From Athripsodes cinereus (taxonomy: Eukaryota > Arthropoda > Insecta > Trichoptera > Leptoceridae): a DNA stretch of 64,000 nt. The notes under the pieces were generated by a model. That model made no database searches, was not told the DNA's origin, and saw nothing but the letters and a program-made list of their open reading frames with translations. Shown here one piece after another: positions 1 through 64,000 of this stretch. Numbering within the stretch: the first letter of the stretch is position 1; the number at the start of each line of letters is the position of its first letter. The translations under genes were made by a program, and so were the position numbers. The stretch lies in NCBI GenBank assembly GCA_947579605.1, contig OX388317.1:19983384-20047383 (forward strand), written 5' to 3'.

Positions 1-59
1 AGTAGAACATAGGTATATATTGCAGCGTGCACATGCATAGGGGAAAGGGTTTTAGGAGT

Positions 60-595
60 CAGATTCTAAATTCAATGAAAGGAAGTGATTTTTTACAGCT
101 TGTCTGACAGAAGGAAAAGTTGTTATCATCCTGATTTTCGAAGGAAGATTGTTCCAACAGCGAGCACCATGAACAAGAAATAACATTGAAAGAACCTCTA
201 CACACTCGGATATCTCAGGAGTCGGAGATTCCTATTTCTCCGAATTTGCACACATCACTTTCATTTCCTCACGGGCGACCCGAAGAACAGATCAACGTAA
301 GTCGCCTCGTTGGAACAATAAACAAAAAGAAACAAAAATAGCCCATATTGGGGAAAAAATAAAATAAAAAGAAATGAACAAGAAATGTGTTGGACAGAAA
401 GTTCGTACTGTGTGCTGGTACTGCTTGAAGACGCTCTCTGTTGGATCACAAAGGTACCTTAACCATGACTCGCCAGATACTCGAATTTTATCAATTGCGC
501 ACTGATTTAACAAACAATTATGTATTTGAATACTTCGCCGCGACTGCTCGGAAATTAAAAAGTCGACTCGCAAATTCTGAAAAAGTTTGAATATG
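60..595 (-). pseudogene. Degenerate CR1/L2-like LINE C-terminal coding remnant
   Basis: In one minus-strand frame about 145-180 reads HGARCWNNLPSKIR, the same motif as YGARCWNNLPSS in the better copy at 58150..58500. The second half (about 290-595) aligns at DNA level with the upstream part of that copy but is frameshifted. The motif is typical of the C-terminal end of CR1/L2-type LINE ORF2. A low-complexity AT insertion (about 330-385) separates the two parts. Confidence 0.6.
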
Positions 596-600
596 GTTTG

Positions 601-3366
601 AGATTCACCCCCTCAGCTTGAGTTGATTCATGATAGACAGGTTGTGTTGGTTGAAGAGCTTTCTCTAAGAGATTTTTGACATGAATGAGAAGACTTTTCA
701 AGGGCTTCTATTCATTCTCAGACAAGTTACTGCTGACTCTACTGCTTGTATATTTTTTTATTATTATTTTTCTCATTGTAATAGAAAAGCCTCCAATGGA
801 TTTCCGATAAAGATACTGTCGAGAAATTAACATTATCACATACGAAAATCTTAAACTCAGCCTTATATAGAAATTTGCGTTTTAATATAAACAGCGAATT
901 TCTCTTGATGTGGTTTTAATCGTAGGTAAGTATATGTTTATCCAACATATTGTATCTACTTATCTATATCAAGTAATTGGGGTAGCCTGTTACCATTATT
1001 TGTAATGAGCATGCCAGTTGTGCTCTTTATAATAAACATAAAAAATAAGACATTAAAGATGGGTGATAGACCTCATCGCTGAATTGAATATTTTGAATGT
1101 CTTCCGAGTGATGTTTTACAAAACCCGTCTCATACAGGAAACTTAATCAATATACAGTTTGTTTGTAATTCCTTTATTATTTATAAATCCTTTACTGTTA
1201 ATTGATTATGTATAAGCAACTAAACAGAATAATACTTTTATATACTTACCCAATTTTTTTGCTATTGGCGCGATTTCTTCCAACTAACTCAAAGAATCAA
1301 ACTGAAAATCATAAAAAGACAAGAAAGGAGAATAAACTTTCAACGCAGTATAAATATTTATTCCATATTGTCAAAAACATAGTAAAATAATTTTTTTTTA
1401 TAAAAAAATACTGAAGTAAGAATAAATTTGATATTTCAAGATATATATACACAAGATCAGTGGTGTAACCAAATTTACAAATCAACTGATCCAATTGACG
1501 GATTTTATAGATTTAATAAAGCAGGAATCTGAATGGTATTATTGAATTTATTATTCGGCTTTGTGAAATCATTATTATTATTTTTTTATATATCGAGAAT
1601 TTATTATTTCCAGGCACCTGACGAAATTCTATCGGTTTTTTTTTCAACTTAAAATCAATATATTTTTGTATTGTCATTCGCGTCTATCGAAAAATGAAAT
1701 ACATTTTTCCGCAAACATTATTATATCTGTTGCTGTGAACAATTCAAGGAAAAATATATTTGCCAAACTATTTTCATTTAACGTAATTTTTTTCTGAATT
1801 CACATTCCCATTAAAATCATTATCGAGAATAAATAGAATCTGAACCAGCCATGGAAGGTATGGACAATGACAATGATTCCTCTAGGGTAAAATCCTTTAG
1901 AACCTCCTCTATGTGTAAGTGATCAGGTCGAGACTATAAGGATATGATTTTTGCGTTGTAGGAGATCTCCTGGATGAAGTCTAGCCCTAATAACATACAG
2001 AATGAACGATATGACATTTGAAAATGAAAAGGATTTTTTTCCGTGTAAACCCTTTGGAAAGCCCGGTATAGAAAAGGACTCGTCATCTTTTCTGTAAGTT
2101 TTTGAGTATCCTATCAAACAAAGGCTAGTTTTCAAAACATTCCATTTAAGACATTTAACCTCTTCAGTTCAGAGATGAGGTATGTCCCCCATCCTGAATG
2201 TCTTTACTTTAATTGAAACAAAAATGAAACTTCGATGATTATTATAATCGTGGAAATTTGATGGTATGGATAAAAGTTCATTTTTTCTCCGAAATAATTT
2301 TATGCAATCTTTGTGATTTTCAAAATAAAATTTGTACATTCTATCGAGAAAAACAAAAATAAAGCACCTTTTTTACTTGCAATAGTAACCCTTTATAGAA
2401 AATGGCGTAATGGTATGAATGAAAATAAACTACGACAATTTACTATACCTCCAAAATTTAAAACTGCCATGTATTTTAATGGCTTGGAATTGTTGTAAAT
2501 AATATTATAAAACCAGCTTGCAGTGGTTAGCACATTGATTACATTTTTGTTTTATGCATATAGTCGAATGTTTACCTTTGCGAAATGATGCCGTGATGGT
2601 ATAGATGTGTAGATATAGATGAACTAAAAAAAAAATATAAAAACATAAAAAAAATATATAAAAACATTAAAAAAAATCGTTGATTTGATTTGGTATCCGT
2701 TTGAAAACATTATATCGATTCAAAATTGAATCTGAACCTATTGATGGGGAATCGGCATATCAATTGATTTTTAACGCCAGAATTTGGCTGTATCCCAACG
2801 CTATTTTCACGCATCACACAAAGTAAGTACTTACCTTACCTTACTTGATGATTTAACAAATTATGGCTTTTCGAAAAAAATAGTCGTCGAATTTAATACA
2901 TTTTTTTTTTCGACAATAAATTCATATCGAATTCATTCGATTGGAACGATCCGCATCGCTAATCTGGTGTTAGGTATTATTAAATATTTATTTATTCTTT
3001 CGAAATGATGAAATGTTGACTTTAATTGTACGCAAACATAGGAATAAGACAAGTTGTCGCTTTAGCACATTTTTATACACAAGGGAGAGATTTTTTGATA
3101 ACTAACGTGTAATTTGATAATAAAGGGATGAATTATTAACTACAACTTATTTCCATTTGTTTTATAGACATCTCTTTATTTTATTTTACTTCTTGATATT
3201 TGGAAACCCTTAGCTACTTTTGTGACATAACATTTTTTTTATAAGTTTTAACATTCATCTCAAAAAATCATATTATCTGACCTCCTTCTTCTTACTGGAA
3301 TTGCACTTACTTATTGCCGCTAGAAGGTGTTGTGTGTCGGCTCTTCTCGTCTTTAGGTTATACGTA
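601..3366. other. AT-rich DNA without a gene
   Basis: No frame here has recognisable content. Two fragments of the dispersed repeat are visible: about 1045..1150 (AAGATGGGTGATAGACCTCA) and, in the other direction, about 2125..2215 (GATGAGGTATGTCCCCCATC). The remainder is simple AT-rich sequence with homopolymer A and T runs. Confidence 0.6.
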
Positions 3367-3444
3367 TATTTATTTATTGGTTTATTTATTTATTGGTTTA
3401 TTTATTTATTGGTTTATTTATTTATTGGTTTATTTATTTATTAC
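3367..3444. repeat. 16-bp minisatellite, about five units
   Basis: Perfect tandem copies of TTTATTTATTGGTTTA run head to tail. It lies in otherwise unremarkable AT-rich DNA. Confidence 0.9.
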
Positions 3445-4050
3445 ATAGAGACACACACAGTAGATTGACAAAACATATATGAAAAAATTAAAGAGGGAGA
3501 ATAATTTTGATCTGATCAGGCCAACCCACCAATTAGGCGTGTCGACAGCATACATATTTAAAGTATAAACCACATAATATACAAAATGGCAACAATTGGA
3601 GATGAAGAAACTCTTATGTTCCCTATAACTCAGGAAAATTCTCCGCAGGATCCTATTAGATTGTGTCAACCAGATATTTTTTGATATTATCTGACCTCCC
3701 ACTTCTCTTTATTTATGTATTTTATATTTTTTCACACCTTATTTAAACTGAGCATAAATATTATTAATTGACAATGTCATCATATTCCCATAATAATTAT
3801 AAATTCGTTGAAATTTTTTGCTTTACTTGTATTGCATTATATTTGGTTTGGTGTATGTTGTTTTAATATGGAATTATTATTCAATACATTTATATCATGT
3901 CATAACAATACTACTGTAATATTTCAATACAATAATATTCTGTAAACATGTAAAAGTTTTTGGCCATGTATTGTAAATCAAATACATAAAGAAATTTATT
4001 GTTAGGACAGAAAAATAAAATAAATTTCACTTTATTTCTTTGACTGAAAG

Positions 4051-4350
4051 ATGACAAAAAAAATTGAAAAATCTCAAATAAAGAACTATTTTACACAATG
4101 TGACATTGAAATTCTTATTCTTAAATGTCAGAAAGGCTTCTTGACTCTAGGGTGGACTCTTTATCATTATTTTGGACTGATCCTTAGGAAACTATTGATT
4201 TTCCAAAATAATGTCATTTTAACTTATTTAATGCACCCCTCCACACAAGCATTTAGTTGCTTATGGAGGGAGTATTTTAATGTGTTCAATGTTATGTTGT
4301 TTGTTATTGTAGTATCTTTGTATTATTTTTATTTTTAAAATAAAAAAAAA
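4051..4350 (+). mobile_element. LINE 3' end with CCCTCC...GGAGGG hairpin
   Basis: A hairpin at about 4226..4270 (CCCTCC...GGAGGG around CAAGCATTTAGTTGCTTATG) is shared almost exactly with 61955..62000 on the minus strand. An AAATAAAA and A-rich end follow at 4338..4352. The same 15-residue reading, QAFSCLWRE, is open in both copies. Because both are in 3'-tail context, I read it as conserved RNA structure rather than protein. Confidence 0.55.
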
Positions 4351-4352
4351 AT

Positions 4353-5190
4353 GTTAAAGTTAACGGTAACACATTCGAGGCCAGAGACGTGCTTTTTTAA
4401 TTTATTTTGTCTGCTATTGTTCTCATAAAGTTTTGGTCAAGGGCAAATGAATGAACTAACGAAATTTCATTTGGTTTTAAAGATGGCGTTTATTTCATTT
4501 CAGTTTTTTTTTATTTTCTTTTTTCAAATAACCGTTACAGATGAGTGACTTTATGAAAAAGTATTAAATAGGTTGAAAAAATACTCGTGTTCTTCATTGA
4601 AAATACAATGAAATATGTCAAATGATGCAGAAGTGTTTTAATTTGTTTCCTCTTCATTGATTGTGAATAGTATTTTTGAAACGTATAAAAAAATCGCAAT
4701 AATTTAATTGTAAAGATGAAAAAGCAATAAAATATTGCTTTCAAAATTCTTTCTTTGATATTCACTGAATTATAGACGCTTTTGAAAAATTGCTACACGA
4801 CGCACTTTGTGTTAGTTAACTATACAAATGGAATGGCCACTGGACCTATTCCATGAACAGCTGAAAAGTGACACAAAAAGCTTAAGGTACTCAAAAACTA
4901 GTTTAATATATATAAAATTAAATAAAAACCTTGGACTAAAATGATACATTTATTTCTGTAAAAAAAATCCAATGTCCTGGAATTTACAAAACTTTTCTGG
5001 AAAAACCCATAAAAAAATTACATCTTTAATACAGCGTTGACGTTTGTCACCTGTGCTATTTATTTATGTTTAAAGCATAAAGGAGGTGATCTGTATATTA
5101 ATTATTTTTAGTGTATCCTATGATTACACACTATAAATTTTTAATTATTTATTTACTTAATTAACTTATTATTTTTATTTTATTTTTTGT
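4353..5190. other. AT-rich DNA without a gene
   Basis: Low-complexity sequence. I see no coding, tRNA or transposon signature. Confidence 0.5.
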
Positions 5191-5194
5191 TTAA

Positions 5195-5330
5195 TGGGTT
5201 AGTTGGAAGATATCGCGCTTCTGCGATAAACTCGCCCATTGCACAAATTTATTTGTCTGGTTCTACAATGTTATATTTTAATAATGTTTGTTTTTTTGTG
5301 CAATAAAGATTTTTATTATTATTATTACTC
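5195..5330 (+). mobile_element. LINE 3' tail with GATATCGC hairpin and (ATT)n end
   Basis: GTTGGAAGATATCGC...GCGATAAACTCGCCC folds as a hairpin, followed by GTGCAATAAAG and an (ATT)n end at 5310..5330. The same hairpin design recurs at 57705, 32600, 62060, 58105, 51400 and 8830. It is a 3'-UTR signature of CR1/L2/Jockey-like LINEs as I know them. Confidence 0.65.
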
Positions 5331-5389
5331 CATTTGTGGGAAAAACCTTGATGGCAGAGATATGCAGATCTCTCCTCCTACTTCACCCT

Positions 5390-5500
5390 CGCCTTTATCA
5401 CATTATTTGGGGTCGGCTCTCCTAGTCCTCATCTTCCAAGTTTTCTAGTCCCCTGCATCCTCCAAACGCAGCTTTGCCTCGCTCGGGTCCCTAGCAATTG
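5390..5500 (-). pseudogene. Non-LTR retrotransposon C-terminal fragment
   Basis: A minus-strand frame ends KTWKMRTRRADPK followed by a stop, with one in-frame stop upstream. The copy at 40560..40680 on the plus strand reads DRKTWKTSTRRADPK and a stop. The pattern DRxxWxxxxRRADP is a usual LINE ORF terminus. It abuts the tail of another LINE in opposite orientation. Confidence 0.6.
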
Positions 5501-5974
5501 ACGGAAGCAGAGATATACAGATTATTAGATTTATTACATTGTGCAAATCCTCTGGATGTTTATCACATGCTGTGAATTAACTGTATACCTCATTTCTGGA
5601 GAATGTCAAGATATTACCTTTATATCATTAAAACTTTCTGATTCTTTATAAGTTCTCTCTATTCTCAGAATGTTTTCTTTTTAATTTCCTCTTCCTTTCT
5701 CTATGCTACCCCATATTGTGACTTATACCATATATCCGCAGTCCAGTTTATCAGAAGGGGGTATGTAATTTATTTCACTATCAGCTGCCGTTCGATTTAC
5801 GATTTGGAGGACAAACGTAATATCCTAAAAATGTCCTTTTACTTTCTACGTCTTGCAATCTGCCCCAAAATATTTGACGGTATTGAAAAAGTATTCTCAA
5901 TCTCTCATGTGAAACGACCGAAAGAAGGATAGAAAGAACATAAGATAGAAAATAAATAAAAGCCTACGTATACC

Positions 5975-6260
5975 TATGCCCTCACGCCGTGTCCCAAGTG
6001 GGATAGGCAGAGATAACAGAACACTATATTGATATATCCTTACGTACAATTTTCGCTTACTGCAATTTAATCCAGTTTTTCATACATGCACGCCGAATAC
6101 TTTAACTCAACACGCGGCCTTCCTCAAGAATTGGATCCTCGTGTTTAAACCACAAAGTTCGTGGGCGTCCTCGCTTTTTCACACCCCTTCATTCATATTA
6201 ATACACCCTCTTCGTCATTCTTTTATCATCCATACACTCCACATCTCCAAACAAACTTAT
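5975..6260 (-). mobile_element. Degenerate LINE 3' end
   Basis: CCCTCACGCCGTGTCCCAAG plus GGGATAGGCAGAGATAACA resembles the sequence at 33655..33890 and, less closely, the coding copy at 7919..8075. No intact frame remains. Confidence 0.4.
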
Positions 6261-6264
6261 TTAA

Positions 6265-7056
6265 CCGCATTCTATACACAGCAGTCTTGTGTTAACTTGG
6301 CAACATTATATTATTTACAATAGGTTATCCAGTAATTGGTCACAGGGTGCTATTATGGTTTAACACACGTTGCGGTATTTTGTGACGAGTCACGAGGTGT
6401 TATTCTGAGACAATTTAATAATTTTATGTATCACCGTGAAATAAAGTGTGAGTTAATTCCATAATGTGTAAGTCATCCCCGCCCCTTGAAATCTCCTCTG
6501 CGTCTCTTTGCCTCATAGATACCGAACGTCTGATGTTACAGAGTAAAGTTGAATACATGTAAGGGATAGATTGTCCCAATTTTTTTTTCATCACTATGGT
6601 ATCTATCCCAACCTATTTACACGAGACTTGTCTCTATAAGGAGGATGTTTAGATTTGAGTTTTTATAAAATAGTCTATGTATTGTTATAGGTATCTGTAT
6701 TGTTTGTTGTGTTCAGTAAAAATATCAAATTATTCATGAAATAGATAACAAAGTGATGAAAGTGACTTCAATTCTAATATTAACATAGGTATTTTTACAA
6801 AGAACTTTATATACACCGTGTAGTGTTTTTAGTTAACATTTAAGTGAATTATGACGTCACATTTTTTGTTATTGGTGCTTGTCTATTTTCATATACGTAA
6901 TACATATTGAGTTATTCGATATTGTCACATCGTATTAATGCACTAATGAAGAAAATCTAGTTTTTGCGATGCCAAAATCAGTGACTATTCAAATCTTCTG
7001 ATACGTATATGCAGACAAGTCATCTCATTATTTATTTCATTAAATTATCTTATCTA
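6265..7056. other. AT-rich DNA without a gene
   Basis: Nothing recognisable was seen on either strand. Confidence 0.5.
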
Positions 7057-7059
7057 TTA

Positions 7060-7428
7060 AGCCTCGTATTCATGGTAAACATTTGTTTAGCAACAATTGA
7101 TCAACATTGTTGATGAACGGCAAGAATGTTGCTGGAAACTTTGTTTAAATCAATATAGGTTGTCCACACGCCAGTCTGCGTTTTAAATGTTGCCCGAGGA
7201 AGTAGTTTTGCTGTGTTCTCTGTATCTGATGTATAATCCATGTTTATAAACAGTTGCAAACACGTTCACACGCGTCAACTTTTGTTGCGAAACTGATGTT
7301 TACGCTCGTCGAGAGTGAGCTTGTCAACACTGCAAAACGCAGTGTTGGCTGCAACATTTTGACAAAAACTCCGCAACGCGTTGATTCAACATTGTTGCTA
7401 AACAAATGTTTACCATGAATACGAAGCT
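7060..7428. mobile_element. PIF/Harbinger-type MITE, TTA target duplication
   Basis: A 369-bp element with terminal inverted repeats of about 38 bp (AGCCTCGTATTCATGGTAAA and the AGCTTCGTATTC counterpart; one mismatch). Exact TTA duplications lie at 7057..7059 and 7429..7431. There is no coding capacity. The 3-bp TTA duplication is characteristic of PIF/Harbinger; the superfamily is inferred from that alone. Confidence 0.85.
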
Positions 7429-7894
7429 TTATTGTTTTAGTCTGCTTGACGGGACAGCTTGTCTTATTTATTGTAAATTAATTTTATACTCATCAAGTAA
7501 TTTTTAAAGTAGCCTGGTAATAAAGTCTAAAATTTCTTAACGATATTTTCATCACTTTGTAGAATCTAACTATACATATTAGTGACGGTAGATATATGTA
7601 CGTAGTTTATGTAGAAGTACCTTCTAGTTGAAGATAACAAATGCCAATTGTTACTTTATTACGGTTCAGGTCTATTTCACGAGCTCACTATCCTATTCTG
7701 TCTATATCACCCTTACATTGTCACTGAAAAGGATGACAGTCACACCATAGATTCATCGATCGTAAAAAAATCTTCTTCTTTTACGTTCAAGCCTTCGATA
7801 ATTAATATTATTTGAAATGCCTGATTATCTAATTCTATATTTGACAATCGATTATATTTCAATATAGCTATTGACCTGAAATACTTGAATTATA

Positions 7895-8075
7895 TTATAC
7901 ATACATACATACATATCATCACGCCGCTTCCCTCGCGGGGTGGTCAGAAAGGATCGAGCGCCACTTCCTTCTATCCTTGCATACATCTTTAGCTTCCGTC
8001 ACTGTCATACAATTCCTCATGCATGCTCTCCTGTTCAATGTGCTCAACACGTGACCGTCCTGTAGGACTGAATTA
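7895..8075 (-). pseudogene. LINE ORF2 C-terminus with (TATG)n tail
   Basis: The minus strand encodes an uninterrupted end of about 36 residues: RACMRNCMTVTEAKDVCKDR, then RKWRSILSDHPAREAA and a stop at 7919..7921. It is followed by a (TATG)n tail (7898..7915). The EAKxVCKDRxKWR pattern and short-repeat tail are typical of a LINE terminus I associate with insects. It is 5' truncated. Confidence 0.75.
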
Positions 8076-8744
8076 TATTATCTTAATAATATTTAGGTTT
8101 GTGATATTTAATTTTGATTTTTCTCTTCTGTCTGTAGAACCTATGTACTTGTTGTTGTTTTAGTATTATTCTAATTAAGATGCCAAAGGCTAACGTCGTA
8201 GATATATGATAAATGTTCAGAATAATCACATTTCATTCTTTTAGCCTATTGTGCTGGGGAACTGCGTTAATCCATCTACTTCTGAGTATTGCAATATTTA
8301 GTCCATTTGTCTATAAAATGTTCATAAAACCGTGATCAAATTAAAATTCTTACAACTCTTATCTCTGAGCAAAACATCCGTAGTCGTTCGAATTTACAAA
8401 AGGAGATCAATCTCTTGACGCGACATAAGTAAGAATGGAAATGGCATATTATTTATCGGACACTTGAGGTAAAAAAAGTAAATACCTCTAATTATTATTA
8501 GAAATATGTACCATCAGTTTTTCGATCTTATATTTGTGTTAAAAAATAATCGATGGAGTGTTTTATTCCCTATCATACGTACGTAATAAATTTTTCAAGG
8601 AATTTATCATTATTACATACTAGGGGCGGTATTTTAAGGATATGTTACATTGCACAAAGTTTTCCTTTCTTTATTTTGATTATTTATACAAAAAATTTAT
8701 GTATATCTTCCTTTAAAAATACCATCATAAAAAAATAATTGATT

Positions 8745-8880
8745 AAGACTTTATTGCCAACAATATATTTTAGTATACAACCATATTATGTTTACAAAAA
8801 ATCAAGAAGGTAGGCTGGCGGCATATGCGATATCTTCCAGCCAATTCGAAATAAAATAGACAATAAATAAAAATGTATAC
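8745..8880 (-). mobile_element. LINE 3' tail with GATATCGC hairpin
   Basis: The minus strand reads CTGGAAGATATCGCATATGC, then CGCC, and ends GGCAATAAAGTCTTAATCAA. It belongs to the hairpin-tail set also seen at 5195, 57700 and 32470. Confidence 0.6.
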
Positions 8881-9124
8881 ATAAAAATAAATAAAACTAA
8901 AATAAAACTGGAAATATAATATAAAAGTAATATGTAAAAATACATACATAACATGAGAAGGAAGGGAGGAGAAATGAGGATCTGCTTGCGTAATTATTTA
9001 CAAAGAAAAAAAGCCAAAATACATATTTTGATGGAGGAAATTAAAATCATTATTACGGTTTAAGAAAGTTGTAAATATTACAAAATATGTTCTTTTTTGT
9101 GATTCGTGTAAATGAAATATAATC

Positions 9125-9210
9125 AATTCAGTGGTGAGATACACCACCAATAACGTATCTTATTTTTATTCGCACGGAGAGGCCGACCTGCATGTTTATT
9201 AAATGCAGTT
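9125..9210 (-). repeat. Dispersed (GTA)-end repeat, cut at the Gypsy insertion
   Basis: Matches the dispersed family (TCAGTGGTGAGATACACCACC, then CACGGAGAGG and TGCATGTTTATTAAATGCAG). It stops at the AGTT target duplication. The sequence beyond the Gypsy element does not continue this family, so the copy was already short or ended at this point. Confidence 0.65.
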
Positions 9211-11677
9211 TGCTACGTGAGGACGTGCAATCAAATTGCTACGTGTGTGGTTTCCATTAACCACGCTCTCACATAACAAGTAAATTATGCTTCGTCCAAC
9301 GGTCGAACACACAATTTATTACAAAAGCAAAATTAGAACAATGAACAAGGTTTCAAACTGAACTATAAGAAGCAAAATACATATTCTGTAGAGTAATACT
9401 GTTATAAATATAGGTCTATATGCTCGTAAGTAGTCTAAAGATATTAAGAAGTAAAAGGTCTATACTCGTGTTTATGTCTAGGGGTTTCTTACAAGTGTAT
9501 GGGGCCCTTTTACTTGGCTCTGGGCGAGAGAGGCCTCTGTGTCATGCTTACCCTTAAGTCCACAAGCAGTCAGGTTACCAGGAACACCTTACTCCTTCAG
9601 TATACCATTTATAACTTATTGAATAGAATCTTCATATTATATATCAAGGTAAATTTATAGGTACATCCATGTAAACAACAAAATTATATATATATATCAT
9701 GTGAAACTAAGATTATCAAAAAGTACATTAGACCTTTCCAAGAAAGTGGATATATTATTTCCATCAATGGAGCCTTTCATTTAGCTCTTGGTTGCCTTCA
9801 TAGTGAGATAATATGGTCTTCCTCCCAATGGTTGGCCAAGGATTCGAACCTTTGTTACATAACTACTCCGAGTATATACTAGGTTATTGGAAGATTATAT
9901 ACACGGAGGCGGAGATATGTACTTTAGTATTATTAAGAGTATTGAATCTACTGATGGGTATACAAAATGAATTTCAATAGAAAGATATCGGATGGTAAGT
10001 GATTTACATTTATTGTGTAAACATATACATTACATAACAATACAGTTACTTTCAAAGTAAATCTGTAGGGAATACTATTCCATACAATACGCAAAATTAT
10101 GAAAGTATTGCCATATTTGGATAGAGACAGTAAAACACACAATGGTAATTATTAAAAGACACCAACCTTGGTATTACAAATATAAATCAATACCTGGATT
10201 ATCGTGGGGTCTATAACATGAAATGGGAATCATTCATTCTTCATTCATACTCAAGATCTTATATTATTACACAAAGGAAATTAATACATAGATAGTTCAA
10301 CGATTACATGAACTTAGTCATGAATAAATTATCAATATATATACATCATATACAGTAGTAATATTGTCACTTACAGATAGACTGGCGAGCTGGATAAGAA
10401 TAACACAAAGACAAGTATGTTATTGTTGACGTATTTTGGCACTCATAGACGGGAGATGGCAGGATCATGAAAGAAACATACCCTGATGATTCTATGGCGG
10501 TCGCTGGTTATACTCTAGGACGTACAGGAGTGCGGTGATGTCAGAATCAGACAGATCCTGTCCTCTGGACGAAGAGATCGCCACTTCACAAGTGATAAGA
10601 GAAATAATTTACGTTTCAACACTATTCTCAGTGCCAAAGGAATAAGGCGTCACTATTTCCATAGTCTGTCCAAGCATATACGGGTGGTCATTTAATCACT
10701 CTCATAACAAGGGTCGTAACCAGAAAAGTTAAGAGAGGATCTTCACGTTCTCATAAGAATGAGTGTTCATTGATAAACTACTGATGCGCAATATACAGAC
10801 TCTCGCGTTGAAGATGTATTCGTTCCTTCGGAACCCATTCTTGTTTTAGTTAAATTTATAACACTGAGCAAGTATAAAGAATTGTTTAAGTGATTCTTTT
10901 ATGAATCCTAACAATGAAAAGTTGATCAGAAACAAGGGATTATCTTATTTCACACGGATATGAAAAATGGCGGCAATTGCAACAACCACGCCCAAAATCA
11001 TACAAATGCTACATCACTCAAAAAAAACTCCCAAATGTTATCTTAATATCACTTCGACAACGGAATCTATATGACTCACAGGATACTCAAGCCTGTTCAC
11101 GATATTATTTGGTTTATTGATTACTATTGATTATTAATAAGAACGGTTTTAGGGTACACTAATGTTGGCGGTAAATCCGTCCACGCGCATAACAATTGAC
11201 ACAGGTTGTTTTAAAGTACATTATTACACGGCACACAACAAGAATTATTTTTTGAACGCAGGAAGACAACAAGATTGATCATTACACTGTTATGAAGATT
11301 GCCTCTAATTATCTAACAATACTATTAACTTGTCGTAATTACTACGATGACTGTCCGCCGCGAGAACAGAGTGGGCACTCGCGCGTGTTGATTGTTCCGG
11401 GGTTGGTATCTAACTGGCGCGCCAAGCCAATCTTCGGAAGTCGTTAGACAAAAAATCCGTTGGGAAAAACCACGTGATCTACTGCTAAGTCGAATTTATT
11501 ATTGGTGATGGGTGCAACCTTCGTATGCACGAGGATACCCGAGGATTACCGACAAGGTGTAGAGAAAATATAATAATATTATTATTTATTATTGAGTGAC
11601 GACAAAGGACAACTACGAATTATTGGTATAGCAGTGGATATGAACGTATTACGCGTTGAATATTTTAATGCGTAGCA
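9211..11677 (-). repeat. 3' LTR of the Gypsy element
   Basis: This 2,467-bp repeat is the downstream LTR of the minus-strand element. A minus-strand AATAAA (the complement of 9314..9319) lies about 100 bases from its outer end and could be the polyadenylation signal. It is identical to 18460..20926 wherever compared. The plus-strand flank at 9207..9210 is one copy of the AGTT duplication. Confidence 0.95.
9840..9850 (-). promoter_or_regulatory. tRNA-type B box inside the LTR
   Basis: The minus strand reads GGTTCGAATCC, a perfect match to the pol III B-box consensus, with a partly pairing T-arm around it. The same sequence occurs in the other LTR at 19089..19099. No convincing A box sits at the usual distance, so this may be a captured tRNA fragment or chance. 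Confidence 0.35.
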
Positions 11678-11705
11678 TTCTCCGTCTGCGCCCCCTTTTT
11701 GAAAA
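11678..11705 (-). other. Polypurine tract
   Basis: On the minus strand the bases just before the 3' LTR are purine-rich: AAAAAGGGGG, then CGCAGACGGAGAA up to the LTR edge. This is where plus-strand DNA priming would start. Two pyrimidines interrupt the tract. Confidence 0.6.
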
Positions 11706-13294
11706 TTTGAAGTGAAATGACAAATTTTCAAAGAGACGTAAAGTTAAAAAAAGAAAAAAGTTGAGAACCACTGGTTATATACAAGAGATAGTACGTCCTC
11801 CTTGCTCCGCCCGTCCCGTCAAAGACACGCCCCTCTCATCCGTAAGTGACGCGACATATTATTACATATAGAAAGGGACAACACTATGAATACTACATAC
11901 ATATCAAACAACAATTAAATTTTCTTATAAATAAGCAACAATCCTATAGCCCAACATTTACTTATTTTAAACACTCGCGGTTACAGGCCATGCTAAAGGA
12001 ATTTTGGCGCACTGATATTTCCTCCAGTTAAATTTCACTTCACTCAAGTAACTCTATATTATTTATAAGACAGGGCTCCTAAGCAAACATAATTAAATAA
12101 TAACAACAATTACAACATTCAACATTCTTTATAACATTTATATAACAATTACCTTATATTAATAACATGTACAATATATCAATAAAATTTACAATATATG
12201 TGTATGAGGTTCCGTAGCTAATGGAATATATACATACTAATAATTATAATAAAATCGGATAGTCTATTTAAAGTAGAAATATCCAACGACAAGAGTAGTT
12301 GGTCTATAACCACCACGCACGCACAATGTACCGACACAAGTGTCCCGGCATCAGTAGTTCGCGGCTTTCCACAACATTAATATTACGAAGAATTTAATAT
12401 ACATACAAGTTAGAGATGTCTCATTTTATACGTGTTTACCCATCCGATATGAAAGACACTCACAATTAAATATAACATACGTCATGTACTATAGACGAAT
12501 CATATAGCAAGACATTATAAGAACAAAATAAATATTTACATATAACGATTTTCATATACATATGGTCACATAATATTCTCACGGCTTTGATCAATATACG
12601 TTTAGACTCTAATTCGCGCTCGTACATACGGATTAGGTCAGTATTTTTTTTTTTTTTTAATTACAACCACAGAGGCATTCCTCGTAGGACTCTATAACCA
12701 TAAAAATTTCAATTTAATTTTACAATATAAATGCGAACAATACAATTTACACATACGCTTGTCTCATATAATGTACAGCCAGGACGTCTACTGCTATACA
12801 TCATACGACATTCCATATATATACAATATGAGTATTAAAATTTTACAAGGGCTCCACTTACAAAACGATATCGATGTGGACACAAAGTATACACAATGAC
12901 GACAGAAGACTACAACATTTGTGGGGGGTATTATTAAAGAGAATCTCTGTCTGGGGTATTCGATATTTTTCATTCATCATACTACATACATCAACTATAA
13001 TTCCTCATTCAGGGCTCACACAGTCACACTCACATGCATACATCATACTACATACAATTGTCACCAATATCGAAAGACAGGATAGAAAATGAAGGGTTCG
13101 AGGAATTTATATTTAATCGATAATTGTCATCATTATATAATCCATGGACCTGTGTCGTTGGCGCTTGTACCTATGTCTACTCTATTGTACTTTACATTCC
13201 ATTCCTCAACAAGACGATACAACACACAATTCGCTACATATAATATTTTATTTATACTAAAATTTGCATAAGTCACAATACATAACAGGGATAT
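11700..13294 (-). other. Non-coding stretch between pol and 3' LTR
   Basis: 1.6 kb with no minus-strand frame of 60 codons or more, so there is no envelope gene and no remnant I can recognise. It contains a T12 run near 12641..12658. The short plus-strand frames here (12874..13092 and 13089..13271) have no recognisable content and lie antisense to the element. Confidence 0.6.
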
Positions 13295-16200
13295 TCAATA
13301 CTTTTCATCTTTCAGAATATCCTTCACGTGAAACTTTCCACTATAAACACCATCCATTGACTCTAAAAGATACACGTTATCTGACAACTTTGACCTAATA
13401 CGATTTTTCACAAAACGAGGGGCCAATTTAGACATGAATTCCGCAGCTGCATTGGATTTTACAAAATTTCTACGATAGACTACATCACCAGGACGATAAT
13501 CTACTCGTTTTCGACGAAGATTGTAACGAGAGGCAGATTTTTTATATGATTCAGTCAGCATGTCAGTAACCTCATTATATACATCGTACAATACATCCAA
13601 TTTCTGTTTGTAAGAGTTCTTCAGTTCATCCGAAGGATTTTCATCTACATTAGAACTCAAACTTTTGAAAAATGAAGCATGTTGCACGCTTTCAAATCCA
13701 TGCATAAGAAAATGGGGTGAATATCCCGTCGCAAAAGATACATTATTATTCAAACTGGCTTGTACTATGGGTAATTTCTTACTCCAAATTCTATGATTAT
13801 TATCCACCAAAATCGAAAGAGCGGTACCAATGGTTTGATTGTACCTTTCAACTGTATTAGATTGTGGAGCATAATATGCTGAATACAAAATCTTTTCTAT
13901 CCCATACGATTCTAAAAATGATTTGAATGAACGGGAACAAAAATAGGTGGCATTATCCAATAAAATACATTTCGGCACAGAATATGGTAAGAAAATTCTT
14001 TCCTCTAGGCATTTCTGAATTATGGCAGAGGTACATTTTCGCAATGGAAAAATCCAAACAAACTTAGTAAAAACACATACCACAGATAATATATAAACGT
14101 ATCCTTCAACACTTTTGACAAAAGGACCAATTATATCAATTGATAGAGTCTGTAAAGGCATGGACACCAATTTAGGTTTTCCCATAATACCACGTGGTCC
14201 AGAAGTAGCAATTTTATGAGTTTTACAGATTTCACAGCTGTTTACAAATCTAGCGACTGAAAGATGCATGTTTGGCCAATAGAAATATCGTCGTAAATGT
14301 TTGTACGTTTTATAAGTACCTTCATGACAAGAATCGCCACTACAATGATATTCTTGAATTACTCTTAAAGCATCGAGTTTTGGCAATACTAATTTCCATT
14401 CATGAGGTGACAATAAAGTGTTAGACGATTTGGTGTATCTATACAATTTTCCTTCTATTATCTGATAATTCGGGTAAGCTTGTGGGTAATTTTCACAACC
14501 TTTCTTAAGCTTGTTATACACTGCATCACAGGTATCAGTGATTTCTGTAGGCAACGTCAAAGTTCCAATTTCCACACGACTAAGGCAATCAGGTACAACA
14601 TTTAATTTACCTGGTCGATGAGTTACATCAAAATCAAAAGCACTCAAACGAGTCGACCAGCGAGCTAATCTTCCTGTTGGATTCTGTAACTTGTGCAACC
14701 ACTGCAAAGAAGAGTTATCAGTGATCAAGTGAAAACGTACACCATCTAAATAATTACGGAAGTGAGTTATAGAACACAGAGCTGCCAACAGTTCCTTTTC
14801 ACAAATGGAGTAATTTCGTTCAGGACCGGTGAGCTTACGTGAAAAGTATGCAATCGGATGTTCACCATCTTCCAGTTTTTGCATCAAAATTCCTGACATA
14901 GCAAGATCCGAACAGTCAGTATGTAAATAAAATTCCTTCGCATAATCAGGTTGAACTAAAACAGGTGCAGATTGTAAAGCCAATTTTAAACTGTGGAACG
15001 CATTTTCAGCTTCTTCGTTCCATACAAACTTTTTGTTTTTTCTAGACGTTAGGGCACTCAAAGGGGCTGCTATATGTGCGAAGTTTTGTATGAATTTTCG
15101 ATAATAAGAACACATACCCAAGAAAGATTTTACCTGTTTCGGTGTAGTAGGGGTGGGAAATTTTTTCATGGCTTCTATTTTGAGTTCATCAGTTCTTAAC
15201 CCATCGCCATCTACAATATAACCCAAGTAACGCAGAGATGATTTACAAAATTCAGACTTAGTCATATTGATAGTGAGACCATTTTCCTTCAAGATAGATT
15301 GTACAAGTCTTAGGTCATTACAGTGTTGTTCAAAGGTTTCACTTACAATCAGGATATCGTCAAGATAACAATGTACACGACCGGGAAAGCGGTGACTGAA
15401 CAGTTTGTCAGCAATCATTTGCATGTGACTAGGAATATTACGTAGACCAAACGGGCACACAGAGAATTGGTAAGATCCACGTCCATCAATGAAGAAGGCG
15501 GTTTTCTCCTTAGATTCAGGCGATAATGGAAGTTGCCAGAAAGCCTTGGACAGGTCCAGAGCAGTTAAAAACTTGGCATCACGCAAACTGTCCAAGATAC
15601 GATCAATCCAAGGTAGACAATACGAGTTTGGTTTAGTTACTTTGTTCAGGCCACGACTGTCCAAACAGAAGCGAGGTTCTCCATTCTTTTTATTAACTAT
15701 CAACGCAGGCGACTGCCAAGAAGAAGAAGCAGGTTCTATGACTCCTAATTGTAACATTTTATCAATTTCTTTGTTCATGATTTCTTTCTTTGCATGAGGA
15801 ATAGGATAATGTCTCTGCCTAACAGGATCTCCAATGGTTTCAATCTTATGAAAAATTCCTTTCAAACGGCCCAATCCTTTCTTTTCATATGAAACATCTT
15901 CATAGGATCGCTTGATATCATCGATAATAACAACTTGTTCCGAGGTTAAATTGGTCGGACCAATCAATCCTTTGGTTACAACAGGCGGTTCAGGAGTGAG
16001 ATCAGCAGAAAAAATACGTTCATCTATTTGGGTTACAGCATTTAAATGTAATACAGGAGGTATTGTACAAACAGACACAGGAAAAAGTTCAGGACAGATA
16101 TTAAATCTTTTCCAAAAGTCAATTCCTAACAAGTAAGATGACGTTATAGATGGAACAACTAAAAACGTGATACATTTTTCAATACCCTGATACTGTACAG

Positions 16201-16545
16201 GCAACGTTAAGGTTCCTAAAACAGATTGACCATTTCCGTCCGCAGTGAGTACACGAGTTTCACAAGGTACAAGAGGATATCCTAAATTCAAAAATTGGAC
16301 ATGAGAATTCTTTCCTAGAATTGATATCACCGCCCCACTATCCAATAGTGAGAGACAGATTACAGAATGAATTTTAATATTAACGTAAGGTCGGCCATCA
16401 TTTTCTTTTCTAACAACACGAGTTGTGCATAAATTTCTGGTTACCCCTCGGTAATTATACAGTGAGTTTCCGTCTGACGATATTACATCTGAAGATGAAG
16501 AACGAGCTATCGTATCGGAAGGATGTCTTAACGAGGGAGAAATTA
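13295..16545 (-). CDS. pol: Pol polyprotein: protease, RT, RNase H, integrase
   Basis: The frame is open from the gag overlap down to the stop at 13295, giving about 1,016 residues counted from the TTG codon at 16345 and about 66 more upstream. There is no ATG near the protease, so translation should come through the frameshift. Counted from codon 16345: aspartic protease DSGA at 2-5; reverse transcriptase with LDLSKAF (Asp264) and the YLDD catalytic box at 327-330; RNase H with Asp477, Glu518, Asp543 and Asp586; an integrase HHCC zinc finger (His667, His674, Cys704, Cys707); and an integrase core with Asp737, Asp797 and Glu833, the last two separated by exactly 35 residues (DD35E). A GPY/F-like module, with APRF, lies near 973-995. 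I see no chromodomain. All catalytic residues checked are present and the frame is unbroken. The order PR-RT-RH-IN places it in Ty3/Gypsy. Confidence 0.96.
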
Positions 16546-17646
16546 GTTTTTTGAAAACGACGGGGGTGGTCTAGAAGTATCCGGCATCAGCGATGCAGGT
16601 TTCTGTTCACGCATGACATTGTTATATCTATTCCTGGGTGAACGACGGGGTGTAAAATGTCTAACTCTGTTTTTACATTCCTTAGAAATGTGTCCAACAT
16701 GTCCGCAAGAAAAGCATCGTATGACTGGTTTGGGACGATTCTCTACTGCATTAACTCTCATGGCAGTAGGTCTAGAAGAAGAAGAAGAAGTATGGCCCTT
16801 GGTCAGACGATCGAAGTTGGAGACCATTCTTTCCAGTTCACTTACTGACGAAATGTGAGAACTAGCCAAAAGAGAGACATATCTCTGATGTAACCCGCGT
16901 TTGAAGACTTCCAACAATTCATTCTCAGTCAGTTTCTCATCAAGGGAGCTATTCATTTCTATTATTCGGGCAATATAATCTGCTGAAGTTTCATAATTAT
17001 TTTGTATCGATGACCAAATACGTAATTTTCTATCTATCATAAATCCAGGGGCTTCAAAACGGTGGTAAAAGAGTGCCTTGATAGCTTCCCAAGTCATTTC
17101 CTCTTTAAAAATTATTCGAAAGTGTGTAAGCGCTCGATCCTTCAGAAATTCAGGCAAAACGTATACCAATTGTTTATTTGGGAACCTCCTAGCCCTTGCA
17201 ATTTCTTCCAACCGCGTAAAAAAGTTTCTTACATCACCGAGACCATCAAAAGGTTTTACTGGCCAAGATCCAAAATTTACATTCAAAAGCTGTGAGGTTT
17301 TACTAAGACTTAAAGCATTATCGAAGGATTTCTCGATAGATGCCGACTCTTCTACAGCAACAACGTTCACATTGCTAGACACGGATGTACAAGGTGGTTC
17401 CATATCAAGAGATATTTGAGCATTCATACGCGATTGTGGAGCAACTTGTTCGAATTCTACTTCCAGATTTTGTTTATTATATTCTAACGCTTGCCTTCTC
17501 AAACTAGGAATTGAACGTTTCGGTATAACTCCTCTTTCAGATAAAGCTTTCTTTAGGGTAGCACCGTTAGCTTTGTCTACATTGGGAATTGGACCCAAAA
17601 ATAACAATGGTTCAAATCGAGACATTATTATAAGAAAGTATGACAA
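16543..17646 (-). CDS. gag: Gag polyprotein of the Gypsy element
   Basis: A 367-residue structural protein that would form the cytoplasmic particle and package element RNA. The N-terminal half is polar with no motif I recognise. Residues about 125-285 look like a retrotransposon Gag capsid region, with an FxxxLEEIARA-like helix near 143-152. A serine-rich linker (286-291) precedes one CCHC zinc knuckle, CFSCGHVGHISKEC (Cys311, Cys314, His319, Cys324), followed by a basic tail typical of nucleocapsid. The first ATG is at 17646; a second in-frame Met eight codons in could also start. The stop TAA at 16543..16545 comes immediately after the slippery heptamer AAAAAAC, so some ribosomes should shift by -1 into pol. 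The frame is intact, and it is the first gene after the leader. Confidence 0.93.
   Translation of the reverse strand: MSYFLIIMSRFEPLLFLGPIPNVDKANGATLKKALSERGVIPKRSIPSLRRQALEYNKQNLEVEFEQVAPQSRMNAQISLDMEPPCTSVSSNVNVVAVEESASIEKSFDNALSLSKTSQLLNVNFGSWPVKPFDGLGDVRNFFTRLEEIARARRFPNKQLVYVLPEFLKDRALTHFRIIFKEEMTWEAIKALFYHRFEAPGFMIDRKLRIWSSIQNNYETSADYIARIIEMNSSLDEKLTENELLEVFKRGLHQRYVSLLASSHISSVSELERMVSNFDRLTKGHTSSSSSRPTAMRVNAVENRPKPVIRCFSCGHVGHISKECKNRVRHFTPRRSPRNRYNNVMREQKPASLMPDTSRPPPSFSKN
16546..16552 (-). promoter_or_regulatory. -1 ribosomal frameshift heptamer AAAAAAC
   Basis: The minus strand reads TCA AAA AAC TAA in the gag frame, so A AAA AAC has exactly the X XXY YYZ phase used by -1 slippage sites. 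It is followed at once by the gag stop. The pol frame is -1 relative to gag and is open from here to the protease, so a single slip at this site joins the frames. I did not identify a clear downstream pseudoknot by eye. Confidence 0.88.
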
Positions 17647-18435
17647 AGGTTCTAAAACTTTATATGCTCAAAAAAAACTTTTAAGTTACACACGAAAATT
17701 TATCTTTGAATGACAAAGGTTCAAGAGATATTTGGTTGTGCTGACAATGTTATTATCTTCCGACGCTTCAATGTTTTATTTTATGTTTTATAAATAACTA
17801 AAATTATTTTCACACTCTCCTATGCTTTTTCTATTCTTACAAACTAGTTTCTTAAACGTGTCTTTCGACACTAGGGAGGGACTCGGTGCTCTGGTAGATA
17901 AAAGAAGTTTATCGCCACCACCCAATTCGGATTAAATCTGATTACACAATGAGTAATCAATCGTTAACAAAACAAAATTCTGATCACGAGATCTATTTAA
18001 TAAATAAATAAAATTTCTTACGATTATTTACTCGCGCACAGTTTGAGAAAGTGCGTACTTACCAATTATACTTTGTTTATACTCCGTATCTACGGAAATT
18101 CCCGCGCGAAACGTAATACATTCAATATTTCGCGGGAAACTTGTGTTCCCACCAAATCTTAACAAAAGTCGGTTTTCACACCACGCTATATTCCAACCAG
18201 TCGCGCGGCGATTTACTCGTGATATTTAACAGTTATCACTTCACACACATATTTGTATTACACATGATTGCTACAAGACATATCAATTGTACATATAATT
18301 TATCACAAATGGCATTAAAAGCAACATGTAAACCCAAGCGTAGTCATGACACAGATTTTTTCAAGTTTGTAATTATTCGAATTACTGTATATCCGAGAAA
18401 CGAATTCACAATTTATTCGTCTTCTTTTTGATATT
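17647..18435 (-). other. Gypsy leader / 5' untranslated region
   Basis: About 0.8 kb lies between the primer binding site and the gag start. It shows no long minus-strand frame. It probably holds the packaging signal and leader of the genomic RNA, but nothing specific can be pointed to. Confidence 0.6.
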
Positions 18436-18459
18436 ATCCCGGACGACGAGCCCACAAAT
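18436..18459 (-). other. Primer binding site, tRNA-Pro-like
   Basis: Directly inside the 5' LTR the minus strand reads five bases and then TGGGCTCGTCGTCCGGGA. From memory of animal tRNA-Pro 3' ends, this resembles the complement (GGCTCGTCCGGGAT) with an extra GTC repeated in the middle and a shorter G run. The position is right for a primer binding site. The exact primer tRNA is uncertain because of the three-base insertion. Confidence 0.6.
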
Positions 18460-20926
18460 TGCTACGTGAGGACGTGCAATCAAATTGCTACGTGTGTGGT
18501 TTCCATTAACCACGCTCTCACATAACAAGTAAATTATGCTTCGTCCAACGGTCGAACACACAATTTATTACAAAAGCAAAATTAGAACAATGAACAAGGT
18601 TTCAAACTGAACTATAAGAAGCAAAATACATATTCTGTAGAGTAATACTGTTATAAATATAGGTCTATATGCTCGTAAGTAGTCTAAAGATATTAAGAAG
18701 TAAAAGGTCTATACTCGTGTTTATGTCTAGGGGTTTCTTACAAGTGTATGGGGCCCTTTTACTTGGCTCTGGGCGAGAGAGGCCTCTGTGTCATGCTTAC
18801 CCTTAAGTCCACAAGCAGTCAGGTTACCAGGAACACCTTACTCCTTCAGTATACCATTTATAACTTATTGAATAGAATCTTCATATTATATATCAAGGTA
18901 AATTTATAGGTACATCCATGTAAACAACAAAATTATATATATATATCATGTGAAACTAAGATTATCAAAAAGTACATTAGACCTTTCCAAGAAAGTGGAT
19001 ATATTATTTCCATCAATGGAGCCTTTCATTTAGCTCTTGGTTGCCTTCATAGTGAGATAATATGGTCTTCCTCCCAATGGTTGGCCAAGGATTCGAACCT
19101 TTGTTACATAACTACTCCGAGTATATACTAGGTTATTGGAAGATTATATACACGGAGGCGGAGATATGTACTTTAGTATTATTAAGAGTATTGAATCTAC
19201 TGATGGGTATACAAAATGAATTTCAATAGAAAGATATCGGATGGTAAGTGATTTACATTTATTGTGTAAACATATACATTACATAACAATACAGTTACTT
19301 TCAAAGTAAATCTGTAGGGAATACTATTCCATACAATACGCAAAATTATGAAAGTATTGCCATATTTGGATAGAGACAGTAAAACACACAATGGTAATTA
19401 TTAAAAGACACCAACCTTGGTATTACAAATATAAATCAATACCTGGATTATCGTGGGGTCTATAACATGAAATGGGAATCATTCATTCTTCATTCATACT
19501 CAAGATCTTATATTATTACACAAAGGAAATTAATACATAGATAGTTCAACGATTACATGAACTTAGTCATGAATAAATTATCAATATATATACATCATAT
19601 ACAGTAGTAATATTGTCACTTACAGATAGACTGGCGAGCTGGATAAGAATAACACAAAGACAAGTATGTTATTGTTGACGTATTTTGGCACTCATAGACG
19701 GGAGATGGCAGGATCATGAAAGAAACATACCCTGATGATTCTATGGCGGTCGCTGGTTATACTCTAGGACGTACAGGAGTGCGGTGATGTCAGAATCAGA
19801 CAGATCCTGTCCTCTGGACGAAGAGATCGCCACTTCACAAGTGATAAGAGAAATAATTTACGTTTCAACACTATTCTCAGTGCCAAAGGAATAAGGCGTC
19901 ACTATTTCCATAGTCTGTCCAAGCATATACGGGTGGTCATTTAATCACTCTCATAACAAGGGTCGTAACCAGAAAAGTTAAGAGAGGATCTTCACGTTCT
20001 CATAAGAATGAGTGTTCATTGATAAACTACTGATGCGCAATATACAGACTCTCGCGTTGAAGATGTATTCGTTCCTTCGGAACCCATTCTTGTTTTAGTT
20101 AAATTTATAACACTGAGCAAGTATAAAGAATTGTTTAAGTGATTCTTTTATGAATCCTAACAATGAAAAGTTGATCAGAAACAAGGGATTATCTTATTTC
20201 ACACGGATATGAAAAATGGCGGCAATTGCAACAACCACGCCCAAAATCATACAAATGCTACATCACTCAAAAAAAACTCCCAAATGTTATCTTAATATCA
20301 CTTCGACAACGGAATCTATATGACTCACAGGATACTCAAGCCTGTTCACGATATTATTTGGTTTATTGATTACTATTGATTATTAATAAGAACGGTTTTA
20401 GGGTACACTAATGTTGGCGGTAAATCCGTCCACGCGCATAACAATTGACACAGGTTGTTTTAAAGTACATTATTACACGGCACACAACAAGAATTATTTT
20501 TTGAACGCAGGAAGACAACAAGATTGATCATTACACTGTTATGAAGATTGCCTCTAATTATCTAACAATACTATTAACTTGTCGTAATTACTACGATGAC
20601 TGTCCGCCGCGAGAACAGAGTGGGCACTCGCGCGTGTTGATTGTTCCGGGGTTGGTATCTAACTGGCGCGCCAAGCCAATCTTCGGAAGTCGTTAGACAA
20701 AAAATCCGTTGGGAAAAACCACGTGATCTACTGCTAAGTCGAATTTATTATTGGTGATGGGTGCAACCTTCGTATGCACGAGGATACCCGAGGATTACCG
20801 ACAAGGTGTAGAGAAAATATAATAATATTATTATTTATTATTGAGTGACGACAAAGGACAACTACGAATTATTGGTATAGCAGTGGATATGAACGTATTA
20901 CGCGTTGAATATTTTAATGCGTAGCA
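18460..20926 (-). repeat. 5' LTR of the Gypsy element
   Basis: This 2,467-bp repeat begins TGCTACG and ends CGTAGCA on either strand. It is the upstream LTR for the minus-strand element, so it should hold the promoter. It matches 9211..11677 without any length difference. It contains a 64-codon minus-strand open frame (19197..19391) also present in the other LTR, but with no recognisable domain, so I do not call a gene. It is unusually long for a Gypsy LTR. Confidence 0.95.
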
Positions 20927-20934
20927 AGTTATAA

Positions 20935-21260
20935 GTTAACTAGCTCATCATCATCGCCCTCAACGCTCCTCTCGTGAGTACAACACAGGGCAAAAACCAG
21001 CCTCCTCCATTCAGAGCGTCTCTGTGCCAATCGCGTCACCTCTTCCCACGACACTCCCTGCGCTCTGATTTCGTTGTCATTGGAACAGTGTATTGTGAAA
21101 GAGGGATGCTGGGGGCGACGGAACCCTTGCGGACGGAAGAACAGCGCTCTTTTTGGCCAAATATCATTGGGCATTCTTAGAACATGACCCAGCCAGGACC
21201 ATCGTCTCTCCTGTATCACGGAGATTACAGATCTCTGCCGGGTGCGTCGGCGCACAGTTT
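20935..21260 (-). pseudogene. LINE ORF2 C-terminus
   Basis: A 108-codon minus-strand frame contains RRWSWLGHVLRMP near its start and WEEVTRLAQRRSEWRRLV followed by ALC near its end, then an acidic run of GAT codons (the tail microsatellite). This is the usual order at the C-terminus of RTE-like and related non-LTR retrotransposons. The copy is truncated and sits immediately beside the Gypsy LTR. Confidence 0.8.
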
Positions 21261-21810
21261 ACATACCTACTACCCTAAATCTAAAAGATGATGTGTTAAT
21301 AGGGATAGATAGATATTCGTTTTAAAAGGCCTATATATAATTTAATATTGATACAAAAGTTACTAAGGAACAGCAAAAAAATATAAGGTTTTCACTACCA
21401 GCTTTTCATCAAAGGACAATAGGGAGAAAAGATATTGAATCACAAAGGGCCATAATCCCACGTGCATCATTTGTCATATTGTTGTTATAACTAGTGATAA
21501 ATCGGAAACCGAATCAGTTATCCGGCTAAATGTCAAACCGAATAACCGGATATTAATTTGACCACTGTCATGACGTAGGTATGTAGTTAAAAATCATGTT
21601 ATCTATAAATATCTATAACTTTACGGCATATCTATAACTTGAAGTTGGGTAGCCAGAAGACTAGCCGCATGTCATACACATACAAGTTGTTCTAACTATG
21701 TCATTCACTGTGTCAGTCATTAGGTTGTAAAATTCCATAACCAAATTAAAAAACAAATAAATTTTCAAAAATAGCCAGCGAAACTTTTATCAAATAATAA
21801 AATTTAGCTT

Positions 21811-21960
21811 TCACAAAGCATTGTTTTACTTTCACTCTACTTTATTTAAACGTTAGAACGTTTTCGAACAATATGTGTCATTGATAATGAACGGATATTG
21901 CTCGAAAACGTTCTGATGTTTAAATAAAGTGGAAGTAAAACAGTGTTTTGTGATAGGTAT
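21811..21960 (+). mobile_element. Penelope-like inverted remnant
   Basis: Two arms of about 60 bp, 21811..21874 and 21895..21958, are inverted copies of each other (CTTTATTTAAACGTTAGAAC and its counterpart). The right arm begins with a hammerhead-like motif. It is nested in the hAT-like element. Confidence 0.55.
21877..21917 (+). ncRNA. Hammerhead-like motif, U3-A8 type
   Basis: Stem I GTCA/TGAT, core TTGATAA (C3 to U together with G8 to A), an extra T, a weak stem II GAAC/GCTC, GAA, self-complementary stem III AACGTT, then C before the predicted cleavage point. It is the weakest stem II of the set. Confidence 0.5.
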
Positions 21961-22124
21961 TTTCATTTTATACTTTTAAAAACGAATGTTTTCTTCTACT
22001 TTGTGATTTATTGATGAAATGATATTTTTTTTTAAATCAACGATTATCCGATATCCTATTTAATAGTAAATTTCAAACCGGATAAATTGGATATCGGATA
22101 TTGGGTTCATCTCTAATTATTACT

Positions 22125-22655
22125 ACTATACGTCAGAAGGATTCTTCCTTTTCTAATTAGAAGATTGATGGAGATTCACCTTTTCCTTTATCTCTATGAT
22201 CCTTTCCTTTCCTTTTCTTTACTCATCAGGATTAATCCAGGACTTTTATTTTCCTAATGGTTAATGGACTTCAAATGTACACACAACAATAAATACAAAT
22301 CCTGCTATGACACAACTAAACATTAGTCCTTTTTTCTTATTTGACGAAAAATAATGATATTTTATCTTTTTCTTGATTGAATCACAACTTTGCACAAATA
22401 AAAGCCTTATTGTACCTACTGGTAGAGTCTTGGACTTACAACTAGAATATCCCAAGTATCAATACAAGCAACGAGAGAAATATAAAGTAAAAATAATAAA
22501 TATGTTTACTATACATAATGGTTTTAAGGGTGTTTTTAAGTGTTTTGTACTCCATTAAACAAATTCATTCATAACGAACTCATTTCTCATCGACACAGTT
22601 TTCATCTTAAATCTCGATCTTAAATCGTAAATTTTCGAGTGGCCTCAAAAGTCAC
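22125..22655. other. AT-rich DNA without a gene
   Basis: Pyrimidine-rich stretch at about 22140..22255. No coding or mobile-element signature. Confidence 0.5.
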
Positions 22656-22659
22656 GAGA

Positions 22660-22930
22660 CAATTTACATCTTCAATTCGGCAATGAGGTGTACAACCCAT
22701 CTAGAATGTCTTAATTTTTTTGTAAGCACGGAGAGGACAGCTTGCATGTTTACAAAATGCAGCTGATTTGCTGGTTACCCCACTTGTGGAATGTACTGTG
22801 ATTGTTAACATAGATCGATATTTTGTTTTTGTATTTACATATGGAGAGGACAACTTGCATCTTTATTAAAAGCTGTTAACGTTAAGCCAACCCCGATTAT
22901 GGGATGTGGAATATCCCATTATGGCATTAT
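22660..22930 (-). repeat. Dispersed (GTA)-end repeat, two adjoining copies
   Basis: The first copy (22660..22815) runs GGCAATGAGGTGTACAACCC, CACGGAGAGGACAGCTTGCA, and ends CCCCACTTGTGGAATGTACT. A second fragment (about 22840..22930) repeats GGAGAGGACAACTTGCATCT. Confidence 0.65.
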
Positions 22931-22974
22931 AAGAATTTTGTTAGTCATTGATTACTTTTTATGAAATCATCATC

Positions 22975-23230
22975 ATCATCTCCATCGGTCCCTCAATCCT
23001 GAGGATCGTGACCATCATGAGTCATTCTGTAGACCATCTGTCTCCATCTTGAGCGATCCTCCGCCATGTGCAAGGCCCCGTGTAGAGAGCTTTGTGTGGC
23101 CACCTTAATTTGGTCGCTCCATCTCATTGGCCCTCTGCCCTTCCCCTCCTTCCTTCTACAACCCCAGTATAATTTCTTTTTCCAGGTTTTCATGCTCTCT
23201 TCTTGCAATGTGGGCAAAAATTATTTACAA
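22975..23230 (-). pseudogene. RTE-like LINE ORF C-terminus with (ATG)n tail
   Basis: A 74-codon minus-strand frame contains GPMRWSDQIKVA, then AEDRSRWRQMVYRMTHDGHD and PQD before the stop, followed by a (GAT)n tail. The order RWxDxIK...AxDRxxWR is the standard C-terminus of RTE-type LINEs. The terminus at 55155..55253 is the same family. Confidence 0.8.
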
Positions 23231-23339
23231 CAATTTTTTTTATTTTACTTTACTATCATCACGGCGTATCGCACAAGTAGGTAGCCAGCGAACCAACAAT
23301 AAGTAATAATCAAACAAATTGTCCTCTTGGTATCAATAA

Positions 23340-23500
23340 TAAAATAAGACATTCATGGAAATTGGCATATCTCATCGCAGAACTGAAGAAATTTAATATT
23401 TTAGACGTGACATTTTACGAACACCCGCCTCTTACATGACACTCGAAAACTAACTGAAAGAGAGGACGAGCTATTTTCTGCCGGGGGCTCTGCTCGATTC
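23340..23500 (+). repeat. Dispersed (GTA)-end repeat, body fragment
   Basis: AAGACATTCATGGAAATTGG, CATCTCATCGCAGAACTGAA and CACCCGCCTCTTACATGACA follow the family order seen at 35518..35760. Confidence 0.6.
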
Positions 23501-24655
23501 ATATAACATATTATGTATGAATACATAGTGCATATTGATACTAGATTATACTATTTATTCAAATATAAAATAATGTAGGTTTATTTTTTTCATTTGGATA
23601 AAATTATGAGGTACAGAAGCAAACCACCAGTCTTCCTTTTTTTAGTTTTTAATGTATTTAATGTTTGTGGTTTCTCTTTCAAGCCTCTACAGATTACAAT
23701 ATGTAAATATTAGCGAAATCACGTACTAATCTATTATAAAATTGGTTTAAAAATCAATTTTAAATCCATACCCACCACCCCACTATACTCCCTTACTACC
23801 TCCTACCATCTATCAAATAGACTCACAATCAATGCAAAAACTACACCGTTCTAAAATCAGTCAAACACTTTATTAGATATATAAGTACAAAACAGAGTGC
23901 TTAGAAGACAAAACATACACTGTCGTATTTTTTAGATTCATAAACGCCGATGTAAGTATGATCAAGTTCAAAACCGACACCAGCATTTTTATTTCTTCAG
24001 TATATCATTAATTACGAGTATTTGGAGTTTTTGTGTCAAGAGGTAATCACTTCAGTGAAATACGGAATAGAATATATTATTACAAACATTTGAGGCGATT
24101 TTTTTTTTGTTTTCTGAAAATATTCTCAAGCCTCAGAGTGGCGGTTTTGCTTTTGTCCCTCACAAATATAATAAATTATATTAAAAGATAATAATATCAG
24201 ATAGAAAAAGAGACTATTGTTTGATTTAGGAATGAAACCCATGTCTTATAAAACATAAAGGATTCTGAGGGATAAATATATATGTATGTACATGAACGAT
24301 TTTAATAATATTATTAGGTACCTACCTACAATATTACGAATCAGATTATAGGAAAAAAACATTGTTGCTACCTTCTGTAGGATTGTACCTATTTGTATTG
24401 CTAAGAAAGATGACAATAAGAACATGACTATCTCAATATATGATTTATCATTTTTTTTTATTGCAAAAAGTTTATTTACGTAGGATACCAATTGAGTCCT
24501 ACTATCCGTCGCAACTTTAAAAGTACCTTCTTTCTTTAGAAGAAGAAGAAGGAAGAGATGCCTTCATTAAGAAACCATTTTAGATATTTTTTGTAAACAT
24601 TTTCAGCAATTTCTCCATTAAATTTAGTAGCACTGGAAGAGTATTGTAACTATGT
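23501..24655. other. AT-rich DNA without a gene
   Basis: No coding or RNA gene seen. A (GAAGAA)-like run lies at 24540..24555. Confidence 0.5.
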
Positions 24656-24659
24656 AAAT

Positions 24660-24850
24660 TTATTACTACTACCTCATCACTCATCCTACAAGTGAAGTAG
24701 CCAGCAGACCAGCTGTATGTAATAAACATGCATGCCGTCCTTTCCGTGCCAACAAAAAATTAAATCATTCAAGATGGGTGGCAAACCTCATCGATGAATC
24801 TAATATGTAAAATGTATTTATTTTTTAACACCTGCCTCTTACAGAATATA
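24660..24850 (+). repeat. Dispersed (GTA)-end repeat
   Basis: Begins with TACTACTAC at 24664..24672, then AAGTGAAGTAGCCAGCAGAC, CATGCATGCCGTCCTTTCCG, and GATGGGTGGCAAACCTCATC. One of the longer copies. Confidence 0.75.
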
Positions 24851-24904
24851 ACTTATAACATGTGAATTCATTAAATGAATTTATTAATAAAGGTGTTAAA
24901 AAAG

Positions 24905-25015
24905 ACAGCGTTACCTTATTTATTAGTTCCCCAGACAGAATTTGAAACCGCAACCCATACTTTTCGTGAGATATGCTTTGTACAATTGAGCAATCGAGCG
25001 ACATACTGAAGGCTT
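24905..25015 (-). repeat. tRNA-like SINE head, weak
   Basis: The minus strand reads TCGATTGCTCAATTG (A-box-like) and later GGTTTCAAATTC (B-box-like, one extra T). No cloverleaf closes properly. A degraded tRNA-derived SINE is the simplest reading. Confidence 0.35.
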
Positions 25016-25044
25016 AAAAACTCTGTGACATCAAGATCATCGAG

Positions 25045-25150
25045 AAGAAACACAATATGTAGTTAACTTCCAAATGACTTTTATTACTTCGCGTACTAGT
25101 ATTCGGAGACTCTCGACTCCATCATCAGGCGATTAGTAAAATGTGACATC
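25045..25150 (-). mobile_element. Penelope-like terminal fragment
   Basis: AACACAATATGTAGTTAACT, then TTACTTCGCG and a hammerhead-like motif. The sequence is about 85% shared with 50545..50650, defining a family. No coding sequence is attached. Confidence 0.6.
25089..25132 (-). ncRNA. Hammerhead-like motif, CUGAUGA core
   Basis: Minus strand: stem I TCGC/GCGA, core CTGATGA, extra T, stem II GGAG/CTCC, GAA, self-complementary stem III TACTAGTA, then C at the predicted cleavage point. All elements of a hammerhead are present. The 15.1-16.1 pair is U-A rather than A-U. Confidence 0.7.
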
Positions 25151-25993
25151 AACCAAATGTCTACAATTGTCCTAATGTCCTAAAGAGAACACATATTTCA
25201 GATGATTTACATAATTTGTCATATTGACATATAAACGAATTTGTAAAAGTACGGTATCCAACTAATCGATGATAAAAATGCCATCAACGTGTACAGCGCT
25301 TTTACAGGCATGTAGGTAAGTTTTTATTTGTTTACAAAAAAGGTGATTTTTTTCTCTGGAAATCAATTTACTTTCCTCGCTACCCAGTTTCAACCCTTCG
25401 TTGTTGTCAAACCCCAATAATAAAATGATGAACAGGCGACATCAAAAGGGTTGTCACTGACGTCAGCGTTCAAAGACTTAACTTTTTTTGCAGTACATTT
25501 TTCCGTCAGAATCTCTGTATTGAAAAAAAAACAGGAATTTTGGATATTGAAAGGTTTTTTTATGTTCGTCAATCTTATATTAATCTACAATCAATCTTCT
25601 TTTTACGGAAAAATTGTGAATTCCTATGTAGTGTAAGATTTTTTTTCTTAAAAATAGCCCGTTCTGAATTCAGATGATTTTGTTAAGGACTGTCCTTAGA
25701 CAGTATCAAAGGTGCTGATGAAGTGTGTAGTCTTTAGATTGCTCCTGAAGATGATAATTAAAAGTAAAAGTAAAATAAGTTTAAATAGAGAGTTTCACAA
25801 ATATAGTGCAAGAAAAATAAATAGTATAAGATTACCAATGAGAAAAAAGCACAATCCCAAAACTCACTCTACAAATCATTGAAGCTGTATAATGAAATAC
25901 CAGAAAATATTAAAAGTTTAAGTTCAATAAAAAAATTAAATTGGAATTAAGAAAATATATTATCAACACTTGAATTTAAGAAGATATTTTATG
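25150..25993. other. AT-rich DNA without a gene
   Basis: Nothing recognisable beyond a CTGATGA at 25713..25719 that lacks the rest of a hammerhead. Confidence 0.5.
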
Positions 25994-26221
25994 TATGTAT
26001 ATATATATATATATATATATANNNNNNNNNNNNNNNNNNNNNNNNNNNNNNNNNNNNNNNNNNNNNNNNNNNNNNNNNNNNNNNNNNNNNNNNNNNNNNN
26101 NNNNNNNNNNNNNNNNNNNNNNNNNNNNNNNNNNNNNNNNNNNNNNNNNNNNNNNNNNNNNNNNNNNNNNNNNNNNNNNNNNNNNNNNNNNNNNNNNNNN
26201 NNNNNNNNNNNNNNNNNNNNN
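25994..26221. other. (AT)n run and 200-base assembly gap
   Basis: An alternating TA run (about 25995..26021) leads directly into exactly 200 N (26022..26221). The round number suggests a placeholder of unknown true size. Confidence 0.95.
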
Positions 26222-26339
26222 AAAGAAATGTCCTAATAATAATAATGGAATAATGTTTTTGAATTCACTGTGAATATTTCTTTTATTTATACATGAGAAT
26301 TCATATTTTCTTAATTTCAAATCAAAATAAGCCCATTCA

Positions 26340-26445
26340 AATCAAAATAAGAGGACAACTTGCATGTTTCTTACATGCAGCTGGTCTGCTGGCTACCCCA
26401 CTTGTGGGATATGCCGTGATGGTATAGTAGTAGTAGTAGTAATAA
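26340..26445 (-). repeat. Dispersed (GTA)-end repeat with clean (TAG)n tail
   Basis: AGGACAACTTGCATGTTTCT, CTGGCTACCCCACTTGTGGG, ATGCCGTGATGGTA and then (TAG)n at 26424..26441. This copy best shows the family's end. Confidence 0.8.
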
Positions 26446-26478
26446 GCCCATTTTGAGATAAAATACAATCTGTATGTC

Positions 26479-26503
26479 ATAATGAGGTGGTCAGTGGTCT
26501 ATA
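26479..26503 (+). repeat. tRNA-like SINE head, left stub
   Basis: ATAATGAGGTGGTCAGTGGT, then CTATA, resembles the start of the tRNA-Lys-like SINE head at 35418. It is interrupted by the MITE that follows. Confidence 0.4.
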
Positions 26504-26784
26504 AGGGTGAAAACACGAAGAAAGCAGATTGCCTGCTTTACGTTGCCTATATCTACCGGCGCTGATCGACGCAAAGAATTGTTCCATGCATTTTAATGAA
26601 CATGCGCATAGTAAAAGCAGGTACCTACTCGCCGATCGGCGCGGACTGCCGGCGCAGGCAAATTTACCGGAATGAATCAAACATTGTTTTGCGTGAAAAC
26701 ACAAAGAGAGCAAGTTGCCTGATTGAGGCACCCGGCGCAGCGATTCAAAAAGCAGCAAAACTGCTTTCTATGTGTCTTCACCCT
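26504..26784. mobile_element. 281-bp MITE with ~25-bp terminal inverted repeats
   Basis: Ends AGGGTGAAAACACGAAGAAA and, reversed, AGGGTGAAGACACATAGAAA, both continuing GCAG. ATA flanks both sides (26501..26503 and 26785..26787) and may be a 3-bp duplication; a TA duplication is also possible, so the superfamily is open. It is GC-richer than its surroundings, with no transposase. Confidence 0.75.
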
Positions 26785-26787
26785 ATA

Positions 26788-26895
26788 GCAACGAGGTGAT
26801 CAATTGCCTATAAGACGACAAGATAATCAGTAGTCTAATGGTAGAATCTCGAACGGTTGATCAATCGTGAGATCCAAGGTTCGAATACCTACTTT
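26788..26895 (+). repeat. tRNA-derived SINE head
   Basis: GCAACGAGGTGATCAATTGC, then a second start, CAGTAGTCTAATGGTAGAAT (A box), an anticodon-arm-like GGTTGATCAATCG, and GGTTCGAATACC (B box, 26878..26889). The promoter boxes are well spaced. T-stem pairing is imperfect, so it is not a functional tRNA. Confidence 0.6.
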
Positions 26896-26899
26896 CCGT

Positions 26900-27635
26900 A
26901 CTGATCTAGTTCACTTTACAATACATTCATTTTAAAAACTGTGATTATAAGTGGCATATTCAAATACAGATTTATAACAAAAAAACAAACTTAATCAGTT
27001 AGGTACCTACAAGTTTTGATCGAAGTCAAAATATATGGTCTTCTTCATGACGCTTTATAATAACTGCCTTTTACAAAATTTTCAAAAAATTACAGAATAG
27101 AGTGAGAGTCCAATTATTTGCCGAAAGCTTCATGAAGCATTTATTGTATTTGCTCTTCGATATTTGATTTTCATTTGAATAAAAAGAAACCATTAGTGAA
27201 AATAACGAATAATGTTAAATCCACAGGAGCTTGTTAAATGCATAGCTACGGTCTGAATGTGTTAATATCATAAACGTTTTTCACATTCATAAGTTTTGTG
27301 AAGCTGACTCACAATATTCATCTTCATCTATCTATTACATCATGCCATTTCCTACACGTGAGATAACCAGTTGACTCATTTTTCAACTTATGTAATTAAA
27401 TAGTTTTCATTCTTGAATATTATAGTCTTATTCAATGTTCATCCTATTTTTTTATTTCTTTTTTCGTTTATTCATTCATTAGTGAATCTATTCTTCGTTT
27501 ATATATTCGTGGATTACTTGACAATAAATAAATGGATTTGCATTGGTTTGAAAATTTGGTAATTACAAATTTACACAGAGGGTTTCTGCATCCATTTTAT
27601 TTTGGATACACCTTTAGGTATCTGAGATTCTGATT
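26900..27635. other. AT-rich DNA, one repeat fragment
   Basis: A short piece of the dispersed repeat at about 27340..27400 (CATGCCATTTCCTACACGTG). Otherwise nothing recognisable. Confidence 0.45.
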
Positions 27636-27734
27636 TAATTTATTTTTTATAGAAAACACTTTCACAGATTTTTGAAGTACAGTATAACTACGATTGTTCA
27701 CTTACCACTTTCAATAGTTCAGGGTCGTTTTCGT

Positions 27735-27752
27735 GCCCCACGTTGGGCGCCA
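27735..27752 (-). other. Primer binding site for tRNA-Lys
   Basis: The plus strand reads GCCCCACGTTGGGCGCCA. As I recall, this is the 3' end of insect tRNA-Lys(CUU) with CCA, so the minus strand is an 18-nt perfect binding site. A second TGGGCGCCA, 27816..27824, lies inside the LTR. Confidence 0.75.
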
Positions 27753-28134
27753 TTTATAACACCAGTTATTTCCTCCCTTATGGGGAGAGCAGAGAGACAA
27801 TACTTAATTCACTTTTGGGCGCCAGGTGTAGTCCCTGAAGGGGTACACCGAGAGAATTAAACAATAAACACTATGAACTATGAACACTTTTATTTACAAC
27901 TTAACACTATTTACATATACCTATACATTGAAACCTTCTGAATACCATACTAAAAATATACCACAATAAAACTACTACACTGATCCTATAACAATTAACC
28001 AACACTGAGTAACGCGGCAGAGAGGACACCTCCAATCCCCGGATCTTTACTGCAGGACATGGAACTAAACAAGGAGGATCAGAGGAACACTGCTCCGTTG
28101 TGGACTCCGCTAGAGTCCCAACGACCAGCAGGTA

Positions 28135-28370
28135 AGGAATGCACCACCTAACCGTCTGTGATGGCACAGTACAGCAGGTGACCAGCATATAGGTAGTGGT
28201 TTTGGGATGCTATACCTCACTAGGAAGAACAAGCATGTAGGAATGCACCACCTAACCGATCGTGATGGCACAGCACGGCAGGTGACCAGCATATAGGTAT
28301 AGGTATGACAGGAATGCACCACCTAACTGCCTGTGATAGCACAGTACAGCAGGTGACCAGCATATAGGTA
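28135..28370. repeat. Three imperfect ~61-bp repeats inside the LTR
   Basis: Units at 28135..28195, 28239..28298 and 28310..28370 each begin AGGAATGCACCACCTAAC and end GGTGACCAGCATATAGGTA. They differ by a few substitutions and by the spacers between them. They may be a transcriptional or structural module of the LTR. Confidence 0.85.
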
Positions 28371-28707
28371 TAGGGAGGACCTAGGCCCAGGATGGGCCGA
28401 GGCGATCTGCCGTTTGTATGAAGTGTTCCTGTTTATATACCCTTTCAGCAGTAAGGAACAGCTGATCGTAGCCTTGGTGGTGGATGTCACGATGGAGGGG
28501 GATGTACCTTGGCCTTGGACTCCGCCTTCCTATTTCCGGTTAGATTGTTCTGGAAGGTTCTAGAAGGTTCGCGAACATTCCATCGATGAGACATCTATCG
28601 GCAAATCGGGTGACTAATACGTACTTCCTGTGTTTGGGTAGCGGCTGCTAGTTGAATCCGGCGGGTGATATTATTATTATGCCATATAAAAATTACGTGG
28701 TGTTACA

Positions 28708-31199
28708 GTTTTTATTTATTTACATTATGGCGTAGATGCAATGTCCTAGAATTAAAATTCGTTTATTTTCTCAAATAAGCATAAAAATCAAATACAGTTC
28801 AAATATCCATATGCCAATAAAACTAATGCCTCTTTGCCATCTCACTAGGCCAAAGCCTGTGTCGAGGCTGACAGTACAATCAGTAACATATGTGCAAAAA
28901 ACAAATTAAGACATCATAATAAACATATTAGATACAACACACCAATAGACTACATTATAGAGATCAGAAAATATTTGTTTATACATAGATCAGTAGCAAT
29001 ATTATAGAGAGAAATAAAAACTTGTTAGAGAATAGATAATAAATTGGTGCAGGAAATTTATCGATGATGAAGAAAAATAATCATTGTCAAATCAATTATT
29101 GATCAACTTCACTTTCATGTTGTCCAATAATAAAAACTGACTGATCTTTTCTCGTAATGAATCTAGCTCTCATAAATATATCATTTCTCAGAATGTTATA
29201 TTGCGATAATGAGAATGTTTAATGACAATATTATAGTAATTTCATGTTATTTTCTATTTCTCACGTAATGCTTTTTCAGATATATAAAAACCACATTTGT
29301 TCAAAATAATATTCCACATAGACTACTAGTTTTTCTCCTGCAAGGCTCCAATAACCTAAGTCTGTTGCAGATCTCAAAAAGTGAAAAGTCTTTGACGCAC
29401 TTTCAAAGGTTTTTCATCAGTTTCATAATACAATAATATACACAGTACAACAGTAGGTTATACAAATAATAATGCTTTTAAAGCATGTAATTGGATCCTG
29501 TTGGCTTTGTACTAGTATAAGGGAATCAACAAAGCTAACAATATTATATATACTAACTCGTATTATTATTTTAAGTATGAAAAACCAAAAGCTTACTTTA
29601 AAAATAATGATAATACAATTTATTTATAGACATACATACTCAGTTTGTATAAGTTTGTATTTATTCTATTATTCTTTAGTTGGAAAAAAATGATGATGCC
29701 TATTTTTTCCAGATATGATGTGATTTTTTTTATGACAAGTAATTTTTCACAGAAATAAATCTAATATCTCTATGGTTAATAAATATAAAGTAAAATACAT
29801 TAATTCAACATATTTGAAAGGTGTGTACATGTACAACACTAAACAAAATATATTTACTTTGGATCCATCTTTGAACATATGACTCACTCATATTCTACCA
29901 TTCCCTTCTGTTCTGGATTTGCTGCATTTACTTTCTTTCAGCGATCTTTCTTGCATTATCATCCGATCATTTCAAAATCATAAAAAATATTAATTATAAA
30001 TTAATAGCTCAAAGTAGTTTATTGCATTTTTTAACCATATTTGCCATCTGGTGTCCTGTGTATGAACTAGTAATATTTAACATTATTCTATATTCTAAAA
30101 GTAAATGATAATTCTTCTTTCTGAAGAGCTTTTTTGGTAAGAACACCAACAATGGGTCCATTAACAACGATAATGAGCTTGATACGGATAAGGATTAAAT
30201 TTGTTTCGTAGAATTTATGGAGTAATCTTAAGAAAAACGGATAATACGTGTGCTTTCAGAGCTCTCTTTGTAAATAAGGCATTAGGATCTATCAATCTTA
30301 GAACTTTTATGAAGAAAAAGGAAACGTTTTTTTATTGTTAAAATCTTATATTCAGAAATTTCTACACACTAAAGCGTATATTATTTATGTCCTTACATAT
30401 TTAGTCCAGAATTTATTTATTTTTTTATTTAGTTATACGGCTAATGCCTTTTACAGGATATAGAGAAAATAATAATACATTTCACTTAAACTTAAAAGCT
30501 ATACAAATAATAACTTAATTGAATAATAATAATAAGAATTGTCAAACTATTTGACTTCAAATAATTGAAGAATAACATTTTTTGTAATCCTCTGAGTGAC
30601 ATGTTAATCTGGAAAGTCCAGGAAATTATCTTTTCACGTAAAATGAAAGTAAGTTTTTTTTGGCGAAAGATTTTTTAAAACATATCTTACAATTTTTATT
30701 TGTATTTTTTTTTTGTAATTGTTGAAGATTTTGGTAAGTTATTTTATTCATGCATGAAATTATAGATTTAATTTCTATTCGTATAAATTTTACTTGTACT
30801 GTAATAACAGAATTTTCAAAATATATACATATGTTAAAAGGACAATTTTTGTAGAGGTTACAATAGTGGAATTATGAGAAGAATATTCCATTCCTGGCTA
30901 TACGTTCGTTAACTAGTGATTTTGGGTGAAAGTTTACCTATACTTCAAGCCATACAAAAAGTAAAATTAAAATAACTAGGGAGAAAATTATTGTTTCTGT
31001 CTGAATCATTTAAAATCAAGTAACTCAGAGCATTCACAAACTTTAAAGTGTTCGAAACATGCTTATCTTTTTTATTATATTTAATCAAATGCCTTTAATT
31101 GAATAAAATAATGAAAATATATTTTAGAGTAAAAGTAACAATCCATCTGTTTAAGTTACCTTTAAAAAAATAAAGAGGTTTTGGGAGCTATGAATGTAA
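28708..31199. other. AT-rich DNA with probable LINE tails
   Basis: 28730..28870 reads on the minus strand CAGCCTCGACACAGGCTTTG, then an AGATGGCAAAGAGGC stretch and an AATAAAC, and looks like a LINE 3' UTR. 29395..29425 contains an isolated CTGATGA with GAAA nearby. No gene is visible. Confidence 0.4.
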
Positions 31200-31222
31200 C
31201 TATATATATATATATATATATT
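31200..31222. repeat. (TA)n microsatellite
   Basis: Perfect alternating TA of about 11 units. Confidence 0.95.
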
Positions 31223-31699
31223 ACTGCATATTTCGATATTCAATTTATTTTATAGAGAAGCACCAACCCAAAAAGTGTTCAGTTGAAGAGGTATGTGATG
31301 ATAATATTATTATTATATCGAAAGGTAAATGAGTGGAAATGGTAAATTACTATGTATTTTTATATCTCTATACGTAAATACTGTAAAATATTATGATTTT
31401 ACCTTTCGTCAGCAAAATTCCTAAGTGGAGTGACGTCTGATTAAAAAAAATGGGAACCACTTGTCAATTTGCATCGTAACTACAATTATCGCGTTATTCA
31501 GTTAACGAATATTCAAATGTGTAAATTATTATGAGCGTGTATTGAAAACGTTCAGTATCCAAGTACTTATATTAATCCTGATCGTCAATGTCCTAATCAT
31601 CTCTGAAATTTCTTAAGTTCCTGGATGACTTATGTTATGAATTTTTTGACACAATTGGATGTCGGGAACTAGATTTTACTTACTAGAAGTGTAGATGTT

Positions 31700-32245
31700 A
31701 ATCATATTTTGAACCAGTCTAGATTAATCATCCAAATTGATCACACTCACTGAAAGTCAACGTACTTGAATAGGTATTACTAAACTAGGTATAAACACAG
31801 AGGAATTGAGAATGTTGCCTAGGTTTAAAGAGTACTCTTAACCTAGCCTTAAGTCGATTCATAAGCGTCGAAACTCTGTGTCATGTACTCCTAAGGAAGT
31901 TCACATATTTTGTATGTGTATCACAAACAACATACTTACCTAGTTAATATCTATTCAAATCATAATTCATAAACAATCAAAACACTTATATTTTCACCAT
32001 ATTTATTCAAACTCTAACGTTTTCGCCCACTTCAATGGGCATTCTCAAGAGTACTGAAACAGTAAAATGTCCCCTACAAAAATTGAAGGTGGTCACAGAG
32101 AGGGGAGAGGGGTGGGTGCAGGGACTGAAGTAGAAGAGTGGGGAGTGGTATTGGTAGGTACAACATTCAAATAGGTTGACTATCAGTGAGTGTAATCAAT
32201 TTGGGATTATTTATCTAGAGTGATTCAAAATATGATTCCTGGATG
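31700..32245. mobile_element. Inverted-repeat element with ~68-bp arms
   Basis: The left arm 31700..31767 (AATCATATTTTGAACCAGTC...CACTGAAAGTCAAC) is matched in reverse by 32173..32245 (GTTGACTATCAGTGAGTGTA...). The arms are about 85% identical. It encloses a PLE fragment at 31995..32060 and a GC-richer, G-rich stretch at 32095..32155. There is no coding frame. Ends and target duplication are not resolved. Confidence 0.55.
32011..32052 (-). ncRNA. Hammerhead-like motif, U3-A8 type, perfect stem II
   Basis: Minus strand: stem I ACTC/GAGT, core TTGAGAA (C3 to U with G8 to A), extra T, stem II GCCCA/TGGGC with loop TTGAAG, GAA, self-complementary AACGTT, then A at the predicted cleavage point. 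Stem II is fully paired. Confidence 0.7.
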
Positions 32246-32469
32246 ACGTTAATTAAGAGAATTTATGACCCGCTTATTAGTATTCCGACAAAAAATATAT
32301 ACCTACTAGAGATATGTTGAGTGGTTCTCTCGTTCCCGGATCTGATATTTTTGTATTTATTCTCCGATAAATGTATGTAGTTCTTCTTCTATTTAACCTC
32401 AACAGATCACCCAGGGGTTGGACATAATAATTGGATTTAACTTCGGTTCTAACAGAACGGAAGAATTCG

Positions 32470-32645
32470 GAAGAAGCAACAGCGATAATGTATTATTTAT
32501 TAATTTTATTCTTCACTGTATATTGTTTACAATAATACAAATTAACATAGAAAATATCATTTATACAATTAAATGTACAGAGGGCGAGTTTATCGCTAAA
32601 ATGCGATGTCTTTCAACTAACCCGGTATGATAACTTCATGAAGAT
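32470..32645 (-). mobile_element. LINE 3' tail with GCGAT hairpin
   Basis: Minus strand: GGGTTAGTTGAAAGACATCG, then CATTTTAGCGATAAACTCGC and CCTCTGTACATTTAATTGTA, nearly the same as 57705..57770. It ends in TAATAAATAATACATTATCG. Confidence 0.65.
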
Positions 32646-33270
32646 TTCAGGCTCTCTGATCACCCAAAGAGATGCAAAAAATAGTTTAATGGAAAAGAGA
32701 AAAAACGACTAAGCAAATACATTTGAAGTACAAACAAGAAGTTTAAAGATTCAATTGAAATATTATAAGATAACTGTTCCTAATTACGGTGTGCAATATA
32801 TATGTATTTGGTGTATACTTCATGTTTGAGTAACACTTCGATGATTGACGTTTTAAATTTGTTACACAATTATCAAGGATAGATTGTACTCGTTTATAAG
32901 AGTACTCAACGCCGGCGATAACAGAGACTGTAACTGAATATAATAATCTCGTAAATATGAAATATTTTCAAAGTTACTTTGTTACATACTCAACGACCAT
33001 TGCTCACCAGTCTTTACTATAATATGACAGCACATACATGAATATACCGCCTCCCATAATATCACCCAAATGTCTATCTATCTTTTTTATGTCGACACTA
33101 AAATGATGAATACGATAGAAAATATTCTGTAACATAAAAAGAGGTAGGGTAGAAAAAATATTTTAGTTCACAAATTTTCCACCATTGGTGCTAGTAGTAG
33201 AAAAGTAAGGTAGGTACTATCGGTTATTCTTTATCTATGTACGACATTCTTTTTCTATTATCTACTTACA

Positions 33271-33525
33271 TATCGATGGTATAGCGCACAGATGTGGTAA
33301 GTGCAGTTTTTACCGAAAATGAGTTATTATACGCATGCGAATCTATATCATCTGAAGTATGTTCTTTAGGAATATTATTGCGTAACTCTGTGTCATTCAC
33401 GAGATATTTAACAAAAACTATGTGTGGTTAGTACTAAATTGTATAGCATCTCAAACTTTCAACATTGATTAGCTCAAAACTATGAAAACTGCACTTACCA
33501 CATCTGTGCGCTATGCCATCGATAT
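33271..33525. mobile_element. MITE with 41-bp terminal inverted repeats
   Basis: Arms 33271..33311 and 33485..33525 are inverted copies with one mismatch (TATCGATGGTATAGCGCACA and onward). A TA duplication at the outer edges would fit Tc1/mariner, but the palindromic ATCGAT at the border makes the true end ambiguous. 255 bp, no coding capacity. Confidence 0.75.
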
Positions 33526-33654
33526 ACGTTATAGCATCTCCTACTGGCGAGGAGCTAATTCAACTGTACGAAATAAACGAACATATTTACTTCTTTATTC
33601 GATTGAAAAACATTCATAGTGATTTGCATATCTTATTCCTTAAATGTATTGGCT

Positions 33655-33895
33655 ATATACTCACACCGCATTCCATATGGGGTAGGCAGAGAGAACACTA
33701 CATCCTTACAAACTTCTTTCGCTTCTTCTGCACTTATGCAATTTTTGACGTACGCACGTCATTTTCTCTTACCGAAGACACAAACGTCCTTAAAAATTTA
33801 ATCCACGGACCGGATTCTCGGACGCCTGCGTATCCTCCCACCTCCTCTTTCAGATGAATATTATATCCTCTTTGTCATCCTTCTCTCATCCGTAT
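33655..33895 (-). mobile_element. Degenerate LINE 3' end
   Basis: GGGGTAGGCAGAGAGAACAC and CTTCTTTCGCTTCTTCTGCA resemble the family with the intact terminus at 7919..8075. The minus-strand frame is broken. Confidence 0.45.
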
Positions 33896-33933
33896 CTATT
33901 GTTAAAAAATCATAAAATATATTAGCTATATCG

Positions 33934-34055
33934 AGTTCGTCGGTAGAGTCTCGGCCTCGTGAACAAGGGGTCCTTGGTTCGATCGATTGCTTACTGTGAA
34001 AGGTGTATAAGGTTTTATTTGGGTTTATAACAACACCCATATATATCTTTAAAAG
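33934..34055 (+). repeat. tRNA-derived SINE, deleted copy
   Basis: Same family as 52679..52860. The A-box segment is lost by a deletion between two GTAG repeats (CGGTAG then AGTC), and a second deletion removes the end of the tRNA head. It keeps GGTTCGATC and the body TACTGTGAAAGGTGTATAAG. Confidence 0.7.
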
Positions 34056-34061
34056 AAAAAT

Positions 34062-34225
34062 CATCTATAATTCAGTGATAAGGCTTGCCACCTATCTTGA
34101 ACGTCTTATATTTTTATTTGCATGCTGAGGACAAGTTGCATGTTTATCACTTGCAGTTAATCCGCTGGCTACCTTACTTGTGGCTTATGCCGTGATGATA
34201 GAGTAGTAATGGTGGTACTAGTTTT
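34062..34225 (-). repeat. Dispersed (GTA)-end repeat
   Basis: TCAGTGATAAGGCTTGCCAC, GAGGACAAGTTGCATGTTTA, ACTTGTGGCTTATGCCGTGA, ending in AGTAGTAATGGTGG. Nearly full length. Directly follows the deleted SINE. Confidence 0.75.
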
Positions 34226-34659
34226 TCAGGCTGTTGTAAAAAGTGAACAGAACATAATATAGTTGATAAATTTGACAGGGTAGTATTCGACTCAGTTTTT
34301 TGATATTATTTCACCCATGAGAATTCATGAAAATAGTAATATTGTGATGAATAGTTCCTCTGGGTTATAATTTCAGTAAAAATACGGATAAAATATGGCG
34401 CGATAAGAATAATATGGCTTGTAAAATATTTACAAGAAGCTATCTACTTTTACCAATTACTTTTTATTTATTATATTACTCATTTAATATAACGGATCCC
34501 TTGTGAATGAAGATGAATAATCGAATGTCCTAACGTAGTTTTTTTTAAAAAAGGAACATTAATCTTGTTTTCAAATTGATCATTATTAATCGAAATACTT
34601 TCTATCTGCACTTATTCCAACGTTTTTCACTATTATTATTTTTCAAAGAAAAATGGCCT

Positions 34660-34750
34660 TTTCAAATTGTCCACAATACAAGATTAATATCTTAGTTTGG
34701 GACAAGCTTAAATTGTGTAAATTGTCCATATATTTGTTACGTTATTTCAG
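34660..34750 (+). repeat. SINE body fragment, TTAGTTTGGGAC family
   Basis: CACAATACAAGATTAATATC, then TTAGTTTGGGACAAGC and TTGTCCATATATTTGTTACG match the body of the SINE at 54776..54978. Confidence 0.6.
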
Positions 34751-35222
34751 AAAGTAAGGAATGTCAACGGGAATAGGTGGATTAATTTATTGTTGTTTGC
34801 GGAAGCATGTTTCCACTTTGCGCTCCCGAGAGGACCGTCAAAAAGAGAAAAATATAAAAATTAATAACCTTTTAGTCAGCTAACAACAATATAGGTTTCT
34901 AAAACGTTTTTTCAACAAAATAATACCCATTCGCGATGCTGAACTGAATTATTAGACAGTATACTATATACAGTAATGTTGTTCTCCCAAAAAATTACAA
35001 TATCTTGTAAACATTAAATTTAATATTTTCTGCGTAATGATTTCTTATGGATTTATAAAACACAATTCAAATATCAAAATAAATTGGATAAGAATAGAAT
35101 ATGGAATGTAAATAATTTATTTAATGGTCAGGAACATTTTTTCAATTATAATATGTTTTTACAGATAGATATATGATAAAATTAATATTTTGTCTCATGG
35201 GTACTAACTAACTATTACATCT

Positions 35223-35260
35223 AACTATTACATGGGTACAGACGTACCCATGTAATAGTT
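35223..35260. repeat. Perfect 17-bp-arm palindrome
   Basis: AACTATTACATGGGTAC, four bases, then its exact reverse complement. A partial direct copy of the left arm lies just upstream at 35196..35222. Confidence 0.9.
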
Positions 35261-35417
35261 GTTATACGGAGCATTAAATCTTGGAATAAGTCCAAATAAA
35301 ATACTGAAAAATAACAATTTTATTATTATTACTACTACTATTATCAATGGTGTATATAATATCATAAAGCACATTAAACCCAAGTTTATAGTGGATTCGA
35401 CTTTTGTATATTTGCTG

Positions 35418-35500
35418 CAACGAGGTGGTCGATAGCTTGATGGTAAATATATTGGATTTTTAATCGTAATATTAAAGGTTCAAATCCTTACACTTACGAC
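35418..35500 (+). repeat. tRNA-Lys-like SINE head
   Basis: ACGAGGTGGTCGATAGCTTG, an A box TAGCTTGATGG (35433..35443), an anticodon-arm-like GGATTTTTAATC, and a canonical B box GGTTCAAATCC (35477..35487). The arm compares best with tRNA-Lys(UUU), by recall. It is followed by a dispersed-repeat copy starting at 35518, which may be the SINE body or a neighbour. Confidence 0.65.
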
Positions 35501-35517
35501 ACAAGCACAATAAACTT

Positions 35518-35760
35518 ACTGTACCATCACGACATATCCCACAAGTAAGGTAGATAGTAGGCTTACTGCATGTAATAGACATGCAAGCTGTCTTTTCCGT
35601 GCCAAAAAAAAAATAAAGACGTTCAGGATGGATGGAAAACCTATCGCTGAATTTAGGATTTAAAATGTCTTAATTTTTTAAACTTCTGCCTTTTACAGAA
35701 CATTCGAAAACGAATGAGAATGGGATATAAATTTTTTGCCGAGTGCTCCATGGAACAAAA
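35518..35760 (+). repeat. Dispersed (GTA)-end repeat, longest copy
   Basis: TGTACCATCACGACATATCC, CATGCAAGCTGTCTTTTCCG, TTCAGGATGGATGGAAAACC, TCTGCCTTTTACAGAACATT, and GAATGGGATATAAATTTTTT, then GCCGAGTGCTCCATGG. It gives the fullest view of the family (about 240 bp). A reversed fragment lies at 35850..35950. Confidence 0.75.
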
Positions 35761-36363
35761 GGATGTTTTATAATGTTTACTTAATATTGCCCTTTCATGA
35801 AAAATTAAGGTATTCGTAATACAGCATGACGACAAGAAGGCTTCATCTAACTTTACTCAGCAATGAGGTATGCCAAATTTCCTGAATATTTAATCTATGA
35901 TATAGACACGGTGGACGATAACTATAGCTACACCATTAATGGAGACACGTAATGGCATATTTGAAATAGATAGGTAGACAAAATTTTATTGGCACCTAAT
36001 TCATTTTCCGTTTTCCCCTTTCCGACATTAAAGTTATCATAATTGTGGGTTGCCTGTACAATTTAAACCCCTGCTGATTTTTGGAACATGTCTCAAGAAC
36101 GTTTTCTGTTAGTTTGTGAACTTTGAACCAGCTCAAGATGAGGAGAAAATGGCTATCGGATAACAGAGTATTTTTAAACTGTTTTACATGATAATACAAC
36201 TTATCGTCCTTTTTATTTTATAACTGTTTTATGAGCGCTTTAAAATGTTGCCAAAATACAATGAAAAAAATACTAGTTGATTGAAATTTGTTTGATTGAA
36301 TGGAACAGATTAACGAGTACAAATTGATTTCGTTGAAGATTAATCAAGAGAACTGTATGTTAA

Positions 36364-36539
36364 GTGCCACCCCTCAACAGGACGCCATGGCGACGTCACC
36401 GGCTACGTAGCCAAATAATTCATATCGAGACATATTGGGACTAACTCACTTAGCTACGGATTGGCCACGATGCCAATAGAAGGATTATTTGGCTACGTAG
36501 CCGGCGATGTCACCATGGCGTCCCGATGAAGGATGCCAC
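36364..36539. mobile_element. PIF/Harbinger-type MITE, TAA target duplication
   Basis: A 176-bp element made almost wholly of two ~58-bp inverted arms (GTGCCACCCCTCAACAGGAC and GTGGCATCCTTCATCGGGAC, both continuing GCCATGG and CGGCTACGTAGCC). Exact TAA duplications at 36361..36363 and 36540..36542. It lies beside a dispersed-repeat copy. GC-rich relative to its surroundings. Confidence 0.85.
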
Positions 36540-36542
36540 TAA

Positions 36543-36760
36543 CTGTCTCGTAAATTTTCCAGTGTCATGTAAAAGGCAGGTATTAAAACTAAAGATTTTT
36601 TACATCTTTAAATCAGTGATGAGGTTTGCCACCCATCCTGAATGTCTTTATTTTTTGTCACGGAAAAGACGGCTTGCGTGTTAATTACATGCATCAGGTT
36701 TGCTGGCTACTCCACTTGTAGGATATAACGTGATGATGTGTATGTATATTTTCAGTATTG
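36543..36760 (-). repeat. Dispersed (GTA)-end repeat
   Basis: CATGTAAAAGGCAGGTATTA, CAGTGATGAGGTTTGCCACC, CATCCTGAATGTCTTTATTT, GGAAAAGACGGCTTGCGTGT and ACTCCACTTGTAGGATATAA. Its outer part borders the MITE. Confidence 0.75.
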
Positions 36761-36784
36761 ATTATTATTTTTTTTTTAAATCTA

Positions 36785-36955
36785 CTTTTCTGGGTTTTGT
36801 TTGATATAAACCCAAATACATCCTTATACACCTTTCACAGTAAGCTACCTACTTAAAGCTTGTGTCATGAAAGGGGAGTTTGCCAGTACCTGGTATCGAA
36901 CCACGAACCCCTTGTTCACGAGTCCGAGACTCTACCTCCAGGCTACCGACAAACT
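36785..36955 (-). repeat. tRNA-derived SINE, full copy
   Basis: On the minus strand: GTCGGTAGCCTGGAGGTAGA, CTCGTGAACAAGGGGTTCGT, B box GGTTCGATACC, then the body ending TTGGGTTTATATCAAACAAA. Same family as 52679..52860 and 33934..34055. Confidence 0.8.
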
Positions 36956-36959
36956 CTTA

Positions 36960-37584
36960 TTATATAAGTATATTTTTTTACTATATATTGGAATCATAAC
37001 AGTTTTTATAAGCAGGCTATTTCATTCAGTTAAGTACATACTGGGATATAAAAATCAAAGAGGAGGTCTATGGCTCCTCCCAAAACGACTAAAGAAGCAG
37101 AAAATAAATTTATTTATTATTTAAGAATTGTATTTTCATAGAGAAATTTTCATCCTTAAAATTATGAAAATTAAATTTCTTTAATCATCGTATTTAAACA
37201 AAAAGATAAAATAAGTGATGGCAGAGTAAAAGCTAAATAAATAAATTTTAAATATATAATAATAATTATGTTTTCTCAAACTGCTATCCATGCCATGAGT
37301 TTCCACGAACTTATATTAGCGTAGGTAAGTATCTTTGATACTACTTTCTAACTCGTGAACTCTCTTGAAAAATACAAAACTTTGCAAGTATCTTCCATAA
37401 ATCAGTAAACCCATGGTGGCTCTCCATATGACGTCATGTTTCTGTGATACATTACTCACAGTACAACTAACATCGGCTTTTTGCGTAGCTTCTTTCATCG
37501 TCATGAACTTGTATTAAAAAATATCAAAAACCTTCCCAGACGACTATTTTAAATATTAATTGACTTGTGGGATTTCATTTTTTG
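36960..37584. other. AT-rich DNA without a gene
   Basis: No recognisable coding or repeat content. Confidence 0.5.
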
Positions 37585-37643
37585 TATTTCTTTCACTAAA
37601 CAAATAAAACAAGCGTTTTATTCTACTAATGATTTATTCGATG

Positions 37644-37682
37644 AGAGAGACGTCTTTCGTCTTATAAGGACATTGTCAATCT
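37644..37682 (-). ncRNA. Hammerhead-like motif, U3-A8 type
   Basis: Minus strand: stem I AGA/TCT, core TTGACAA (C3 to U with G8 to A), extra T, stem II GTC/GAC, GAA, self-complementary AGACGTCT, then C at the predicted cleavage point. Confidence 0.6.
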
Positions 37683-37787
37683 GATTTTAAAAATACAACA
37701 ATATTCATATACCTATATATAAAAAACAATATTTACAATAACAATAACAATTTTTATATATATGAATATTGTTGTATTTCTAAAATC

Positions 37788-37826
37788 AGATTGACAATGT
37801 CCTTATAAGATGAAAGGCGTCTATCT
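37788..37826 (+). ncRNA. Hammerhead-like motif, U3-A8 type
   Basis: Inverted partner of the motif at 37644..37682: stem I AGA/TCT, core TTGACAA, extra T, stem II GTC/GAT, GAA, stem III AGGCGTCT (one wobble), then A at the cleavage point. Confidence 0.55.
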
Positions 37827-38239
37827 CATCGAATAAATCATTAGTAAAATAAAACGCTTGTTTTATTTATTTCGATATGGAATTCTACTACCTAAACACC
37901 GACACAATGAATATTTCTTTCACCTTAAAAGCGTGATTTCTGATGATGATTTTTTTACCCATATATGTGAGTATTTTTTTCAAAGGTTATTGAACATTTT
38001 TATTGTTTGTGCTTAAATCATTGTTGTTTTGACTACATAGATATCAAAATACACGATATGAAAACAATATTTGCAAAAATATATTTTAAATGAAACAACT
38101 CATCTGGTACTGAATGAAAGAAAAAGTTAAATTTAACAGAATAGAAACAAAATGGGAATGAATTTTTATGATTGACTTTCTATATTATCTCACAAAAATG
38201 GACAAGCAACAATATATTATGTTATAACTAGTTAAAGAG

Positions 38240-38400
38240 TACCTAGTTGCAAAGGGTTGAACTAAAGTTAAGTCTTCTTCTTTTTGGGCAATTATTATTT
38301 GTCCCACACGATGGTGGGGTCTGCATTCTTGGTGTTTTTCTTCGCCAAGTGGTTCTGTCCAGTCTGTCATTCTGGGTAACATCGTAATCTCACAGAATTA
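38240..38400 (-). mobile_element. Possible LINE coding fragment
   Basis: A minus-strand frame reads MTDWTEPLGEEKHQECRPHH, then RVGQIII. It is more ordered and GC-rich than its surroundings and resembles RTE-like internal sequence, but I cannot name the family. Confidence 0.3.
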
Positions 38401-39165
38401 TGACGAACGTAGAATGAGCAACCGTTTCTCAAAAGCTAACCGTATGACTACGAAAACTACCTTAAAAATGGACCATGGTACATATATTTAATGTTGAAAA
38501 GCTCTTTGCATTGTACATAATATTAACATTTTCCATGGGTACTACATACTACAACTATAAGTATAATATTACTCCGTGGGTTGAAAAATGAATCTCGACT
38601 CTTAGAGTATGCACCATTATACAAACCTACTCTGTATTTGCAATCGTTTTAAATATTTCAGAACATTGAACGTTGCATTGGGAGTCATTGTTTATGATCG
38701 TTGTGAAAAATGTTTATTTTATTTGATAGAATTTTAGAAATGTATGAAATAAAGTTTTTTGTCTACCTTATAGAGAGAGAAATTGTCCTGGCTAAATTAT
38801 ATTCCTAGAATCAATGAAGTTGGTCAAAAAGAAACTTATCTTACTCACAAGGTTTTAAATAGCCCGAACGACCCTCTTTAACAATCACTAAAAAAATGTC
38901 AATGTCATTAGCCTATACGGATAAATGGCACTTTTTATTGGCCTAGGACTGCTGAAATATCCGGAAAAAGAGTTTTTTAAACATATTTTACAATCACAGT
39001 TTCTATGACAATGTTAGTTCGTAAGGTTGAAAACGTTCTGGGAACACATTATTTAATCGATGAAGGATTAATATGAAAGCAGTAGGTTCGTTTTCACCAT
39101 GCTACTGAGAGAAGCACAAAAGGGTGAAAGAAAAAAAAACTCAAATAGTTACAGAAAGTAAAATA
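38401..39165. other. AT-rich DNA without a gene
   Basis: Nothing recognisable. Confidence 0.5.
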
Positions 39166-39171
39166 GTTATA

Positions 39172-39300
39172 TAATATTCACTGTGTCGGTGTTAAGGTAG
39201 TAGAATTCCATATCGAAATATATAAAACAAGCGTTTTATTCTACCAATGATTAATTCGACGAGAGAGACGTCTTTCGTCGAATAAATCATTATTAGATTT
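39172..39300 (-). mobile_element. Penelope-like fragment, family of 37597..37911
   Basis: CACTGTGTCGGTGTTAAGGT, CATATCGAAATATATAAAAC and GAGAGAGACGTCTTTCGTCG are the reverse of the right arm at 37805..37911. The hammerhead 5' core is missing because the sequence turns back on itself (GATTAATTCGACG... then CGTCGAATAAATCA). Confidence 0.6.
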
Positions 39301-39854
39301 GGTAATAAATAAATCATTATTTATTTCGTTATATAATATTATTTAATGATGAAATTTAAAATTCTCTCGCCAGGTGTCCGCATGGCGCTAGTGGTGGTAG
39401 TTTAGTTTTATTAATATAAAATTCATCTTTAAACTATAACAGCTAAGAAAAGCAATATTATGTATAATAAGTACGATGACAGCACCTACCATACATTAGT
39501 GGCTATAAATTTTAAAGAGGTGTCCATTATTTCCCATGGAGTTTCATAAGATTTTTAATAACACAAGCTGTGAAAGAACGCTAGAAAAGCTTTCCTGGTT
39601 TGAAATTAATCATTTAATATTTTAATATGTATGTACGTTTTTGACGACGTTAGTTTTTTACGATACATTATAATTTTTATGATTCATGAAATAGGCCCAG
39701 TAGGAAAAATCTTCAAATTTAGTTATTAATTATTTACTGTACATTGGATCCAAGCAATTGACCATGTAAGAAATAATTTTTCTTCATTCTGTATTTCCCA
39801 GTTATTAAAGTCCACTTTTGTCAAAGTTTCCCAAAAAATTCTTACTGTAAAGAA

Positions 39855-39945
39855 TATACTATTACTACATCTATACCATCACGTTATGTCACACAAACGG
39901 GGTAGCTGGCAGCAGTAAGGAATAAACTTGCGTCGTGAATTTGAA
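39855..39945 (+). repeat. Dispersed (GTA)-end repeat fragment
   Basis: TATTACTACATCTATACCAT, CACGTTATGTCACACAAACG, then GGGTAGCTGGCAGCAG. Confidence 0.6.
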
Positions 39946-40555
39946 TTACGTAAAGAGCGGGATTATTCATCTTAAATGAAAGTCCACTACATGCATATGA
40001 AATTACCGACTACCTTAAGTTTTAACTTTTCACAGAAACCACCAAATGAATTATACTGGTTACTAAGTCCAAGATTTATTAAAAATCTTCAAAGAATGAT
40101 ATCTTTTCATATTATTATTATTCTTGTGTGTTATTAATAACCTTTTCACGGACGAGCTGTATTGAAAAGGGTGAATAAAAGCTTAGACAAACCTTGCACT
40201 AAATGGGGATGAATTGAGAGATAATAATATAGAAGGGATGATATACAACCTAGAAGCCACCCTTATCCACAGAAAAAATCTTAGAAATATATTATTATAA
40301 TTAATTTTCTTCATTTCATCCCCTGAACCTTCCTCTGTGAAACAGAATCGGTGAGATATTATCTCAGTTGGAGAGTGCATTACTAAATGCGACATTGTGC
40401 AAAATCCAATATAAAAATGAGAAATTCTTTCAATTGCTCACGAATTTCGGCTCATGGCTGGTTTTATTTATTTTTATCTTATTTAAATAATTTTATAACA
40501 TTATAAAATAATAAATTTCGGTGTCCTTGACCACCTGAAAGTCCACAATTGCCAG
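39946..40555. other. AT-rich DNA without a gene
   Basis: No recognisable content. Confidence 0.5.
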
Positions 40556-40559
40556 GAAA

Positions 40560-40680
40560 ATGAAGGAGGCAAATTTGCGCTCGGAGGATGCAGGGACCGG
40601 AAAACTTGGAAGACGAGTACTAGGAGAGCCGACCCCAAGTAAATGGGATAAAGGCGAAGGCGAAGAAGAAGAAGAAGGTG
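40560..40680 (+). pseudogene. Non-LTR retrotransposon C-terminus with (GAA)n-rich tail
   Basis: Reads CRDRKTWKTSTRRADPK and a stop, followed by GGCGAAGGCGAAGAAGAAGA. It matches 5390..5500. 5' truncated. Confidence 0.65.
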
Positions 40681-40689
40681 TCCTTGAAC

Positions 40690-42137
40690 ATAGTTCATCA
40701 ATTCCGCCATTATATGGTATGGATATGGTTTAACAATCGAGAAAAATTCAATGCAAACCCATAGAACAATCAATATTTTATCTAGCATTTCTTAGTTCAG
40801 ATCATAGTACATAATATTTAATTGTATTATACTCACATTGTTATTTGGTTTTTAATGATTTTTCATAAAACTATCAAAATGTTGTGTGTAGTTCAGTTTT
40901 AGTTAATATTATTTTTATATTTTGTTTCGTCTTACACGTAGATCTCAGTATTCTTATGTTGTTTTCACATTTTTTTTTTTTTTTCAAAATTATGATTTAA
41001 ATTGAAAAAAAAATAATGTTCCAATTTTGTTGTTTGTTATTCATGTATGATTTAATTAATTTTTATTATAAAAAAAACTATTCATTTGTCAAGTAAATGA
41101 TTATTTCCCAAGAAAAGTACGCTACAAAGCTATGGTTAGTAGTAACAAAAATTTTAAATGTCCTCTTGCGGAAGAATGGCAAACTAAAACAAAGATTTTC
41201 ACCAATGCATTGGTAAAAATTACTCGCTTTTATTAGGTACATAGAGTAACTTTACTAGTATGTTAGTATGTACAAATAGCTATGATTGTATTCCGTATTC
41301 AAGGCAAGAACACGCATAGGTAGTTAGTAGAACATAGATGGAGCTAGTAGGAGGAGCGGTCTAACATTTATTGATGGCATAATTTGTCTTAGTTTGCTAT
41401 GGTAACACCCCTTCATCCCTTATAGACAAGACTGAAGACTGAAAGGGTTGATATCCGACAATAATAATAATAATAATAATAAGAAGGGATTGTTAGGTTT
41501 TCTTATTATTTGGTACATATTATGTAGGAACGTGAAATGAAAATTATTGCTTTTATTTTTATAGCAGACATGATTTTGGAAAAAAGTAATAAAAATGTAT
41601 TGTATTACGTATTTTTCATCGGTTATTATAGAAACACGTTAAGCATATAGAATTTATAATTATAGATAACAATTACATTTCACATTAATTATTTTATATT
41701 GTAGTTTTTTTTCGTTCTGTTTTTAATTTTTATTGTTTTATTTGAGTTTACATATATTACAAACATGTGACATTATAATTATGTCTATTGCGAAAATATT
41801 TAGTTTTAAGGAAAACTACGTAGGTGTATTCCTTGATTAATAAATAAATCAATATCATTTAAATAATAAAATCTATGAAAACAATCTGATATTGAATTTT
41901 GCCAGAAATACATCTTGTTTTTTTCCTGGTCTTAGTTGAGTCGAAAATGCATCCACCTATGTATGCAGGTTAATTCTTCAGAAATGCTTATCCATTATTG
42001 CTTTTAAGACCTCCGGTCACTCCAAAACAAATCTTTCAGTACACATGTTTGAAACCCGTTTATGGCAGTTACTTTTGGTAACAAAGCTTATGAATTTAGA
42101 TATAAAAAGTATAGAGATTCTATTTTATCGGTAACTT
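40690..42137. other. AT-rich DNA with (AAT)n
   Basis: A perfect (AAT)n microsatellite at about 41459..41483 and long T and A runs near 40970..41010. No gene. Confidence 0.5.
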
Positions 42138-42146
42138 TATGAAAGT

Positions 42147-42378
42147 TCATTTTTATTATTATATATTATATTACAAAATTATAAAAATAATATCAACACT
42201 AACACTGTTTACTTTCACTATATTAAGTTCTTAAGTACAAGGCACTGACGATGGTCAAGTCCGAAAGGCCTCTGCCAAAAATAAATATAGTGAAAGTAAG
42301 CAGTGTTAATGTTGATATTATTTTTATAATTTTATAATATAATATATAACAGTAAAAAGTATGTTTTAAATTCTCTTC
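42147..42378 (+). mobile_element. Penelope-like inverted remnant
   Basis: Arms 42147..42222 and 42283..42352 are inverted copies (ATCAACACTAACACTGTTTA and onward). A hammerhead-like motif sits between them, next to the right arm. The flanks ATGAAAGTTCA (42139..42149) and ATGAAAGTGTCA (42379..42390) may be a slightly altered target duplication. Confidence 0.65.
42241..42276 (+). ncRNA. Hammerhead-like motif, compact
   Basis: Stem I GGCA/TGCC (perfect), core CTGACGA (position 7 is free in hammerheads), extra T, a short stem II GG/CC, GAA, self-complementary AGGCCT, then C before the predicted cleavage. At 36 nt it is the smallest of the set. Confidence 0.7.
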
Positions 42379-43059
42379 ATGAAAGTGTCATAAAAGAATG
42401 CAAGCCAAGAATTTTTGTTTAAAAGTTCGAGAGAAAATCCAAACACTACATTAATGATTTATTAATTCGATGGTTATTAAGACATGTGTATTGAATTGTT
42501 AAAACAATCTTAAATTTTATATTTAAGGTCCCGAAATATTTTTCACCTTATCAGACATAGCCTTTAACATGTTCAAACGATTACTTTTCACCTTGAAAAC
42601 CTTTGAATATTGCATACAGGTAGAATAAAAGACACACATTTTGTACTGAAATAGATCCATTCATGGTACTCCTTTCCTGACAAGAAGGTTGTATTATCCA
42701 ATAGTCAACCTGTAGATGCACGAGTATTGTTACTCGTGGGACATATTTAGATAAATTTATGGACTTAGAAAAACCAGAAACAGCAACGAACTTACATTTA
42801 ATGAAGGGACATTTAATATTGATGATACTTACATACTTACTTACATTGTTCTGGATCCCTCTTGAAATATTCTAAAATTCTGTGTTGTATTGAGTACTTC
42901 CCTATAACATTCCTATTCTTACTTATAAGATCTACTAGGTGAAGTAGGTACCTACGATAAATATTAGGTCCCTAGTATAGAATTCTCATGGTGTCTCGTG
43001 AAAATAAACTAATAAACTTTTTCAGGAAAAAATATTTTTTATAAAAATTAGTCTCTCAT

Positions 43060-43330
43060 TTAAAAAAAAAGTTTTTTTTTTGTGTGATACATTTAACATT
43101 TTTTATTCAGCGATGAAATATACCACCCAACTAATGTTTTTTTTTTTATTATTGGTACCGAGAGATATATATATATATATATATATACTATAACTGAGGA
43201 AGCCAGTAGACCAGCGGCATGTAATAAAGAGACAAGCTGTACTTTCCGTTCCAATACTATAATTGTGACATTCAGGATTTGTTAGCTTCATTGCCGAATT
43301 TGAGATGTATTTTCTTGTAGAGGAAAAAAG
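43060..43330 (+). repeat. Two opposed dispersed-repeat fragments around a (TA)n run
   Basis: A reversed piece (CAGCGATGAAATATACCACC) and a forward piece (AGCCAGTAGACCAGCGGCAT) are separated by (TA)n at about 43164..43187. Confidence 0.55.
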
Positions 43331-43980
43331 AGGAGATAAAAAATAAAAGAACATTAGTGTTTCATGATTGGTTGCATGATTATTTCTTTTTTTTGACAAG
43401 GCATCCCACATCGAATGAATTATGTCTATTTGTTAATAGAATGATAAAAATAATCAGCTAAATTAACACTAATGCCCTCAGAGCATGCTGTGAGTACGTC
43501 GCCTTAGCGTTGTGGACACTTATTTGTAGTAAATACACTATCAGCCACTACATGTGACATAAATAAAAAAAACAACATTTCAATAAAAACTGTGCAGTTA
43601 TTAAATGTTGCACTGTTTCATCAAAATCATCAATCATCAGTTTTCACGAGCCGCCACTGGTCTTATACCACATCATGCTGTTACATAAATCTAACTTACT
43701 ATTTACTATGCAGAACATGAACAAGCACATCTTACACAGAACAAAGAAATATTTTGAGTGGATTATTTTGAGAGACAAGCACATTGCTGCTTCTCCCATT
43801 GTTATTGTTATATTGTTTATATAAAGAAGATGATTCCTAGTTGAAAATGTCTGTCTTCTGCTTTTGCCTGTCACGAAACACCGTCTCGTATTTGTATTTA
43901 AATTTATTTAAGTTTGAAATAAACATAATACACCCCAGACAGAGTAAACAATATGGTTGTGTCGTGAAATTGAAGAAAAT
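43331..43980. other. AT-rich DNA without a gene
   Basis: Nothing recognisable. Confidence 0.5.
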
Positions 43981-43984
43981 TGGC

Positions 43985-44065
43985 AGCAGGTGGTTTTCAA
44001 CCCAGGATTTTTCGATTGAAAGTCTGAGATTGGCCATGCCTATCGATCACCTCTTTAGTTACATA
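43985..44065 (-). repeat. tRNA-like SINE head
   Basis: Minus strand: AGAGGTGATCGATAGGCATG, GACTTTCAATCG as anticodon arm, and GGTTGAAAACC in the B-box position. It aligns in order with the head at 35418..35500. Confidence 0.5.
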
Positions 44066-44318
44066 CCTACTTACACTAGCCTCGTTTCTACATTGCTGGA
44101 TATATGCCTCTTCAAAACTTTTTTCATTTTCTTTTATCTCGAGCACAGTGAACGCATTTCTTTCCGATTGCTTGTCAAATAATATCATCTGCGCATTTTT
44201 TTAAGGACATACTATGCCTTCCACCTTGTACTTCTATGGCTTCATTCCAGGGTCTTCGGCGTCCATCTGCCATATTTTTTTGTAACTTTGTACCCAGCCA
44301 ATATTTACGTATCCACAA

Positions 44319-44441
44319 AATTTAACTTGTGTAAAAAATATTTCTAAAACAAATTTGTATTCAATAAGTTTATTTAACTTGTGTAAATTTAACTTGTGTA
44401 AAAAATATTTCTAAAACAAATTTGTATTCAATAAGTTTATT
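44319..44441. repeat. Tandem duplication, 67-bp offset
   Basis: The 56-bp block AATTTAACTTGTGTAAAAAA...AATAAGTTTATT occurs at 44319..44374 and 44386..44441 without a visible mismatch, joined by a repeat of TAACTTGTGTA. A further short echo (ATTCAATAAGTGTAG) follows. Confidence 0.9.
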
Positions 44442-47248
44442 ATTCAATAAGTGTAGTTACACACACTATTTTGTTTGTAGGTATACCAATGATACGAGGC
44501 AAGACAATTATATTTTGAAAGATAAAATTACCCTTTGTACAAATATCCATTCTTTGTATCATCAATATAGAAAAATAATATAGCCTTGCACATCTCTTTT
44601 GCTTCTACATTCTACATTCATGCAAGTCGATTAAATTTACAGTTAGGAATAAAATTATGTTTAAAGTATCAGAATATGTATTGCAACAAACTACAAAGTT
44701 TTTAAAATACACCTGCAATTATCCAGAAACATAGGGGTTGGATATCGAAAAAATAAATTTAAGTTCATTCTTAAATAATATGAATCTATATAAATCTATT
44801 TCTTTACAGGTACTTCTGTTTGATGGATGACTTCATCACGGAATAATGATATTAGATCTGTGAATTCTTTTCTTAGCCACAAACCGTGATAAAAACCTTG
44901 ATAACAGGGAGTTAAGAAGAAAAAGAAACACTTTTATCTAACCCAAATCAAGAAAGACTGACAAAAATTATATTATACAAGGTGGTCTTAAAATCATAAA
45001 AAAAAAATAATATCTTATTCTTTTTATTCTATTCAATTTTTAAAAGACCATACACTCGTTTATGATTAATATGAGCCACTAATCTGGTTCTTTAGCTCTT
45101 TCAATCTTGATACAAGAACTCCTTCATTATTTATCTTTTTAAATATTTCATTACAACATCTCCCATAAGTTAAAAAAACTTACAAAAAAGAGTGGGAAAA
45201 CTATTCTTTACCGGGAACTCCACGGGTTAATAATAACATGCAATGAACATACATGATATGCTCTTTGTTTCATAAGAAATAAGACATTAAGAATTTGTAG
45301 CATTTCTCATCGCAGGATTGAAGAAGCTTGATATTAATTATTTATTTATTGATACAGTGGACGGCCATAATAGCCTTTAATACAAAAAAAGAAATAAAAA
45401 CATAATATACAAAATCTAATACACAAATAATAACTGAAGTTTCCACCAATAAAATACTCAATACATGTAAAATCCATGTGTATACATACAGTAATTATGT
45501 TACAAGTATACGGGATTTTTTATGAATATGAGTTTTTTTACAGTATATTAGGAAACTTATAGAAAGTAAAAAATAAACATTTTTCCATCCCCGTTATTCC
45601 TAATAATAATAACGCGATTAAATTTTAATAGGAACTACCATAGAAGCTATGAGAAAAGTGTTGTTTAGCTGATGGTACAAAGATACAACAACGTTACAAA
45701 AGGTTTACATACAAAGTATTGAAGTGTTATGCATGTAATGTTTTTAATACGTACTTTCACGCTATATTGCACTTTTTAATTACCTTACCAGCCAATGTTA
45801 TTATATCGTAACTTGACTTGGCGTACGATGTAAAACCAACATAATATTATAGGTGTATGAGATACTTATGTACATACCCGTATGTATCTGCAATATTCTG
45901 TAAATTGTGTTAGGTTTACTATTAAGAGTATAAAATGTGTTTTCTAGGAAGGAGGGGACCCAGCAGTTTATAATAAGTGTTTTTTTTCTATCAAGAAAGT
46001 CTTCTTTTTTTTAATCATCAAGGCTTTGAATGATATGACACATCAGTTACTTTCAAAGCTCTTTGTTTTCAAAGCACTTGAAAATAGACGTTTACGCACT
46101 GCAAAGACATTCACCAATTGCTGGACGAAAGCAATAGAGCCAACAAGTTCTATTTAAACGACAGAGTTTTGGTGTCACAGAACACATCATTTGGAATCGA
46201 TTCCCTGAAGCCTCTCGTAAAATCAACAATTTTTTTGTATTTGTTCAGGATTAAATAAAAGACATCGCTCTGCCAACATACTAAGTTTCCCGCGCCTTTG
46301 AGATGAATGTTCCATTAAACGGCGCCGAATAAATCATCCGACATACATAGGAATATGAGAAAATATCCGTCATTTAATCTGGGACCTTTATTTTAGGCTC
46401 CCTACATTTTCAATTAGGTGGTTTTATGAATTTAAGTAAATAATTATCTACCTCTTTTTTTAACCTAACATAGAAATTTTACCAAAATGCCATTTTATCC
46501 AGTATGTTAAGTCTAAGTTCCAGAATATGCGGTGGGCAGCAACTGTCCGCTTGGAAGTCTTTTTTTCTAATATCATCCCTTACCCCTGAGTACGCCCATA
46601 TTTACAATATAGAGAACACCAAGCTAGCTCGATCGCCTTTTGCAACCTATAATGTAATTTTCTTATGTTTTTGTGATCTAAAGAGCATTAAATTTTCTCA
46701 TGATGAATAATATGAAAACTGATATCAAACAAGCTCTGTTGATTAAAATTCAATAACACTTCCAGAATGTCCAACATATGGAGAGTAATGTAGTTTATAT
46801 TTCTTATGTTTCTTTCATAATTTCTTAAAATAATAAAAAACATAGGCCAATTCCGTTCATTTCTGAATTAACGCTTCTACTATTTTCCTCCACTTTTCAC
46901 TCTACAATCTCCACGAATCATTACTCCATCCCTTAGGATACTGTTTATTTTTTCAAAGTTTGTAAATATTATCAAATTTCTGTTAAAAATCTTGATTCTT
47001 TACATATTCGATATTAATACAAAACACTGTTAAGTTTCCACTATTGATTTTCAAGAGAACTTTTTTCAAGAACAAAGAAAAGAAGAGAAATTTTCAAGAA
47101 TTCTCTTTAAAATTTTAAGCTACCTTGACAAACGTACCTACTCAAGTTAAATAAAAATCAATAGTGAAAAGATAACAGTGATATGTATTAATATCAAACA
47201 TATTAAAAATGTCTTTCACGATGTAGACACACAAATCCCAGATTAAAC
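44442..47248. other. AT-rich DNA with minor repeat fragments
   Basis: A dispersed-repeat scrap lies at about 45275..45320. A LINE-like tail at 45340..45440 (minus strand: AGGCTATTATGGCCGTCCAC, then AATAAATAAATAAT) and a small inverted pair around ACTATTGATTTT (47040 and 47155) are also present. No gene. Confidence 0.4.
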
Positions 47249-47324
47249 TTAGTTCTATTAAATTATCAAATAAAATAAATATTTATTATTATTTTGTTTT
47301 GTGTTACTGTTGAGTAAGACTAAC

Positions 47325-47367
47325 GTACGACCGGTTTCGCGGACTCCGAGTTCGCATCATCAGGTGC
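47325..47367 (-). ncRNA. Hammerhead-like motif, CUGAUGA core
   Basis: Minus strand: stem I GCAC/GTAC (one mismatch), core CTGATGA, extra T, stem II GCGAACT/AGTCCGC (one mismatch), GAA, self-complementary ACCGGT, then C at the predicted cleavage point. Confidence 0.7.
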
Positions 47368-47736
47368 TGATCTATACTGAATTAAACAAAACAAATACAA
47401 AAGTTCGTTAGGATTTACCATGAGGTTGTAGGGGTAGGCGGGGTCGTGTTGGTTTCAGGCGTGGAGTTCTTGGAATATGAGATGGGGAATAGTTGTAGTA
47501 AGGGAGACGAATTCGGAAGATTATTATTTTTTTTTTTACGCGGCGGCAGAATTGCCATCCACACTTCTCAGCATTATACAACCAGATAAGTCTCCATATG
47601 ATCAGTCATGGTCACACAAAAACTTAACAGTCTAATGCCGGGAAAAATTCACCTATCCAGATATACAGGATATCAAAGGATATCAAAGGAGTCGAGCTAT
47701 TATTTTTATTAATTTCTATTGCTTCCAGTGCTTCCA

Positions 47737-47779
47737 GCACCTGATGATGCGAACTCGGAGTCCGCGAAACCGGTCGTGC
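47737..47779 (+). ncRNA. Hammerhead-like motif, CUGAUGA core, best copy
   Basis: Stem I GCAC/GTGC (perfect), core CTGATGA, extra T, stem II GCGAACT/AGTCCGC, GAA, self-complementary ACCGGT, then C before the predicted cleavage. Every conserved hammerhead base is present apart from the inserted T. Confidence 0.78.
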
Positions 47780-48499
47780 GTTAGTCTTACTCAACAGTAA
47801 CACAAAACAAAATAATAATAAATATTTATTTTATTTGATAATTTAAAATGAAGTGTTACAAAGTAAATGCCGATACAATTAATGAAATTAGTTCTATTAA
47901 TTTAATATCATATTCCACGTATTGACGACAATTTTCGCTCTACAATCTCTGCGAATCATTACTAAGATATATCGACACCTACACAGAACATGTGAGAATA
48001 CATTAGTCTACATTTCAGATAATACTATGTATGTACCTACTCTAGAGAGCTTTTCTTGTTACCCCTTCCCCTCTACCTGTATTTATACTACCTCTCTACT
48101 ATACTTACTTAATGGTTTTCTTCATGTTAAGCTCTGTGTTGCTACATTTAATTAATACACGCCATCGTTATTACCTACGTTACGTTACGCAAGAGCTTTT
48201 ATTAACGAAATAATAATATGTAGATTTACTTATTCGTTCAAACTCCATGAGAGCTTTTCATAATATAATACAGAGTATTTTAAAATACGAAATAAGAATT
48301 GTGCACAAGAGAACCAGAAAGCCTAAAAATTCTTTATCTGACCGGAGGATTAGAGAGAAGCAGAGCTACTATGAGATGGAGTCGCTAGATGAAGGAAGCA
48401 AAAGGAGGAGCCTCGAAGAAAAAGAATTAGGAATAATTTGAGGAAAAAGAAAAGTTATGACTAGAATGGAATTTTTAATACCTTAAATTTATATTCTGA

Positions 48500-48680
48500 A
48501 ATAAGTGACAACTATCCCATCACAGCACATCCCACGAGTGGAGTATTCAGTTGATCAACCGCATGCAATGAACAAGCAAGTTCAGGATGGGTGGCAAATC
48601 TCATCGCTGAATTTCAGATGAAAGTATATCTAAATGTCTTTATTTAAAAAATAAAACATTGTTTTACAGGAAACTTGCAA
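48500..48680 (+). repeat. Dispersed (GTA)-end repeat
   Basis: CTATCCCATCACAGCACATC, AAGTTCAGGATGGGTGGCAA, ATCTCATCGCTGAATTTCAG. Near full length without a (TAC)n start. Confidence 0.7.
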
Positions 48681-49355
48681 AAAGTGGGTGATAATCTAAT
48701 TATTCCCTCATCACTGTAGACAAGGTGAGATAATAGCCAATATCATTGAATTCGTTTATGCTTTGATGACACTCAAGTAATTACTCATAAATTTTCTGTG
48801 ATTCTTTTGGTTATTTTTTTACTTTTTTGTTTAAAAAAATCTACAAGTCGTTTTACATTAAAATAAGAAGATGCACTGTTGGTAGATTTTTTTACTACTA
48901 TCCTTAAATATATGTGAAAACAAAAACACTATTACGTATTCGTTGAAATAGAAGTATTTAATAATCTCGTGTCCAAATAAGTTTTGATTATTTATTTTTC
49001 ATGAGATATTAAAAAAACACTTTGATCCGTGTTGAAACAATCCTGGTTTGAAATCAGAAAGGTGTAAACCCCAACAAGTGCGCCTATTAGTCAGATTTCA
49101 AATAAGCAGAAATTTCACTTTTGAAGTTTCCTTCATTACCTTCTCTTTATTGCGCTGTACCAAAATGTGTATTATTAATTATTAAAATGAGTCGAAAATA
49201 TAAAAAAAATCGAATATTTAACTAATAAAGTGCTACAGAGTGATAAAAATAAAGATGATATTTTAAACTTCTACACACAGTACAGTACACAGAGTTAAGT
49301 ACAATTTAGGTAGCCATCTCTCTATGTATACCATCGCGGTGTTGTTCATAATACT
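48681..49355. other. AT-rich DNA without a gene
   Basis: Nothing recognisable before the PLE fragment that follows. Confidence 0.5.
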
Positions 49356-49367
49356 CATTTTTTTGCA

Positions 49368-49535
49368 GTGTACACACTTAAGTGTGATGACTGCGATGCT
49401 GCATATATAGGTATGACCAAAAGAAATTTTAAAACTAGACTTAAAGAGCACGAACTTTGCCTTAAAAATAGTAATTATTCTAAGTTCGCGAATCATATTA
49501 TTGAATCTGATCCAAATTTCATAAAAAACAAATAG
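49368..49535 (+). pseudogene. Penelope-type GIY-YIG endonuclease fragment
   Basis: The plus strand reads VYTLKCDDCDAAYIGMTKRN, then FKTRLKEHELCL and a later SKFANHIIE, ending at TAG 49533..49535. The order VYxxxCxxCxxxYIGxTxRxFxxRxxEH...AxH matches the GIY-YIG nuclease of Penelope-like retroelements, which nicks target DNA. About 70 bases downstream another frame continues ETLEINKALNSKLNIVSQ, as expected of the C-terminus, so the gene is frameshifted. A TTTTTTTGCAG run just upstream looks like a 3' splice site. The reverse transcriptase part is absent. Confidence 0.75.
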
Positions 49536-49659
49536 TTCTTTCAAACATACAAACATAAATAATTATTTTATACTATGTTCTTTGGAAACATTAGAGATTA
49601 ATAAAGCTTTAAATTCAAAATTAAATATTGTAAGCCAAGTAATAAATCATTGAAAATCA

Positions 49660-50540
49660 CCTCTTCTCACAATGTTTACAATACCTTATCCTTGATAGGT
49701 GCAGCTATTGTTTTCAATTATTTTGTTTTTGCAGATGTTTTAACAAAAATATTAGTCAGTATTGTATCGCTCGTTAATGGTTTATCGAACTCGATCGCGA
49801 TTTAAATCATCAAGTAACGGATGTGCATTGTAGAATACTATTAAAAACATTCAAAATGTCTCGTAACTGTTACATAGTTAATCCTTCAAAAATAACTGAT
49901 ATTTGTAACTAAAACGGTTAAACTTTTAGACAAATCTCCGCTGAATTTGTTTTAAAACAGTTGGCTTTTTCGACCCAGTCTTGTTATTCACATACTTCCT
50001 ACTTCTGTTGTTGCTTATGCCTACTTATTTTATTTTGTAGTAATCTACATATTATTATTATTATTTCTACTTGTATTAATATGTACTGAAACCTAATCGG
50101 GTGGAAAAGCAGAGAATTCGCGTTATTACAAAGCGTATGTACCTATAAAGCATTTCCAAACCACATTTATTTCTATACACGTATACGGAACCTACTCATA
50201 TTTAGTACTAGTCTTTTCGATCCGGCTTCTCCCAGGCTTTAATAAACTGAATTAACTTCCCAATTCACGCAGACATAGGCTTACACGATCATAAGAAACG
50301 TGAATCGCCCCTTCAATGTTTGCCACCTTCTCCCTCGGGTCCCACGAAGTCAATAGGCAGATTACAAGATAGGTATACTAAAACTTACAATATCGTTTTG
50401 TAAATTTATTGCAATTATATAATGATGAGATCTAACATGGGCAAAATCACCCTCTGTTCAGTGGAACGCCCACAAAAAAAAACTGAAATTTCGATATTTT
50501 TGAACGAAGCTGCTTGTTAGAAGTCTATTTCAAGATAAAA
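49660..50540. other. AT-rich DNA without a gene
   Basis: May include the remaining 3' part of the PLE copy just upstream. Nothing else can be named. Confidence 0.4.
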
Positions 50541-50544
50541 TAAA

Positions 50545-50650
50545 AAAAAAAACACAGTATGTAGTTAACTTTCAAATTACTTTATTAACTTCGCTTACTA
50601 GTATTCGAAGACTCGCGACCCCATCATCAGGTGATTAGGAAAATGTGAAA
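50545..50650 (-). mobile_element. Penelope-like terminal fragment
   Basis: AACACAGTATGTAGTTAACT and the motif region align with 25045..25150. It is preceded by an A-rich run. Confidence 0.6.
50591..50634 (-). ncRNA. Hammerhead-like motif, CUGAUGA core, weakened
   Basis: Minus strand: stem I TCAC/GCGA (one mismatch), core CTGATGA, extra T, stem II GGGG/CTTC with two G-T pairs, GAA, self-complementary TACTAGTA, then A. It is a paralogue of 25089..25132. Confidence 0.6.
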
Positions 50651-51057
50651 TAATAAAATTCAGAGACAAGCAGTATTTATAAAATTTGAACGAAAGAATA
50701 TTGGGAGAAGCCCGTGATGATAAGAATTTAATTATGTATGTATGAAGGTAATTTATTTAATATTCTGATTAAAAGATTAGATACTACTGATCTAGACGAC
50801 CAGTCTTCACAATAATCAGTTCCCGCAACATCATATTGTTACGAATGTCGGGAATAGAGGTGATCCAATAAGAAAATCATCACTTTTAATAAAGGAGGCA
50901 TGTATCCTCAGTATGATTCCGAGGGCGAATGATGACGATTGATTCTTTTCGTCTGCTCCGTAAGCGGATAAGTTGGTATGTGTAAAAAATATTTTGTAAT
51001 AAAACATAATAAATAGTTCGTTAGAATTTAAAAATAATAAACGTTGGTTTATTTCAT

Positions 51058-51294
51058 TGTTAAATTTGTCAACAAGAATCTGAGCAAATTGACAATATTC
51101 TGACAAATAATAACACTTAGGTATATGCCTATATTTAAGGTAATGGTTTTAGTCTAAAACCATTACCTTAAATATAGGCATATACCTAAGTGTTAAATTT
51201 GTCAACAAGAATCTGAGCAAATTGACAATATTCTGACAAATAATAACACTTAGGTATATGCCTATATTTAAGGTAATGGTTTTAGTCTAAAACC
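51058..51294. repeat. Direct-inverted-direct repeat with perfect 83-bp palindrome
   Basis: The 104-bp block at 51058..51161 recurs exactly at 51191..51294. Between and overlapping them, 51112..51194 is a perfect palindrome with 40-bp arms and a 3-base loop (GTC). The inverted copy comprises the end of the block read backwards. Confidence 0.92.
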
Positions 51295-51389
51295 TGTCAA
51301 AAATGTATTATTATCTTGCCAAATAGTGATATTTTTAAAGTAATAGTAATAAGAACATTTTATTGATCAGAAAAAAAAAATCATGAGCA

Positions 51390-51445
51390 ATTGGCGAGCT
51401 TATTGCCTGGAGGCAATATCTTCCAGCTAACCAAGTTCCAGCTAA
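51390..51445 (-). mobile_element. LINE 3' hairpin fragment
   Basis: Minus strand: GCTGGAAGATATTGCCTCCA, GGCAATAAGCTCGCC. Same hairpin layout as the other LINE tails. Confidence 0.55.
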
Positions 51446-52085
51446 AGTACGTACACACGAATAGACAAATATATTTATTACACCGAAGCATCACCTCAAT
51501 ATTAGACGCCGTTTTTACATAGGTTTGTATAATTATAAGCTTGTTTTCTTGTTTAAATTGTGCTTTTATTTTTATATGTTACAAACAATTCTGCGCTTAT
51601 TTCGTGATATTCAATTGAGCGAAACTTAATCAAATCTTTTTTGTTATGATTTAATTTTTGGATTAAGATAATATGTGCAAATATTGCTACAGGGTTTTAT
51701 TTAGTATTACTGTTTTTCGACAAAAACTGTCTCATTCCATTTTCTTCACGTATGTATTATGTAAAAAAACACTATTACCTGTTTTAAAAACTTAAACTGT
51801 ACGATGACATTATACAATACATAGTTCGATATAAAGTTACAAGAGCCATCAATGCATTTAAATATAATAAGTTTTTTTATATTTGGGATTTGACCCTTAA
51901 ATATTTAGTAAAACAATACAGTGAAATAAAGGATATATACGAATATATGAATTTATGACTATTGGTAAATTAGACAATAAAAAAGATGATGATATTGAGT
52001 TCTATTATTTTAGTAACTCGCATTACCTAAGAAAGATAGTTACATTTATTTTTAACTCGCATTTATAATCACAAAATATCTCATA
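51446..52085. other. AT-rich DNA without a gene
   Basis: Nothing recognisable. Confidence 0.5.
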
Positions 52086-52089
52086 ATTG

Positions 52090-52290
52090 GATATAACTAC
52101 AAGTAATACACATGCAGATCTCTCCGTGCCAGTAAAAAGTAAGAGATTAAGAATAGCTGGCGTGCCTTATCACTGAATTGTGGATGTTAACTGTCTTACA
52201 CGTGAGGTTTTACGACCACCTGCTTTTTACTGGACATTCATAACTATACAGAAAAGAGTGAGAGATCTAATCTTTCCGAGGACTTTACCG
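52090..52290 (+). repeat. Dispersed (GTA)-end repeat, diverged
   Basis: CATGCAGATCTCTCCGTGCC, AAGAATAGCTGGCGTGCCTT and ACCTGCTTTTTACTGGACAT follow the family order. Confidence 0.6.
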
Positions 52291-52678
52291 GGTATTTCTC
52301 TGATTCACTTGTCAATAATTTTGATATGTATTGTGTTGATGAAACTTTGTAAAGTTTGCAACGAGAAAACGACAGAGGTGGAATCCGGAGATATTTTGAA
52401 TTCCAGAGTAGCACGAAATAAAAAGTGTTGCAAGATGCCGTGAAAGAATGGATGAATGTGTAGTCTGTTGCTGGTTCCCCATTAATGAGAGATAGCAAGA
52501 TGATATAGATACAGAGAGAGAGAGCAAGAGAGGAGACGTGTTATATTATTATGTTTGATATAAATAAATAAAAAAAATCAACGACATGTGAATGATTTGG
52601 TTTTAACAAATCATGTCTGATTTATAAATTCAAATATATTTATTCAATAAAAAATAAACAATCAACATAAAATAATAA

Positions 52679-52860
52679 GAGTTCGTCGGTAGCCTGGAGG
52701 TAGAGTCTCGGCCTCTTGAACAAGGGGTCCGCGGTTAGATCCCAGGTGCCGGCAAACTCCCCTTTCACGACACAAGCTTTTAGCTTACTGTGAAAGGTGT
52801 ATAAGGTTGTATTTGGGTTTATAACAAAACCCAGATATATCTTTTTTAAAAAAAAAAAAA
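52679..52860 (+). repeat. tRNA-derived SINE, full copy with A tail
   Basis: GTTCGTCGGTAGCCTGGAGG holds the A box, GGTTAGATCCC is the B box (one change from GGTTCGATCCC), then the body CCGGCAAACTCCCCTTTCAC, ACTGTGAAAGGTGTATAAGG, ending in A13. The clearest copy of its family. Confidence 0.82.
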
Positions 52861-53310
52861 TGACTTTATATCAAATTATATTTTCCTGAGAAGGCAAGTA
52901 GACAAACTAATTCAATAACACAATCATGTACTGGGAAATGAAGAAAAAAAATCAATCGGTAGAAAGTATGACTTCAATACATTTCCTCTGAATATCCATG
53001 CATTGTGCTATTTGACGAAGGTTAGACTGATATTAATGTTTCAATCTATCCTTGATAAAAGATAGGAGACTCATTCAATATATCCACAATAATAGATAGT
53101 GATTGCTTTGCATTATGTTAAACTGATTTTTTTCATGATTGTATGAGTATGTGTGATTTGATTTGGGTTTTCCTGAAAAAAGGGTTCACATAACTACTGC
53201 ATTTTTTGATGCAAAGGAAACCAACCCAAATTCATCAATTCGTCCTAAAAAAAACGAGTTCAGCTCAATTTTAAGGAATTGAAAATATACAAAGTAATAT
53301 GATTGTACAT
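52861..53310. other. AT-rich DNA without a gene
   Basis: Nothing recognisable. Confidence 0.5.
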
Positions 53311-53314
53311 GCAT

Positions 53315-53470
53315 ACATACATCTTCTTCCCCATGTCCTAGTACATACATCTTCTTCCCCATGTCCATTGCGCCTAGGTACCTCCTCAAGAGATCCCTGT
53401 CCAACGCTGCTTCCAGGACCTCTGGCCACTCCAAGCCTTTCAACACACAAGTTCGACACCAGAGGCCTGG
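53315..53470 (-). pseudogene. LINE ORF2 C-terminus with duplicated end
   Basis: A minus-strand frame reads LEWPEVLEAALDRDLLRRYL, then GAMDMGKK, similar to the WxEVxxxAxDRxxxRxxLGA order of LINE termini. The next segment, TACATACATCTTCTTCCCCA, is tandemly duplicated (53314..53365). Confidence 0.55.
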
Positions 53471-54775
53471 TGCAGAGTTGCAAGCAAGTGTCAATTTCGT
53501 TGCTATGATACACAATAGTTACGAAAATTAACACTTTGGCGCAACATCGTCTGCACCCGAACGCTAACGGAGCGGGAACGTGACGCGAAAGTGTGTTATT
53601 GACTCAGGCCTCTGCTCTTGCCAGCTTCTTTTAGGGCGACATGATTGTACCTATAGTAATAAATGTATCTATAAGGGACGCTCACTGGTAAGATGAAGCG
53701 ATTGTATATATTTTTAATGTTTTTATTTTCTATGATACCTATTATAATGTGAATTTCTGTCTTCAAATCAAAATAAGAATTCACGTAGATCGTCATAAAA
53801 AATCGTATGAATTTGTAAAGAAGACATCTGCAAAAACATCTTCGATATTCGAAAATAATCCATCGTAGGAATGTAAACATTTAAAATCGGAATAAAATAT
53901 TTATTCAAGAATAAGGCGAAGGAGTTGGTGAATTATTACGAATACTGACGATGTAATCCACAATCACGCCAACGCGCACTTTGACAGGCAAATTATTCCT
54001 CCACTTATAATCCAAGAATAGACATGATAGAAATGTAGGTATTGATGATATTATATTATTGAAAGGGATTTGAAAGTTAATTGGGGGAATAATATTGTTA
54101 TTTATTCATTTTTACAGATAGAAATAATTTATAGCATCAATTTCAAACACACTATTCAACGCAAGGCTTATCTTTTCCACGTGTTTCAAGGAAGATGCTT
54201 AGATTACAAATATTTCACAAAATCAATGAAAAATATGAATCCTCGGAGTACATAACTAAATAAAAATTATTCTCTCACTTTTTTTCCGCAAGTGTTACTC
54301 CAAGGCTATTAAAAAAGAACACGGATGTTTTAAAAATGATATAAAATTGTTCGCAAAGAATAAGATTGATTTTTTCCTGTATTTTTGAGAGGAATAGTAA
54401 GGTATAAAATCAAATAGATATAGAGTTGTCAAAAGTTTTACTTTATAGAGCTATGAAACCTGTGTATGTATCATGCATTTCTAATAATTTTCATTTGAAA
54501 ACATTGCAGCGCTGGAGCTTCTCTGTAGTAACAACACATCAGCTTTGGCTTCCAAGACATTCACATTATCTTGGCTGGCGCCAGATAAATGACTACGATT
54601 TGTAACCGCCCGTGAACAGTAGGTAGGTATATATCATAGTCTGAGGTATAGCGTCGGTCGTCTGGAATATTTTAACAATATGAACAATTCAGTCAACCAT
54701 GTGCAATAATTTAGTATACATATTCATGAGCTTTTTTGAACGGATACAAAGCAAAATAATTAACAAATGTTTATA
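53471..54775. other. AT-rich DNA without a gene
   Basis: Nothing recognisable. Confidence 0.5.
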
Positions 54776-54978
54776 ACATAACATAACATGCATAGACAAT
54801 TCACACAGACCGAGCTAGTCCCAAACTAAGATATGAATCTTGTATTATGGGTACTAACACCCAGACTCAGGACAATTGGAAAAAGGTCATTCTTCATTTT
54901 GTCCTGGCCGGGAATCGAACCCGGGACCTCATGATTCAAAAGCAAGTGTGTAAGCCTCCGCGCCACACCGGTCGTTAA
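54776..54978 (-). repeat. tRNA-derived SINE, (GTTAT)-tail family
   Basis: Minus strand: CGACCGGTGTGGCGCGGAGG (A-box region), GGTTCGATTCC (perfect B box), then the body CAGGACAAAATGAAGAATGA, TATCTTAGTTTGGGACTAGC, ending GTTATGTTATGTTAT. Body fragments recur at 34660..34750 and 57855..57930. The layout resembles SINEs I know from Lepidoptera. Confidence 0.8.
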
Positions 54979-55154
54979 GTTTGTTTGCCTTACTAATTCT
55001 GGTGTGAATAAAAGTATATTATTCCCTCCTCTACCTACAAGTTAATCCTACATAAAATACATTTTTACCCAAAAGCAATTAAACATCACTTCCAATTTAG
55101 CAATTAACTAAATTCTTCACTCTTTCAATTTTTTTTCGAGTATAAGAAACAATA

Positions 55155-55260
55155 AGGATTGCTCGAGGTGGAGACAGATAGTCTTCAGAACGAGGCATGA
55201 TGGTCAGCATCCTCAGAATTGATGGACCGATGAAGATGATGATGATGATAAGAAACAAAA
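55155..55260 (+). pseudogene. RTE-like LINE terminus with (GAT)n tail
   Basis: Reads DCSRWRQIVFRTRHDGQHPQ, then N and a stop, followed by GATGAAGATGATGATGATGA. It matches the terminus at 22975..23230 residue by residue with conservative changes. Confidence 0.78.
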
Positions 55261-57695
55261 ACCCGTAAGTTTATTACTAAATTTACTTGGAATGGGTACT
55301 TATGTTCTATACGCAAAGCCTCTTGGAATGTTTTGACAATGAAGCTTATCATTTATTCGTTTATTTTGTTTACAGTAACAGCAAATTTCACTAAATTTCA
55401 CTATACATTTTCTGATGATTTTGAACCAAAATTATGAAATACTATAAATAAAAGCTCTTATATTAAAAACTGCAAACTACACAATTTTGATTTGATTGAC
55501 AAAGTATTATCTTAAGACGAAACACTTTTTGAGTTAATACTCTTAAAATTATTCATTAAATTCTTAAGATTTATTTAAATTGAGTCTGCTTCGCAATACC
55601 AACTAACGCCATCTGTCGAGAGAATATCGTAGATTATCTAATAATTTCGTCGATTTTTATGTGCTGTCGAATAAATTACATCGATTTGTAACTAGTTGCC
55701 TCCCATTTCACCTTCCAATAGTAAGTACTAGGTATGCAGCTACAGAAACGATAAAATGGTGAATGCACTTTTGCAAGTCTGAGTTTATACCTATGATAGA
55801 TAATCCAACAAAACTATCAAAAGTTAATTTTAGGTTTTATTTCCACAGTAAACTTCAATATATTTTGTATGCGTGTGTAAGGCATTCGAAATACTGGGTG
55901 AGTACCTTAATTTAAAAATATACATTTATTTATTATTTACTTTCTAAATAATCATGAAAAAATCAAGTATAATAAAACATGTTACTATGTACTAACGAAA
56001 TAATACCACAACGAATCTCACAAGTAGATAGGTCTAAAACATTTCATAATAAATAAAAAAGGTTAGTAAAATCGATTCTTCTCACGCTCAATATTTATGC
56101 CCAAAGTCTTTTTCTTATATACCTACATACATAGATACTGTTTGACGATTTTTCACATTCAGCATCAGCTCGAATATTTGTCCGAGCATTTGCACAAATA
56201 TTTGAAAATTTGAGAATACGATACCTTTACAGAAATTTCTCGCTCAATGACTGCAACAAAATTAAATTGCAGACAATTAATTCATCTCAATTTTTCATTA
56301 GCGAAACTGTAAAGATTTTTTTAAAATTTAATCTGGATTTCAAATGAACTTAATAAAAACCTCACCTGTTCTCTTTATATCTCATTTTGAAAAAAAAAAC
56401 TACCTGGTTACTCCACTTGTAGAATATGCTTTGATAATATACATGGATAAATAAATAAATAGTTCGCTTCCTCAAATATTGGAAAAATAGTTTTATCCCT
56501 ATGGTGTAAAGTTATTTGCTTACAATTTATATTGTGATGTTTTATACCCTACGTAAATCTAATAACAATTTTAAAATATTCTATAAAAATATTTAAGGTT
56601 ACAGGTTATTCAAAAAAATATGTATTATCTTTAGTTATGTATGATAATTTATCTTAAAAACTGTACAAAATTAAAAAAAAAAATATCTCGGGTGTACTTG
56701 CGAAAATCAAAATTATTTAGCCAACCAGAAAAATTACTATTTTAATATTGTCAGTCTCGTATACGTACTCTAAGAGCATGACGTATTTTTGAATATTTAA
56801 CATAATAATATTTTTACATTACAATGGGACGACAGAAAATCAACGAAGCAAATCTAGGAGACAAACTCTCAAGGGACCATTATAAAAGTGCCTTTAATAA
56901 GGAGAAATATGTTTGTTAAGAGCCATTTTATTTCGCAGCAGCAGAATCAAGGAAGATGGGGGATTCTTCTGCTTGAAGAATAATAACGTATATTTTTCAT
57001 CCATTATATTATTAGTATTACGATGGCTGTGAATAAAAGCTTCAGGACAGCAACGGGAACTTAATAATACTTCATGGCTTGCGCTTTTATATTTTCAAAA
57101 GTTTTCAGTTTTATCATGCTTGTCACTTGGAAGACACTATTTCAAAATACATAGTCCAAAGTTAATAACATAGTGAGAGTAATGCATTCATTGTACATAA
57201 CCAGTGATTAATTATAAACTTGATGTTGCTTTTATTTCTAACTAATGCACGATTATTAAGGTTTATTTTATTTTCTATATTTCCTTAATGTTACTCTTCG
57301 TTATGTTGCGTGATAAGTATTTTGCTTTGTGTATAAAATATTCTTAATTGTGAACATAATTCACCGCAAATATTAAGAATAAAGATAAATGGTGACAACA
57401 AATAGATATAATATGATGACATCAGATTGTTAGAAATGCTGTTGGAAGAAATGTATTCATTTTTAAGCTTTAAGCACCCTTTTTCATGTACAAACAAGTA
57501 AAGTTTCTTCTATTTATAATTTTTTCAAATTCATATGGACATGCGCAAACAACTGATGATGATGATTTTGCATGATTCTTTTTTATTTTTGACGCTGTTT
57601 AACAGTCCCTAAACTAGACCGTCTCAAGGGCGAAGTGAAGTTTGTTTACTTTTTTAATTTTTATACTAAGTATTGTCGTCTTAGTAGTGCACATA
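55261..57695. other. AT-rich DNA without a gene
   Basis: A small dispersed-repeat piece lies at about 56395..56440 (GGTTACTCCACTTGTAGAAT). Otherwise low-complexity sequence. Confidence 0.45.
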
Positions 57696-57699
57696 ATTG

Positions 57700-57930
57700 A
57701 ACCGAGTTAGTTGGAAGACATCGCATTTTAGCGATTAACTCGCCCTCTGTACATTAAATTGTATAACTGATATTTTTATGATACTGTTTTATTTTGTAAT
57801 AATGTAACCAATGTATTTACAGTAAAGAATAAAATAAACAAGTAAATAAAATAATACAAGATTCATATATTAATTTGGGACTAGCTCGATCTGCGTGAAT
57901 AGTCTATGCATGTTATATTTTATTTTGGAT
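57700..57930 (+). mobile_element. LINE 3' tail followed by SINE body fragment
   Basis: 57700..57850: GAGTTAGTTGGAAGACATCG, TTTTAGCGATTAACTCGCCC, AGTAAAGAATAAAATAAAC. Then 57855..57930 matches the SINE body (ATACAAGATTCATATATTAA, TTTGGGACTAGCTCGATCTG). Confidence 0.65.
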
Positions 57931-58078
57931 GTCACACCAACTTTCATAAATTTCATATTTTTCTTGCTGAATACTGTTTCAAACTGCATATATCTCTCAT
58001 TTTCCCTTATGTGTATTTCTTTAGTTTGGGCAATGTTAACAAAATAATATAAAATTTTAGAAACTAGGACGATGTGCA

Positions 58079-58500
58079 GTGGCGAGATTATCACTATAAA
58101 GTGATATCTTCCATCTAACCACGACACATTGACATGAAACTAGTAAAAACAAATTTACTTACAAAAAAAAACATACAAAATATCAAAACACAACAAAAGA
58201 AAAAAAAAACAAAATTTAAAATAATACATTTGACACACACCCAACATGTGGTAGGGATTATGGATCAGAGGAGGGGGCGGGGGGGGCAAGGGAACGGATA
58301 CTGAGTTAGAAGATAGCATTTTTTCCTTAACATAAGATTTAAAGACATTGAACGATTGTGAAACTCTATGCGAAGAAGGAAGATTATTCCAACAACGAGC
58401 ACCATAAACTGAGAATGATTTCGAGAAATAATTGGTATTGTGTGTAGGAATTGCCAGAAGACGCTCGTTATTGGATCGCAATGGTAGGCCATGGCTCGCT
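58079..58500 (-). pseudogene. CR1/L2-like LINE C-terminus with 3' hairpin
   Basis: The minus-strand frame reads LRSNNERLLAIPTHNTNYFS, KSFSVYGARCWNNLPSSHRV, SQSFNVFKSYVKEKML and then a proline run. The 3' side ends in TTAGATGGAAGATATCACTT, TATAGTGATAATCTCGCC, the GATATC-type hairpin. This links the ORF type to the hairpin tails elsewhere in the window. 5' truncated. Confidence 0.8.
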
Positions 58501-58687
58501 AAATACTCGAAATTTTCTTTTAAATAATATATTTTCTTTTAAATAACTTATTTGTACTACCTTATGCTGTTTTCATTCCTCTAAAGCCTTGCCTTGCCAA
58601 ATCTGTATTGTACAAGGATAAAAATGATTAGAAACATAATATGAAAATTAGTATTTGATATGTACAGTGACTTATAATCAATACTGC

Positions 58688-58973
58688 AAAATTAGTTGGA
58701 GCTGTAAAAATCAATTCAGTGATGGGATATTCGCTCACGCGTGCTACAAAGTGTTAAAGAATGAGCTTTTTGCGTGAATAAGAGGACTCATCAATAATAT
58801 GTTTAGTTGTAATGGATTGAAAACATTTAGAAAATTAGTTGGAGCTGTAAAAATCTATTCAGTGATGGGATATTCGCTCACGCGTGCTACAAAGTGTTAA
58901 AGAATGAGCTTTTTGCGTGAATAAGAGGACTCATCAATAATGTGTTTAGTTGTAATGGATTGAAAACATTTAG
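58688..58973. repeat. Tandem duplication of 143 bp
   Basis: 58688..58830 and 58831..58973 differ at only a few positions (for example ATCAATTCAG against ATCTATTCAG). The unit carries no recognisable gene. Confidence 0.9.
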
Positions 58974-59269
58974 AAAATGGATTGAAAAATTGCGTTTGAG
59001 ATCATCTCGCTTCTCATAATAATATCTACATAATAATATCTCCGTACTTATGGATAAAATTATAAGCAAATTTGTCTGTTAATATTAACGATAGTCCATC
59101 AACTATGTATCTAGATGAATAATGACTTGTCGTTAATATGTTTTATCTACTGAAAGCAAATTTGGTACTCAGTTTATTTTCCATTGCCTTTTTGTTGTTG
59201 ACACATATTTTTACATTGTTTAATCACGAACACATAAAACTCTTACTTTTTATTCGTTTCTTAGTGTTC

Positions 59270-59385
59270 TGTAAAAGGTAGATATTCTTAAAATATCACA
59301 AATAAGACAGTAATTAATATTTTAAATTTAGCGATAAAGTATGTCACCCATCTTGTATGCCTTATATTAACACAGAGGAGATATT
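59270..59385 (-). repeat. Dispersed (GTA)-end repeat, diverged
   Basis: TGTAAAAGGTAGATATTCTT, TAGCGATAAAGTATGTCACC, then CATCTTGTATGCC. Confidence 0.5.
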
Positions 59386-59629
59386 TATAAGTTTTTTGTA
59401 TGCAGTTAGTTCACTTACTTCTAAATTTTTAAGAACACATCTTCTTAAACTGTTGATATATCCATTATTGTTCATTGTCTGTATTGAAAATTTTAAAACA
59501 TTAAAGTTAGTCTGTAGGTTATCTGTAGAATATTTATTGGTTTATTTTTTGTTACATATGTTTTGGATTTATTGACATATGATTAATTAGTAAAAGTTTA
59601 ATTTATCGACCGACGGTTCTTGGTGGAAG

Positions 59630-59880
59630 TTCATATTAATATTTTTTTAAATGAAACACAATATATAGTTATCCCAATATTGACTTTATTTATTTTGCGA
59701 ACCGGCTTTCAAGAGCTTCCGCTCTCATCGTCGGGCAAAAGTAAAGTGAAGCTTCATTACAAGTTAAGTATGTGACAAACAGAAAACAATATTGTTTAAA
59801 GCCGGCTCGCAAAAATAAATAAAGTCGATAGTGGAATAACTACATACCTATTGTGTTTCATTTTAAAAAATATTAATAAA
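59630..59880 (-). mobile_element. Penelope-like inverted remnant
   Basis: Arms 59630..59707 and 59801..59880 are inverted copies (AATATTTTTTTAAATGAAAC and AAGTCGATAGTGGAATAACT). The left arm bears a hammerhead-like motif; the right arm keeps only its last part. Target duplication not resolved because the outer arms are themselves AT-rich palindromes. Confidence 0.65.
59693..59740 (-). ncRNA. Hammerhead-like motif, long stem I
   Basis: Minus strand: stem I TTTTGC/GCAAAA (six pairs), core CCGACGA (U4 changed to C), extra T, stem II GAGAGC/GCTCTT (six pairs), GAA, stem III AGCCGGTT, then C. Stems are the best of the set, but the U4 change would be expected to weaken catalysis. Confidence 0.6.
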
Positions 59881-60965
59881 TGTTGTCTGAAAAATATTTG
59901 CTGTGAAAAAAAGTAGTATTGAAAAAAAAAGCAAAATAGTAATAGTTCTGGTTTTTATAGTAAGGAATATGTGCGTAATATTGGAACCAATTTAACGCCA
60001 AAATAACAATCAAGTAATGGAGAAACGTAAAAAGGCAGATTCTTTGGGAAGATGTGCTTCACAAGTACCAAGTATGATACGGTACGATAGGATTAAGTAG
60101 GGTCCAAAATTATCTGTAAAATTACGTGAAAACGCCTTGATAATACCTACATAATATTGACGAAATAGTCGGACACTTCAGCAATAAATAAAAATTCTAA
60201 TAAAGCCCTTTTCCACACAGTTAATCATGTACTTAACCGTAATAAATAGATAAAAATAATTTCACCATAACGGTTTATTCATTTTAACCGCAGAAACGAA
60301 TAATTATTATAATAAATAGTTATGAAATTCCAGATAACAGATATTCGGTAAAATTTTAAACCGGCTGGCTGAACACTCGTTGGCCTGATTTTTATTCATT
60401 AGCATGACGTGTTTAGCTTATATCGAACTATTTACACTTGCTGTTTGAAATATGACGAGGTATTCATGATTAGTAAAAATATTCTGAACACTATCAACAA
60501 AATAATATCAAACGATGTTGGTCTGTTCAAAGTGTGTACCTGCACGACTCTTATATTCTAGTATTTTTTTCTTTTCTGGGTGGTTACCTCACGTATACTG
60601 GACTTCACAAAAAACTTTCACAAGTTTTTTTAAGATTCATTGTCCAAGAATACATTTTCGATTGAGGCAATCAGCGGAAAAGTAGTGTAACCCCTTTTTT
60701 TGTTGGTTACGGTTCTGATGTAAATTAAATTCCTTTCATTATGAACTTTTAATGCAAAAGTGGATGAAGCCACCTTTAGATAATAAATAAAACAATTTAA
60801 ATAATGTTCAAAAAAAATTTTTTTTTCATAAAAGTTTAACCAAATTTAAATTTTTCTTTATCTCGTAAAGTAGTCTGGGGTTACACTAATTTTGTACTGA
60901 TAGCCTCAATTAGTCTAACAAGTAAATATTCCGTCAATATAATATGGATTCACTTCTTATTTTTA
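59881..60965. other. AT-rich DNA without a gene
   Basis: Nothing recognisable. Confidence 0.5.
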
Positions 60966-60969
60966 AAGC

Positions 60970-61095
60970 ATGTCATGTCAGGTCTCCTCGACGCCGGCTA
61001 TCACCCTGGCGTAGGATTCTCTGTCCTGTGCTATCCAGAACAGCTCTTCCACCCTCTGTATTCTGGTCCACTCTCTGATGTTTCTCAATTTTTTT
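60970..61095 (-). pseudogene. LINE ORF C-terminal fragment
   Basis: Minus strand reads WTRIQRVEELFWIAQDRESY, then ARVIAGVEET and a stop. The AxDRxxxxxV pattern before a stop is typical of LINE termini. GC-richer than its surroundings. Family not identified. Confidence 0.5.
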
Positions 61096-61189
61096 GTTCA
61101 TGGTGAGTTGGAACAAACCTTATTTTTCATTACAGATTCACTAGCATTTCCATAATATTTTTTCAAAACAAAGGTAACGATTATGTAGT

Positions 61190-61555
61190 AGTTGTTCGGA
61201 TAGAAAAACGAATAATTACCAATATTCGGATAACCAAGTCATCTTTTCATAATAATTTTATTATAATAAAGTATTAAGGTAGATATATATCATAGTATTA
61301 TGATGTTCATCACAATTTATAATAATAAATTAAATTTATTCGACGATAAAACTGACCGAACTGCTGCTGGTTTTCTCAAAATTTCTGTTCGTTTTAGATT
61401 TATGTCCAAAAGGGTTACAAACACGTACCCTACCTACATATTTTATTATCACAATAGTTACCATACATATACGTTCAAATAATTGAACCGGTTATCCGAT
61501 AGAATCGATTAAACCGGTTATTTTCACTCAAATGATGTTTCAGACATTTAGATTG
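61190..61555. mobile_element. Possible degenerate hAT-like element
   Basis: TTCGGATAGAAAAACGAATA at the left and ACCGGTTATCCGATAGAATC at the right face each other and resemble the ATCCGG-rich ends at 21492..22115. No target duplication found. Confidence 0.3.
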
Positions 61556-61859
61556 GAGAACCATGTTTACACAATGTAATATTGTGCAAAATCCAATCGG
61601 AAAAAGTGAGAAAGGTGTATTTGCGCTTGCGAATTGGCTCAAGGCTGGCTTAAATAATAATCAATAACATAAACTAGACAATTTGTTTAGCGCCGTTTTG
61701 TGATACGAACCACCGCAGGGCCGCTTTAAGGGTTTTTTTTATTTATTGTTTTCACCCAACTTTAATATATTTCATTATTTTTATTTTAATCAAATGTTAA
61801 TATATTTAATCATAACTATTATACCTATATTATATTATATTATTATGAAATTTCGAATG

Positions 61860-62100
61860 CACTTGTAGATATTTTTTTTTATATATTTATTTCATTCATA
61901 AATACACAGTATACATTGATATTACATTAAAAAAAAACAATATAACACACAGTAAAAATGCTCCCTCCATAAGCAACTAAATGCTTGTGCGGAGGGTCGG
62001 ATTTCAATTAAACATAAACAGTGAATATCAATACTAACAGAGAGCGAGTTTTCATCAGATGCGCAATTTATTTCAACTAACCTTAATAAAACAATGAAAA
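61860..62100 (-). mobile_element. LINE 3' UTR carrying two hairpins
   Basis: Minus-strand order: GGTTAGTTGAAATAAATTGC, GCATCTGATGAAAACTCGCT, CTGTTAG (first hairpin type), then CGACCCTCCGCACAAGCATT with its GGAGGG partner (second type), then TGAATGAAATAAATATATAA (tail). It links the two hairpin types in one element. Confidence 0.65.
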
Positions 62101-62815
62101 TGATACAATTACGCCACGGATGTAATATGTGCACACAATGCTTCAAACCTATCAAAAATGATAATTCAAAAATCTACCAAATATTTTCTTTTGTATAAGG
62201 TTTACTCGTATTACTATGGTTCAGGAAACGTTTGCTTTTTAACAATGTTTTCATAATATTAAGCTTTGTTTGATGTACCTAATTCTACAACGAATACCTT
62301 CATCAAAGGAAAATATTTCAGTACTGAATTTCTCATCACCTGAAAATTTATATAGGACGGAATAATGTCTCAGTTGCGAGTAATTGAGGTAATCAGACTT
62401 TTCACCAAAAGTTGAAAAAAAATTGCAACCTTATTTTCTCGCATCTCAATTCATTGCGTATTTGTAAATATATATACCTACTTGTTGGTAGATATTATTT
62501 GTATATTATAATTTATAACCTTTTGTTTTATTACTAAAAAAGATTTGTTATATTTTCTACTAATTGTTTTGTGTTGTTTTCTATTATATTAATGGAAGTG
62601 GTAATATGCTTAATTGTGTTTTTTTGTACTGATGTTGGCTTGATTAAAAGCCTTTTTAAATCAAATGTTGAGTATTGATAACAGTACAGAATACACAAAA
62701 AGTAATAGTTTCTATCACACTAAGATCCATTACAAAACTTTAATTTAAATTGTAGCAACACAAATAATATCCTTAAAATTATCAATTTAAATGTGTTTTT
62801 ATTTATAATTATGTA
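62101..62815. other. AT-rich DNA without a gene
   Basis: Nothing recognisable. Confidence 0.5.
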
Positions 62816-62819
62816 GTAT

Positions 62820-63180
62820 TAGGTGGGCGGAGGATCCGCAAATAAGCGAACCTTTCCTAGCCCATGAACACCTTGCTGCAGGAGGCGATCTAGACTATAG
62901 GGCATGGAAAACCCTAAATCGACTGAGATCTGGTGTAGGAAACTGCCGTAACAATAGAGAACGATGAGGCTTCCTACAGGACGAATCCGGAGCATGTGAC
63001 TGTGGTGCAGCACAGACTATGCCACACTTGTTGGAGTGTCCATTGTGCTCTGTCACATGCACTATGGAGGATATTTTTGACGCATCTCCACCTGCTGTGC
63101 GTTTTGCACAGTACTGGAGATCAGTTTGATTGGTTTTTTTCTGGGTTTCGACACGATAAATAATAATATGTAGTATTGAT
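62820..63180 (+). pseudogene. LINE C-terminal zinc-finger fragment
   Basis: Reads LAHEHLAAGGDLDYRAWKTL, NRLRSGVGNCRNN, an in-frame stop where a tryptophan is usual, then GACDCGAAQTMPHLLECPLC. CxCGxxQTxxHLLxCPxC is the C-terminal cysteine-histidine motif of many LINE ORF2 proteins. The tail is AAATAATAATATG. Broken by TGA, so not functional. Confidence 0.75.
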
Positions 63181-64000
63181 ACGCAACTAGTAGATTTCCA
63201 TAATCAGATAAATTGAAACAAGTGATTCATTCTACTCGTACTTCAAATTAAACGACGCGAGAAAAAAATAACTGCCACGTACAACTTTTCTCTACGATTT
63301 TTTCAGAAAAGTTTGATTGCCTCAATAAGGCTTTAACATTTTTGCTTCACGCTTCGGCTTCTGTGTAGATTTCAGGATGCTATTTCAATATTTTATCTGA
63401 GGTCATATCCCATAAATAGGAAAAGCGGAAAATATGATACTTCATACACGCGAAAGGAGAGGTTATGTATAGTGAGAAGAGATAGGATGCAAGATGAGTT
63501 TTGTTATAAAAATGAAAAGGCTGTGAAAATATTTTCTCTTGTAAAAAATGTACATATACTCTCCGTAGCCCTGTAGTTTTTTGTGATAAGAGAAGAATAT
63601 ATTATGGTCCTTGTTGGGTGACGTTGAGAGATTAGTTAGCCAAAAGGAACACACTGTAACGGAAAAGCGTTGGGAAAATAAACTCACTTTAATTCAAAAT
63701 TTGAATATTCCAAGCAACAAAGTAATATGTAATGAAATAAAGTGGGGTAGCTAGTATCTTAATGGTACGCTTTTCATTGACCTACTCCACCTTCACGGTG
63801 CAAGCAAACATTAATATCAATAGAAAATGTATAACTTTGTATGGATGAATATTTTTATTTTATTTAACATTCGAATTCCGTTTGGTTTATTAAATTTTAC
63901 GTTTAAAAAGTCGTTTCATAGACAATATTGAAATGGAAATTTTTAAAGGAAAAAATGGTAGGAATATCATTTCCCAATAGATTAGAGCAAGCCGTGTAGC
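63181..64000. other. AT-rich DNA, possible SINE-head scrap
   Basis: 63745..63790 (TAGCTAGTATCTTAATGGTA) is weakly like a tRNA A-box region. No gene. Confidence 0.35.

Follow-up and report, generated by a model that had tools for sequence, protein, structure and literature searches.

Hammerhead-type motifs in small, often foldback units of probable Penelope-like origin in the caddisfly Athripsodes cinereus

The window analysed here is a 64-kb stretch (64,000 nucleotides) of the Athripsodes cinereus genome (assembly GCA_947579605.1, contig OX388317.1, positions 19,983,384 to 20,047,383 of the forward strand), and all coordinates below are counted from its first base. In addition to ten hammerhead-like sites, it contains a Gypsy-type LTR retrotransposon, whose two identical LTRs indicate recent insertion, a fragment of an endonuclease gene and other repeats:

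9210-20926: Gypsy-type LTR retrotransposon with identical 2468-bp LTRs (9210-11677 and 18459-20926) and open frames for pol (13295-16345, reverse strand) and gag (16543-17646, reverse strand)
49314-49532, forward strand: degenerate GIY-YIG endonuclease fragment (PF01541, E 3.6e-5, 24.4 bits, cut-off 22.6)
51058-51294: overlapping direct and inverted repeats, with 104-bp direct copies at 100% identity and a 105-bp palindrome; sub-threshold match to mir-4536
58688-58978: two 148-bp direct copies, 98.6% identity
7056-7097/7391-7432 and 33270-33310/33485-33525: short elements with inverted repeats of 41-42 bp, 95-98% identity, no hammerhead match

The initial annotation had proposed that ten hammerhead-like ribozymes of one layout lie in this window. 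A check of the sequence found all ten, and each can be parsed structurally as described:

47737-47779, forward strand: CUGANGA core (unit A)
47325-47367, reverse strand: CUGANGA core, one stem I mismatch (unit A)
42241-42276, forward strand: CUGANGA core (unit D3)
25089-25132, reverse strand: CUGANGA core, U15.1-A16.1 (unit B1)
50591-50634, reverse strand: CUGANGA core, U15.1-A16.1, one stem I mismatch (unit B2)
59693-59740, reverse strand: CCGACGA core, C4 (unit C)
21877-21917, forward strand: UUGANAA core, U3-A8 (unit D1)
32011-32052, reverse strand: UUGANAA core, U3-A8 (unit D2)
37644-37682, reverse strand: UUGANAA core, U3-A8 (unit E1)
37788-37826, forward strand: UUGANAA core, U3-A8 (unit E1)

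The layout common to all ten runs stem I, 7-nt core, stem II, GAA, stem III, H and stem I, with an AUG beginning at A9 and an H at position 17 in every site. Stem III is 6-8 nt long and self-complementary throughout, as a perfect palindrome in eight sites and with G-U pairs in two. Stem I pairs completely in eight sites and has a single mismatch in each of the other two (47325 and 50591). The proposed CUGANGA-type core is present as such in half of the sites (5/10); four others have the paired variant UUGANAA, and one has CCGACGA. Positions 3 and 8 of a hammerhead pair with each other. CUGANGA or the paired UUGANAA is found in nine of the ten sites; 59693 deviates at position 4, where C4 replaces U4, presumably weakening cleavage. 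A15.1-U16.1 is present in eight sites and U15.1-A16.1 in two. Four sites therefore carry defects (47325, 50591, 25089 and 59693), while six are intact at every core position if the paired U3-A8 exchange, found at four sites in three units (D1, D2 and E1), is counted as intact. A natural covariation from C3-G8 to U3-A8 has been described in hammerheads and is active in vitro (Perreault et al. 2011, PMC3088659). An AATAAA lies within ~15 nt 3' of stem I in eight sites (the exceptions are 47325 and 47737) and may represent either a poly(A) signal or sequence inherited from the common ancestor.

When both strands of the window were scanned, a structural descriptor of the layout recovered eight of the ten sites and nothing else, against a mean of 0.45 and a maximum of 3 places in 60 dinucleotide shuffles, which correct only partly for its having been drawn up with the sites already known. 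The two sites that it missed are those with a stem I mismatch. Narrower descriptors, each compared with 150 shuffles, gave three places for the canonical core (shuffle mean 0.033) and four for UUGANAA combined with A15.1-U16.1 (shuffle mean 0.053). When positions 3 and 8 were left free and A15.1-U16.1 was required, six places were found, all among the ten sites; the shuffles gave a mean of 0.43 and a maximum of 3, and none of 150 reached at least six. All six places have a Watson-Crick pair at 3-8 (four U-A, two C-G), and the zero counts for mismatched or swapped letters at these positions, where the shuffle averages are ~0.03-0.11, are weakly informative alone. In an alignment of six sequences, which was fitted to the structure, standard pairs fill 88.9% of the pair cells compared with 64.0% after shuffling (0/500 as high), and both-sided changes occur in seven of nine pairs, with co-variation in stems I and II. 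We conclude that the observation is genuine and exceeds what chance would produce.

The Rfam hammerhead models, which had been suggested as a check, gave no match in the window, either at the gathering score or at E values up to 10, and none in two sites searched singly. This may simply mean that such minimal forms fall outside the curated models. Covariance models built from the sites themselves, suggested alongside, supported some of the sites but not others. A MAFFT alignment of all ten was discarded, as it was misaligned at GAA because the lengths of stem II differ, and 32011 was also misplaced in a set of four. The first model was therefore built from three sites of equal length (25089, 50591 and 59693) and searched without filters. 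The best three of its 17 unseen matches are 47737 (E 0.015), 32011 (E 0.3) and 47325 (E 0.59), and the next is an unrelated place at E 0.73. With these three added to a second, six-site model, the best of 14 unseen matches is 21877 (E 0.015), followed by a place at 49767 on the forward strand (E 0.044). Sites 37644 and 37788 were found by neither model, and 42241 was barely detected by the self-built models (E 0.29 in a 211-base search). A scan of a viral collection with the hammerhead pattern gave no matches.

The sites had been described as scattered through the window. Self-comparison of the window and arm alignments place them in eight small units, of which five are head-to-head foldbacks and three are single copies. 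A decayed site lies in a related further unit (E2), and foldbacks make up five of the nine units in all. Several units share a 3' end, here called the tail module, and exact direct repeats of 10-13 bp flank six of the nine:

47262-47887, unit A: foldback with outward-facing hammerheads at 47325-47367 (reverse strand) and 47737-47779 (forward strand); arms of 112 bp with 99.1% identity and an unshared spacer of 365 bp; tail module on the right arm; flanked at 47249-47261 and 47888-47900 by 13-bp direct repeats, TTAGTTCTATTAA
37597-37911, unit E1: foldback with outward-facing hammerheads at 37644-37682 (reverse strand) and 37788-37826 (forward strand), both U3-A8; tail module on the right arm; flanked at 37585-37596 and 37912-37923 by 12-bp direct repeats
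42113-42352, unit D3: foldback with one hammerhead at 42241-42276 (forward strand); weak tail module on the left arm; flanked at 42103-42112 and 42353-42362 by 10-bp direct repeats
59634-59878, unit C: foldback with one hammerhead at 59693-59740 (reverse strand), C4; weak tail module immediately to the left of 59634
21704-21959 (right end uncertain), unit D1: foldback with arms at 21805-21959 and a hammerhead at 21877-21917 (forward strand), U3-A8; tail module at 21704-21738 (reverse strand)
25035-25141, reverse strand, unit B1: single copy with a hammerhead at 25089-25132 (reverse strand); no tail module; flanked at 25024-25034 and 25142-25152 by 11-bp direct repeats, TGTGACATCAA
50509-50684, reverse strand, unit B2: single copy with a hammerhead at 50591-50634 (reverse strand); weak tail module; flanked at 50499-50508 and 50685-50694 by 10-bp direct repeats, TTTGAACGAA
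32011-32052 (coordinates of the hammerhead alone), reverse strand, unit D2: single copy, U3-A8
39179-39327, reverse strand, unit E2: single copy with a decayed hammerhead and a tail module; flanked at 39166-39178 and 39328-39340 by 13-bp direct repeats

In each foldback the 3' side of the hammerhead faces the nearer outer end. The arms are of unequal inner extent in three of the five foldbacks (D1, D3 and C). Unit A looks recent, given the near identity of its arms and its exact 13-bp repeats. An initial interpretation of unit E2 as a foldback with its junction at stem III was abandoned when alignment to a whole arm of E1 showed a single arm (81% identical over 151 bp). The D1 foldback (21832-21938) has a sub-threshold Rfam match to MIR1120 (E 2.3e-7, 50.1 bits, gathering 86), as a perfect-looking hairpin would give. 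Inverted repeats at 31700-31771 and 32165-32237 (87.7% identity) surround the 32011 hammerhead and may belong to a separate element that received the D2 insertion.

The tail module is ~38 nt long, with an alignment consensus near ATATGGANTTCTACNAAGTAANNACCGACACA and an AC-rich end, and lies at one outer end of A, E1, D1 and E2. These four are the only places in the window that match the consensus with 0-1 mismatch; the next best has 6. The module of D3 is weaker (it differs from a second consensus at 6 positions, no fewer than two unrelated places do), and those of C and B2 are visible only in an alignment of seven ends picked by the analyst. In the foldbacks the module is found on one arm only, clearly in A, E1 and D1 and, less distinctly but probably, in D3 and C. 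A stem-loop in the module was considered and rejected, as folding of five tails gave nothing beyond shuffles (z -0.02 to 1.15). The tail pattern matched 11 stretches in the viral collection.

The direct repeats are longer than expected from 1000 random placements of the same geometry, of which 0% (A), 0.2% (E1), 0.5% (E2), 0.3% (D3), 1.1% (B1) and 2.0% (B2) reached the observed length, although this corrects only partly for search ranges that were picked after reading the sequence by eye, and the B1 repeat was found after an earlier, wider-placed search had missed it. No direct repeat beyond chance was found at C, D1 or D2 (6, 5 and 5 bp). In A, E1, E2 and D3 the repeat starts at the end of the tail module or within ~10 bases of it. 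We consider these repeats likely to be target duplications.

Five foldbacks might suggest MITE-like DNA transposons whose terminal inverted repeats happen to hold the motif. A DNA transposon would not show the asymmetry seen at the ends of A, E1 and D3, where the arm without the module ends ~38-45 bp sooner than the module arm, which runs on to the direct repeat. The length of the repeats is not fixed (10-13 bp), and single-arm copies with direct repeats also occur (E2, B1 and B2). With neither symmetric ends nor a fixed duplication length, we regard this explanation as highly improbable.

What the units do resemble is the anatomy of Penelope-like elements, namely an inverted arrangement of pseudo-LTRs (pLTRs) with a tail on one arm and short target duplications (six of nine units), which supports the Penelope-like link proposed earlier. 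None of the units encodes a reverse transcriptase or GIY-YIG open reading frame. They are too small for a reverse transcriptase frame and would therefore be non-autonomous derivatives rather than complete Penelope-like elements. No Penelope reverse transcriptase was found among the 20 open stretches scanned in the window, where the reverse transcriptase detected is that of Gypsy. A search with the Gypsy polyprotein gave at least 120 matches, 483 of the 7992 proteins scored; among those listed, the two that carry species names come from moths (Plutella and Mythimna) and are 42-43% identical. The GIY-YIG fragment (49314-49532) lies outside the units and is likely of Penelope type, an assignment made by eye; a homologue search with it gave no matches and a PDB search a single match at E 1.4. 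The second match of the six-site model begins 235 bp past this fragment and is possibly the decayed pLTR of the same element:

49767-49800, forward strand: weak hammerhead-like match (six-site model, E 0.044), core not intact

We therefore read the sites as hammerhead-type motifs in units that likely derive from a Penelope-like pLTR plus tail, with transcripts predicted to self-cleave mainly as dimers held by stem III, and we give this reading a probability of roughly 80%. The kind is already known, as minimal type I hammerheads of Penelope-like elements, and is here resolved into small, often foldback units. The units are also small, non-coding and provided with type I hammerheads, as are the retrozymes of metazoans, in which hammerheads in tandem repeats release a unit RNA that is then circularised and copied, and which may use Penelope machinery too (PMC7229834). 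Self-comparison of the window revealed no tandem direct copies of the hammerhead unit. The copies occur singly or in inverted orientation, with a fixed 3' module as their end, which makes a retrozyme origin very unlikely.

In the Penelope-like reading, an element RNA would carry the hammerhead near its 5' end, and two RNA copies joined by the self-complementary stem III would cleave in trans as a dimer. A stem III of 6-8 nt without a loop would need a second copy as its partner, and cleavage is thus predicted to need two copies. The hammerheads of A and E1 lie on opposite strands and so cannot pair as two sense copies within one transcript, leaving intermolecular pairing. When eight sites were folded, the hammerhead dimer was the minimum-energy dimer for one (25089) and not for the other seven. 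A Penelope-like reverse transcriptase-endonuclease acting in trans would begin reverse transcription at the tail module or ~40 nt upstream of it. Since whole hammerheads persist in the inserts, the RNA templates were probably uncut at this place, or cut and rejoined. A start of the second arms at the cleavage site was considered and rejected, as the shorter arm in C and D1 retains stem III, which lies upstream of the cut.

In foldbacks, two RNA copies would have been reverse-transcribed from the two cut strands, leaving outward-facing 3' ends, and this would most simply account for their unequal 3' ends. Alternatively, and for this step only, the foldbacks may have arisen by self-priming on an antisense template. 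The same mechanism has been suggested for rotifer Penelope elements, where inverted pLTRs stand head to head with junction palindromes (PMC3846280). Simple hairpin priming does not directly yield the unequal inner extent of the arms in D1, D3 and C, nor the 365-bp unshared spacer of unit A, and we hold self-priming to be a possible but not the favoured route. A more tentative extension of the two-strand account, which we think rather unlikely, is that the palindromic stem III is itself the pairing device of insertion. Two RNAs would be reverse-transcribed as a pair from one staggered cut with starts ~40 nt apart, the foldback would represent a dimeric retrotransposition intermediate, and the motif would be kept for pairing as much as for cleavage.

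The predicted best candidates for activity are 47737, 42241 and 32011, followed by 37644, 37788 and 21877 (short stem II). Weakened or no activity is predicted as likely for 47325 (stem I mismatch), 25089, 50591 and 59693. For the U15.1-A16.1 form, low but detectable activity has been reported (PMC3088659; PMC10085705). The departures predicted to weaken or stop cleavage in four of ten sites, and the fact that all copies with an entire hammerhead went in uncut at this place, could also mean that the units are the same Penelope-like ones and their hammerheads decayed or inactive leftovers without present cleavage. The six sites that retain every core position, paired U3-A8 exchange included, and the recent appearance of unit A argue against this, and we consider it conceivable without preferring it to predicted cleavage as dimers.

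The role of minimal hammerheads in animal genomes has been called a mystery (PMC7761336). If the dispersed copies are bounded foldbacks with an uncut hammerhead and a tail on one arm, then each copy records its copying route, and the role of the ribozyme, whether in cleavage, choice of the start site or RNA pairing, would become testable. A limited search of literature listings found no earlier description of a foldback form of dispersed minimal hammerheads, and we claim no novelty for it.

Rotifer Penelope-like elements consist of direct pLTRs with an adjacent inverted pLTR, make short target duplications, have an optional tail on one of the inverted pLTRs and can have unrelated DNA between solo pLTRs (PMC3846280). 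The units share with the Adineta vaga families the inverted pLTRs, the tail on one arm and the foreign DNA between solo pLTRs. They are much smaller, and their target duplications measure 10-13 bp compared with 8-10 bp; the accessible text on these families mentions no hammerhead (PMC3846280). In the Poseidon element PAc of Anolis, the hammerhead overlaps the start of the open reading frame and an internal reverse transcription start lies downstream of it; both strands were cut and extended in vitro (PMC11167929). Poseidon hammerhead mutants still insert and no cleavage was seen without protein (PMC11167929), both of which we count against our preferred explanation. PAc resembles the units in having an AUG at the start of stem II, with C3 and G8 before it, and an insert 3' end a short way downstream of the AUG, but it encodes a reverse transcriptase-endonuclease and the units do not (PMC11167929).

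Metazoan retrozymes are likewise small non-autonomous elements with type I hammerheads, but they form tandem repeats of ~170-400 bp with a hammerhead in each, whereas the units are inverted or single arms (PMC7229834). The U3-A8 variants of Perreault et al. 2011 show the same covariation as the four sites in D1, D2 and E1 (PMC3088659). Minimal type I hammerheads number in the thousands and are mostly dispersed in non-coding DNA, some of them in the pLTRs of Penelope-like elements (PMC7761336). With those of Penelope-like elements (Cervera and De la Pena 2014, via PMC7761336 and PMC6155905), which act as dimers according to the title of Lunse et al. 2017, the putative ribozymes described here share the type I order, the loopless helix III and a dispersed or pLTR location, and they differ in lying within bounded foldback or single units and in including four U3-A8 sites.
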